64,000 nucleotides of DNA from Diphasiastrum complanatum (Eukaryota > Streptophyta > Lycopodiopsida > Lycopodiales > Lycopodiaceae): assembly GCA_029204225.1 (NCBI GenBank), contig MU831869.1, positions 1 to 64,000 of the forward strand. The letters run 5' to 3'. The translations under genes were made by a program, and so were the position numbers. Below are positions 1 through 64,000 of this stretch, piece by piece. The notes below the pieces were generated by a model. It saw nothing but the letters and a program-made list of their open reading frames with translations. It was not told the origin of the DNA and did no database searches. Every line of letters starts with the position of its first letter. Positions within the stretch are counted from its first letter, which is position 1.

Positions 1-259
1 TTGTCAACTATTTCAGTGGTTCTATCGCAGAGTTCTGATTCGACAAATAACAAAATCCACAGAATACAACAAGTTTAGAAAAGCATGCAAGTTCATACAG
101 GAAGAGAAAAATTAGAATATTGCTGAATAGCAAATTACATTCTTTATGAGCATCATAACAGATTACAAGTTCAGAGAAGCATGAGAGAAGAGCATCAAAA
201 TCAAATGATATGTACTCAATGTAAATGTGTTGATTGTATAATAACAAAAAACAAAGTAT

Positions 260-442
260 TTATTCTTCAACATCAGTTTTTATATCTCTTTCTATGGCTA
301 TATTGTCATGAAAAAATTCTCTGCTTGAGTATGCACCTAATAGATGTGCATTAATCTTGTTTCCAATAACTTCAATATACGTAGAGTACAATGAATAATG
401 AGAGCTCCTTAAAACAACATTCTCATCAAAGTCATTATTCAA
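260..442 (-). pseudogene. possible RPA3-like (RPA14) exon fragment
   Basis: A 60-codon open frame reads VV-x-x-S-S...TYIEVIG followed by YSSREF and an acidic end. The stretch ending in TYIEVIG resembles, from memory, the second half of plant replication protein A 14-kDa subunit, where a YxEVIG strand precedes an FGDxFD-type strand. The following part fits poorly, and the 5' side runs straight into the TCGAC-type repeat at 463-611. If real, it is a truncated exon or pseudogene. It could equally be a chance frame. Confidence 0.22.
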
Positions 443-462
443 AAAAGAGCAAGCTCGACATC

Positions 463-611
463 CAAGTCATCGACATTGAAGTCTCCGACGTCGAAGTCAT
501 CAATATCTTCTCAAGAGCAAGCTTGACATCCACGCATCGACATCAAAGTCTCCAACGTTGAAGTCATCGACATCTTCTCAAAGCAGCTCGACAATCGAAG
601 TCTTCGACTTC
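463..611. repeat. phrase-like TCGACATC/GAAGTC repeat block
   Basis: The words CGACATC, GAAGTCTC, GACGTCGAAGTC and CATCGACATC recur many times over about 150 bases with no fixed period. The same vocabulary recurs at 16.82-16.93 kb and inside the solo LTR at 58.26-58.33 kb, so this is probably a scrap of an LTR of that kind. Confidence 0.6.
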
Positions 612-1388
612 TCAACTAAATTGACTTAGCAACTAATAATAACAGCATGGTGTCTTAATCCCATTTTGAATAGTACAAACCTTATTAGAGGTCACTAACA
701 TAGCAAGGCGCTTATGGCCCAAAGCGGTGACGGTGCCTAAAGGAGGAAGCACGAATTATGGCTATCCAATTCCACTAATCAAGCATCACTAACTACTCTC
801 ATATACATATGTTGTAAAATGATAAGATCACTCTAGGGGTACTAATATATGATCGTATTCATCATGCAATCGGTTAGTTATCACTGAAAAGGGCGTTTTA
901 AAATTCTTGTCTATACTTTTTTTTTAAATGCATAGAGATACAGCAGCATGCAACAAGCAACAAACGCTAGGAAAGAATGTATACAAACAAATGCTGTTGT
1001 ATGATCTAGATGAATAATATAAAGATTTAAATTTTACAGGAAATAGAGTTTCTCCTATTCATTAACATCACGACCAAATAACACAAAAAATATTACATTA
1101 TCAAGACAAAATACAGAGAGATATGCAATCTTCATCCACAAAATCGATAACATGAAAATACAGTATTCAAGATAGGGAAAGCGATAAATATTTAGAAACA
1201 TCAACTATAGTGAGCCATAAAGTCCCCAATAGATTCAATCTACATTATCGTGATTTGATCTAGCATACAGCAAGTGAAACAGGTACTCATCGAAACGAAA
1301 AAAATCATTAGACAATTACAGTAGAGAACCCTACACAGACACTATACACAATCCACAAAAAAATCTCTAAGTCAACATATCATTCTAA

Positions 1389-1393
<5 letters not shown>
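612..1393. other. non-coding stretch, nothing recognised
   Basis: AT-rich sequence without open frames of note, without similarity I can recognise and without strong internal repeats. It lies downstream of the NST1-like gene. Confidence 0.5.

Positions 1394-1427
<34 letters not shown>
1394..1427. repeat. (GA)17 microsatellite
   Basis: An uninterrupted GA dinucleotide run in the 3' flank of the NST1-like gene, outside its coding exons. Confidence 0.95.
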
Positions 1428-1429
<2 letters not shown>

Positions 1430-1700
1430 TGCATATCTTATTTGAGGAATTGAAGGCAGTTAGATGACTCATTAAAAACTCACCAGCAAATCCCAAAGAT
1501 TTCCAGATAACATTCTGGGATACATACTCAGATAGAATGAGGCTGAAAAGGCCGTACTCCACACTTGGGCCACGCACATCATCAATGAGTGTGATGTAAG
1601 AAGTGCATTTATCAAATTCTTACTTTTATCCCACAGGAACACTTAACTTTTTTACTTTCTCCAAAACATCCTGGCGAATTATGTTCATAAGAAATGAGCC

Positions 1701-1869
1701 CTATCCCTTTGACACATCATATGCCCATAACGACTGCAATCCTGGAGTACTATAATAATCACCCAGATGAGGAATTTGCACAGAGCTTGTCATTGCTGAC
1801 AATGGAAGACTTCCTCGACAACCAAACATAGACCAGCCCGTCTCCAGCCCCATCCTCTTTGTAGACAAC
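1701..1869 (-). CDS. NST1-like gene, last coding exon (conserved C-terminal tail)
   Basis: The acceptor TTGCAG|G is followed by 55 codons ending QSLWAYDVSKG and TAG. The PH-[LI]-G-x-x-YST-xxx-QSLW motif is the terminal signature of plant NST1-like proteins as I remember them. The intron just upstream of the acceptor carries a (GA)n purine tract instead of a pyrimidine tract. Confidence 0.75.
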
Positions 1870-1891
1870 CTGCAACATGTTCCCAGATAAC

Positions 1892-1948
<57 letters not shown>

Positions 1949-4900
1949 CCCCAGAAAAAGAATGACCTCGGGTGCTCAGGGTTATTTGAGACAGATAATC
2001 AGAGACTCATAGAAACTCCATCCAGCATAGAATCCCGACCTGATTAAAACAATGTTTCTTTGCAGGAGGATTTCCATAGACAAATAGCAAACTTGCTTCA
2101 ATACGAGCTCAAATGCAATCAGGTGCTCAGGGTTATTTGAAACAGATAATTAGAGAATCACAAAAAGTCCACACACAGGTCTAGGTCTTATTCATTGGGT
2201 TTTTTGAGTAGGTTATTCATTGGAGCTTACAGTTATTTTCTTATTCCAGGTTTCGGTAGATTCTAGCTTTTCATATACAGCAGCTACTGTAGCAGCTTGT
2301 CTTTTTGTAATCCATCTAATTGACACAGTTATATTTCCTTCAATGCAATTGTGGTTGTTCAAGTTCTATTGCAGTTTGTGTATTGTGGTGGTCATAACTT
2401 GACCTATCTGTTTTGACCTCTTGCATGTATCACATTGAAGATTGTAGAAGGTGTCTCTTTAGCGAGTCCTGCAGCTTGATCTAAAACTTGAAATGTGTGA
2501 ATGTGGATGCTCACATATAAGTGCATTTGAAACATACTTGCTCTCAATATCATAATGCCCATAAAATCAAAAGACTGGCACTATCTACAACATACATCAA
2601 AATAATATCTCTAAGATACCATGGACCATGTTGCAAACAAATATACATCCGATCATCATAAAAGCTTACCCACGAGCAACTCGTTCTTTGTATTCAATGA
2701 TTTGTCCCCTTAAAATATGATTAGGCCGCAACGTCTTATCAACTCCAGTTCCATCACCTCCTGGGGGGGGTGGCAAAACCTCTCCTGTTATTGGACTAGT
2801 AACGTGAGTCCTGCAAACGTACAAATAGTCTCAGCATACCAGTTGTATGATGAATCGTCTTCTAAGTGGATGTTCTAAATACTTGACTGAACATACATTG
2901 CATTTGATAAATAGTTTCACATGAACTTGGCAAAAACAACAGCTCATTCGAAACAAAGGATTATGCTTTCAAACAGAAATTTTCAAAAAAAGCCGTATTC
3001 GATCCAGGCTTGGACTCTGCAAGCTGAATTGCCCTTCAAAACCCTTTCTACCTTTTGAAGAATGGCAAGATAAAATATATCAAATGTCACTTCAAGGCCA
3101 TACCTAAGTTAAATTTAAAGGAAAAAGCAAATCTCATGTGAAAGCCAAACATCTTGAAACCCCTGATCAGAGAATATTTTTTAGGACATTGAAATCTCTC
3201 GATACTTTTCATTTGAACTTCATCCGGAAAGGAGAGTATGCCCTTCAAATACCATAACTCAGCCTAATAGAACTTCCTATGCTTTGTGTCAATATAAAAT
3301 GCTCTCAAGTAAGTAAGGGAGTATCACATACTTTAACCAAAACTCTATTGCCGATCGCTCATAAGAATGTCCATCGGCTGTAATCACAGGATCCAGCATA
3401 ATTTCGCGGGTAATGCAATCAACAAACTCTGGTGGCACCTGGCGTTGAGAATCGGAATCATCCCAGATACGCAATGCAGATTGAAATGCTGACTGGTCTG
3501 ACCAGAGACTATTATTGGTTGATGCTGATAAAGGTATGGAGCCAACGGCAAATCCAGTGCTATCCCCCGTGCTACGATCATTTTGCTGTGGAGAGAACAG
3601 ACAAGATGGCAATTCATTCTCTGAATCCAGGGGAATTTTGGACAAAGGTAATAAAGTCTCCAACTCTGAGACCTCATTACTCGAAGGTAAAGCCCACTGC
3701 AATGGATCCACTAGACTGGAAAGATGGATTTGAGTTAACTGTGGTGCATCCCACATTTCCCATTTTCCCTCTCGAGAAGAGTCATTAGGATCCACTGACA
3801 AAGGCGACGTTGAAAGAGGCTCCAAAGAAGATGTTAGTTGATCTTTTGAAATTACCTTTTGGCCTATACAGTTGTTAGAGGAAAGTGAACTACCCAAAGT
3901 GCCACAATGCAGATGGGTATCACTCGTCGGAGAAAGAAGAGGAGATATCTGATTTACTGAACTGAGGGGACTGGACAGACTTGACAACAGAAAATTTGTT
4001 GTTAGAAAAGAAGCGCCAATGTCCAATGCTGTAAGACTGGAACAATTGATATTAGCTTCCAGATTGTTCAAACTCTGAGGAGCTGATATTGGTGGAAGCA
4101 CTGACGTAGAAAGTGGAACATGCACAGGATCCGTAGCTGAACCAGTTACACAGGCCAGCCCTGACCCTTCAGCCTGGATGCTGCCCCTGGCTTGAATCAT
4201 TGGTTCTGGGAGCAAACAAGGAGGTGGTGATGTGACTCTTTCACAAACAGCAGAATGTATATCTGTCTGACATCTTGTCAGATCATTGCAATACACTTTT
4301 CCAGCACATTCTGAGTGCACACTTGAAACCGTACACAGAAGTCTAGGAGGGGATTTGCATGAGTTCATCTGCAGAGCTGGCAAGTGTGACACTTCCTCCT
4401 GTAACAAATAAAATACACGTAAGAGTCAGAAAGGTGTGTGTGTGTGTGTCTCTCTCTCCATCTCTCTCTACCTCTCTCTGTGAAACAAAAAGCCATTTGT
4501 AGAATGGTGCACATACTGTGACAACACTACACTCATCAAAGAGCGTGGGAATTTAGAAGACTAAAGGAACACGAGAACATCTATTACCCACTCATCTTTG
4601 ATCCCAAGAACGCTGCAGAAAACGACACCACTTAAGGAAGCAAAAAAGAACAAGTCTAACAGATAAGCTTGAACAAGATGATCAGTATCGACAAAGAGTT
4701 AATTTTTACATTACCACCAAGGTTACAGAACATCGTCACATTAAGTTTAGAATGAGGTAGTGCTTAAACGTTTAATTAATTGTTGCACAATCTCCATTTA
4801 CCAAATAGACCCTGCATCAAGAAAATAAGCAGCTGCATCCTGCACCTGACAAGAGGGATTCACAAAGAGAATTACAGATAAAAATCATAACTAAGTTGAT

Positions 4901-7900
4901 AAATGGGATAAGCTTTTGCAGCATCCATAAGATCAACTGTCGGCAACTGTGTTTCTATGTCTCTATGGTGAGGAATCCCCAGTTGATAAAGGCTTTAGCA
5001 CTCATGTGTACTCTGGCTGTCACAGGTTTCAAAAGTATTCATTCTCAAACATTTTCATGATACAGAATTCACAGGATGCTCTTTTCTGGTGTTTGATTTT
5101 TTTTTATCTAAGGATCGCTCAGTTCCATGCACATTCATCCAGAAACAGGTCACAACATAACCATTTTGCACACATGAAGACATGCAGTCTGTCCATCACA
5201 CCTCACATTGACCTCATATGTCAATCACACAACTCAAAGACAGACAACTTCTGTTGGACAAAGGATCCTCAACGGCTTAAAGATAGGGATTTGTCAATTA
5301 GATGTCTATTTCATCAATAGGTTGAGTAGAGAAGGTACATCATATTACAGATTTGTGTTAATGCCCTGATGTTAAACTATGCCTTTCAATTGAGGTTCAT
5401 TCAGCCTTGAAACCTAGCCAGTTTCAACAAAATTTTCTTCTCCACTATTTGAGTCAGGCACTTTTTTTGACACGTGATATGCAGCAAAATTGGAAGTTCA
5501 CTCGTTCTTTTGTAACCCAGATTGTAGCACCCCCTTTGAGAAGCTTTAGATAGATTGTAAAATTTGATATACATGACATACCAAAGGAGACATACAATGA
5601 TTGTATTAACTAACTTGTACTTTTGCTTCACATTCAGTTTGAACCAGGCTTTTTCTTTTCTACACCAACTTCATGGAAGCACAAAGAAGCTAACACCGTA
5701 GGGTCATGTTAATCAGTGACATAATTTGCTATGGAGGTGAAAGATTCGACAAATTCTCGGTGTGTTTCATTTGAGAGGTCTCTCTCAACTTTGCAGTAGA
5801 CAAAATATCTTACGTGTCTTTTGGCAACCATTATAAGACCTTGACGTAAAGACCATGAAAATGGTGTCATCCATGTGCCATCATAATTAGCTTCTCGAGT
5901 TTTAAACCAAGAAAAAAAAATTTGTATAGATTCTTTTATGCTCCATTAAAGAAGACTAGCAGTTGATCCATATCGGTTATACATATAACATCTGCAGCAC
6001 TCTACCACCACAACGGAGGGCAAAATTAAACATGATCTTCCTAAGCTGTTCAGAATCCTTGCTACATCGGTAGTCTCCATCAGAGGACTATACTGGGAAA
6101 TCCAAGGACAAAAATTGATACATCAAGCATGTGCCTTTAAAAAGAATTTTTTTCATGCAATATCTCAATCACAGCTTATCCATCATATTGGTTGGTTGCA
6201 GCCCATCTTAGCATCTGTGAAGAACTACATGGTTGTGAGTAGGACAAAACTTTATCAATGAATATCACATATGTCCACAAACATATAGCCTACTTTGGTC
6301 TTAGCTGGATGGCATTTTTGTTTCAAATAGTTTGGAACGTCTCAATTTCAAACCTCAATGTTTATATGACCATTACTGTTTATCATATATATGTACATGT
6401 GAACTGAGTGGAATCATACTCTAGACCTAGAGATAACAAAAAGAGCCATCAACAAAAAGGCCACATTTTAAGAACTACACACATACTTATAAGGTACACA
6501 CAATCAGATCCATCAAACTACATTCACTGGTGACACGAACGTCCCCACCCACCTACAAACACCTACCTACGCCCACCCAAACACTCACACATACACACAC
6601 ACAAGCAAACAAACAAATCCTCATCCTCCTTCAGAGTTCTTCTAATTTTATTTCGCATGGATTGCATATCAAGCTTTTTAAACGAAACAAAGCAATCAGC
6701 AGCAGTATAGCCAGAAAATCCATAGTAGCAGTCCCCAATTCCACAAACCATTAGCAAAAGCACAGGAACGTGTGTGGATGCCCTGCAGTTACATCTATAA
6801 GGAGGCATGTGAAAGATTCAGAAATGCTGAAGGTGATCATAGAACTCCTTTAGCTCAAAGCTGAGACAATAATGTCTTCTGAAAAAAGCATCTCACTAGC
6901 AGAAATAACAATCACGTGCAAGAAAAACCAAAGCTGATTATAAACAGTGAGATTAAAAGAACGTCTATTTAATACTCTTTAAGCTCAAGAAAACTAACAG
7001 ATGGATCACTATGTTCAAAATATGTTACATGAAAGTGCTTAACAGTCTACTCTTTAAGCTCGAGAAAACTAATAAATGGATCACAGTGTTCAATATAATT
7101 TATGTTAAAGTGCTTGAACTCACCTTTGAATTCAGATTTGCAGAAGTTCTCTCCATGCCATTCACGTCGGAATGCGATTTATTGTCAGTAAAGTCAATTT
7201 GTCCAACAGGTTTGCCCCAAACTTTTGTGAATGGCATTCTGTTCAAAGAAGAACTGCTGGAAGCAAGCTTCTCACTACTCCCCTCAGGAAGAACAGTGCT
7301 CCGGCCTGTGGAAGCTGTGCCAGTTGAAATGACTCCTTTTGCAGATCTGCCACCAAAGGTGAAGCCTTTCCCCCAGAAGGTTGTATCACTAGAGCGTGAG
7401 CCTCCAATCTTGGATGCCGTCATTCCAGTCTTTGCTGGACTAATGTACTTAAGAGGAAGAACTTTCTGGCTGTTTCCAGCTTTTTTAGCAAATTCACTTC
7501 TCTTCAATCCAGATTCGATCCCAACTGTTCCAGAGCCTTTAAAACCCTTTTTTAGATTGCTAAAACTGGAATAACCTGTTTTCTGCTCTCCATTTCTCTC
7601 ACTTTCCAGTGGGTCAATGTCACACTTTTTTACTGTAGCTTTTCCATTCTCTTTCCTTTTTCTGGCATCTTCTAACTCAATCTCCTTAGCTTTCTCCTTC
7701 TCTCTTTCCTTTGCCTTCTCCTGCCGTCTCCTTTCAGCTTCCTTCTCTCGCCTGATCTCACGCTCTCGCTCAGCAGCTGCTTCCCTTTCACTCTCTCTTT
7801 CGGCTTCAAGCTTTTCATCTCTCAATCTCCTCCTCTCCTCAACCAGTCTGGCTACCTCCTCTCTTTGTTTCCTTTCTTCCTCCTCCAGCCGCTTCCTCTC

Positions 7901-8878
7901 CAATCTTGCTAACCTTCTCTCTTCAGCCTTTCTCCTGGCCTTCTCTCCTCTGCTCCCATGACTCGCAGGAAGATCCTCCTCCCGTCGCTGACTCCTCATT
8001 CGGCCTTCACCGAGTCGATCATCGTGCACAGCACCTTCGTCTGTCCATCTCTTTGTCAACACCCATTTGAACATCAGAAAAACAAGACAAACGTACTTCA
8101 ACAAGTAATAGACTCTCCCATGCTCCCCGGGAGAGCAAAATTCATTCTTGAACCAGAAACCCACATTATCACCCCACCCGGGAGATTCAACCCCCCAATT
8201 AAACCCTAATGCAGCCCAGCTTGGCCAAAAGCTCCAGAACCATGAACAATTGGCATTCCCCCAGCCCTCGCCTCCTGCGTCACAGCATTTGATTGCCCCT
8301 CCTCGGTCACCACATGACTCTGATCTGTCTGACCATCCTCTGATCCCCCATCCTCTCACATTTTTTGCATTCCAAATGCCTCCTCCGACAGAAGCCCCAC
8401 CCGTACTATGTGGCAACGACTGAGAGCCCCCTCCAGCAATCCCTGAAGCTCCCTGCATTCCCTGAACACCATTAGGCAAATCCAATACCGGCCGCTTAGA
8501 CACATGCCCACAATATGTACACATGAACTTTCCACCACATGGACTTTGCTCCCGGTAAGCATACAGGCAGTTCCTGCAGCGGCGAATCGCCTCCTTTCGC
8601 CATTTAGCTGCCTCCATTGCTTCGATCCGCCTTCTTTCCCGAAGCAGTGTATTCCTATGCGCCCGCCACTGAGATAACCTTGGCATCACCAGCTCATACC
8701 AGCCGAGGCTCATGAGAAGAACACCCACACAAGCTAGGCGTGGCGATGTCACTTCAAACCTAAATCCAGGAGGCAGCCACTGGGAGAGCGCCCACAGGAT
8801 TATGAGAGGGATTATGAGCCATGGCAGCATGGTCACAATGCGCCGTGACCACCTTGATGCCACACACAAAATGCACAT
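1701..8878 (-). CDS. NST1-like membrane protein with embedded U-box (spliced gene, 4 coding exons)
   Basis: Proposed coding exons on the minus strand are 8878-7124, 4398-3332, 2810-2670 and 1869-1701. All introns are GT-AG and all junction phases match, giving 3132 nt or 1043 residues plus stop. The N-terminus (MCILCV start, membrane segments near residues 15-34 and 47-66, Cys101/104/120/123 zinc ribbon ending GHVSKRPVLDLP) and the C-terminus (PHLGDYYST...QSLWAYD) match what I recall of plant proteins annotated 'stress response NST1-like'. The coil GEKARRKAEERR to LVEERRRLRDEK is also shared. Between them lies a U-box (about residues 907-985; CITREIMLDPV, ADGHSYER, RPNHILR), which predicts E2 binding and ubiquitin ligase activity. 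Topology suggests an endomembrane anchor with a cytosolic ligase domain; this is inference. An upstream in-frame ATG at 8926 exists, but homologues start at MCILCV. An extra exon inside the 2.7-kb intron is not excluded. Confidence 0.8.
1895..1945. repeat. (CT)25 microsatellite beside a 3' splice site
   Basis: 51 bases of CT on the plus strand, which is GA on the gene strand. It ends 25 bases from the acceptor of the last exon of the NST1-like gene. Confidence 0.95.
2670..2810 (-). CDS. NST1-like gene, coding exon 3 (second half of U-box)
   Basis: Begins after TTTGCAG and completes the codon left by exon 2. It reads THVTSPITGEVLPPPPGG...TLRPNHILRGQIIEYKER, the standard second half of a U-box (SP-T-G, then L-PN-LR). 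A Pro/Gly-rich insertion (PPPPGGDGTGVD) lengthens the loop. The frame reaches TAA at 2668-2666, but that TAA overlaps a good donor (GG|GTAAGC). Splicing there to the acceptor at 1870/1871 keeps frame with the conserved tail. Reading through would end the protein just after the U-box, so a shorter isoform is possible. Confidence 0.8.
3332..4398 (-). CDS. NST1-like gene, coding exon 2 (Ser-rich region and first half of U-box)
   Basis: The acceptor is TTGTTACAG|GAGG and the donor TTAAA|GTATGTG. Most of the exon is low-complexity Ser/Leu/Pro. The segment REGKWEMWDAPQL resembles the KGTWQMW block that I recall from angiosperm NST1-like proteins, which supports one gene rather than two. The last 35 residues begin a U-box: PPEFVDCITREIMLDPVITA, then DGHSYER and EFWLK. 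The key hydrophobic and DP/ADG/YER positions of the family are all present. Confidence 0.85.
4436..4493. repeat. (TG)n/(CT)n compound microsatellite
   Basis: GTGTGTGTGT runs into interrupted CTCTCT blocks, just upstream of exon 2 of the NST1-like gene, in the intron. Confidence 0.85.
4494..6972 (-). other. 2.7-kb intron of the NST1-like gene; one unexplained open frame at 5709-5945
   Basis: Mostly non-coding. A 79-codon open frame without ATG runs on the minus strand at 5709-5945 (contains FFSWFKTREANYDGTW and RHVRYFVYCKVERD). I do not recognise it; it may be an old transposon scrap or an exon. A CA-rich stretch lies at 6583-6603. No further NST1-like exon could be picked out by eye, although one is possible because the Ser-rich middle of this family is poorly conserved. 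Confidence 0.4.
6973..7120. repeat. 75-bp tandem duplication at the exon 1 donor
   Basis: Two head-to-tail copies start TACTCTTTAAGCTC at 6973 and 7048. They differ at scattered positions and by small indels. The second copy runs up to the exon 1 donor of the NST1-like gene. Confidence 0.85.
7124..8878 (-). CDS. NST1-like gene, coding exon 1 (membrane segments, zinc ribbon, coiled coil)
   Basis: 585 codons. Two hydrophobic segments are separated by a short loop (PPGFRFEVTSPR) and followed by a basic arm and a CxxC-x15-CxxC zinc ribbon. A Gly/Trp-rich linker comes next, then a third hydrophobic patch near residues 268-288. A highly charged Arg/Glu/Lys coiled coil of about 130 residues begins near residue 300 and is followed by a Ser-rich tail. 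The exon ends in a clean donor (AAG|GTGAGT). The zinc ribbon after a two-pass membrane hairpin recalls the layout of ER-shaping Lunapark proteins; that comparison is mine and unproven. Apparent overlapping frames on the plus strand (for example 7617-7961) are shadows of this coil. Confidence 0.85.
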
Positions 8879-9539
8879 CCTCCCACCTCCACTCAATGTG
8901 TGCCTCTTCCCCTCTAGGGCTTGCAAAAAAGATCTAATCCAGCTTTCCCTTTCCTTCTTATCTTGACCTCAACCTTGAGCCTTCTGTGTGTTCATCCCTA
9001 CATCAAGCTATTATCGCATTTGCACAAACCCAAACAGCAACGATTCTTCCCAACTTGACATCAACTTGCGCTTACCCTAATCGTTCCGCCGATGCAGCAA
9101 AATCCAAAATGCTCTTGCTCCTGGCTTGGCTTGATGTCCTCGCGGCTTGGAGCAGTAAATCTTGCAACTGAATCCGCTGCTGTTCCCGGAATCTTTGCAT
9201 CTAAAAGCTTTCATCCAAGCTCCACCACGCCCATACATCAACAAGCCTGATGTGCAACAAAAATCTGACGAAAAGCGCAAATTCTTCTGCCACGGAGCAT
9301 GCGAAAGGTCCGATCATGGAATTGAATGCACATTGGGAAGCAGATACTGGAGAATGAGAGAATGGGAGAGGACAGCATCGCTCGCACGCAGCCAGAAGAA
9401 GAAGAAGAAAAGGAGGAGGATCGGATGCAAAAGCGAAGGAAATGGGAAAAGAAAGCAGAGAGAGCGCGAAGCAAAGGAAAAGGAAAGGGGATAAGAAACG
9501 ACCGCGAAAAGGATTCGAAGGCAGAAATGCGAGGACGAT
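8879..9539 (-). promoter_or_regulatory. probable 5' leader of the NST1-like gene, CT-rich on the gene strand
   Basis: Between the ATG and the telo-box the gene strand is rich in CT and TTC runs (plus-strand purine block at 9394-9535). Plant core promoters and leaders often show such Y-patches. The open frames seen here on both strands have low-complexity composition and no recognisable domain, so I do not call them genes. The transcription start cannot be fixed. Confidence 0.45.
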
Positions 9540-9548
9540 AAACCCTAA
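9540..9548 (+). promoter_or_regulatory. telo-box AAACCCTAA
   Basis: An exact AAACCCTAA motif, a known element of promoters of plant housekeeping and translation-related genes. It lies 662 bases upstream of the NST1-like ATG. Confidence 0.55.
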
Positions 9549-9573
9549 ATGGGATGGACCAATCCCACGGTGC

Positions 9574-9579
9574 CACGTG
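9574..9579. promoter_or_regulatory. G-box CACGTG (proximal)
   Basis: TGCCACGTGCC contains the palindromic G-box bound by plant bZIP and bHLH factors. It is paired with a second copy 64 bases further from the gene. Confidence 0.55.
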
Positions 9580-9637
9580 CCTCAAAAACCTACTCCCTAA
9601 AAGGGCTTTCACCTGCTGGCAACGACAAGCTGATTGC

Positions 9638-9643
9638 CACGTG
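9638..9643. promoter_or_regulatory. G-box CACGTG (distal, extended palindrome)
   Basis: TGCCACGTGGCA is a 12-base perfect palindrome around the G-box core. Two such sites near a telo-box make this the likely regulatory region of the divergently read NST1-like gene. Confidence 0.6.
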
Positions 9644-9669
9644 GCACATTGTGGTGCTTGTCCCATAAG

Positions 9670-12600
9670 CCAAGGATAGAACTAGAATGAGAGAAAAGGC
9701 CCTCCTCCTCAAGGCTATGGGGTTGCGACTTGAGATAAATATGAGGAGAATTATTGTCACAACACACGACAAGGCTCGAATCCGATCCGCCCTGTACATT
9801 TGCTTTCTTGTCGAGATCTAAACCGTCGGCATCACATCTTGTAGTTTGCTTTTTTGTTGACATCTAAGCTCTTGGCATCATCTTTTGGAACTCCTTTGTT
9901 GTTGACATCTTAGAACCACGTAATTTGTGCACACAAAAGGTCTACAATTTAGAGCTATTGGATTTTTCTTTTGAAGGGGAGCTAACTTACGAAGCTCAAC
10001 ATATGGTATGACTACAACTCGTAGCGTGCTCTCCATTGACAATGTTGATAGTCATGATGATGTTGGTGTTTTTTGCTCCCCTTGTTTATTTCTATTTTTT
10101 TAATTTACATGAAGAGGAGATATATTTAGGTGGGGGGGGGGAGGGATGATGTCCCCTCCCCCCTCCTTATCTTAGTGAATCTTAAAATTCAACTTCGCCA
10201 TGATCCCTTGATTGCCAAACACAACAATCATCTCACTTGAGAAAGTTAAAAAATGAAACTATATAAAAACACAGTTGCCAATGGCTTCTTATATTAAGTG
10301 CCACATGGCAACACGTAATAGGAGGTTGCCTCGTGACAACTAAGGACTCAAGTTGACATCTTGGAACCCTGAAACTTTCCCAAATCAAGAATTCAAGCCC
10401 TCAAACCCTTAGGGCAGGTTCTCAAATATGAGAAAATCCTCGAGTACATAGACCTTTCATTACACCTAAGGTTGTTTTCAAACATTTCACAAAAGCTCTA
10501 CATGGAATCAACAAGATGCCAATAACCTTTATTCATGTGCCCGTACACATTACATTAAAAGAGATCAAAACACTAGCTCATGAAGCCGCCTCCTCTCCTA
10601 CAATCTCTCCATAATGCAACAAATGAAATGAGCAATGAAATAAATACTTTGTATATTTCGATAATAGAAATGAATTGGCTAAGCCTTATAAACAATAAGT
10701 ATGGAAGGTGATTTTCTTCCTCAAACCCTAACCTAATGTGCAAGTTACATCTGTAATCTTAACCCTACATTGTCACCGACGGTCAAGATGAAAGATTGGT
10801 AAATGTAGCCAATAGAATGTACTAAGTTGTGTAGCACTCCAAAGAGGTAACTTGAGGCATAAGTTTGCACAATATTATCTTCCTAAGTTGGCCTCACAAA
10901 TTGGGCTAAATTGGCATTTTATAATACCATGTGCAAAAACTCTCATAATGTGAACAATAGCACATTGGCATAAGTTAACATTTTGCAATGTTGGCCTAAG
11001 TTGGCATTTTGCATATCGTAAATACCTGCACATATTTTTTTAGTTCATTTGAAAGTTGCCTTAAATGCCATAATTTTTTTATTTTTGGCAATATACTATT
11101 TTTAGGAATTTTACGAATCAACTTACAAAAATGTAAGGTATGGTTTCTATTTTTAGAAAGTCACATATATCCGAGATTACTATTTTTGAAAAGTCGACTT
11201 TGTAAAAATAGAAAAAAAAAAAGTAAAAAAAAAAAAGTGCAGTTGATTTACGCAGGGGAAGGCCTTCGGGCGGGGGGCCTTCCCCCTTACTTTGACAATA
11301 CCACATTGGCCTAAGTTGGTATTTGCATGATTTTTATAATGACATTGATTTTAGTATGAGATGCAATTAGTACTACCCAACCATAATGCCAAACATGCTA
11401 GGCATAATCTTTTTTGGATGACATCCTATCGAAAGTTTAGTAGTAGAGATCCCATCCCCTATCTTTGTTTTGGCTTCCGCAATTTTTGCATTTAGCGCAA
11501 TTAGCATTGCTCAGCCCAAATGCCAAAGCAACAAATTTACATTTTAATCTTCTAGTTAATTGACAAATAGGTTCATTGTATGGCTATCTATGATGCCTCC
11601 CAAATAGCAAGTCAGATCAATAGTCTGATAGTATCATTAGCATGCTAACAAATTTGTGAAAAAAAGTCTATATAATTATAGAACTAATAGGTAGTTGCAT
11701 CTATCTCTTCATATAGAACCAGGTATCAGAGTTTTTATACTTGTGTAAATCCCTTAAGTCGTATCTTTCAGCATACCTCACATACTTCCAACATAGGAGA
11801 CATATATGGCTAAGATGCAAGTTTTGAAAAGAACATGTTGGATAGAATGTGACTCTCTCTGAATGCAGTCATAGCCTAGAGATGAATGACCACAATATTA
11901 GTAGTCTTGAATATTGAAAATGAGCCATCAACTCTTCTTGGTCAATTTTATGGTTTGAATGATATTTGCTCTTTCAAGAAGAGCTAGTATGCAAAATGAA
12001 TTACTCTAAACAAAGGTTCAAAGTTATTGTGAATCAATCTAAACTAAGGTTCAAAGTTATAATCTCAAAAAAAAATTCTACACAAAGTCAATATTATTTG
12101 TGATTTATTATGAAGTCATGGTCACTCTAAATAGAGCTACTGCTCAAACACACGTGACAGACATTCATGATACGTAGAATCTAAAGTAATTGCATGAGTG
12201 CAAGAAACTGAAATAATGTAATAGGTAAGTGTATGAGGTGTCATAGACCACCATGCATTGAATCAATTTAGTCTAATATTGATCATTCATTCTACCATGA
12301 CATCGGTTCTTTTTTTTTACAAAGGATTTAGAGGCACCTCACCTGACGTAATTTGTGGAAAAAGTTTTGAATAATTGATTTACATATGATCCTCGTCAGA
12401 ACATACGTGCAATTGTAGGGACTTTCCGCTCAAAACATTGCTGCAAAAATGAAGGCCACAAAACTGCCATGTGTCATGCACTCATCTGAAAGCCAAAAAA
12501 CTACCATGTGCCATGTAATTTATCTGTAAAAGAAAACGGTTTACACACGATTTCAAATTTTCTTTCAATTTAATTAATTACACTTTGGCTCTAGCAGAGC

Positions 12601-12859
12601 TGTAAGGAGTCAGGACTCGGTGCCCATCTGCACTCAGGTCACCACTTAATGCTTGAGTCACTATTTAGACTTTGCAAAAGAAAAAAAAAATAGATGCTAA
12701 TTTCTTTGCCTGTAAAATTCTTGACTAGTATGATGAACATATTCACATTCTATTTTTGATTAATTTTCTATGGTAGTCATTGCACCGAGTTGGAATGGTT
12801 GTTCCACCTAATCGACTTCTGCTCTACGTCCTCACTTTACGTTGGAGGACCGAAGATGT
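9670..12859. other. intergenic, no gene recognised; scattered short repeats
   Basis: AT-rich. A G-run hairpin occurs at 10134-10169. The phrase TTGGC(A/C)TAAGTTGGCATTTTGCAT recurs in variants near 10895, 10962, 10992 and 11304. A GC-rich hairpin sits at 11254-11287. No transposon protein similarity could be read. Confidence 0.5.
11254..11287. repeat. GC-rich perfect hairpin in AT-rich DNA
   Basis: AGGGGAAGGCC and GGCCTTCCCCCT pair over 11 bases with an 11-12-base GC-rich loop. It directly follows A-rich runs. Function unknown. Confidence 0.7.
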
Positions 12860-13160
12860 GCAACGGTTGAGCTTGAAAGTGACGAAGAGTTGTAGAAGAA
12901 AAACAATTGTTTTTGACGTAGTTGTAGCATGGGCCATCAAACCATCGGATTTTCTATCACAACACTCACAATCCACACTAACAGAAGAAAACGTAGCCCA
13001 TGATCTCTCTAGCGTAGCTTATTCTTGAATTTGTAGCTTTTCATTGTACACTCACAATTTAGCTACGAGTTGAGCTTGAATCTGACGAAGCTCTTGAATC
13101 CATAGCTTTGCATTATAGCCACGCAAGTGAGCTACGAGTTGAGCTTGAATCAGACAAAGA
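12860..13160. repeat. diverged repeat with GAGCTACGAGTTGAGCTTGAATC
   Basis: The phrase 'GTTGAGCTTGAA-x-TGACGAAG' occurs near 12866, 13072 and 13138. The last two copies are embedded in longer matching units of about 70 bases. Confidence 0.6.
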
Positions 13161-13309
13161 GCATCACGGGTAAATGGTGATGAGCAGAGTCAAAGCCAAC
13201 TGTTAATTCAAAGGGTGAGAGAGGGGAGACGCAGGACAAGGACCCTTCATCGTCATCGTCGCCATTGCCATCATTGCTGTGAAAGAAGAAATAAGGCAAA
13301 AAAAAATGT

Positions 13310-13780
13310 GGAACTGATTCACATGAGGGGTTAGGAATGAAGTCATGCTGCAACAAGAATAGATTGATTCTATCAAACCAGGCCCTTGGAGCTTGCTTTA
13401 GCCCATAGAGAGCTTTCTACAACTTACATACCTTATGTTCTTGGCCTTGAAGGATGTAACCTTCAGGTTGATAGATGTAGATGTCTTCTTGTATATGTCC
13501 ATTTAGAAACATTGTCTGAACATCCATCTGGTGAACTTCTAGATCTTCGGCAGTTACAATAGCAAGTAAAGATCGAATTGACTAAAGTCTTACAACTGGA
13601 CTGAAAGTCTCAATGTAGTCAATCCCATAGGTTTGTTCATATCCTTTGACAACTAGAAAGATCCACTTAGTGTCGATGATCTTTGCATCAGGAGGAGCTT
13701 CAACAAGGCGCCAAGTCTTGTTCTTCATCAGTGAATTATACTTAGCATGCATGGCAGTATGTCAGTTGTCTACATTCGAA
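13310..13780 (-). pseudogene. copia reverse transcriptase, 5' part
   Basis: Readable motifs are TWRLVEAPPDAKIID, YGIDYIETFSPV, VHQMDVQTMFLNG and ALYGLKQAPRAWFDRI. In-frame stops lie between them. The frame then passes into unrelated Ser/Asp-rich sequence, which marks the truncation point. Confidence 0.85.
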
Positions 13781-13784
13781 CTCG

Positions 13785-14520
13785 CTACTGAGGTAGATTC
13801 ATGAATGCTTGAGGGATTGAATGATCAAGCTCTTGTTGATGTCGGATAGATCTTTGAACAATAGTCGGTTGCTGAGATGATGATTCTCCTTGTTGTGTGA
13901 CATGGATATCTTCTATTGTCGGAAGGTGCAGGTTAAGGTCTGTCGATGGTGATGGGAGTCGTTGGAACGAACTCTTGCATTGACTACTTCTACTTGAAAT
14001 CATAGAATCTGACTTCGAGGAAGATGACATCTCGACTGACTGAGACTTGACATCATAAATTCGAAAGGCTTTGTGTGATGTCGAGTATCCAATGAAGATA
14101 CTCCTACAGCTAACAGGGTCAAGCTTCTGTCTCAGATCAGATGGAATCTGCACATAACAAAGACAGCCAAACACTCGAAGGTGCTTGAGACTCAGTTTGT
14201 AGCCATGGAAGGCTTCAAAGGTAGTTCTTGAGTCGACTGCCTGGGTGCTTGAATAGTTCTGCAAATAGCAAGCTGTTGAGACTGCTTTAGCCCAGAAATT
14301 CTTGGGTAGCTACATTTGACATCATTGATCGTGCTGCATTTAAGTAATGTTCAATTCTTTCTCTCGGCTCCTCCATTCTGCTGTGGTGTGTAGCTAGTGA
14401 ACTAATGATGAATGTTGCATGATGATAGGAAGTCGGACATTTCGTCTGATGGGAACTCTCCACCATTGTCTGTACGTAGGGTCCTGAGTCCTTGACCAAT
14501 CTGTGTCTTAGCAAACTGTT
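13785..14520 (-). pseudogene. copia integrase C-terminal part
   Basis: LKHLRVFGCLCYVQIP and IFIGYSTSHKAFRIYD are the conserved copia blocks after the integrase core. A frameshifted DNGGE-region remnant lies at 14287-14514. Confidence 0.85.
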
Positions 14521-14565
14521 TATTTTTTGAAATAGTTGAATGTCTCATACTTGTTCCTAATGAGC

Positions 14566-14741
<176 letters not shown>

Positions 14742-14744
14742 TAA

Positions 14745-15271
14745 TATATAATATAGTGTTGAACCCAGAGATGAAACACTCATAGGGCTGAACAGATCAC
14801 TATGTATCAATCCTAAATTGGACTTAGTTCTAGTGCCTTGTCCCTTTGGAAATCTTGATCTAGGTTGTTTGTCTAGTAGGCACATCTCACAAGCATGTCG
14901 AGTGTTAGTGGAGGCAACATTAAGGTTTAGATCCTTGACCATACTATTGTGATGCACATACAAGATCGATCTCATGTTTAAGTGTCCTAATCTTTGATGC
15001 CATAAATGGGCATTTGAAGTACTCACATTGGTAGTGAGTGCATATTCATGACTCAAAATGTACAAATTACCTTCTTTGCTTGTAGAGAGACATACTTCAA
15101 ATCTGCTGGTGTGAGATCTTCGAATAGGAACTCGCATGGAGTCATGTGCTCAGAAGCACTAGAATTGAGATACCAATCCATGGCATCTCTAATGGGTTCA
15201 TCTTGTACCATTAGCAGTGTTGGGTCTTCATGAGAGGTTATGGCAGAATCAGATCCTCTCTCCTGCTGCAT
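14745..15271 (-). pseudogene. copia protease and GAG-pre-integrase region
   Basis: The protease site reads WYLNSSASEHM, where the family has D-S/T-G, so the catalytic Asp and Gly are lost. Downstream, LWHQRLGHLNMRSI and HACEMCLLDKQPRS form the GAG-pre-integrase/zinc-binding part. Confidence 0.85.
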
Positions 15272-15279
15272 CTTCTTAT

Positions 15280-16066
15280 TTGCTTCATTGTGCTTGAGAA
15301 CTTGATAATCCTTGATGTCATGATTGGATCTCTTGCAGTATTTGGAGAAGAGTTTGGTCTTTGGCCGTTGATGTTGTCGACTATGTTGTTGTGATTGTTG
15401 GTCTGAATCGGTCTGCTCAGCCTTTGTCTTCTTGTCCTTCGAAGATTTCTTCTTCTAGATTTGTTGATTATTCGAATAGAGGGCGATTGCCTTTGTATTC
15501 AACATGGATAAGCTTTTTCTTCTTACTTCTTCTTGCAAAAAACTTGTTGTCACCTTCTGTAGTATTGCTCAAGATCAATTCTAAGTTGTTGTAAGAGGGA
15601 GGAAGACTGGACAGAAGAGACATGTTAGCATCTTCATCTGATATTGTGGCGAACCTATTGTAGCTAATTGATTGAGTAGCTATTTGAATTCATTCAAATG
15701 GTCAGTGAATGATATTCCTTCACTCATCTTGAGGGACAGAAACTTCTTTCTCAGGAAGAGACGAGTCGACACATTTGTTGTTTCATATAGACCAGAAAGA
15801 ATGTCCCATGCTTCTTTGGAGCTGGTATAATTTGCTACATGAGCTATTTGTGAATCTTTAAGATTCACAGATACAATTGCAAGAGCTTTGTCATCCTTGG
15901 TTTCCTAGGTGTTCAGCATGTCAGGTTCAGCCGGGACTATTGAATCGCTGACGTATCCTTAGAGTTTTTTTTTCAGTGAGTATCATCTTCATTTTGAATT
16001 TCCACATGTGGAAGTCATCATCGTTGAACTTATTGATCAAGTGGATTTTTGAAGATGTACCTTCCA
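15280..16066 (-). pseudogene. copia gag
   Basis: Starts MEGTSSKIHLINKFNDDDFH and continues MWKFKMKMIL. After a gap it reads TSSKEAWDILSGLYET and LRKKFLSLKM-SEG. The zinc knuckle has lost two of its cysteines (KYCKRSNHDIKDY). Confidence 0.85.
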
Positions 16067-16170
16067 TGATGAATGATCTAAAAAATTGTAAAAATAGTCT
16101 TGAATACTGATAACAGTTTAAAATGATGGCTCTGATTAGAGAGAACTCAACATGCAAAGTATAATAGGAT

Positions 16171-17075
16171 CTTCCCAAACTATAGTTTCAAACTATAACT
16201 TAGATCGACACGGGGAATATCTTGTAGGTGTCAAAGACAACCATGAAGGGAGCGAAACAGTTAGGCATCTAAGACAGCCATGTTTCCTTCGAGATTAGAT
16301 ATTTTGAGTGAGTCATGGAATGAGTATCAGTGAGTGAGAGAGAAATTATCAAAAATCATTCACAGTGGAACACACATAAGAAAATAGATAATTTGAATTA
16401 AGTTGTAGTCAATACAACTATCAGATCACGATCATGTGCCCGAGAATGGTTCACAGTAATGGTACACTATGTGTTGTGATCTTACAATGCTAGTTACAGA
16501 TTGAATACTATCTCTACTTCTTGGATCACTTTCACTCTCTCTAAAATTTTTGATCCTATGGAATCAGATAATTCTGATACAATAGAGTTCATAGAGGAAC
16601 TCTAAATCATGCTTGCACTAACTGATTTTGATTACATTCATTCATGTATCTCACTTACATCATATAGTGTGTTGTCGTTATGTATATATACATGCAACAG
16701 TTATAACAACAGTGTGGGCAACGAGCGTGAAGTAGTGCAGTTACTGCAAAGTACTGAAATGAACTATGACGTGGTCTGCATTGGACAATGCAGAGGAAGA
16801 GCTCTATTTTGAGTGGTAATAGTCGACGATCATCGAAGATGTCGATGTCACGAAGTTGACGTCAGGATGTCGACAAAGTTGAGTCGGTGAAGTCGATGAC
16901 ATAGATGTCGACGAAGTCGATCCTACAAGTCGATGTATTGCACAGACTGTAAGTAAGACTGCATGTTGTTGTAGAGAGAGAATATATCTACATAGTATAT
17001 TGGTGCTCGAAAATCGAATTCGGGTGAGTTGGATCTTTTATTTACCTTTGTCCCACAAAGGTGGCACAACAACAT
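16171..17075 (-). repeat. LTR-like region of copia copy 1
   Basis: A decayed primer site (minus CTAATCAGAGCC near 16126-16138) precedes it. Its near part shares wording with the LTRs at 28.0 and 35.9 kb (GACAACCATGAA, AGACAGCCATG). At 16818-16930 it carries the GTCGAYGAAGTCGA phrase repeats. Ends were not resolved. Confidence 0.55.
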
Positions 17076-18600
17076 GATCACTGATCTTTGGATCAACTAT
17101 TGTAACTACCTTGTTTGGTGGATTTGTGCATTTTAGACCTTACTATAATGCTGCTTTGCTTGCTTTTTAGTCATAGGTCTTGATGGCCTACCTTTCTTTA
17201 ATATAACTACCTTTGGTGATTTCGTTGGTGATTGATCTGAAATCTAGAGATATCCAAATCTGGTTGGATCCATGTGTCGTAGGATCCGGTCATCTATCAG
17301 TTCTGTTTATCAGATCTGGAATTGGGTCTCTTGAAATCCAAGCCATATTCATCATATTGACATAATATGTAGTGGCAATATCAAGAGCTTGATCATTTGT
17401 TGGAATGATAATTACTTTTGATCTATCATCATATCAACACATATACCCAACTATACAATCAATAGTTGCTAACACTTGGTTCCAGTTAATATTATCAGTT
17501 TGAGAATCATAGTGAGCTCCCAATGTCTATCAGCTCGATCAACAATATGATTTGTTGTGGAAGAATCATCATCTTCTTTATGAAGAGATAACTTGATTAT
17601 CTAGGTTAGTGGATCAACTTCGATGGCTTGTTCATGATTCTCAAAAATAAGTTTGCTCGTACTCCAGTTATAAATTACTTGCGTAACTCGTAATCAAGGT
17701 CATCGGGCAATAAAATCAACAATATGATTTGTTGTGGAAGAATCATCATCTTCTTTCTGAAGAGCTAGCTTGATTGTCTAGGTTAGTGGATCAACTTTGA
17801 TGGCTTGTTCATTATTCTCAAAAATAAGTTTTCCCGTACTCCAGTTATGAATTACTTGCATAACTTGTAATCAAGGTCATCGAACAATAAAATCTGGTGG
17901 ACTGATGGTGCTTTTGGTAAGTCCATCGTTACAAAAGTAATGACAAATTATACACTAGCAATTTTGACTGGTATATCTTCCACCATTCCTTTAGGCTTGA
18001 CACTTGACTAATGTGCCAACTTGATTGCAAAAGTTGTGGCTTCATTTTTGTAAGATCCCACTTGGCACATTATTTGGTAGAAATCAGATTGACTTCATAC
18101 CCTCCATCTATCACGACTGTCTCTCGATCAAAATGCTTATGTTGAATCGACAAGGTGATATTCCGTTGTGCAATTTTCCACATGGCCCTACATTTAGTAC
18201 TTCATTTGACTCTTCGAATTCCACATAATATAACAATTCACATTGGATTTTGGTCTCAGTCTTGGTCAATCAATCTGATAGTACTTCTCTGACATGATGT
18301 ACCAATTACAAGGACTCTCCCAGAGTTATATCCATCTTACTTGAAAGGATATTCATAATCAGCTCCATTTGTGGAATCTCTAGTTTTGTCATTTTGAATA
18401 ATTTTTTGCGTTGATGTAATTGAGTATAACATCGTTTCTTTGATGAGATCTTTGCATAAATCAAATAATCTCGTTGGTACAACTAGCACAGGAGGATTCT
18501 CAGTAGCGACTCTAGCTAATAAGTAGAATTTGGTTGGGAAGATTGGTGGACAAATGTTATGCAACTAAATTTATTCTGATAAAGTAATGAATCTTGTTTT
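17076..18600 (-). pseudogene. Ty3/gypsy gag-protease fragment with internal duplication
   Basis: On the minus strand the frame reads TVVIDGGYEVNLISTK and then LTKMKP, the aspartic protease neighbourhood of plant gypsy elements (V/L-I-D-G-G). It is followed by VIHNWSTGKLIFEN, a typical post-protease block. Many stops occur. A 75-codon open part at 18337-18564 lies upstream of it. Confidence 0.65.
17538..17891 (-). repeat. 177-bp tandem duplication in the gypsy fragment
   Basis: Two copies (17538-17714 and 17715-17891) differ at about ten positions. 177 is a multiple of three, so 59 codons (KEDDDSSTTNHIVD...NWST) are repeated in frame. Confidence 0.92.
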
Positions 18601-18639
18601 AGACATGGATAACATCTGATGCTCATCTATGACACTTGT

Positions 18640-19030
<391 letters not shown>

Positions 19031-19500
19031 ATAAAAGTGGACAAATACTGATGTACCGCTCCTCCAAACTTACAAGGTTTTTTTTACATTATACCCTTGC
19101 ATATGATAAAGTTCCATTCTTAACTAAAAGGGTTTCCCACAAAAATTTGAAATGGTTTGGTTTGTTTAAAATAAATTGGAGGGAAATGGAATTTCCCACT
19201 CCCACTCACTCCTTCCAGGTTACTACCTTACTAGACACTATAAGTGCAGGCTCTTTTCAACCCTGTGGCTCTACAACACCAGTGAAGAAGTTTGCTCCTC
19301 TGTCACTCGTTGAAAGTGCGCCCTACCTACCTACGGATCAACGATTTGCTAGCTTACGGTATGTATCTTCTTCTCTTTTACACTCCTCTTGTAATTGCTC
19401 TACTCTCCTGGTAAGGATAGTTTGATAACCTTCTGCTTCTCGGTGATATTCATCACTCTAAGTTGTAAAGAGGTTGTGATAGGTTAAGAATGCATTGAAG

Positions 19501-19880
19501 TCCAGCGATGGACATCAATGATACTTTTTGATAATTGAAACCATCCATTCTGTCTCAATAGGCAACGATGGATAGTTTGGTTTATGTGATAATCCTTTGA
19601 TATTGCAGGTGATAACAATGATATAGTAACCATCTTTCTGAGCAAAAACTTGCTCTATACTGCTTAGAAGACAACGATGGAGGGCTGCCTCATGTATTCA
19701 CACTTTGTTCACACTTTTTGTGAATAGGTTGGGCGTTGTCCAGCAATGGACAGTAGATCGCTGCCTATTGCCTAATTTATGATTGATAATGTATATGCTT
19801 ATGTTCTATCCAACGATGGATAGCTTCGGCATGATTGGTCTTGCACGTACGTGCCTTGCTGTCTAGCGATGGATAGGAGG
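19501..19880. repeat. dispersed CAACGATGGATAG phrase repeat
   Basis: Variants of C-A-R-C-G-A-T-G-G-A start at 19503, 19563, 19672, 19741, 19811 and 19864, that is every 53-70 bases (one double gap). The bases between do not align. Confidence 0.75.
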
Positions 19881-20853
19881 GTCATCTGCTCTTCTTGTAC
19901 TAATACTTTAAGATCATCGGTGGCTGTTGGACCATAAATTTATGCTTTCTGTTCACATACTTTTTAAGCTTATTTCTGACAAATCTCACAATACGAAACT
20001 AATGATATCTCATGTTGTAGTTTCATTATATTGCTCTAGCCTCTTCAGAATACTACTTGGTTCATTCCTAAACCTACTACTCGTTATCGCAAGGTATGCA
20101 ACCAACTGGATCTCTACAATGCAAGTTAACTAGCATAGTCAGAAGATGTCTTGTAAATGCTTTCTATATAACTCTCCGTAGCAATATGCTAAATAAATGT
20201 GTCTCTTGGCTTCTCTATGATCTAAAAGAGAAAGAACTCATTCGCTTAAAAACTACTATGGCTGCCTCTCAAGAAGCTACATCTACAACCATTTAGGTAC
20301 GCATTCCGAGTTTAAACGAACTCCTTGCAACTTCGGTAAGCATGGTAGTTTCGGTTCCATATAGTTTATGGTATACCACTATTTTACACAAGTTCACTTT
20401 TTTTCTTCTCTTTTTTTGTCCCTTTTTCGAAAAAAAGAAACCACATAAGACCACATTTAAATCAAAATAAAGTACCTTGAAATAAGATTTGGTCACTGAA
20501 TTTAACAGTTAGGACTCCAATAATATGATCTTAGACAGCATGGATATGCGTAAGAATTGTAGTTTATACTTAAGGATTAGAATGGCACGGATCTGCCCTA
20601 ATACCTAGTATAAACATTGGCAGTCTCTTACTAAATATTAATCACATCTTTCCTACACAGTGTCCTAATACCGTGGATGTTATGTCATTTAGATATAACA
20701 CTCATGGTAACACGTTACCTTACTCCCGTCAGTGTTACTTTAGACTCTTGGTGAGATACAACTGAAAAGCATGGATACGCTCAGGAGTATGGACAATAGT
20801 GCATGACATACCTTACTATGTAAGGGTCACTTGGGTCAATATAGCATAAATTT

Positions 20854-20865
20854 GCTCTGATACCA
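20854..20865 (-). promoter_or_regulatory. retrotransposon primer binding site TGGTATCAGAGC
   Basis: An exact minus-strand match to the plant copia initiator-Met-tRNA primer site. An LTR should end just to its right (about 20867 and up). No copia coding sequence follows on the left, so this is a non-autonomous or gutted element. Confidence 0.7.
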
Positions 20866-21290
20866 GCACACGTGTTCACACCAGGTCTTTTGGCTAAGTA
20901 AAACTCAAAATGGTGTAAACTTTTCATATATATATTTTTGACTAAAACGAACTGATACGGACCAATTGACCGTAAGTTGATTAGTATGGCACTCGCCCTG
21001 ATATGATGATATAACGGCTTGGCCTATTGCTAAACTATCATGTGTATGAGAAGACTGGACTATGGTTAAAATGCTATTTAAAGTTGTTAAGTGACATGGT
21101 GGTAGGTGTTAGTTAGATGTCTTGAAAGTGGTTATGCTTTATGGTGCTTTCTAGTACTATATTTTACTTTTCACTTGTACTTTACCTTGTTGGATTATGA
21201 ATAAAGGCTTTAAAGAGCTTCAGTCTTGCTTTGTCAAGAGGAACTAAGTGCGGTCATGTATCTCTCTCTCTATGTCTACAACCTCAAATG
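20866..21290 (-). repeat. LTR-like sequence next to primer site
   Basis: Inferred from the adjacent primer site and from partial similarity to 18.64-18.84 kb. The distal end is unresolved. Confidence 0.4.
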
Positions 21291-22706
21291 TTTAGGTAAT
21301 TTAAGGTGATGTAAAATGTTGTCAAATGATAGAGTAAAGTTTGATTGTATGAGATTATAAATTACTATATAAAAATTGCCATGTGAAATATATAGCTTAT
21401 CTCTTCAAGAGACTTGGCTCAAGATGACAAACAAAATAAGTGTAGCCTCCTCCTTCAAAATCATTAGAAAATTGTCATTACACTTTCAATAAAATGAGAG
21501 ATTGTTGTGAAAATACAAATATATTGATGGTAGAATGTAAAGACCCTTATCATGAGACAACATCTCACACTTGTATTCCTCAATATTTATTTAGTTTAAT
21601 CAATTTTGTATGGATCTCGATGGATCATTTTATGTACAAGAAGCAATTTAAGGTAAAATAGACTTCTAAATGCCTCATAACATTTAATGGAACTATTAAG
21701 ATATTTAAATAAGATAATACTCAGAAGTGATATTAAGTATTGTTTAGCAACTATGTGAGCTTTGATTGCCTATTGTTATAATATGAATAAAGGAAAGAAG
21801 ATTTATATAAGGTACAAAAACCTTTAGCATATGCAATGAACCAATATAGAATTGTACAAAATCAATGCAACAACACACTTTACTTTTCAATTGTGTGCTG
21901 GTGGAAGTGATTGAATCCTTTGCTAATAATTGACATATAGATATAAAATGTGAACATGTATTAGTTATTGATTTTACAAAGTCCAAAAATGAGACCTTCA
22001 CTATTGTAAAGTTATCTACAAAAACTCAAAACTTATCCATAATGTTGTAGTAGTACTCAAAAGCTTAATACTTATAATTGTTCAATATTAGATAAGTAGT
22101 TGAATTGGACTGACTTCGAGTCAACAAATCATGGATGTTGTAGATTTTTTTTTTTGAAAAACAAACAATTTACATACTTCCAAGAAGTTATTGTCCTACT
22201 GATTGTCAAAAAGTTTTGAGTTGATGACTGAATACCGTAATTGAATTTTACATGAGTTGTGCTTTTTTTGCCGCTTAGCTAAGTTTATCGGTGATAACTC
22301 ATATTACTACTAAAAACAATTAGCTCCTCATTTGAGTTTGTTTCTTTTGTATGTCCTCTTTTGTGTGGCTGATTGGAACCAAAATCTTGGCAACAAGGAG
22401 GGGACAAATTATTTTATACTACATAAACATAATTCAAAGAATGCTCAAGTACTTATTGCAAAGTAGAGACAATTTCTATGAGTTGAACTCCAAAAAAATT
22501 TACAAGAGCTACAATACATGTTTTCAATAAGTGAAGATTTAAACTTATGCATTGGGTTGGCAAGTTTACCATGATTTTCTTGGAAAAATATTGGTGTTCA
22601 GCCTATTAATAACATTATAACACATTATTTCACAAGATGCCTAAATGCAAGCTAACATCCATCCATGAATCAAATACATGCTAAAAAAATGAAAATTTGG
22701 CTTAGC
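21291..22706. other. AT-rich, nothing recognised
   Basis: No convincing open frame and no transposon protein similarity. Short open frames such as 21744-22001 (minus) lack any recognisable motif. Confidence 0.5.
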
Positions 22707-22724
22707 TCCCCGACAACGGTGCCA
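22707..22724 (-). promoter_or_regulatory. gypsy-type primer site region, slightly decayed
   Basis: Minus strand TGGCACCGTTGTCGGGGA differs at two positions from TGGCGCCGTTGCCGGGGA, which is common after plant gypsy LTRs. It lies 4 bases inside the LTR end. Confidence 0.7.
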
Positions 22725-22728
22725 AAAT

Positions 22729-23472
22729 TGTAGCAGATATTTCCTATCCACCTTCAACCCTAGATCCAAGCACACAAGCATCACGGAACTAAAGAGGATC
22801 AACTAGTTATCACGTAGAGATTCATTCCCATGAGAGCGATAACATAGTTCATAATCCATCAAATGCACATGATCCATATCTAACATTAAGATCCACTAAG
22901 ACTACTATCCTTTAACATTAGCAAGTAACACTACATAACAATGGTAGAGCTTACTCTTCTCTCTCTCTCTTTCTCTCTCACAAAAAGTATAACAATAATC
23001 AATCCCATTAAGCATCAAATCCAACAATTAGCAAATCCAAATAAAACATGAGACGACGTTCCATATCCATTCCATAAGAGGCCCAACCTGCTTGTATTGA
23101 AATGAAGAGAGAAAGTGTCTACAATAATTCAAAACTACCACTATATATAGTGGATTTTAGGGCTTTGGCCTCAAATCCTATTGGCCAATTTATACCCTAA
23201 ATATCTGAAATTCAAAAGTTGGAGAGAACCCATTCAAAATTTGGAGGGAACCAATTCAAAAACGGGGGGGGGGGCTTTTTATCCACTAACTTGGCTATTT
23301 AGGCCTTGCGACATTAAAAGTCTCGCAAAAAGGCCTAATATCCTTTTATTAACTTCTAACTAATCAATTAACTATGTGATCATCAGGTTGGACTTACACA
23401 CACATGGTGTCAAATCTCTCTCGCTTATTAACTACGGTTAGGGTTGTCTTGATATACGCAAACCCTCCAACA
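22729..23472 (-). mobile_element. gypsy-type LTR, 744 bp, with primer site
   Basis: On the minus strand it starts TGTTGGAGGG and ends TGCTACA, with TGT/ACA ends. A TATA-like palindrome CCACTATATATAGTGG lies at 23138-23153. A G-run sits at 23263-23272. No gag-pol follows the primer site, so this is an LTR plus leader remnant. Confidence 0.7.
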
Positions 23473-23929
23473 GACATATGCCACCCAACAAGAATGCATG
23501 AATATTTATGTTCCAAGCTGATGATGGCTCCAACCAAGATTTAAAATTTGAACTCAAAATCACATCAAAATAAGATCTACAATAAAGAATACACTTAGAT
23601 CAAGTAGATCTAATCAGCCATAGACAATGTAGAATCAATGTATTAGCTAGAGAGGAAAAATAGACATTGTATATTACTACTAATACAAGTACAAATCAGA
23701 TAACAAATGAGAGGAGTTGAGCCCTATTTAGACTATCTCAACTTGAATTATGTTTTTAATAAAGAGGCCTCCTATTATCAAGTAAGAGGTGGAACTCAAA
23801 CTATTATAGATTGGGGTTCACTCAGTTGCAAGAGTGGACTCCAAAATATGATACAATTGGGTCCTACAGGTCGTGGGTATAGATAGAGGCCTCCACCACG
23901 AGTTTCATAGCATGTATTATGTACGAAAA

Positions 23930-24735
23930 TGTTGTTGCTCTTTGAATTGAAGATTCTACTACATGCATTTCCTTCCATGCTCCATCTTCATGCATATAGT
24001 TAGGGTACTGATGTATGAATGTGTTTGCTGTTGTTAATTCTCTCTTAAGGATTGGTTTGGGATTAGTATCAGGTAGATGTGCAGGGCTTGGAGGCTGGTC
24101 CATTATTCTACTCAATTCAGATGCTTCATAATTATCGGCTCCCGGAGAAGTTCTTGTTACAACTGTTGAGTGATAGATGTAATAAGCACTTTGTAGGATT
24201 TCCATTTGTGTTAGCATCAGGTAGATGTGCAGGACTTGGAGATCGATCTACCATTCCACTTATTTTCGATGTTTCCCAGTTTTCGTCTCCTTGAGGAGTT
24301 CTCCTTATTTGTGATTTCAGTTTTAAAGAGGTTGTGTTGATTCTGTGATTTCAATAGGAGTAGCTTTAGTTTAATTCCATGTTTTTTGAGTAGAATAGTT
24401 TAGCAATAATATGCAGACCATACGAATAAAGCAAGAACTGAAATAGTCTGTAGAAAGTAGAAAATCGAGTCCTGATAGATCCTACATCCAAGATGAACTA
24501 CCATTGCCAATCAAGGATCCAAATCAGGTTGTAGGTGTGCCACTCACAGGCGGGACACACTACCAATATTCGACAACCAGTAGACGCCATAGCAGACCCA
24601 TTGTTTAGCAGAATATCTATCAGAAGAATCGCAGCACACAAGGAGATAATCGTTGCTAATAGAGAAAAAATAGGTGCTAATAGAGAAGAAGAGACAAAAG
24701 ATGCTTGCCCTAACCTTGGCGCTAGTTGCCATTGA
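23930..24735. repeat. 800-bp repeat, copy 1 (second copy at 39.41-40.22 kb)
   Basis: Shares long near-identical text with 39410-40222 in the same orientation. Internally, a segment starting GGTAGATGTGCAGG(A/G)CTTGGA is tandemly duplicated. Minus-strand frames read SPSPAHLPDANTNGNP and NTFIHQYPNYMHEDG. I cannot assign this to a known family; it may be coding or leader DNA of a retroelement. Confidence 0.8.
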
Positions 24736-24899
24736 CAATCTTTTTGGTTTTTGATCCAGAACTTGTTTTTACAAGACAATTTTTCAGTTTTGACTCGTTT
24801 TTTGTTGGTTATTTGTTGTCTTGCATTTCTCATTTTTCCAAGCATGCATTCCAAATTCTTGTTTGTTAGATCGAGATTTTTTCAAACATCCTTATTGAT

Positions 24900-26930
24900 T
24901 CTTCAAGTCTGTGCAAACTCACCTCAAACATTCCAAAAATCCACCGTCACAATGCTTTTTTGCATTTCTGGACATTGACAATCAAAAATTGAATTTCTCA
25001 TAATTTTCAAGTTTCTCGCAATTTTTAGAATTTTTTGAGGTCTCCGAAATTTTTTCGAGTTTCTTGGGTTTTTCAGAATTTTTCGAGTCTCACAAAAATT
25101 TTTCGAGTTTCTCAATTTTTCGAGTCTCACACAAATTCTGAGAGTTTTTCAAAATTTTGAGCTTTTAAATTTTTTTTGCATCCGACGAGTTCTTAGGTCT
25201 GAAGCCCACAAATTTGCATCTTGTTTGCATCTGCCACTCCATTTTTATTGTATTCCACGCATAACATCCGACAACTCTCAGTATTTCACTCTGCATTACT
25301 ATCGCATCCGCCAAAACAATTTCACCTTGCATCCGTCATCTATCTCACTTCGCATCTGACGCCCATCTACATTCCATCCGATGACCTTCAGATTGAATCC
25401 GACGTACTTGTAATTTTCGAGTTTTTCGAATTCTTTCATTTTTTGAGCTTTTTATATTTTTCGAGTTTTTACTAGATTTTCGTTATTCCATCAGACGCTC
25501 CCTCTGCAATTCCATCCGCCAAGCCACTTTGATTGCATCTGCCACCCATTTTTGTATCCGTCGCTCTAATCCTCAATTGCATCAAACGTTTTTTTAAATT
25601 GTTCGAGTTTTCGAATTTCTACCAAGATCTTATATCCAACGTTTTCTTTCTTCTTTTTCCGATTTTCATTTTCTGTTTGCATCTGATTTTGAAATTTTTT
25701 ACCCTTTGACATTTTTTGTCCCTTTGAAATTTTTCCACTCTTTTCAATTTTCGACCCTTTGCAATTTTTTGTCTCTTTGAAATTTTATTGACTCGTTGTA
25801 ATTTTTCGACTATCCTATTTGTTCAACTCTTTGCAATCTTTCGATCCTCTGATTTTTCGAGATTTTTTTGTTTTTTGGGTTTTTCGATTTTTTTAAAATT
25901 TTGAATTTTCAAGTTTTTCTAATTAAGAGTTTTTCGATTTTTGAATTGTTCAGGTTTTTCAAGACTTCATAACTTTTGCGTTTTTCAGATCTTAGTATTT
26001 TTTGAGTTATTCTATTTTTTTTCGAGTATTTTGATTTATTTAAAGATTTTGGATTTTTGCAACTTTTTCGAGTTTTTTGATTTTTTTTTTATTTTTTTGA
26101 GTTTTTCGAGATGTAGGTTTTTTTTTTCAAGTTTTTGTCAAGTTTTTCGATTTTTTCGAGTTTTTGGATTTTTCGATATCTTGCATCTCACATTTTTGTA
26201 TCTGACGTCCAGATCACTCTACATTTGACGCCCATTCAATTTTTTGAAATTTTTCGGCATTTTCCAATTTTGCGACTTTATTGGATTCTCAATTTCTCAA
26301 GTTTTTCGGATTTTTAATTTTTTGGATTTTTTCGAGTTTTCAAGTTTTTTCGAATTTTTAAGATTTTTGAATTTTTTGAGTGCTTCGATTTTTTTTAAAA
26401 TTTTCACAATTTGCGAGTTATTTTCAAGTTTTTTAGTTTTTCGATTTTTGTTTTTTTTTTCAAGTTTTTCGATTTTTCGATACCTTATAGTTTTTTCGAT
26501 ACTTGACATTTTTCAATCCCTTCTAACATTTTTCATGTTTAAATTTTTTTCGATACTTTATATTTTTTGATACTTGAGATTTTCTAAAAAAACACATAAA
26601 GGTACATTATTTTTTCGATCCTATATTTTTTGGAGCTCTTATTTTTTTGAGTCGTGATTTTTTTCGATCCACTAATTTTTTCGAGACATTATTTTTTCGA
26701 TCTATTATTTTTTGATCCACAATTTTTTTGATCCCTCATTTTTCGAGTTTTATTTTTTTGAGTTCTATTTTTCGAGTTCTATTTTTTCGAGCTCTATTTT
26801 TTGAGGTCTATTTTTTCTCATTCTATTTTTCGAGTTCTATTTTTTCGACTTCTTCTGTTTCGAATTTTTTTTTATGAATTTCATTTTTTCGAGTTTTATT
26901 TTTCGATCCAAATTTTTTTCGGATCCGACA
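24900..26930. repeat. TTTTTCGAG-rich low-complexity tract with CATCCGACG phrases
   Basis: Two kb dominated on the plus strand by T-runs punctuated by CGAG or CGAT (TTTTTCGAGTTTTT, ATTTTTTCGA). At its left end and right flank the phrase CAT(C/T)(C/T)G(A/C)C(G/A) recurs about every 20-40 bases (25184-25565, 26935-27125). Open frames rich in Phe/Ser are artefacts. Confidence 0.9.
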
Positions 26931-27834
26931 CCCTTTCTCATTAGTTGTATCTGACGTCCTCCATCTTCGTTTCATCTAACGTCCATTGCATCTGCCAATC
27001 TCCATTCGACGCCCTCCACCTTCATTTGCATCTGCCACATTTGCATCTGCTAGTATATTCTAGTACATCCGACACTGCATTCCATGACTATCTGTTGCTA
27101 TCTGCCAAGCTTTAGACTACATCCGACATCTTCAAAGTTTCTCACACTTTTTCAGCTTTAATAATTGATTCAACATATAAATCATATTCTACGAGTTCAA
27201 TCATGTCTCAAAAATAATCAATACATAATCTCATATTGTTAATCTGATTCGGTTATAAGATTCAGTCAAAGACAAACCAGTCTGAAACATTTCCATTCAT
27301 GACTAAGTACATTTGAGACTGCAACCAACAGGAGATCTGACAAGCCTCTATACTATCACTAAAGTTACATCCGACAAGCACATCAGAGAGTCACCATATT
27401 TTATATCTGGCTCCTCAATCCTTCGTCACATCCAATTTTATCTCCGATGTTTGACTACTTCATATTGATTGAAATACATCCGATGTCCATCTTCTTCCAA
27501 TGCTTAGTATCCTACCAAAACTAATTGAATGTCAAAACCAAGTCTCTCTAACCGAGGCTTCCATCCGAATGTTTTGAAGTGACTCTCTTCCACCGAATTC
27601 CTCCATCGAATCTTCACTAAGGAACTCCAACCAAGTCTCCTCGACCGAGAGGTTCAACCGAAGTTTTTCACCATAGGCACTATCTAGCATCCACTCTTTG
27701 CTGAATGAAATTTTTGTTTGACAAGTACTTTGTATTTAGTGACTCTCTGTAAACAGCAAGCCATACTTGTAGAATAGCTCAAGAATAAATTAGTTATTTA
27801 TCTCACCTTGTAGAGAGTTTAGAATATTTGTGCT
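26931..27834. other. flank of the CATCCGAC repeat and leader-like DNA
   Basis: CATCCGAC-type phrases thin out toward 27485. From 27545 to 27670 a second phrase set (ACCGAGG, CCACCGAA, ACCGAAG) appears. The right end adjoins the primer site of the copia LTR at 27851. Confidence 0.5.
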
Positions 27835-27846
27835 GCTCTGATACCA
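27835..27846 (-). promoter_or_regulatory. copia primer binding site next to LTR
   Basis: Exact minus-strand TGGTATCAGAGC, 4 bases inside the LTR end at 27851. Confidence 0.8.
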
Positions 27847-28352
27847 CTTTTGTAGGAGTAGACATTGATATCACTCTATGGGTGGAAATAGATATCAGCT
27901 TTGATAATACTTCTATTGGAAAAAAAACAAGAAAATTGCTATAACCGGGACCATGGATTACTTGGAGAATGGAGTTACGAGTAGTTCTGTGTGTGTGAAA
28001 TCAGATTATCAGTGTAGGAGTCATAGACTGCCATGAAAGAGAGATTGAAAAAGGAATTAGACATCTGAGACAGCCATGGAATCCTCTAATACTAATAACC
28101 TGACATGAAGAGAATGTAGAATTAATTCAAGCGTCAGAAGTAGCCATACAATTCTCTTCTTAATAATGTTTGTGTGAGAGGAGCGAGAGTTATCATTCAA
28201 CAAGAATGCGAAGGTGTAGAACAATAGTGAATCTGTATATTGAAGTTGTAAATACAACGATCAAACCACAATATAGTTGTGTTGATAAGTGTGTGATCCT
28301 ACTAACAAAATCCTACTAACAGATTCAAGACAATTGCTAAGGTTCTAAATTA

Positions 28353-28570
<218 letters not shown>

Positions 28571-28660
28571 CACTAACTCTGAGGAGTTAGCTACCGTTAA
28601 AAGGTGTTCTCCACTATCTAACCTTACGCAACATGATCTTCTCTCTGTACAATTGCTCAA

Positions 28661-28661
<1 letters not shown>

Positions 28662-28748
<87 letters not shown>
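28662..28748. repeat. (CA)30 (TA)13 compound microsatellite
   Basis: CA run 28662-28722 passes into TA run to 28748, inside the LTR. The sister LTRs have only TATATATACATG here. Confidence 0.95.
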
Positions 28749-29368
28749 CAGTTGGAAAAATATTGTACTAACTTACCTTTACAATTACAAGATTGATAAC
28801 AACTGTTAAACTGATCAGTGGATCAGTTCGTTGATGGAGCGTGAAGGCTTTTTGGTTTGATAGTGAAAATCTGTGTATTTTAGCAGGCTACAAATGTGAC
28901 ACTCCTTGGCCTTTTGGCTATTGCCTTTACCTGAGGGCATCCTTCAGGATTTGTAAGACACCTTCGGCGTTTGGAAGACACCTTCAGCATTTGAGACACC
29001 TTCAGAGTTTGGAAGACACCTTCGAGATTTGTAGGACATCGCCTTTGATTTATAGGACAGCTTCGACCTATTGTAGGGCAAGTGTCACTTTTTTTTTTTG
29101 CCTTTTGAAAACTGCATGCAAATATGCAGTGTCGAGTTTTTTTCCTCAATTTTCGCCTATGTAGAAACCCGTGTAAAACTTGCATTGTCGCATGTCAGAA
29201 AACTCAATGTAAAAACACAATGTCGGGTTTTTTGCATTTTTCGGCTGTGCAAAAAATGCGAGTAAAAATAGCAACAGTTCATTTTCTGCAGGTTACATTT
29301 GAGAGAGTAAAATCTAGAGAAGGAAGGAGGGCTGTGGGGACGAGTAGGAGTTAGATTAAACTCCAACA

Positions 29369-31378
29369 CTCCCCCTTAAGCTAACTACTATAAATCTGAT
29401 CTGCAATTGAGATTTAACATACTTATTAAAGTAGAATGTTTATCTCTAGACAATGGCTTTATCAAAATATCAGCCAACATACTGTTTGTATGACAATAAC
29501 TTAGTACAACATCTAGACTCTGAACTTTCTCTCTAAGAAAATGAAATTGAACTTCTATATGCTTAGTTCTATTATGAGTCGCACTGGAGTATTGTCGAAC
29601 TGATCTGTGTGAATTGCAGATCCTGCAGCAGCCTCCTTAGCCAAATTATTTCCTTCACTGTTGATATAGCTGCAACATATTCGAAATCTGTGGAGGACAG
29701 AGAAATGCACTTTTGTTGTTCCATGAGCTGGGTCCTCCTGCGAGGAAACAAATGTAGCTTGATGTGGATTTTTTGGTATCCACGTCTCCTGCCCAATCTG
29801 AATCTGAATAAGTGGTCAATGTGAGTGCAGCTTCTATATTTCCATTATAGCTCAAAAAAAAACCAACGGGGTTGGCTTAGTTGGTTAGCTTGACATCCAA
29901 AGTTTCTTTGGTCTTAGGTTCAAGCCTCCCCTTGGAAACCAAGAAGCATTATAGCTCAAAGCATAGTGCTTTGTAGCTTGAATGTACCTCAATACTCTTT
30001 GCAGAACTTTCTAGTGCCGTAGGCCTGGATTGGACATGTACTGAGACAATGTGCTTACTGCATATGCTAGATCAGGTCGTGTACAGATCATAGATACATA
30101 ATAGATCCTATGACAGACTGATAAAAATACTTGCACATTTCTTGTTGATCTGCTTGAGTTTTGGGGCACATATCTCTGGACAACTTAGCTTTTGGATCCA
30201 TAGGTGTGTCTATGGGCTTGCAGTCCTCCATGCCATATCTTGCCTTCAAGAAAGACAACATCACGGCTGACTGAGATCTAACTTGAATCAACATCATAGA
30301 TGCGATATGCTTTATGTGACGTTGAGTAGCCGATGAAGATGCTCTTACACCTTACTGGCTCCAGCTTCTTCCTTAGATCAGATGGCACTTGTGCATGGCA
30401 GAGACATCCGAAAACAAGTAGATGTTTCAAGCTTGCTTTGTATCCGTAGTAGGCTTCAAATGGTGTCCTAGAATCAACTACTTTAGTGCTGGAGTAGTTC
30501 TGTAGATAGAAGGCCGTAGAGATTGCTTATGCCCAAAATGTTTGAGGTAAATGGGCATTGGTTGTCATGGATCATGCAACTTCCAACAGTGTGCGATTCT
30601 TCCGCTCAGCTACTCCATTTTGCTGAGGAGTGTACCTTGTGGTAAACTGATGGTGCACACCACATGACGACATATAGTCCTTCATCTCATTTGATAGGTA
30701 CTCTTCCCCTGAATCAGACCGTAGGGCCTTGATTTTCTAACCAGTCTGATTCTCAGCATATTGATTGAATTCTTTGAAGCAATTGAATGCTTCTGACTTG
30801 TTTTTAATGAACATTACACTGGTAAAATGGGAGTAGTCATCAATGAATGTAATAAAATATAGAGCCTTACCCAAGGAAGGTACGCTCATATGACCACATA
30901 AGTCACTGTGTATCAGTGACAGAATGGACTTGGCTCTTCTGGCCTATCCTCTTGGAAATTTGGTTCTAGGCTGCTTGCCTAAGCAACTTTGATAAACGGA
31001 TTGATTAGCTATAGTAACAACATTTATATTCACGTCCTTGAACATTTTGTTATGATGCATATACAAGATTGAATGCATGTTTAGATGTCGTAATCTCTGA
31101 TACCATAAATTAGCATCTGAACAACTCACAGAAAGTGCAACAACGTGACTCAGTATGTACAAATTTCCTTCTTTGGAAGCAGAGAGGATTTCCTTTGAAT
31201 TTTCAATTACAATAGTACATCGTCTAGCTGTAAACAAAGCTCTGCAGCCTTCTTGCTAATAGACAATAAGTTCTTTGTTAATTTGGGTACATAAAGTACA
31301 CAATTAAGCTACCTTAGTGATGCCATCAGAGAATTGTAGTCAAATAGAGCCTTGGCCTTCGACTTGATGTGAACTGGA
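29369..31378 (-). pseudogene. copia pol fragment of element A (integrase, RT end, RNase H)
   Basis: Minus strand: GAG-pre-integrase with NLWYQRLRHLNMHSI, much-stopped integrase, then a jump to RT/RNase H (MEDCKPIDTPMDP, SVIGSIMYL, YSDSDWAGDVDTKKS, RTKHIEVQFHFLREK, LADILIKPL). It ends in CTTAAGGGGGAG, the polypurine tract, against the LTR. The middle of RT including YVDD is deleted. The right end is cut by the LTR of element C at 31379. Confidence 0.88.
29857..29946 (+). mobile_element. tRNA-derived SINE-like insertion with 14-bp target duplication
   Basis: The insert contains TTGGCTTAGTTGGTTAGC (RNA polymerase III A-box type) and, 30 bases on, GGTTCAAGCC (B-box). It is flanked by CATTATAGCTCAAA at 29843-29856 and 29947-29960. 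Removing the insert and one repeat restores the copia frame HYALSYNGNIEA. An A-run lies on the left side only, so orientation of the tail is unusual. At about 90 bp it is little more than a tRNA head. Confidence 0.82.
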
Positions 31379-32053
31379 TGTTAGATTTTTTATGCTCAAC
31401 CTTAAACAAATCATTCAAGTAATGAGCATCTTGAAAAACCCCGAAGGCCGACTTCATATTTTTGGACCTTCACATTTTCTTCTTTTACCTTAAAAGCAAT
31501 CTTTTTAGACACCTTTGTCTTTTTTGCTCCTTAGCGAAAAATGCGACACTCTAGCCAAGTGCCAAAATGCCTTAGCAATCATTTTTGGGCATTTTCATCT
31601 TTTTCGCCTTTCTCGCTACCTTTAAAATCTAAGGCACCTTCGCCTTCCTCACTGCCTTCGATGTAAGGCACTTTCTCAGCTTTTTCACCTTCTTTGTCAT
31701 CTTAAATCTAAGGGCGCCTTAGGGATTTACATACCTTTAGTATAAGGACAACTTCAAGAGTTGCATACCTTCAATCTAAAGCACCTTCGGGTTTTTCGGC
31801 TTTTTCGTGTTTTGCTACATTGGCTGACTGACGTCGCCAACTTATCAACAAACCCTAAAAAACAGCTGGACAAACCAAATATCCCATAGGCGGTTACCAA
31901 CTTTGTACATATGCAAAGACTGGCGTAAATAGCATTAAAGGCTTGTAAGATATTTGTTCCTCGACACTTGTAAATCTATATATTAGCTGATTCAAGCTAT
32001 GTAAAAACAAAAGTCAAGAATTTGAGTTAATTGAATTTTTCTCTTTCAATCAA

Positions 32054-32085
<32 letters not shown>

Positions 32086-32324
32086 CCTGTAGCCAGTGTT
32101 ATTACGCTTAGCAAGCTGAAGTTATTACTTCAAGCTCTTGTACTCATTGTTGATATTAATCAGAGTGCAATTTTTGTCTCACTACTATGTCGTTCATTTG
32201 CGCATACTGTATGAATTCTTCTACTTGAATAATTCTGCTGCTAACTGTTGCGTTTTCATTCCTACACACCATGCTCCAATCCTCAAGCTTCCACTGCGCT
32301 TGCCCACATGCGGTTTTTACGACA
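31379..32324 (+). mobile_element. copia LTR of element C, 946 bp
   Basis: Starts TGTTAG where element A is interrupted and ends ACGACA directly before TGGTATCAGAGC. Holds phrase repeats of the type AAGGCACCTTCGCC at 31440-31800 and a 40-base T run at 32056-32095. Confidence 0.65.
32056..32095. repeat. T40 homopolymer inside LTR
   Basis: Forty consecutive T bases. Confidence 0.95.
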
Positions 32325-32336
32325 TGGTATCAGAGC
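32325..32336 (+). promoter_or_regulatory. copia primer binding site of element C
   Basis: Exact TGGTATCAGAGC abutting the LTR end, 133 bases before the gag start. Confidence 0.8.
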
Positions 32337-32468
32337 AAGCATTTCAATAATCTGTATTTTTACTACGGATTATCAGTCTTGTTTCTATTAAGATGTCTTT
32401 CTAGCAAATGCACAGCCAACAGTATTCTAACAATCATTGTTTCTACCAACGAACTCGTTCAACCAGAA

Positions 32469-33965
32469 TGGATCCATCATCTAGTTCATCTCTCATTGAC
32501 AAAATCGATGGAGATAACTACCATCTCTGGAAATTCAAGATGACGGTTATACTTCTAGCCAAGGAACTGTGGGACATCGTTGATGGCACAGAGCTCAAAC
32601 CATTAGGTGATGCAACCATCATCACCAAGTGGAGACTGAGAGATGGCAAAGCATTTGCCATGATTACCCTCAACATCAAATATACTTAGATCAGCCACAT
32701 ACGTGCTGCTTAGACAACTAAGGATGCATGGGACATCCTAGCAACTCTCTATGACATCAGAGACGTTACATCCAAGCTTTATCTGAGGAAGAAATTCTTC
32801 ACCCTCAAAATGTTTGAGACAGATAGTGTTTCGAGTCACTTCAACACGTTCAAGAATCTTATGGAGCAGATGAATGCAACCGGCTCAGTCATAGAAGATT
32901 CCGATGCACTCATGACTCTATTATCGAGTCTACCTGATGCCTACAAAAATTGGGTAATGGCAATTTCTACCCAGGAGCACCTCACTCTATCAAGAGTAAT
33001 TTCGCTACTCCTACAAGAGGAGATCAGAAGATCAGCATCCTCCTCATGCTTAGGATTGGATCCTCAAGCTCTGTATTTAAAAAATCAGAAATTTAGATCC
33101 AAGAGGTCTACAAAGTCAGGCTCTACTGACAAGAAGAGCAACATCCAGTCAGGACCAAATTCTGGTCTAGGATCGAATTCAAGCTCTTCATCATTTCAAC
33201 CAGTGTAGAAACTTTTCTGCATATACTGTAAGAGAACTGGCCATGAAATAAAAGACTGCCAAACTTTAAAGTACAACAACGAAAACAAGAAGCAGTTTCA
33301 ACAACAAGCACATAGTGCTACAGCCAGTCACTCAAATCAGCAACAACAAGAAGAAGATGAAGCAGCTTTCATGACCAAAGTCGGAGAACAACAGGAGATC
33401 GATTCCTAGTATCTAGATTCAGGAGCAACTCAACACATGACTCACCATCGCGACTAGTTCAAAGACTATAAGTCATTCACCCACTCTCGAGTTGTGCAAC
33501 TTGGAGACAACTCATCACATTCAATTGAAGGTGAAGGAACAGTCAGAGTTGGGTTCAAAAGAGGTGAAGTCAAGGTTCTCCACATTCCAAATCTTACCAA
33601 GAATCTGCTCTCAATTAGCAAAATCACCAATTCAGGTCAGAAGGTCAAATTCGATATAGAAGGTTGCGCAATTTTTGACAAATCCCGGAAGGTTCTAGCC
33701 TACGGAAGAAGAAGCGGCTATCTGTACAAACTCAGTATTTACTATTCTTCTAACAGTCAAGCTCTTCACACAGCCACTTCTGAATCAACTGATATGCTGT
33801 GGCATTTCAGACTTGGCTATCTTAACTACAACAATACAGCAAATGTTAGCTCAGAGTCTAGTACAAGGCATGCCTTCAGTCAAGAAGCTAGCTTCTCCAT
33901 GCGAAAGTTGCATTATCAACAAGCATGCTAGAAGTCCCTTCAGTTCAGACTCAGTTCATACATCC
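32469..33965 (+). pseudogene. copia gag-protease-preintegrase of element C, 3' truncated
   Basis: gag starts MDPSSSSSLIDKIDGDNY and reads LWKFKMTVILLAKELWD and MEQMNATG...LSSLPDAY. The zinc knuckle CIYCKRTGHEIKDC is intact and the protease has an intact YLDSGATQHM. VLHIPNLTKNLLSISK and the GAG-pre-integrase HFRLGYLNY follow. Only a handful of stops (for example at 32687, 33207 and 33407) interrupt it, so it is younger than element A. It breaks off at about 33965. Confidence 0.88.
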
Positions 33966-34190
33966 AGGGGATATAATGGCAAGTGCTTTGCCATCCTTTG
34001 CTTCCCATGTTGGAAGCAATTTAGGTTCTACCAGCTTGGGTATTGAACCATTTATGTACCGCCACAGCTCTTTCTCGATCAGGATCATCCTCATCTTGAA
34101 CTTCCACATGTGGAAGTCATCTCCATTGAATTTGTTGACAAAATGGATCTCTGAGGTTGAACCTTCCATAGCGATCGAGTAGTAGAGATG
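33966..34190 (-). pseudogene. copia gag N-terminal scrap of element A
   Basis: Minus strand MEGSTSEIHFVNKFNGDDFH then MWKFKMRMILIEKELW and WEAKDGKALAII, nearly the same as the gag of element B at 36239. It is the probable far part of element A, separated by the nested element C and a deletion. Confidence 0.8.
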
Positions 34191-34319
34191 AAACACAAAC
34201 AGCTCGCAAATCTCGCATATGTATTTGGGCACTTGCAAATTTCGTCAAAGATGGATCTATCTTACATATCAATCTTGAAAAAAAAAAACAAAATCTTGTT
34301 CTAGTAATAATTGCAAACT

Positions 34320-34740
34320 CAAATTATACGTAAAAAATTATAGTATTTTTCTATACGTAAAAAATGACATTTTTTTTTTCATAAAAAAATCTCAATTGAT
34401 ATGGGAAATCGATGTCTGGTATCGATTTGCCGTATAAAAAAAAACGATTAAAATTTAGTTATTTTTATATATTTTTTGATACGGGAAATCGATACCGGGT
34501 ATCGAATTCGATACCCGGTATCGATTTCTCGTATCAAAAGAGCTTTTTTTGATACAGAAAATCGATACCGGGTATCAAATTCGATATCCGGTATCGATTT
34601 CCCGTATCAATGAGAGGTTTTTTTTAGTTTTTTTCATACGAGAAATCGATATGCAGTATCGATTTCACGTATCAAGAGAGGTGTATTTATGAAAAAATAG
34701 GATTTTTTTTTTATATTAAAAACTGTCGTTTTTTCTGATG
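34320..34740. repeat. array of four palindromes (ATCGATACCGGGTATCGA type)
   Basis: Palindromes lie at 34400-34434, 34478-34535, 34551-34608 and 34636-34673. The second is 58 bases, self-complementary except for one base pair, with GAATTC at its centre. All share GATACGGGAAATCGATAC and its complement. Flanking T-rich text is also arranged symmetrically (TTTTTCATAAAAAAATC left; GAAAAAATAGGATTTTT right), so the whole block is a larger imperfect inverted repeat. No protein is encoded. Confidence 0.88.
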
Positions 34741-34817
34741 TTCTCACAGAAATCCAAGAAGTGTTGAAGAAAACATCTTACAACCAAAAATATGTTCTAC
34801 TTAAGTCACCTTGTCCT

Positions 34818-36132
34818 TGTTGGAGCTCAATTTAATTCCTACTCATCCCAACAGCCCTCCTTCCTTCTCTAGATTTTACTCTCTCAAATGTAACCTGCAG
34901 AAAATGAAATGTCGCTACAATCTAGTTTTTACTCGTATTTTTTACACAGCCAAAAAATGCGAAAAACTCGACATTGTGTTTTACACAGAGTTTTCTGACA
35001 TGCGACAATGCAAGTTTTATACAGGTTTCCATGTAGGCGAAAATTGAGAAAAAACCTGACACTACATATTTGCATGCAGTTTTCAACAAGCGAAAAAAAA
35101 GGTGACACTTGCCCTACAATAGGCCAAAGTTGTCCTACAAATCAAAGGCGATGTTCTACAACGTTGAATCTTCCAAACACTGAAGGTGTCTTCCAAACTC
35201 CAAAGGTCTCTCAAATGTCGAAGGTGTCTTCCAAACGTCGAACGTGTCTTCCAAACTCCGAAGGTGTCTCAAACGCTGAAGGTGTCTTCCAAACGTCGAA
35301 GGTGTCTTACAAATTCAGAAGGATGCCCTCGGGTAAAGGCAACGACCAAAAGGCCAAGGAGTGTCGCATTTCCAGTCCGCTAAAATACACAGATTTTCGC
35401 TTTTAGACCAAAAAGCCTTCACGCTCCATCAACGAACCGATCCACTGATCAGTTTAACAGCTGTTATCAATCTTGTAATTGTAAAGTTAACTTAGTACAA
35501 GATTTTTCTAGCTGATATATATACATGTGATTGAGCGATTGTACAGAGAAAGGATCATGATACGTAAGGTTAGATAGCAGAGAACGTCTTTTATCAGTAG
35601 CTGACTCCTGAGAGTTAGTGATCATAGAGAGAGAGAAAGAGAACTATTTTAGAACCTTAGCAATTGTCTTGAATCTGTTAGTAGGATCACGCGCTTATTA
35701 GTGCAACTGTATTGTGGTCTGATCATTGTATTTACAACTTCAATATAAAGATTCGTTATTGTTCTACACCTTCACATTCTTGTTGAATGATAACTCTCGC
35801 TCCTCTCACACAAGCATTATTAAGAAGAGAATGGTATGGCTGTCTCTAACGCTTGGATTAATTCTACATTCTCTTCATATCAGGTTATCAGTATTAGAGA
35901 ATTGCATGGCCGTCTCAGACGCCTAATTCCTTTTTCAATATCTCTTTCACGGCAGTCTATGACTCCTACACTGATAATCTGATTTCACACACAAAAAATT
36001 GCTCGTAACTCCATTCTCCAAGTAATCCACGGTCCTGGTTATAACAATTTTCTTTTTTTTCTTCCAATAGAAGTGGTATCAGAGCTGATATCTATTTCTG
36101 CCCATAGAGTGATATCAGTGTTTGCTCCCACA
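34818..36132 (+). mobile_element. 5' LTR of copia element B, 1315 bp
   Basis: TGTTGGAG start and CTCCCACA end, then AAAG and the primer site at 36137. Its minisatellite (35160-35330) has about eight units around TGTCTTCCAAACGTCGAAGG, more than the sister LTRs. The GA tract is only about 20 interrupted bases (35626-35643). A second TGGTATCAGAGC lies inside the LTR at about 36073. Confidence 0.85.
35160..35330. repeat. LTR minisatellite, about 8 units of 20-24 bp
   Basis: Units around TGTCTTCCAAACGTCGAAGG with unit-to-unit variation. The same minisatellite has fewer units at 28941-29060 and 37935-37995. Confidence 0.85.
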
Positions 36133-36136
36133 AAAG

Positions 36137-36148
36137 TGGTATCAGAGC
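36137..36148 (+). promoter_or_regulatory. copia primer binding site of element B
   Basis: Exact TGGTATCAGAGC, 4 bases after the 5' LTR. Confidence 0.85.
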
Positions 36149-36238
36149 AAGGTTCATTGGATTATTAGAGTCCAGGATTTATTCTAACTCTATAGGGCTG
36201 TTCTTTCTGTTTGTGTTTCATCTCTGCTGTTCGATCGC

Positions 36239-37180
36239 TATGGAAGGTTCAACCTTAGAGATCCACCTAATCAACAAATTCAACGGAGATGACTTCCACA
36301 TGTGGAAGTCCAAGATGAGAATGATCCTGATCGAGAAAGAGCTGTGGGGGTACGTAAATGGTTCAATACCCGAGTCGGTAGAACCTGAATTGCTTCTAGC
36401 ATGGGAAGCAAAGGATGGCAAAGCACTTGCCATTGTATCCTTGAATCTTAAAGACACTTAGATTGGTCACATGTCAAACAGCACCACCTCCAAAGAAGCG
36501 TGGGATATCCTTACAAGCATCTACGAGACCTCATATGTGTCCACTCGTCTCTTCTTGAGGAAGAAGATGCTGACACTCAAAAGGAGCGAAGGCACCTCAT
36601 TAAGCGACCATCTGAATGAGTTCAAACAATTGCTAAACCAACTGGCTGCAATAGGATCACCTACATCAGAAGAAGACTCTACCATGTCTCTTCTTGCCAG
36701 TCTTCCATCCTCTTATGACAATTTAGTGTTGCTTTTTAGCAACACTCCTGCGTTGTTTCTACAAAAATTGACATCAAGTCTATTGTAGGAAGAAGTAAGG
36801 AGGAAAAGCTTGTCCACGTCAACGAGTACCAAATCCATGGCACTCTACTCAACCAAACAGCAGTCCAAGAAGAAGAAAGGCTTCAAGGACAAGAAGACAA
36901 AGGCAGAATAGCCAGCAACTTCGCAACCACAACAGCAACATCACAACCAATCATCGTCCAAGACCAAGCTATTTTGCAGGTACTACAAAAGAACCAACCG
37001 TGATATCAAGGACTGTCGCATCCTCAAGCATAATGACGCCAGGAAGAAGATGCAGCAGCAACAACAAGACAACTCTAGCATAGTCAGAGATTCGCAAGAA
37101 GATGAGAGAGCGCTGATGGTACAAGGTCAACCCAATAGAGATGCCCGTCAATGGTATCTCGATTCAAGTGCCTCTTAGCA
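36239..37180 (+). pseudogene. copia gag and start of protease, element B
   Basis: MEGSTLEIHLINKFNGDDFH start, then TSKEAWDILTSIYET, LRKKMLTLKRSEG and NQLAAIGSP. The knuckle is decayed (CRYYKRTNRDIKDC lacks one Cys and the His). The protease site reads WYLDSSAS with a stop after it, so Gly of D-S-G is lost. Confidence 0.88.
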
Positions 37181-37598
37181 CATGATGCCATGCAAAGACC
37201 TCTTCTCTACACTCATAGCTACAAAATTGAAGTACATCTTCTTTGGTGACTCCAATTCACATCAAAGGCCAAGGCTCTATTCAACTACAATTCTCTAATG
37301 GCATCACTAGGCAGCTTAATGGTGTACTTTATGTACCCAGATTAACAAAGAACTTATTGTCTATTAGCAAGATCTCTAAACCCACGAACTCATAATAGAA
37401 CTAAGCATATAGAAGTTCAATTCCATTTTCTTAGAGAGAAAGTTCAAAGTCTAGATGTTGTACTAAGTTACTGTCATACAGACAGTATGTTGGCTGATAT
37501 TTTGATAAAGCCATTGTCTAGAGATAAACATTCTACTTTAGTAGGTATGTTAAATCTCAATTGCAGATCAGATTCATAGCAGTTAGCTTAAGGGGGAG
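37181..37598 (+). pseudogene. internally deleted pol and polypurine tract, element B
   Basis: LYVPRLTKNLLSISK at about 37326-37375 is followed at once by RTKHIEVQFHFLREKV and LADILIKPLSRDKHS, the end of RNase H. Integrase, RT and most of RNase H are deleted. AAGGGGGAG (37590-37598) abuts the 3' LTR. Confidence 0.85.
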
Positions 37599-38844
<1,246 letters not shown>

Positions 38845-39409
38845 TAGATTGAAATAGTTATTGGATTTTCTTGATCTATAAAAATACTTTTATTTCCAAC
38901 TACAAATTTTTCTCAACATTGCTCATTGTTTGGATGACATCACACATGATGTTTTACCTTTTATTTACAATATGAATTTGACATTATCCAAATGAAAGAC
39001 AATTTTTAGTTAGTAGTTCAAATATGAGAAAACGCAATCAAAAGACACAATCTATTATAAAATTTAATTTTAGCTTAAAAGAATGTTCTGTAAATATTTT
39101 GTTTAATCGGTTTGTTTTGGATTGTAACTTTTTTACTTGTAAGACTTTTAAATCTTAATTTATTTTTAATGAATTTTGTGCTATAACATTATTTCAAAAT
39201 ATAATAAAATATTTGGATGTGTATAAATTGCTTCTAAATTTTTATTCCATGTACAAATTTTCATGAAATTTAAATTCTTAGTATATTTCAGGTGTAAAAA
39301 AATTTGAGGATAAAAAACTAATGGGCATTTTATGAAATGGCTATAAAAGAGTCAAATATTAATGGGAATCTTTTTCGGGTAATCTACAATATTACCCATT
39401 TGATAAGCA
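38845..39409. other. AT-rich, nothing recognised
   Basis: No open frame, repeat or family similarity seen. Confidence 0.5.
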
Positions 39410-40222
39410 ACAATGTTTCTTTGAATTGAAGATTCTACTATTTGCATTTCCTTCCATGCTCCATCTTCATGCATATAGTTTGGGTACTGATGTATGAATG
39501 TGTTTGTTGTTGTTAATTCTCTCTTAAGGATTGGTTTGGACTAGTATCAGGTAGATGTGCAGGGCTTGGATGCTTCCTAGATAACGGCTCCATGAGAAGT
39601 TCTTGTTACAACTGTTGAGTGACAGTTGTAATAAGTACTTTGTAGGATTCCCATTTGTGTTAGCATCAGGTAGATGTGCAGGACTTGGAGATCGATCTAC
39701 CACTCCACTGATTTCTGATGTTTCCCGTTTTCTGGCTCCCTGAGGAGTTCTCCTTACAACTGTTGAGTGATAGTTGTAGGAAGCACTGTGTAGGTTCTGT
39801 GGTTTCAATTTTAAAGAGGTTGTGTTGATTCTGTGATTTCAGTAGGAGTAGCTTTAGTTTAATTCCCTGTTTCTTGAGTAGAATAGTTTAGCAATAAGCT
39901 GCAGACCGTAAGAATAAAGCAAGAACTGAAATAGTTTGTAGAAAGTAGAAAATCGAGCCCTAACAGATCCTTTATCCAAGATGAGCTACCATTGCCAATC
40001 AAGGATCCGAATCAGGTCATAGGTGTGCCATTGACAGGTGGGACACACTACCATTGTACTACAACCAGACAGTCGCTAGAAGCCATAGCAAACCCGTTGT
40101 TTAGCAGAATCTCTATCAGAAGAATCACAACACACAAGGAGAGAATCGCTGCTAACATAGGAAGAATAGGCGCTAACAGAGAAGTAGAGGCAGGAGATGC
40201 TTGTGCTAACAAGAATCTTTGA
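39410..40222. repeat. 800-bp repeat, copy 2
   Basis: Same orientation as 23930-24735, with one internal deletion. Plus-strand frame 39992-40222 reads ELPLPIKDPNQVIGVPLTGG in part, and the paralogous copy reads similarly, but I do not recognise the product. Confidence 0.8.
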
Positions 40223-40262
40223 GACCTAGAAAGTATAAGAGAGAGAAAACTCTAGCAATGGA

Positions 40263-40402
40263 TCAAGAGAGAGAGAGAGAGAGAGAAAGAGAACCTAGAG
40301 AGAGAGGAGCATCGATGGCTGATTGAAAGAGAGAGAGCGCGAGCAGCAGCAGCAGTAGGCCGATCCAGAGAGAGTGAGCGAGGAGCAACAGGAGGATGGC
40401 TG

Positions 40403-40454
<52 letters not shown>

Positions 40455-40460
40455 GGGGGG
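40263..40460. repeat. GA-rich stretch ending (GA)19 G17
   Basis: GA runs at 40267-40289 and 40406-40443, the latter passing into 17 G bases (40444-40460). Confidence 0.95.
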
Positions 40461-40584
40461 AAGAGACATGAGAACGGGAGAGAACGGTGAGAGAGCATTG
40501 AGAGATAAATTTTTTGTAATGTTTTGTAGGGTTAGGGTTTTCTTAGGGTTGGAGAGAGTAAAATAGCCATATTGTGAGTTGTTG

Positions 40585-40587
<3 letters not shown>

Positions 40588-40622
<35 letters not shown>
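40588..40622. repeat. (TA)17 microsatellite
   Basis: TA run followed by degenerate ATACATATATGTATG. Confidence 0.95.
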
Positions 40623-40635
<13 letters not shown>

Positions 40636-40980
40636 GTATGCATGTATGTATATGTGTGAGTGTATCGTCCTTCTTCCGAAATGCTCAAAAAAGGTAAATA
40701 ATCTAATTTTGAAAGCTTAAAAAAACACTCATTTTCTCTTTATAAAGGTGCCACATAAATTGCTATAGTTAGACTTTTGGGCCATTTTGGTTTCGTGGGG
40801 GTCAAGGACATAGGTATAATTTCTCATAATTTGCTTTGGTGACATTCCTTGCCAGATACCCTAAAGGAGATAGAATCATCTTTTCTATATAGAGAGAGAT
40901 GTTTTATTATAGAAAGAGAAAGATATGTCCTTTAAAGAGAGTGATTCCCATTCTCAATGGAGAGAGGCACTTTCTATTGT

Positions 40981-42250
<1,270 letters not shown>

Positions 42251-42744
42251 GTTTGGTTTGAGTGGAGTTGTGGCTGTGTTGATAGCTTTTGTTGTCAGAT
42301 TTTTTGCTGGAGTGTCAGTGGTCAGCTTCTCCAACTGTCGGAATAGCTGCTTTCTGGCAATTGAAACTCAATTTGCAGGGGGAGTATTTAATTCATTTCC
42401 CTCTTCAGTCCAGGTAAGCTTATGCTTGCAATTTTTGTCTTCCTTCTCTTGTCTTTGTGCTATGAATCATGATGGTATGACCGCAGCTTATTCTTGGAGT
42501 TCACAGGCACGTGGTGCAATTCCTTCTAGAGGAGGTCGTGATCTATCCAAAGCCAGTAAGTTGTCAAGAATTTTCTATCTGGTTTCAAGTTCCAGCATGT
42601 CATTCCCTTTCAGTATGCGACAGCACTGTTCCACTAGCATAACAGTCAAACCTGATAAGTCCAAAGGCATGCATGATTCATAAGGCTAGTAAGCATTTGC
42701 TGCCTTTAAATATTTCTACAAAGACATGTGAATGTATCATTCAT
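42251..42744. other. unassigned open stretch, no gene recognised
   Basis: A 141-codon plus-strand frame (42258-42683) starts with a hydrophobic segment but has no recognisable domain, and its codon texture looks random. It could be part of an untranslated or old exon. Confidence 0.3.
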
Positions 42745-43170
42745 CTCTACATGTAGAGCAAAAAAGTGCAAATGTATACATGCGCTCTTTTTGCTCAGCC
42801 CAATAGCAATGCAAAAAGGCTAAAGCAAAAGAAAATCACGTAACTAATGTGATTCCTTCCTAAACTTTATAAATATGCATGTGTTGAGCCCTGTCTCACG
42901 TTCTATTGTGAACGCAGTAGAGCAATAGAATGTGATTCCTTCATAAACTTTATAAATATGCATCTGTTGAGCCCTGTCTCACGTTCAACTCTACATGTAG
43001 AGCAGAAAAGTGCAGTTGTATACATGCGCTCTTTTTGCTCAGCCCAATAGCAATGTAAAAAGGCTAAAGCAAAGCTTTAAAAGGCAAAAAAATTAACGTT
43101 ACGAATGTGATTCCTTCATAAACTTTATAAATATGCATGTGTTGAGCCCTGTCTCACGTTGTATTGTGAA
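42745..43170. repeat. tandemly amplified block with TATA-like core
   Basis: CTCTACATGTAGAGCA...GGCTAAAGCAAA occurs at about 42750 and 42990. TGTGATTCCTTC(A/C)TAAACT plus TTATAAATATGCATSTGTTG and GAGCCCTGTCTCACGTT occurs three times (about 42849, 42930, 43107). Confidence 0.85.
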
Positions 43171-43554
43171 CGCAGTAGAGTAGCTTTACTGAAGGCACGC
43201 CTTGAAAGTTAATGCGCTTTCTTTGCATAGTAGATGAAAGGTATTTGCAAAAGAGACCGGAGAAGGATCCAGCCTCTAATCTCAAAAGACAAGGTTCGGT
43301 AGTAGAAAGATTTGTAACAAAGCTCTAAAAAAGGCAGATCATTGGTTGTTTCAAGTGGGCTTGTAATTCGCAGGTCTGATATCTATTCTTTGTTCACTAA
43401 TGCTCCTTCTTTTGTTCATTGTTTGTTTGATGTAGTAGGATAGGGTCCGGTTTTTGAAGTTGAAGTGAAATCGACGTAGTTTTGCTTCAGGAAGTTGCTT
43501 TAGGAAGATGGAGGTCGCTTCATAATAGAGTTGTAGTAGATCTTCTAAAATGTG

Positions 43555-44222
43555 TTTCTAACTACATTCTAGCTACGTTTGTTTATTCTCGTAGCACTGT
43601 CTTGCAGCTTGTGTCGGGCTTGAGATAGCAAGTATCTTTGGTCTTTTGATAGCTTTGTCTTCTAGGTGGTCCCACCTTCTGAAAAATCATTGTTGTGGAA
43701 AATGATGCATGTTGGATGCAAATATTGTTGCCTTGAAAATTGACCCTTTGATAGCTTGCTTGGCCCATGAATCATGGTGGCATAAAGCGTTGATGGATTG
43801 TGGTTTGCTGGTGTTTGATTCCACGAATAAACATCATGGAAGCATTGATGGTCTTCATCGTTAAGAGATTCTTATTTCAGATCAATAGCGATTCAAGAGT
43901 TGATGATTCACTTCTCCATTTCTGTTGTACAATGATCCTTCTATGAGGAGCATGCAAGGACAAACTGTTACAAAGCAGATGTGAGACACAGCTTGCCTAA
44001 TGCAATTGCATGCAGGACTTGTTGTGTAAAGGCTTGCATGACGTAAACGAAGGTCACTTCAATGTTCATAAAAGAGCTGTCGTAGACCTTCTGAAATGCG
44101 CTTTGTTTATGCCTTATCACAGTCTTGCAGCCTGTGGTTTGAGGTAGCAAGTGTCTTTGCTTGTGATAGCTTTGTCTTCTAGATGACAATTGTGGTCCAC
44201 CTTCTGAAAAATCATTGTTGTG
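43555..44222. repeat. pair of 140-bp direct repeats
   Basis: The block from GTCTTGCAGC to CCACCTTCTGAAAAATCATT appears at about 43600-43690 and 44130-44222 with roughly four fifths of positions agreeing by eye. Confidence 0.8.
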
Positions 44223-45049
44223 GTAACGATGCATTCTCCCCTACTGCACTTAACTCTTTTTGGCTAGTTTCAAATAGCTAAAGCCTTATCTTCTCCCCTG
44301 CTGCACTTAGTTTTGTGCCGCTCTGATGAAGGTGTAGTTTCTTAAGGATATATCAGTATATGGTGCGTACTGAAGCTAAAACTGCTTTCTCTTGGCTACC
44401 TATACTTCCAATGGGAAAGGACATCAAACATCTGATTGTAGGAAACATACAATTGATCTACTAAAAGAAAGGAGAAGATACTGATGAAGAAGAATCTGAA
44501 AACAAATAATCTGCATAAGGTGCTAAGAGCGGTGATCCGTATAACTTATGTATCAATATAAGCTTGAAAACAAGAACGCTATGTCAACAAACACTACTAT
44601 TCTATCAAGTTTTGGGTGATTGGAACATGTGTTCAGTGACAATTTGAAATAAATCAATAACTTGGACATGAGCTACATGAAGTCTTATCACACACATACC
44701 ATACCAAAGGAATTTCAATGTTATAAAGATCACTACAATGGACTTACAGGTCGATAGAAGTCAAAATATGCTCCATGTCTTCACTCTATCATCTCATTAT
44801 TTTATTAGCATTTTCTATTGTTTATCCGTTTCTGGCTTCTGCATCTCGCACGCAATTGTGTATCCCTATCTGGGTAAATGCCAATCTGTGTATTTTTCCT
44901 TGCTTCTGTTCTGAACACACGTACAGTTGCTCATTGCACGTCTTCATGAATTGACTGAAACCTCATTGAACTCTTTCCAATTTTGGTATCTGGTTATATC
45001 GCAGTACACAGTTGTTAAAGGAAATCTAAATTTGGATGCAGGTTTTTCA
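44223..45049 (+). other. upstream region of the subtilase gene
   Basis: No second gene seen. No convincing TATA box could be chosen. CTCCCCT(A/G)CTGCACTTA occurs twice (44237, 44292). An in-frame ATG at 44927 would add 41 residues ahead of the signal peptide and is unlikely to be used. Confidence 0.4.
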
Positions 45050-48000
45050 ATGGCTTGTATCAAGGAATGGGCAACCTTGATCGTAGTAGCGCTACTCTGT
45101 AGCTGCTCCTTATGTCTGGCAGGCACCCCCGAACGCAAGGTATATTTGGCCTGAGCCAAATCAAGAGATAGAAGAAGAAAGATATTCGGTCTGGATAAGT
45201 TGATCTCAAGTAATAGTTTGTATCCAATGTAAAGCCCATGTAACATGGTGATCGAGCTTGTTACATAGTGTAGAACACTCTATAGCTTTCAGCTGTTAAC
45301 AAGGAAGATATTCCCATCATTAGTGATCCGCTTCACGACTAGATAGGACAGCGTTTTGTTCACCATTGATCATGTTTTTCTTTATCGTTTATCGTTGAGA
45401 GATTGTGATCTGAGGCAAGCGTCAAAAATATTAAAAACTAAATGCTTGCGAAGCACTTCTTATGTAACATTTGCATTTTTAATTCCACTCAGCTTGCCTT
45501 TAGTCACACCTCTGCTGAAAAGTGTTATTAATTCTCCAGTGAGGAAACAGAGATTTTGACTAGAAAAGGGTCGAAGCCACAAAGACCCGCTTCTTTAGCT
45601 GATAGAAAATTGACTATCTTATGAAGTAAGTTAAGATAGCAAGCTCAAAAGTCCAACTAAAAATCTCCACCGCTGGCTGCAGGTTTACATTGTTTACATG
45701 GGAAACCCAGATTCCAGTCCAGAGCGGATGACTCTTACGCACAAAAAGATGCTAACAAAAGCTCTCAAGAGGTATCTAGAAGTTATGAATTTGTCTTAAT
45801 GGATCTTGAAAGTCATGAGTCATTACTCACAGTGACTTTCTGTACTTGCAGCACAACGGCAGCTTCAAGAGCCATGGTGTATAGCTACACAGCTAGTTTA
45901 AAGGGTTTTGCTGCGATACTGTCTGTCGAGGAAGCAGCTTCTATCTCCAGTACTGAACAATTTTTACATTCACGATTTTTCTATACCTTTCTTGATCCTG
46001 GGCAATAAAAAATGTAGTCTTTTTCCGAGTTCTAAAGAGCTTTCTGATTTTCAGGAATGTCGGGGGTGATCTCCGTGTTTCCCAGCTTACTGAAAAAGCT
46101 GCATACAACAAGGTCTTGGGATTTTCTGGGGATAAATGTAAATGATTCACGCTCAGTTCCCACTTCTGGAAGCGATGTCATTATAGGAGTGCTTGATACT
46201 GGTATTTACAAGCAGCAAAATTCATTATCGTACCTTGATAGGCTGTTTAATATATCTTGCGCATCAGCTAATTGTAGACAACATAGACTAACGATTATAT
46301 TTCATTAGCAAAAGAGTGTGGCCAAAAGTTAGATTTGAGTCACCCGAATCTCGGAGCTTTTATATGAGTATAGGAGCGTGAATCCCATAGCTTCAGTTGA
46401 CTAACGGTTCTCTTTTGTGAGTATAGGAGTGTGGCCTGAATCTCAGAGCTTCAGCGATAAGAATGTGCCGGATCCGATTCCGTCAAAGTGGAAGGGAGAA
46501 TGTGTATCTGGTGATGAGTTCAATTCCTCCAACTGTAACAGGTGACATTTTATAATCTCCCGTCTCTTTTGTCGAAAAGTTGGTTCATGCAAAGGTTGCA
46601 AATTAGGCTGAAAATTGTGCTCCATTGTTTGCGGCATTGATGTGTATGTTGAGTGGACAGAAAGCTGATTGGCGCCAGAATGTACCTGAAGGCCTTTGAG
46701 TCGCAGTTTGGTCCAATTCAGGGCACTGGAGAATTTAGATCTCCAAGAGACGCTGAAGGGCATGGCTCACACACAGCTTCAACTGCTGGAGGAGACCTGG
46801 TGGAAGATGCAAGCTTGTTTGGACTGGCGGAAGGAACAGCGAGGGGTGCAACCCCAACAGCCAGAATCGCAGTTTACAAAGTATGCTGGTTTGGATCTTG
46901 CACAGACGCAGACATACTGGCAGCGTTCGACGAGGCTGTAACAGATGGCGTCGACCTCATATCTTTCTCCATCGGCGGTGTTCCTGTGGACTATTTTCAG
47001 GACTCTATCTCTATCGGTTCCTTCCACGCGATTCAAAATGGAGTATTTGTTTCTTGCTCCGCAGGCAATGACGGGCCATTTCAGTACACTGCCACTAATT
47101 TGGCACCCTGGTTAACAACTGTAGCCGCAAGCTCCATGGACAGAAAATTCATCTCTACAATTATGCTTGGAAACAATCTCACAGTGAAGGTGAAGGATCC
47201 GGAGTCACTAGTTTAATTTTTTTCAAGATACATATTCATGTAGACTTGGAGCTTGCAACTACATACCTGACCTTTATGTATGATGCCAAATCAAATTGTT
47301 GCACGATCATCAGGTGGACAAAAAATTAATAACATATATGGTGGTTTTTTGTCTAGGGAACTGCACTGAACACTCTACCTTTGAGCAATCCGTGGTATCC
47401 GTTGGTTGCTGGAAATGATGTTAGCGACCAATCATCACCTCTTCAAGAATATGCCAAGTACAGAAACTTCATAATACTTCACCGTAGATTATTTTGTTCT
47501 TCTATTGTAATCAAGCATTGGCTATTTCACCAATTTTATACTGCATCCCATGCTTGCAGATATTGCTTAAATGGTACTCTTGACGTAGACAAAGTTCGAG
47601 GGAAAATTGTTTTATGCTACGGTGGTTTTCGAGGATCGATTCTTTATGTTTTAGAAGCTGGTGGCGCAGGTGTCATAGTTGTATCTGAGTTTGCATATTT
47701 TGTCGGTTATGTCTATTCTCTTCCTGCCAGTGCCGTTGAGAGCTCGGATGCCGAACAGATACTCGCTTATATCAACTCGACGAGGTCACTATCTTCATGT
47801 CTTTGCCATTGTCAAGGTTTAATCCTTGTAGGCTTATTGCGAAGAACGATTTTGTTTTTTTGTTTTGATGATCCTCACTCAGGAAGTTTTCTTTCTTATG
47901 AGCTTTAACAGTTCTCCCATCGCAAATATTATGCCAAGTATCACAGTTGTGAATGATGGCTTTGCTTCCACAACTGCAATGTTTTCATCTAGAGGTCCAA

Positions 48001-48962
48001 ACTACATCACTCCGGATATTCTCAAGGTTGGCATCATCTCACTGCAAGCTCTATCCCGGTACACTACTTGCTTTTACTTCGATAGAAATAAATTCCTCTT
48101 CTTACATATGTGTTTCACAGCCTGATATCACAGCTCCTGGAGTGGATATTCTAGCAGCTTGGTCTCCCGCAATGTCCATCTCAGAAAATAGTTGGGACAA
48201 CCGAACTTCTTCTTATAACATCATCTCAGGAACGTCCATGTCCTGCCCGCATGTGACAGGCGCTGCTGCTTTTGTGAAATATTTTCATCCTGACTGGAGT
48301 CCAGCTGCCATCAAGTCAGCACTCATGACAACAGGTACTTTCATGAAGCTCCTCAATTCTATGGCTATTATTACACTAATCCCTAGATATCAATTTCTTC
48401 TTCTTGTTGTGCAGCAACTCCTCTTCAAGGAGAAAACAACACCAACACAGATGGTCCACTAAACTATGGATCTGGAGAAATATCTCCTCTCAAAGCAACT
48501 GATCCAGGCCTTGTATATGACATAGATGCCACAGATTACACCCTTTTTCTCTGCAGCATCAGCTACACATCAGAGCAGATCCAGCTTGTTTCCGGTGTCA
48601 ATAACTTTTCTTGCCCACAGGAAAACCCTCCGTCTGTGCATGATCTCAACTACCCCTCCATCGCCATAGCCAATGTCAATGGATCTCTGAATACAACCAT
48701 CTCCCGAACGTTCACCAACGTGGGATCATCACCATCAACTTACACAGTGCAGATCCAAGCTCCTGACAATGTGAATGTGGCAGTATTTCCATCCTCTCTC
48801 CAATTTGACAATGTTAACGATCGCAAGTCTTTCAGTGCTAATTTTCAGGCTAGTAGTTTGGCATCAGGGGAGTATGTCTCTGGATCACTGACTTGGACTG
48901 ATGGAGTACACGTTGTTCGAACACCCATCATCATCTGGGCATATTCTTCCACATCAGATTAA
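45050..48962 (+). CDS. secreted subtilisin-like serine protease (plant subtilase, S8), 11 exons
   Basis: Exons: 45050-45139, 45683-45771, 45852-45949, 46055-46201, 46427-46541, 46661-47189, 47357-47457, 47560-47784, 47912-48026, 48121-48334, 48415-48962. All junctions are GT-AG and in phase; total 2271 nt, 756 residues plus stop, the usual family length. Order: signal peptide (1-24), I9 prodomain ([21 protein letters not shown]), catalytic Asp140 (IIGVLDTG), His214 (GHGSHTAS), oxyanion Asn316 (SAGNDGP), protease-associated insert (about 375-470), Ser542 (GTSMSCPHV), and C-terminal Fn3-like domain ending [12 protein letters not shown]. All catalytic residues are present, so it is probably active in the apoplast or cell wall. 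Substrate is unknown. The start was chosen because the signal peptide begins there. Confidence 0.93.
46661..47189 (+). CDS. subtilase exon 6 (catalytic His, oxyanion Asn)
   Basis: The largest internal exon. It begins by completing an Arg codon (CAG|A) and ends LTVK. The donor is AAG|GTGAAG; an alternative GT six bases upstream would remove two residues. It carries GHGSHTAS and SAGNDGP. Confidence 0.9.
48415..48962 (+). CDS. subtilase last exon (end of catalytic domain and Fn3-like domain)
   Basis: Begins [20 protein letters not shown] and includes [36 protein letters not shown] and the terminal beta strand. The canonical subtilase C-terminus is complete. Confidence 0.92.
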
Positions 48963-51100
48963 TCTACTACCCTCATCCTTCATATTCTTTTTCTCCACTT
49001 CCAGTCACCCAATCTTCCTCTTTTCTGTTGCTCCTCTCATAATACTTTCATTCCTTAGCAAATATAGAGTTATTGTTTGATTGTTGTGGTAAATTGTTGC
49101 CACAGCCTGGTCTTGCCATGTTAATCATGTTTTTCCTTTTTTGGGTACCTTAGAGAAAGTTTTTGTGACAAAATATGCTCATTATGAGAATTGTTTGCCC
49201 TTACAATGGGTCTTAGATGTTTGAGAAATGTTCAGAAAACACTTTTCTCATGTTCAAGTGTTGTTTGATTGTCTCTTTCAAATCATACCTCATACTTAAA
49301 GTCTTGGATTTGACAAGTTGTAATGGCCTGACATTTAGAGGACAAGAGGCCATGTAGTCATGGCTATGGTTATGAAAATCTTGTAATAGAAGTAGGCTTG
49401 TTGTGAGAACTAGTTGTTCTAAACAAAAATTGATAATTTGATGCATATCACAACTTACTTTAAGTTCTATTGCTAATTATGATTTTTCTTGATTATGTTG
49501 TACATTTGATACATTTAAAAGATGGACATCTCTATATATAAGTTCTAGAAGTCATGGTGTACTTCTATGTGTGACATTTTTTTTATACTATTAATCCCAA
49601 CATTGGAAGTATGTGGTACATGAAAAAATCCTGAGTTTTTTGTTGGATGATCCCTAAATTAATGGCCATTTAATTTGTCATGGTTCTTCCTATTATGTTA
49701 TAAATTTGCTACATCTAACAGAGAAACATTATATATAAGCAGAAAATGACTTAAAGCTGTGACCATTTGTATTCATATTGGCAAGCTTAAGGCATGACGT
49801 CATGAATTTTAGTCGATTATCTTGAATTGCAATAGCCTCTTGTTACCTCATGCTTATGGTTGTGAGAGTTTCTATGATATAGGTATGCTTGTCATGATAA
49901 ATGGTTGAGAAATGGGAAAGCTACACGAAGTTAAGAAGACCACTACCACAAAAAAATCCCTACAAGAGGCTTGACCTAGCAACAAGATCACAACAAGTTG
50001 ATTATTGGATTCATACACAGTTACAAGAAAGTAGAACAAGAGTGCAACCAAGGCTTTGAAGCCCAACTATTAAAAAAATCTAAGAATCTACAAATTATAG
50101 GTTGAAGTTGGATTGATTTGAGTCTGCAGTTAGCTAGCTATAGCATCTCCCTACCAAGGAGGGTAGAGAGAGAAGAGACTTATGAAAAGAAATGGTTATC
50201 TCCCAAAAAGTGGATTTGTGATTATGACAATATACAAAACAATTTATGATTGTTGTGTAAATGGACCAATAAAGTTGAAAAAATGAGAGTAATACTGATA
50301 ACTTTGGATTGTGAGGAACATAAGCCATGATCAAGGGTGAGTTACAAAAGTGTAGCTTAAGAATGTTGATCCAATCAAAAAACAAAAACTATTGATGCTA
50401 AGAAATGTGGAAATAGAATCACGTCAACAATCTCTGCAAGCAACCTAAAAGTTAAAGACATCAAGAGCTTCTGGTTGGATGAGAATTCTCACATAGATAT
50501 AAAGCTGGAAGATTTGTTGCCTAGTTAAAAGGGTTTCCTAGGTGATTCTACTTGTTTTGTGCCTAAGCCCATGTTTGTATGTATACAAGTATTTTTTTGG
50601 CCCCCCTTGTTATAGACGTTACTAAAGAGATTAGATTTTAGCTCATTGAGGGAGAGTTACATTCTTCAAGAAATGTTTTTTTTTTCAAAAAGTCCTCATT
50701 GTGGTGTAGATTTGGATGCTTGTTTACTCACTCTGGATAGTAGAGACTGTTTGGTTGAAGCCAAAATAGATCTCACATAATCACTAGAAGATATGATGGC
50801 AACCGGTGATGGTAAGAGACTTGTAGATGACATTGAAGATCAAATCACACGTGGTGAAGTGTTCTTGAGAAATAGTGTTGGTTTCTATCTTGGGAGAATT
50901 TAGGATGAGAACTAATGGTTCATGAGCTCGAATATTTATTATCAATGATGACATTGTGACACTTGATATGGATTGCATTGTGGGATGATGTGGCACTCAT
51001 AAAAAATGCTACTTGTGGATGGACTTGAGCCATTGGATGAATGTGACTTAGGATCATGATTAAAGACAAGAATTTGGACATTGCAAATGCAAGAGGGGCA
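48963..51100. other. 3' flank of the subtilase, nothing recognised
   Basis: Non-coding. A diverged direct repeat of about 85 bp (GGCTATGGTTATGAAAATCT near 49358; GCTTATGGTTGTGAGAGTTT near 49851) suggests old repeat DNA. Confidence 0.5.
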
Positions 51101-51504
51101 AAGTGCTGGAACTTTGTGAATCAATTTTTGGTATAACTTCTAAATCACTAGATTCATTCACCCTATGTATCTCATCGAAGATCACATCTTTACTAATGTG
51201 GATCTTTCACATTATAGGATCAAAACACGTGTATGCATTTGTCTTTCATCAGATTAAAAAAAAAAATGCACTTAATGGACTTTGCAAGGAGGATGATCTA
51301 TCAATGATCAAGTGTGACAAGATCTCGACCCAAGCTCTTGCCAATAATCCCATATTTCATGCAAGAAACAAGCACATAGAAGTGGCACACCACTTTGTGA
51401 GAGAAAAGCCTATTGGAGGAGAAATCTATTTGGAGCATGTCAACACATCCTCTTGTATTGCCGATCTACTCACCAAAATAGATTTGTATGAGATTATGCT
51501 ATGA
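51101..51504 (+). pseudogene. copia RNase H 3' end fragment
   Basis: From about 51290 it reads MIKCDKISTQALANNPIFHA, then RNKHIEVAHHFVREK and SSCIADLLTK, the conserved last part of copia RNase H. Preceding codons are not recognisable. It stops where the gypsy fragment begins. Confidence 0.82.
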
Positions 51505-51870
51505 TAGCAGCCCCTTTGAACAAGTTACTAAAGAAAGATGTTACATATGAATGGAGTCTAGACCGTCAAAAGTCTTTTGAAGGAATGAAATCTAAGTTGA
51601 AGACTGCTCCGATTTTACGACCCCTCGATTGGACCAGGAAATTCCATGTTTATGTGGACGCTTCTTCCTTTGCTATTGGCAGCATTCTAAGCAAGAAAAC
51701 TGATGAAAAGAAAGATTATCCTATATATTATGCAGGCAGGCAATTATCTGCATCAGAAAAGAATTAGTCTGCTACTGAGAGAGAGACTTTGGGAATGATA
51801 TACTCAATAAAAAAATTTCGACATTATTTATTAAGTTTTCCATTTACATTTCATGTAGACCATTATGCAA
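51501..51870 (+). pseudogene. Ty3/gypsy RT-RNase H junction fragment
   Basis: APLNKLLKKDVTYEWS, FEGMKSKLKTAPIL, FHVYVDASSFAIGSILS, YYAGRQLSASEKN, a stop, then SATERETLGMIYSIKKFRHY are the gypsy connection and RNase H blocks. It stays in one frame with the LINE-like sequence that follows. Confidence 0.88.
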
Positions 51871-53074
51871 TCCAAAAGGGCAGAAATGTTGCAGCCATAG
51901 AATTAAATGAGAGTTTATCAAGTTTTGTTAAGATGAGACTAGCTGGTATTCCAATTCTGCCTGATGAATTTCAAGAGATTGGTAAATTAGGCCCCTCTGA
52001 AGACAGTATTGCTCCATTTGTTAAGGAGCCTCAACCACCTGCTAGTGGTGCAGTGGATGATGAAGGAGAACTAGCTGAGGTGGTTGAGCAAAGATACAAT
52101 GCGATAGAAAAAATTGCACATTTTTTCTACAACTACAGTCTGACATTGGATGGTCAAACAAGGATATAGAAATATCAACAACGAGTTTTTCAGCAGACTA
52201 TTATGGAGCATCTTCACTCTTATTCTTTCGGTCAACTTATCAAAGATTCACCTTCTCATGCAGTTCGAGCTCGTCTTCTATCTTGTGCTGGTCCAGGTGC
52301 AAAGGCTTGGTTGGTTGCACGTCCAGTTCTTCCACTATTGAGACTCAATAATGACTTGTTTATAACTGCCCTTCAAACCAGATTGGGACTTCCACATCCA
52401 ATGTTAATTGGTATCTCTAAGTGTTCATGTGGGCATGTATTGGATTCCTTGGGTACTCATCTTATGCGTTGTCCATCAGGTGGAGAACGTATTGTTTCAC
52501 ATGATTTCATTCGTGATGCCCTGGCTGCTATTGCTCATGATAGTGGCTTTCATGTTGTTCGAGAATAGACACACATTTCACCAGGGCCTTCATCGCAATC
52601 TACCCGACGACGAGTTGACCTTGCTTTCTCGCGTGATGGAATTCGTACTCTAGGAGATGTTGTAATTGATGATCCCTCTCGTCAGGACCTTCTTCGTCGT
52701 TCTTCCACCACGCAAGGGGCCGCTGCATCTCAAGCAGCCCAAGAAAAAGAAAGAGATTATAATGATCGTGCACTCGGTGAAGATTTCATCCCCTTTGCCT
52801 TGGAAACTTATGGTTGTCTTCACAAGAATTCAATGATTTTTTATTTTTAGATGCGGAGCTTATGGTGAAACGCCAAGGACAAAGCATTAGTTTACCTTCT
52901 GTCATTATTTCTTTCTACCGCCAGTGTATTTCTATAGCATTACAATGTTCACAGGCGATTTCAATTCTTCGACGAGCTCAGTTTGTAGGAGCGGCTGCTT
53001 CAAAGCTTCCTGCATTACCTATTACTAGATCTATTTTAGTTAGTGATTTACATCAGGCAGTTGGTTTTGAGTAA
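51871..53074 (+). pseudogene. non-LTR retrotransposon C-terminal region with zinc knuckle and restriction-like endonuclease motif
   Basis: About 400 codons, broken only by stops at 52167 and 52566 and a frameshift near 52812. Blocks: GPGAKAWLVARPVLPLLRLN, CSCGHVLDSLGTHLMRC (a C-x-C-x9-H-x3-C knuckle), RRRVDLAF...DVVIDDP (PD-(D/E)xK-like), RDYNDRALGEDFIPFALET, and SFYRQCISIALQCSQAIS. This arrangement after RT is that of LINEs with a restriction-like endonuclease rather than the APE type usual in plants. RT itself is not in the window; the 5' part is replaced by gypsy sequence. Confidence 0.72.
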
Positions 53075-53589
53075 TTAGTTTAATATTTAATTTCTGACTT
53101 AAATTGGGCAGTTGGTTTTAAGTAATTAGTTTTCTATTCTAAGTTTTACTTAGCTTTTAGGTAGCTTATTTCATTTCTGCCGTTCTACAGTATTTTATTT
53201 TAAATACTTTAATCTTTTTGTTTGATCATGGGTTTTCCCATCATTTTTAATAAAATCAGGGTTATTATTATATAGAAATAGCCAAACGTTTGTTGCTTTC
53301 CTGGACAGTTCGCAACGAGGAATCCTATGGAAAAAAATCATCTCTATTGGAGCATGTAGCAACTTTGAGTTCCACTTTGATTTTCATATAAACGGAGTGC
53401 ATTTTTTGGTCTGCACCTCTGATTTCCTTGTTAACAATGTAGGCAATGGAGAGATTCTTTACAACATTTATCGACCTAATTTTATTTCTTTTAAATTGCC
53501 TTTTCCAAATAAATAGAATCTGAGTAATGGAAAACAATAAAGTGTAAAACAATTCGACTTAGGTAGGAATATCAAGTAGCCAAAATTTG
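53075..53589 (+). other. probable LINE 3' tail
   Basis: A phrase GGCAGTTGGTTTT(A/G)AGTAATT is repeated at 53061 and 53111. An AT-rich end with TTTTAATAAAATC follows near 53247. No gene is present beyond it. Confidence 0.45.
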
Positions 53590-55050
53590 CATAATCAGCT
53601 GCCATTCACAGGTGTATCGAATCAAGTGCCATCAAGATGTTCCAACACCACAGCTCCATAAGATCAAATTTCCTTGACCCGATATGGGCCATCACCAGAA
53701 AACTTCAATTTACCTTTGATGAACTTGGTTTTAAGCATCAAAGCGATATCGCTTCCTCCAGTTCTTTTTTGTGTAATCGGCGATCATGCCATGCTTTGCA
53801 TCGTCCTTTCTCGGCTGCCAATGCATGAACTACCATTATACTTGTTTAGCAAAGCTTATGCAATGCTTTATGGCAAAGTTACAAGGATTTTGCCTCGTCC
53901 AATAGTTCAGTAGCTGCTATTTGCAATGATGGTACTAAAAATTCAATGGGCATGACAACATCTTTAACTTGTGCTCCCAATCCAATCTGCTTGCTTCAAC
54001 AGTTTTAGTCAAAACACTGCACAGAATTTTGTTAGAAGATTCGACTTGTCCATTGCCCTTCAGACAATATGGAGTACTAAATTGATGGATCATGAAAAGT
54101 TTTGCCAATAAGCATTTAATGGTTTCGTTGAAAAATGAGTTCCGCGATATGTGATGATCTCAACAGGGCATCCAAATTGAGCAATACTATTTTCATATAA
54201 AACTTTGGTTGTTTTGGCATCGGCTACCTGCATAACTCAAGCTCGGGCTTCGACCCATTTGGCCATATAATTTGTTGCAACAATGATGTATCGAGCCTGT
54301 GTTTCATGTGTTGCTAGATGTATAAGACCAACATAATCAAGTCCCCATTTTTCAAATGGTACTTGACCTAAAACTGGAATAATAGCTCGTAATGTTGTTT
54401 GGTCGGTCGACATGTACATTGACAAACATCACACGATTGTATAAACTTTTCAGTATTCTTATGAATGGATGGCCACCAGCAACTTGACTGCAAAATGTTA
54501 TAGACTGTAGTATTTGCTGCAAAATGACCTCCTCCCATTCCATCATGCGATAACATAATCAAATCTAACACTTCACAAGGCAAGATGCATCATCGAAGAA
54601 TGTCGTCAATACCTCTTCGATACAGATCCCCATCGATCAATTGATAAGGTTGAGCCTTTACAATTAGTCATCATTGTTGAACTTTTGTTAGTGATTCATT
54701 AGGTTGACCATGCATCATATATTCAACAATATTTGCTGCCCATTCAGATATTGCTTCAACATAGAATAGTGCGACATCCGGTAGTTCGTTATCCACTTCC
54801 GTGTTAACATGTGCTGATTGGATTCTGGAAACATGATCGGCAATGTAATGTTGTTTGTCCTTTCGAACCACAACACAAAAATCAAATTTTGTCAATAATA
54901 GTAACCATCTTGCAATGCGACCGTATTGCATATTTTGTTCACCAAGTATAATAAAGGTTGATGATCAGGATAAAATGCAAAATGTGTTGCCAACAAACAA
55001 TGATGATATTTCTTGATATAAAACACCATCGCCAAAGCATCATGTTCTGT
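53590..55050 (-). pseudogene. Ty3/gypsy RNase H end and integrase, minus
   Basis: Minus-strand reading gives EHDALAMVFYIKKYHH, GRIARWLLLLTKFDF, HYIADHVSRIQ, the H2C2 zinc-binding part (LSHDGMGGGHFAAN, CWWPSIHKN, SCDVCQCTCRPTKQ), and the integrase core (GQVPFEKWGLDYVGLIH, YIIVATNYMAKWVEA), then decayed C-terminal sequence with GPYRV-like remnants at 53660-53700. Many stops. RT is missing on the right, where a CACTA scrap begins. Confidence 0.88.
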
Positions 55051-55388
55051 TGTGGCCTCGTTATAGAAATGATTTACAAGGGACTAATATTCCATGCAAG
55101 GTGCTACGACATTTTCAGGTAATTTCACGATTGCAACGAATGTTTCGTTGCAATTCCCTTGTAGAGCTTATGGATTGGCATGCGAATCATCATTCTTTAG
55201 ATGAGATGATGACAGTTCCCTCATATTCACCTACATGGAAACACATTGACAAACAATATCCAAGTTTTGCGGGTGATTCTAGAAATGTGAGGTTTGGGCT
55301 TGCAACAAATGGGGTGAATCCCTTTTTCGTGAAAGCAAGCACATGGCATGAAGCTTATTTTGCTCCTCTTTTGGCATGTGCACATTAG
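55051..55388 (+). pseudogene. CACTA (En/Spm) TNP2-type transposase fragment
   Basis: Reads VISRLQRMFRCNSLVELMDW, HIDKQYPSFAGDSRNVRFGL and ATNGVNPF, which match the conserved N-terminal block of TNP2-like transposases (R-N-[VIL]-R-x-x-L-A-x-D/N-G-V-N-P-F). Nothing of the rest of the transposase follows. Confidence 0.8.
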
Positions 55389-55701
55389 CTTTTTACCCAA
55401 AAATGTGAAATTAACCAACCTAGGATTTATAGTTGTAAATACCTGTTAAGTGGTCACATTGGGAATCGCAATAGTAGGGCTCCTATTTTGCAAAAAGGTA
55501 ACAATGTTACAAGCTTCTGACCAATAAAAAAAAATTTCAAATTCATTTATTTCATCAGTGATTGCACACTTTCCACAATGGTATGATTATTTCTTTCTGG
55601 AACTATGTGGTATGTGTGCTTGAGTATATTTCTTGTTTATCTCATGCTCTTTGCAAAAATCTCCAAATTCACTTCTTTTGTACTCACCCCCCTATCTAAC
55701 C
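55389..55701. other. junction DNA between CACTA scrap and copia scrap
   Basis: No open frame. No clear terminal repeats of either element seen. Confidence 0.4.
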
Positions 55702-55930
55702 TTAGAACTTTGGTATGTGCTTCAATCTAGTTTTATACCAAGGCTTTGAATTCCTTGAAGAAAGCCAATCATCAGATTTTTTATTCAAGAAGTAGATCCA
55801 TGTACTCCTAGAGCAATCATCTATGAAAGTCTTAAAATAATAGGCTCCACCCAACGACATGGTCTTCATTGGGTTGCACAAGTCACTATGAATGAATTCA
55901 ATTACCTTCATAGAAAGAGAACTTCAAGAT
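55702..55930 (-). pseudogene. copia integrase scrap, separate family
   Basis: VIEFIHSDLCNPMKTMSLGG, then YYFKTFIDDCSRSTWIYFL, covers the first catalytic Asp region. It differs from the integrase at 59.1-59.5 kb, so it belongs to another copy. Confidence 0.75.
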
Positions 55931-56238
55931 ACTTTCTCCATGATGGTATAGCTATTTATAATAGCCATAGTACCATTTGGCCACATGCCCTAAACTAGCC
56001 CTAAAATAGCAACTTTTGGGTATTTCACCAGAAACCAAGCTTTTAGTGATGCAATGTATCTATATTAGCCAATTACAATGGGTCCAAATCCGACCTCATC
56101 CATAAATCTACTTGCCAAAAATAGAAAAGACACTATTTAAGCCTTTATTGACATAAAAAGATTTATCTCTAAGTTGAAATTTCATATTGGCCTCAAAATT
56201 GCCAAAATAACTCAGCTAAACTAGTTGAGTTTTTCACA
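55931..56238 (-). repeat. partial 3' LTR of copia element E
   Basis: Begins TGTGAAAAACTC right after the polypurine tract (minus GAAGAGGGAG, 56239-56248). The left end is not defined. It includes a TATA-like GCTATTTATAATAG near 55958. Confidence 0.5.
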
Positions 56239-56572
56239 CTCCCTCTTCAACTAGTTTTGGCATAGATTTTGATAGTACTCCTAGAGATGTTCTATGCTTC
56301 ATAAACAAGTCCTTTCCCAATGCTTTGGTGAAGATATCAGCCAGACTCCCTTGAAAAGACGTGTTGAAGCTGCACTTCCTTTGCCATGACTTGTTCTCTC
56401 ACAAAATGATAAGCCACTTCAATATGCTTGCTCCTTGCATGAAAAACGGGATTTCTTGTCAAACTTTAGGCTGAAAGGTTATCACAAAAGAAGATTTGAC
56501 TCTTTTGAAAATCCAGCAAGTTAAGACTCATTACCATCCTTTTGATCCAAAGCATCTCCTTTGTGCATGAAA

Positions 56573-58117
56573 TTAGGGCTTTGTACTCGGCCTCACTAGA
56601 TGATAATGAGATTGTTGCTTATTTCTTCGACATCCATGAGATAGCTTATCACCTATGAAAATTGCATGTGCACTTATGGATTTCCTGTACATTTGATCTC
56701 CAACAAAGTCCAAATCAGAAAATTCATACAAGTTAGGTGATGATCCTCTATAAACAATGCCAAAATCTATAGAACCCAAGATGTACCTCAATAATCTCTT
56801 TCCTAGCTTCTAATGCTCCATGCTGGGATCATACATAAATTTACTTAATCTACCAACACAATAGCTTAGATAAGGTCTTGTGATGGTTAGATATACATGA
56901 GCAAACCAAGTAGATTCCTATAGAGAATAATGTCCTTGAAGGATCTTTCATTACCTCTTATAGTGAGCCTTACATTTGACTCCATTGGTGTATCAATAGA
57001 TTTAGCATATACCATATGAAATATTTTTAGAATAGAATTAGAATACTTCTCTTGACAAATGAAAGTAGATTGAGAAGTTCGAATACCTCTATTCCCAAGA
57101 TATAATGCATAAGAACAATATCATGCACCTCAAACTCATTTTTGAGTGCCAACTTAATATCATCTATATCTCGATTGTTGCCTCCACTCGAAATGATATC
57201 ATCCACATAGATTAGAAGAATAGTAGCATCATTTCCAACGAATCTAAAATAAAGTGAATGATCATACTCACTCATTATGAAGTTTTGATTAACTTACAAA
57301 AGTGTTAAGCTTAACATACCAACCCCTTGGTGCTTGCTTAAGTCCATACAAACTCTTTTGTAGAAAACACACATAATTAGGCTTTCCATGTGAAATATAG
57401 CCCTTGAGTTGCACCATAAAAACCTCCTCGTCGAAATATCCATTAAAGAATATTAGCCTATGTCCAATTGCCATAGATTCCATCCATAAAAAGGTTTTGC
57501 AAGAGAAATAATGACTCGAATGCTTACCATCTTTGCCAGGGGTGCAAAGGTCTCATCATAGTCAATTCCATACTCTTGAGCATATCATTTTGCTGCCAAC
57601 CTTTCCTTGTACTTGTTGAGTGATCCATCTTGGTTTGTCTTCACTTTGAAGATCCACTTGCATCCAGTTGCCTTCTTATCTTTAGGAAGTTCCACCAATC
57701 TCAATGTATTGTTCTTCATAAGAGTTTGATACTCAAGATCCATTCCTTGGATCCACTCCTCTTTTTGCCTCGCTTCACCTACACATGTAGGTTCATCAAA
57801 AGAAGTTAGGAAAGCATAGTTTGTACCACCAACAACTTGCTTACCCTTTTCGAAATAAGTGAGCCTCAAAGGTTGTTGCCTTTGCCTCGAATTCCTCCTT
57901 AGCTTTTGACTTGAAGAAGGCTCTTCACCATCAACATCCAAAGTATCATCGACATCTTAGATCCAATAACCCCATCACCACTTGAAGAAGCCTTTGGAAT
58001 GTTTCCTTCGTAAAAAAATGACATCTCTTCCAATGACCACTTTCTTAGTTGAAGGAATATAAGCTTTCTAAGCCTTGCTCACATCACTATAACCAACAAA
58101 TATACCTTTCTTTGAAG
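56573..58117 (-). pseudogene. copia E reverse transcriptase and RNase H
   Basis: WIQGMDLEYQTLMKNNTLRL, ATGCKWIFKVK, KSLYGLKQAPRGWYVKL, ILLIYVDDIISSG (intact YVDD catalytic box) and MRYILGSIDFGIVYR followed by FSDLDFVGD. Stops and a frameshift near 57280 separate the parts. Confidence 0.88.
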
Positions 58118-58896
58118 TGTTGGATTATTCTACTATAGGATTGGTTCAGTCAATTAATCAATCCTTAATCTTCATCCACTTATTATCCAGTTTTGTAGTT
58201 TTGTTTGTGTTTCTACATAGTCTACAAAAATACTCAGGAATTGCTCAACAGGTGGCTCCGACATATCGGACATCATCTGACTTATCGACTTCCCCGACGA
58301 AAGTTGAAGACTTCGGCCATGTCGATGAAAGACAGTTATTGTTCCACTTGAACTGAAGCCAAAGATTTGCCCTAACTGTCTTTCAAGTAAACTTTCATGA
58401 AGTCCTAACTGGATGGATGTCAGCGCATTATGACTAACTGGTTATTGCTTTTTGTGGCCTAATCAACTGTCCTACTGGATACGCGTTATTCCTTACTATA
58501 AATAGCTAATTATCAAAGACTTTCAATAGCTCTAACTCAGTTTTCTAGCTTAGTTCTTTCAGAGTTCTATTAGAGTATTGTTATTCATGCTTACTGCTTA
58601 TCAACGGAAGTACATTAGACAGAGTGAGTCAGCTACTCATCGATAGTCTTGTGCTCTCATCCTCTGATTTGGACATGCTACTTATCAATCAATCTCCTTA
58701 TTTCGTTCAATATCATATCATAATGTATACATCTCTGTCATTATTTGTAACTGATACATCTCTTATTGTCTTGTCTGATATATTCAATACTTCATTGTTT
58801 GGCTATGAAATCACCTTAGTGCTAACAATTTCAAAGTTGGTTGCTAAAAGATTGAACATGACTTTTGTCATTATGTTTACCACCCTCTTTCCAACA
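58118..58896. mobile_element. solo LTR (779 bp) with 5-bp target duplication
   Basis: Starts TGTTGG and ends CCAACA (6-base inverted ends) and is flanked by TGAAG at 58113-58117 and 58897-58901. Removing it with one TGAAG restores the host copia frame (minus-strand SSKKGIFVGYSDVSKA). It carries TCGAC/GAAG phrase repeats at 58255-58335. No internal region is present. Confidence 0.9.
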
Positions 58897-58901
58897 TGAA
58901 G

Positions 58902-59820
58902 ATGGATCCTACTTTGTTCTATCATCAAGAGTAATGTTGATATAGCAAATGCATCCAAAAGTTTTGAAAAACTTGACACTCGGCCTCCTACCAAATAACA
59001 TCTCAAAAGGTGTCTTTCCATTCAATACCAAACTCGACCACCTATTGCATAGAAAATTTGCACACAACAAAGCTTCACCCCAAAAAGGTTTAGGAAGATT
59101 GGCACCTAGTCTCATTGCTTTGGCTCCTTCACATAAGGTTCTATTCTTCCTCTGGCCCACTTATTTTTGTTGTGCTGTTCTTGGACTTGTGAGCTCCCTC
59201 TTGATCCCAATTGCATCACAAATGCTTTGAACTTGGTATAAATGTACTCACCACCATTGTCACTCCTCAAGCACTTGATTTTGGTGTTGAATTGAACCTC
59301 CCTTGAAATCTTGAACTTGACAAAGACATCAAACACCTCATCTTTGCTCTTTAGTAGATACACCCAACAAAATATACTAAAATCATCAATAAATGTCACA
59401 TACATTTTAGCACCACCATAGCTAATTGTAGTAACTCCATGAATATCTAAATGTGTAAGTTGAAAAGGCTTACTTGATCTTGATGTAGATCTCTTGTAAG
59501 GTAACGTGACTTTGATAAAGCACATTGCTCACAAACATGATTCATGGTAGTTAGAGTCTAGGAAGACAAAAAATAACTTGTCTCTTTGCCATCACCTCCA
59601 ATGACTTGTAATTGAGATGCCCCAATCTCTTGTACCATACCTCTTGCATTGAAAATTTCTTCTTTGCCATACATCCAATTTGGTTAGTAACAACACAAGC
59701 ATCAAGTTTGAACAATTTACCTTGCGTCTTCCCTTTTGCAATCAATTCACCTTCCTTCTTGATCAAAGAGGCATCACCATCAAACTCCACCTTGAAACGT
59801 TTGTCAAGAATTTGACTCAC
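58902..59820 (-). pseudogene. copia E GAG-pre-integrase and integrase
   Basis: VWYKRLGHLNYKSLEVMAKR, FQLTHLDIHG, YVTFIDDFSIFCWVYLL, IKCLRSDNGGEYI (second catalytic Asp), PKPFWGEALLCANF and VKFFKTFGCICYINI are all readable. The D-D part of the catalytic triad is visible. The end continues across the solo LTR at 58117. Confidence 0.88.
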
Positions 59821-60224
59821 ATTAGGGGAAATATGGGCTCAAAATGGGACCTTTAATAAATTTCACTTTAGAGAGAGGTTACGTAGAGAGAGTGCAAACC
59901 AGTAACTTCTGGTCGCCGTTTTTTGAGTATCCGGCCCTACCCGATGTTTAACTAGTATGGTTAACTTCAGACAATAGTTAGTCTAGCATGAGATGTAATA
60001 ACTTCTCTTCATGCTCGTTCCAAAATTCGGGACTAGAGCTTTAAGACTGAAAATCTTGGTGTGCTCAATGCAAAAACTGAAGTGGGAGAGGCAAAACTTT
60101 TGAAATTATTGTATGCTTATAGTGAAATATGAGGCGGGACGATTTTTCAATGCGACATAAACATTACAAAAGTAAGGAATGGTAGATCTATTCATATTGA
60201 TTTATTGTAGGTAGATTCATTTAC
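59821..60224. other. non-coding junction, possible CACTA subterminal DNA
   Basis: Contains GAGAGAGGTTACGTAGAGAG and the inverted pair ACCAGTAACTTCTGGT at about 59909. No family assignment is certain. Confidence 0.3.
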
Positions 60225-61165
60225 ATGATTGTAGCTTTAACAATGGCAATGTTCCATTTGCATATTGCTCTTCCAATGGAATGCACTCCAACTATTAAGA
60301 AAAATGCGAAAGTTTTAGAGAATGTTGCAGCAATAGTTAGAGAATTGAGAATGAATAATCATATGAATATAGATTTGTGGGTGGATGGATCAATTTATCC
60401 TAATGATCCAGCTACCAATTTGTGTCCAGATTTTAAGTCCGTAACTCATCTTCTCAAATATGTATGTGAAGGAAATAGCAGATTACTTGGATATTGTCAA
60501 AGGTTGCGTGATATTGGAATGCATAGCATATCTTGTCTTAATCAACAATTGCAGTTTGCTAATCAACAATTGCAACATGCAAATCAACAACACTAGTGCT
60601 GAAAACAATGCACTCAAGAATGCTCTGTCAGAGTTGAATGCTACTGTCACTACTCTTCGGGGATCAAACCGAGGCTAGAATGCATGAAAAAGTTGCGATC
60701 CGAGAGTTTAAAATCTGTTGTTGATCTAAAAGTTATCAATAAGGCAATGATGAAGAGTAAAAGAAAGAGAGTACCGATGAAGAATATTGATGACTTATCT
60801 ACACATAGCGGCAATCAGAAAAAAAGAATTCGAGCATTCAAGTATGTTGTCATCTAAACTGTTTATTTGATTTGTATATGTCATTTAAGTTTGATTTGCA
60901 CTTGATAACATGGATTATTTATTTATTAAACATAATTTGAGTTTCATATGTTTGTTGCAGATCATGTTTGGTGGCAAAGAGCTATTTAACATATCGTTCA
61001 TGCATTGGATCATCTTTAAGTCATGTTTTACCAAGAAAGTCAGCAAAGGAAATGATAAAAAAATTCTCGGTTTGAAAAAATGAAAAATGAAATTGTAGAG
61101 ACTGTTTTGATTAAGGTTCAATCATACTTGGATGCGAATGTGATACAAGGTGCATGTGATGTATA
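60225..61165 (+). pseudogene. decayed spliced gene of unknown family, coiled-coil/basic
   Basis: Starts with MIVALTMAMFHLHIALPMEC. It reads NIDLWVDGSIYPNDPATNLC and a Gln/Asn-rich coil, then after frameshifts near 60590, 60675 and 60710 a basic stretch (KSKRKRVPMKN). A GT-AG intron at 60842-60960 joins ...KRIRAFK to SCLVAKSYLTYRSCIGSSL in frame. A further frameshift leads to RFEKMKNEIVETVLIKVQSY. The splice signals survive although the frame does not. I do not recognise the family. It may be a second gene of a CACTA-type element given the neighbour at 61.4 kb. Confidence 0.5.
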
Positions 61166-61422
61166 AATGCAACTGTAAAAAAAGATCGTAGTGAATTTTT
61201 TGCTATCGATTCAACCAAGACATTAAGCATGGACTTTTCAGACACATTGGTATTGCCTCGTCATTGTGAACAAGTGTGCATGAATTTCATATTTTTTTTC
61301 TTTTTGTCAATTGTGATCAATGTTATATTAATCATCTACACTACTTTTTCATTACATCTATTTATTGTGAATTAAAATGTGAGCATAACAAATATCCAAT
61401 CCTAACATTGCTAAATGTGCAG

Positions 61423-61786
61423 GTATTTTTTCAACCAGATCGACTAAACAAAGATTGGTGGTATGTTGTTCAAATTAAGCCACGCTCAAGACATGTATTC
61501 GAAAATGCATATGTTGAGAATGAAATGGAAGATCTAAATTTGGACAACACAAGTATATTTGATGAAGATGTACATATACCTTCGAGTTTTATAAATATTG
61601 AAAACCCGAGAATTGATTCTCATGATTCCGACAACTCAGATGATGAAGAGGACAACAATGATTTTTTGCATGAGGACAATATTGAGAGAGGTTTTTGATT
61701 TCGATAGTGATGATGAAAATCATCTTAGTGGAGATGAGTTGCAAGATGTATTGGCTAATGAATTTGAATCTTGTGATGATAAATAA
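61423..61786 (+). pseudogene. CACTA-associated DUF4216-like domain with acidic tail
   Basis: After an acceptor (AATGTGCAG) the frame reads VFFQPDRLNKDWWYVVQIKP and RSRHVFEN. This resembles the QVFY-x-x-D...W-x-VV pattern of DUF4216, common at the end of plant CACTA transposase ORFs. An acidic tail follows (SDDEEDNNDF), with a frameshift near 61690 and stop at 61784-61786. Confidence 0.6.
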
Positions 61787-62517
61787 AGTTTGTACATGTC
61801 ACAAATAATTTTTTCATAAAATGATCCATTGTGGTCAATATATATTGTTTTCAAATTAAAATTATTATATTTTTCTACGATGTTGCATTTCTAAAGTTTC
61901 ATTTCAAACGCGTCTCGCAATCACTTAGAATTAGAAAAATTTATCAATATTAATAGATGTGTGAACTAATTAAAATATATATGTGTTGATTATTTATATA
62001 TTATAATTAAAAAACATCTTCTTTGAGATAATAATACACATTGCCACAATATTGTTCGACTATTCATTGATCTTTGCAAACACACAAAGGTGTATAACAT
62101 TGCAATTTTTTTATCAACAAATTAGCTTAACAAGCTACCACACGGCTCTCAAATGTAATGTACTTAGTATCCTTTCACATGCATATTAAGCTCACGCTTA
62201 TATTTTTACCCATCAATACCCGATTGAAAAAATTGTCAAATTTTGATTAAAAAAATTTCTCAATATAGAAACACTCATAATGTCTATAAATACATAAGAT
62301 AGCATGTAATATTCAATTGATAGTAACTTTAATTCGTCAGAGCATAATAATTTGAGATAATGATCATTTAATTTTTAGTCCACATTTTATTATAAGTATA
62401 CACCTATTCAAAATATAAAAAAAAAACCTTATTTGCTTTTAAATTAATCATAAAGTTATTTTTTATTAACTTATTATTCATAATAGATTAAAAAAAAAAT
62501 TACAACAAACTAATTTT
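61787..62517. other. very AT-rich, nothing recognised
   Basis: No open frames or repeats beyond A/T runs. Confidence 0.5.
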
Positions 62518-62603
62518 GCCATGCGTGGCACTGCCACACGTGGCAAATTTCCAAAACAAAATTTTTTCTAAGTATTGTGTTTTAATATTGCCACGCGTGG
62601 CAA
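62518..62603. repeat. three TGCCACRCGTGGCA palindromes
   Basis: TGCCATGCGTGGCA (62518), TGCCACACGTGGCA (62532) and TGCCACGCGTGGCA (62590) are 14-base perfect or near palindromes in otherwise AT-rich DNA, just before copia coding sequence. Confidence 0.85.
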
Positions 62604-63291
62604 TCAAGTGTTTTTATTGTGGCAAAAAGAGGCATGTTGTCTCAAAGTGCTACAAGAAGAAGAGAGATGAAGAAAAGCAAGAAGGAAGGCAAGTCAACTT
62701 CAGCAATCAAGAGGGAGATGGCTTCAAAGAGGAGGAGTCACTCATGGCACGCATGTGTACACCATCAATTCTATGGAGGGAGATCCTTGGTGGATTGATA
62801 GTGGGGTGAGCTCACATGTCATAAGGCAAAGGGAGTATTTCTCTTCATTTTCATCTTGTTCTAAGAAGTTTATTCATGTAGCAAACGGTGCTAAATGTGA
62901 GATTCTTGGAATAGAAACCATTCCTATTTGGCTTGAATCAAAGAGAAGAGCAAAACTTCAAAATGTCTTGTATGTTCCTTCAATATCTAGAAATTTGTTG
63001 AGTGTAAGTCGATTGATTGACAATGGATGTGATGTCAAGTTTGGTTGCAATGCTTGCTTTATCATCAAAAATGATAATGTCATTGCCAAAGGGATTAGAG
63101 ATGGTAGGCTTTACAAGCGTGATCTTTGTATGAGAGCTAATCACAATTTGGATGTGATGGAAGCCAAAGGAGAGTATATTTCTCAAGAGGAGAGATTGAA
63201 GCATCCAAATCTCAAATCCATGGATGTTGGCTTTGATGTTAATGTCAAGAATGATGTTTCAAGTGTGAATTAATGTGCTTCTAATGTTGGT
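62588..63291 (+). pseudogene. copia element G gag end and protease
   Basis: An intact zinc knuckle CFYCGKKRHVVSKC is followed by a Lys/Glu stretch. In another frame the protease WWIDSGVSSHVI with intact D-S-G follows, then NVLYVPSISRNLLSVSRLID. The frame changes near 62755. The upstream gag is missing or diverged beyond recognition. Confidence 0.85.
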
Positions 63292-63930
63292 GATGTCAAG
63301 GATCTTGCAAGGCTCAAGGAGGAGTCAAGTGAAGAAGATGGTGTGGAGTACCAATCTCCACACCTAGGCACATCAAGTGGATCATCAAGATCTAAGGAGG
63401 AGCCATCAAGGCTTGTTTTTGTAAGTGAGAATATGCAAATGGAATGCACTATCTCATCCACCTCTAACAGTTTCATGACTTCTTTGATAGTTGAATCAAG
63501 TTGCTTTAATGATCTGTCAAAATCCCAAAATAGACTTGAGATAATTCCACATGACTATGATGCTTTGATGAGATACAAAAATGTTATGGTTGATAGCATG
63601 CTATTAGTTCATGTGTGTAATGTCTATCTACTTGCTTTCGGACATTATGCAAGTAGGATTGGTCAAATCCTCAATTTGTTGGATGATGTTGTGTTTCATG
63701 TTTTGAGGCAAGTTGTAAACAAATTATGAGAATAAGTGAATCATCCTCCAAGGACACTCCATAATAAAGTATTTAGCCTCATTAGATTTCAGATTAGCAT
63801 GGTAATCAAGCATGAAGATATAATGCACAATCTTTGTTACTATAGCATGCATAGTCTTGCCAATCTTGCTATGACTAACCCTCAAGATCTTGGTAACATG
63901 ACGATAGATCCTTGTGATCCTTTTGAATAA
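63292..63930 (+). pseudogene. copia element G, linker region after integrase deletion
   Basis: Frames 63343-63729 and 63736-63930 contain a Ser/Glu-rich stretch (SGSSRSKEEPSRLVF) like the variable hinge between copia integrase and RT. No integrase motifs lie between the protease and this region. The later residues are unrecognised. Element G probably continues or ends near the window edge. Confidence 0.45.
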
Positions 63931-63973
63931 AAAAGGACTCTCGATTTCATCATGGAGTTGTAGTTTTTTTCAA

Positions 63974-63991
63974 GGAGGGGGAGCTTTGGGA
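63974..63991 (+). promoter_or_regulatory. polypurine-tract-like sequence
   Basis: AAGGAGGGGGAGCTTTGGGA resembles the polypurine stretch that primes plus-strand synthesis in copia elements. It is too close to the window end to see an LTR. Confidence 0.35.
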
Positions 63992-64000
63992 CCAAGCATG

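Follow-up and report, generated by a model that had tools for sequence, protein, structure and literature searches.

Does the minus-strand locus at 8878-1701 of the window (the whole 64,000-nucleotide stretch of Diphasiastrum complanatum contig MU831869.1 analyzed here) encode a single protein in which a membrane-type N-terminus is combined with a U-box, and could such a protein work as a ubiquitin ligase? We examined the exon structure of the locus, its conservation in a paralog, the individual parts of the predicted protein, and the known proteins with which it may be compared.

Gene structure and its conservation in a paralog

The four exons were joined in frame to give a product of 1043 aa, and all three introns were of the GT..AG type (Table 1). 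The coordinates, the strand and the four in-phase exons proposed in an earlier sequence-only reading were verified, with a single correction at the donor of intron 2. The site G/GTTAAA (exon 2 end at 3338) was rejected and GTATGT (exon 2 end at 3332) was adopted, which adds L-K and thereby restores W-L-K in the U-box (AIEFWLKTHVTSPITG). GTATGT was found in both copies of the paralog described below; the GT of the weaker site is GC in one of these copies and is kept in the other.

Table 1. Features of the U-box gene in the window
Feature	Position	Strand	Basis
Exon 1 (aa 1-585)	7124..8878	-	ORF; GTGAGT donor, identical donor in paralog
Exon 2 (aa 586-942, last codon split)	3332..4398	-	TTACAG acceptor, GTATGT donor; paralog length also 1067 nt
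Exon 3	2670..2810	-	TTGCAG acceptor, GTAAGC donor; paralog length also 141 nt
Exon 4 including stop codon	1701..1869	-	TTGCAG acceptor; paralog length also 169 nt
Hydrophobic segment 1 (aa 13-35)	8774..8842	-	Kyte-Doolittle max 2.26 (19 aa); octanol scale -16.9
Hydrophobic segment 2 (aa 47-66)	8681..8740	-	Kyte-Doolittle max 1.62; octanol weak, -5.0 at aa 53-71
CxxC...CxxC zinc-ribbon-like motif (aa 101-123)	8510..8578	-	sequence; 4/4 Cys kept in paralog
Hydrophobic segment 3 (aa 256-275)	8054..8113	-	Kyte-Doolittle 1.75, octanol -10.8; conserved in paralog
E/R/K-rich charged helix (aa 300-425)	7604..7981	-	66% charged; hydrophobic residues <=25% at heptad a/d
U-box, first part (aa 906-941)	3332..3438	-	PF04564 match
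U-box, second part (to aa 985), 10-residue insert	2678..2810	-	alignment to PDB 7c96_B
QSLWAYD tail motif	1716..1736	-	sequence; present in both paralog copies

The same genome carries a diverged paralog on C22, in two copies (A and B), whose four exons and phases match those of the window gene and whose introns are unrelated. The splice sites and the lengths of exons 2-4 are kept as well. Introns 1-3 measure 2.7/0.5/0.8 kb in the window gene, 12.6/4.4/11.3 kb in copy A and 6.8/4.4/10.2 kb in copy B, and a BLASTN comparison (E<=1e-6) of positions 1-11500 of the window with the paralog returned four blocks only, one per exon, the last of which included the 3ʹ flank. All nine indels in exons 1 and 2 were multiples of 3.

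The constraint on the protein was distributed unevenly. In the U-box, 80 of 81 residues were identical to the paralog, V944D being the only change, and 20 of the 21 changed codons were silent, which corresponds to a dN/dS of 0.011, the lowest among the 11 regions compared. Nearly the same identity was observed for aa 1-70 (69/70 residues, dN/dS 0.029), as compared to 0.51-0.53 for the linkers at aa 426-790 and 0.28 for the whole protein. These comparisons support very strong purifying selection on the U-box and strong conservation of the hydrophobic N-terminus of the same protein. The same layout in the paralog, together with the regional dN/dS values, indicates that the combination of the two is older than the duplication and under selection. 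Genome-wide, the N-terminus, the U-box half of exon 2 and the tail each had four locations, which coincided (one on C21, one on C351 and two on C22); one extra N-terminal fragment was found on C18, and there was no complete copy without a U-box.

The U-box and the membrane-type N-terminus

The U-box motifs and the QSLWAYD tail described in the sequence-only reading were both present in the four-exon gene. PF04564 matched the C-terminal 146 aa with 53 bits (cut-off 21.4; E 3.9e-14); this alignment takes in profile positions 1-50 of 73, and a 10-residue insert interrupts the second half. The closest PDB sequences were solved plant U-boxes (best E 8.7e-8), with the full domain aligned across the insert. 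Ile914, Trp939 and Pro947, which we take to be the E2-contact residues of loop-1, the helix and loop-2, respectively, were aligned with their counterparts in the solved plant U-boxes and are unchanged in the paralog. Two positions were less typical. Where the protein reads D-C-I, C-P-[IL] was found in all 30 U-box loci inspected (the 30 best of 94 matches in the genome); a U-box on C11, presumably CHIP-like, also does not have the Pro of C-P-I and reads C-C-G-I. Gly950 presumably occupies the 'linchpin' position, at which Arg, Gln or Asn are common. The 30 loci comprised 24 distinct sequences, one of which was left unparsed, and Gly was found at this position in 4 of the remaining 23, which weakens the worry that it disables the U-box. 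A zf-Nse match on the U-box (E 0.01) was below its Pfam cut-off and was set aside. In the whole-protein Pfam scan, carried out with the uncorrected 1041-aa model, the U-box alone was listed at E<=1; after the donor correction, we rescanned the C-terminal 146 aa, the N-terminus, the charged helix and the tail.

From the N-terminus, the protein consists of a hydrophobic region, a CxxC...CxxC motif, the E/R/K-rich helix, a long linker, the U-box and a short tail. By hydropathy there are two or three candidate membrane segments, and the 'two-pass' topology proposed earlier is uncertain: a third hydrophobic segment is present, segment 2 is weak on one of the two scales, and a Trp-rich stretch at aa 212-230 has a good octanol score (-11.6). 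The net charge is +3 in the 15 aa before segment 1 and +4 after segment 2; by the positive-inside rule, these flanks favor a hairpin with both ends in the cytosol. Segment 3, if membrane-spanning, would place the helix and the U-box across the membrane; with two Lys in it, the segment could also be a re-entrant or peripheral one. The proposed 'coiled coil' is partly right: aa 300-425 are highly charged, and the heptad pattern of this helix is weak. The AlphaFold model of aa 1-284, obtained with a two-row alignment, was poor (mean pLDDT 43.0, pTM 0.27). The CxxC...CxxC region gave a sub-threshold match only to a Pfam zinc ribbon (E 0.06-0.08), and the sub-threshold matches on the N-terminus (DUF1348, zf-Tnp_2, Zn_Ribbon_TF; E 0.004-0.08) were set aside. 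Among PDB sequences, the N-terminus had one chance-level match only (E 1.3). As expected, no relatives of it were confirmed among 5 pattern stretches from viral and 31 from prokaryote contigs.

Weighing the explanations

We consider it probable that the locus is one gene of four exons and that its product is a U-box E3 ubiquitin ligase associated with a membrane. The earlier proposal of a membrane-anchored E3 stands as far as one gene, a constrained U-box and a conserved hydrophobic N-terminus are concerned; ligase activity and anchoring are their natural reading. We infer from the sequence membrane insertion, a cytosolic U-box, E2 binding, ligase activity and substrates. The N-terminal hydrophobic hairpin would serve as an anchor in an endomembrane, with the basic helix and the zinc-ribbon-like motif beside it on the cytosolic side; a tether could be formed by the long charged helix together with the variable linker, and the C-terminal U-box would bind E2~ubiquitin and pass ubiquitin to substrates at the anchoring membrane. 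Were the locus instead to contain two genes, one for a membrane protein that stops after exon 1 and a U-box gene starting in exon 2, the length of intron 1 (2725 nt, the longest intron of the window copy) would fit. However, the exon-1 donor, the exon-2 acceptor and the phase are identical in the paralog despite an unrelated intron 1, the start of exon 2 (aa 586-790) shows in-frame indels and a dN/dS of 0.51, the Met residues near that start are not conserved in the paralog as judged by eye, and the N-terminus and the U-box share their four genomic places. One gene is supported, and a split locus is highly improbable.

The function of the U-box leaves more room for doubt. It might no longer transfer ubiquitin, its fold being kept as a protein-binding module that, for example, tethers an E2 or a further U-box protein to the membrane. 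D-C-I in place of the C-P-[IL] of all 30 best-matching loci, Gly at the presumed linchpin position and the 10-residue insert would fit such a loss. The lowest dN/dS of all regions, the retained Ile914, Trp939 and Pro947, the same Gly in 4/23 distinct U-boxes of the genome and the missing Pro in the presumably CHIP-like U-box speak against it, and we regard it as unlikely, albeit the strongest of the alternatives. Less likely still is a lumenal or peripheral protein in which segment 3 spans the membrane and a non-cytosolic U-box has a role other than ubiquitination. Segment 3 is conserved in the paralog and exceeds segment 2 in hydrophobicity on both scales (Kyte-Doolittle 1.75 vs 1.62; octanol -10.8 vs -5.0), but its two Lys would suit a re-entrant or peripheral segment, and the near-absolute constraint on the U-box would be difficult to account for in a place without E2 enzymes.

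Relation to known ligases and to 'NST1-like' proteins

Most E3 ligases with a membrane anchor are RING proteins. Those of the ER, such as HRD1 and DOA10, resemble the predicted protein in joining a membrane anchor to an E2-recruiting domain, which is a U-box here and a RING there. Lunapark combines a hairpin with a zinc ribbon, but a Pfam scan of aa 1-137 at E<=10 listed no zinc ribbon of its type. CHIP likewise has its U-box at the C-terminus and lacks the Pro of C-P-I; it has a TPR region, whereas the protein described here has no TPR and has a membrane-type N-terminus. With plant U-box proteins in general the protein shares a U-box above the Pfam cut-off and the presumed E2-contact residues. 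The available part of a review of plant U-box proteins lists groups with ARM, cyclophilin, GKL, UFD2, WD40, TPR-like and kinase regions and a U-box-only group (PMC8875423). In contrast to these, the U-box here is accompanied by a hydrophobic N-terminus, a CxxC motif and a charged helix, and the Pfam scan of the 1041-aa model at E<=1 contained none of the partner domains ARM, kinase, WD40, TPR, cyclophilin or UFD2. A U-box in a membrane-type protein falls outside the groups given in that part of the review (PMC8875423). Our literature search did not find the membrane-anchored U-box protein as a named concept, and no publication on this protein was among the matches listed.

The name 'NST1-like', used for the protein in the sequence-only reading, found no support in Pfam, where the U-box was the only entry at E<=1 for the 1041-aa model. 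No match to a yeast-type NST1 model was listed for the whole protein at E<=1 or for the charged helix at E<=10. In the available parts of two papers, 'stress response NST1-like' genes are treated as the cell-wall regulator NST1 (PMC8228913, PMC5180183). In our reading the two are unrelated proteins, and the label misleads. The gene may be related to the flowering-plant 'stress response protein NST1-like' proteins. In approximate fragments of these, 97 of 135 N-terminal residues are identical to the protein described here, and the QSLW tail scores 75 locally, with 46 as the highest value among shuffles (0/2000 shuffles reach 75); both agreements serve as a lead only. These fragments have no known U-box; both ends are presumably kept, and a stretch between them, at the place of the U-box, resembles its first half in a decayed form, again only a lead.

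It is conceivable, although we hold it with less than even confidence, that a family of land-plant membrane proteins had the U-box ancestrally, with the domain kept as a working membrane-anchored ligase in some lineages including this one, and decayed in place to a short non-catalytic stretch in flowering plants, where anchor and tail were kept. If so, the flowering-plant 'NST1-like' orphans would once have been ubiquitin ligases, perhaps still able to bind their old partners. Given the presumed kinship, a poorly understood plant protein group gains a concrete, testable biochemical hypothesis.

Gene structure and copies in the genome

The spliced gene comprises 1043 codons plus a stop in four in-frame exons. 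Re-splicing confirmed the coordinates and motifs of the sequence-only reading, with one correction: the GTTAAA donor of intron 2 was dropped for GTATGT, six bases further on, by which W-L-K-T-H is regained in the U-box. The weaker GT site of this intron is GC in one of two copies of a paralog on contig C22, and GTATGT is present in both. An in-frame stop lies 35 codons upstream of the window ATG, and in-frame stops immediately precede that of the paralog.

A search of the genome (1.74 Gb, 5176 contigs), probably that of a land plant and perhaps of a seed-free one, showed that the window's own contig is a redundant copy of part of contig C21, with two nucleotide and no amino-acid differences in the coding sequence. 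The true paralog is present twice on C22, with 7 nucleotide differences and 1 amino-acid difference between both. These copies, near 19.74 Mb and 31.38 Mb, are 99.0-99.5% alike; intron 1 differs by 5.8 kb between them and intron 3 by 1.1 kb. Either the locus was duplicated recently or two haplotypes have been placed one after the other.

The window and paralog proteins are 77% identical (802/1039 aligned codons; dS 0.47). The paralog has four exons with the same phases; exons 2-4 are equal in length and exon 1 has 1773 nt, versus 1755 nt in the window gene. Similarity between the loci at E<=1e-6 is confined to four blocks around the exons, none of the nine indels in exons 1 and 2 breaks the reading frame, and the N-terminus, the U-box part of exon 2 and the tail were each found at the same four genomic places among the best candidates scored, so that further distant copies may exist. 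An accidental join of two genes would not persist in this way, which upholds the reading as one gene. The search also gave one stray N-terminal fragment on contig C18 (C18:42002171-42002335; 4174-4333 of the surrounding stretch L019), where 160 bases match part of exon 1 of the C22 paralog without a difference. No second match to the paralog locus occurs in the 9 kb around it, and it is probably a recently captured gene fragment.

Features of the window and of the encoded protein; dN/dS by Nei-Gojobori, window gene versus C22 paralog
Feature	Position	Strand	Identical	dN/dS	Remarks
Exon 1	8878-7124	-			in-frame join, GT..AG introns
Exon 2	4398-3332	-			in-frame join, GT..AG introns
Exon 3	2810-2670	-			in-frame join, GT..AG introns
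Exon 4	1869-1701	-			in-frame join, GT..AG introns
Hairpin (segments 1 and 2)	aa 1-70		69/70	0.029	
Basic helix and CxxC motif	aa 71-135		61/65	0.064	
	aa 136-252			0.26	
Segment 3	aa 256-275			0.142	
Charged helix				0.157	
Linkers	aa 426-790			0.51-0.53	
	aa 791-830			0.212	
Linker	aa 831-904			0.70	
U-box	aa 905-985		80/81	0.011	dN 0.005, dS 0.494
Tail				0.284	
Gene pieces	46653-48959	+			read by eye as subtilisin-like protease
Polyprotein pieces	13788-15149	-			read by eye as Copia-type retrotransposon
Polyprotein pieces	32714-33928	+			as preceding
Polyprotein pieces	62671-63270	+			as preceding
Direct and inverted repeats	27834-38761				about 230-480 bases, 90-95% identity

Selection and the U-box

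The ratios are low in the U-box and N-terminal part and high in the linkers, indicating that selection acts on both ends of a single protein; the middle appears to be a spacer. In the U-box, 20 of the 21 changed codons are silent. None of 959 windows of 81 aligned codons exceeds it in identity, and the 20 windows reaching 80/81 start at residues 904-923, all overlapping it.

The U-box matches positions 1-50 of the 73-position PF04564 profile with 53 bits. Among solved sequences, plant U-boxes come closest (best E 8.7e-8), the best alignment covering both domain halves across a 10-residue insert that is identical in the paralog. Ile914, Trp939 and Pro947, which we take to be E2 contacts, are kept. 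The domain has D-C-I where the best 30 of 94 genome matches all have C-P-[IL]; a C11 U-box, presumably CHIP-like, likewise lacks the Pro. Gly950 occupies the linchpin position, as Gly does in 4 of 23 distinct U-boxes from the same best 30 of 94. None of these three unusual features (D-C-I, Gly950 and the insert) is a strong argument against activity, or proof of it.

Membrane part

Hydropathy places hydrophobic segments at about aa 13-35, 47-66 and 256-275, and on the octanol scale a Trp-rich stretch (aa 212-230) gives a signal as well. Basic residues ahead of segment 1 and behind segment 2 favour a cytosolic position of both hairpin ends. Segment 3 is conserved and more hydrophobic than segment 2 on both scales. 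Were it to span the membrane, the U-box would be placed outside the cytosol; segment 3 seems more likely to be re-entrant or peripheral. The structure model of aa 1-284 was of too poor quality for use. What had been read as a coiled coil is a charged helix (66% charged residues) whose heptads are weak.

Relatives and proposed function

A Pfam scan of the whole protein (model before donor correction) gave no family besides the U-box at E<=1, leaving the NST1 label unsupported for this protein. Flowering-plant proteins annotated as NST1-like presumably have the same N-terminus (97/135 identical in a provisional sequence) and, we assume, the QSLW tail. At the U-box place, a provisional NST1-like stretch, taken in two versions, can be aligned locally over about 20 residues to the first half of the U-box. 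Version 1 scored 36 against the window (reached by 5 and by 3 of 5000 shuffles in two runs) and 39 against the paralog (0 of 5000), and version 2 scored 31 and 33 (19 of 5000 each), counts that overstate the case since the letters are provisional and the stretch was chosen after the likeness was noticed. Another 23 genome U-boxes scored 13-24. That the stretch may be a decayed U-box is thus a lead only.

The groups named in the available part of a plant U-box review (PMC8875423) do not include a membrane type. A phrase search of the available literature found no paper on a membrane-anchored U-box protein, and none on the window protein was among the matches listed; annotations of such proteins may already exist in databases for other plants. 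In the parts available, PMC8228913 and PMC5180183 treat 'stress response NST1-like' genes as though they were the cell-wall NAC factor NST1.

The protein is most likely a membrane-anchored U-box E3. The exon structure and the selection on both ends are results of the sequence comparison, and we infer all the rest, from membrane insertion through to substrates: the anchor would hold the protein at the membrane, with a zinc-ribbon-like platform in the cytosol and a long tether between this platform and the U-box end, where an E2 would be recruited.
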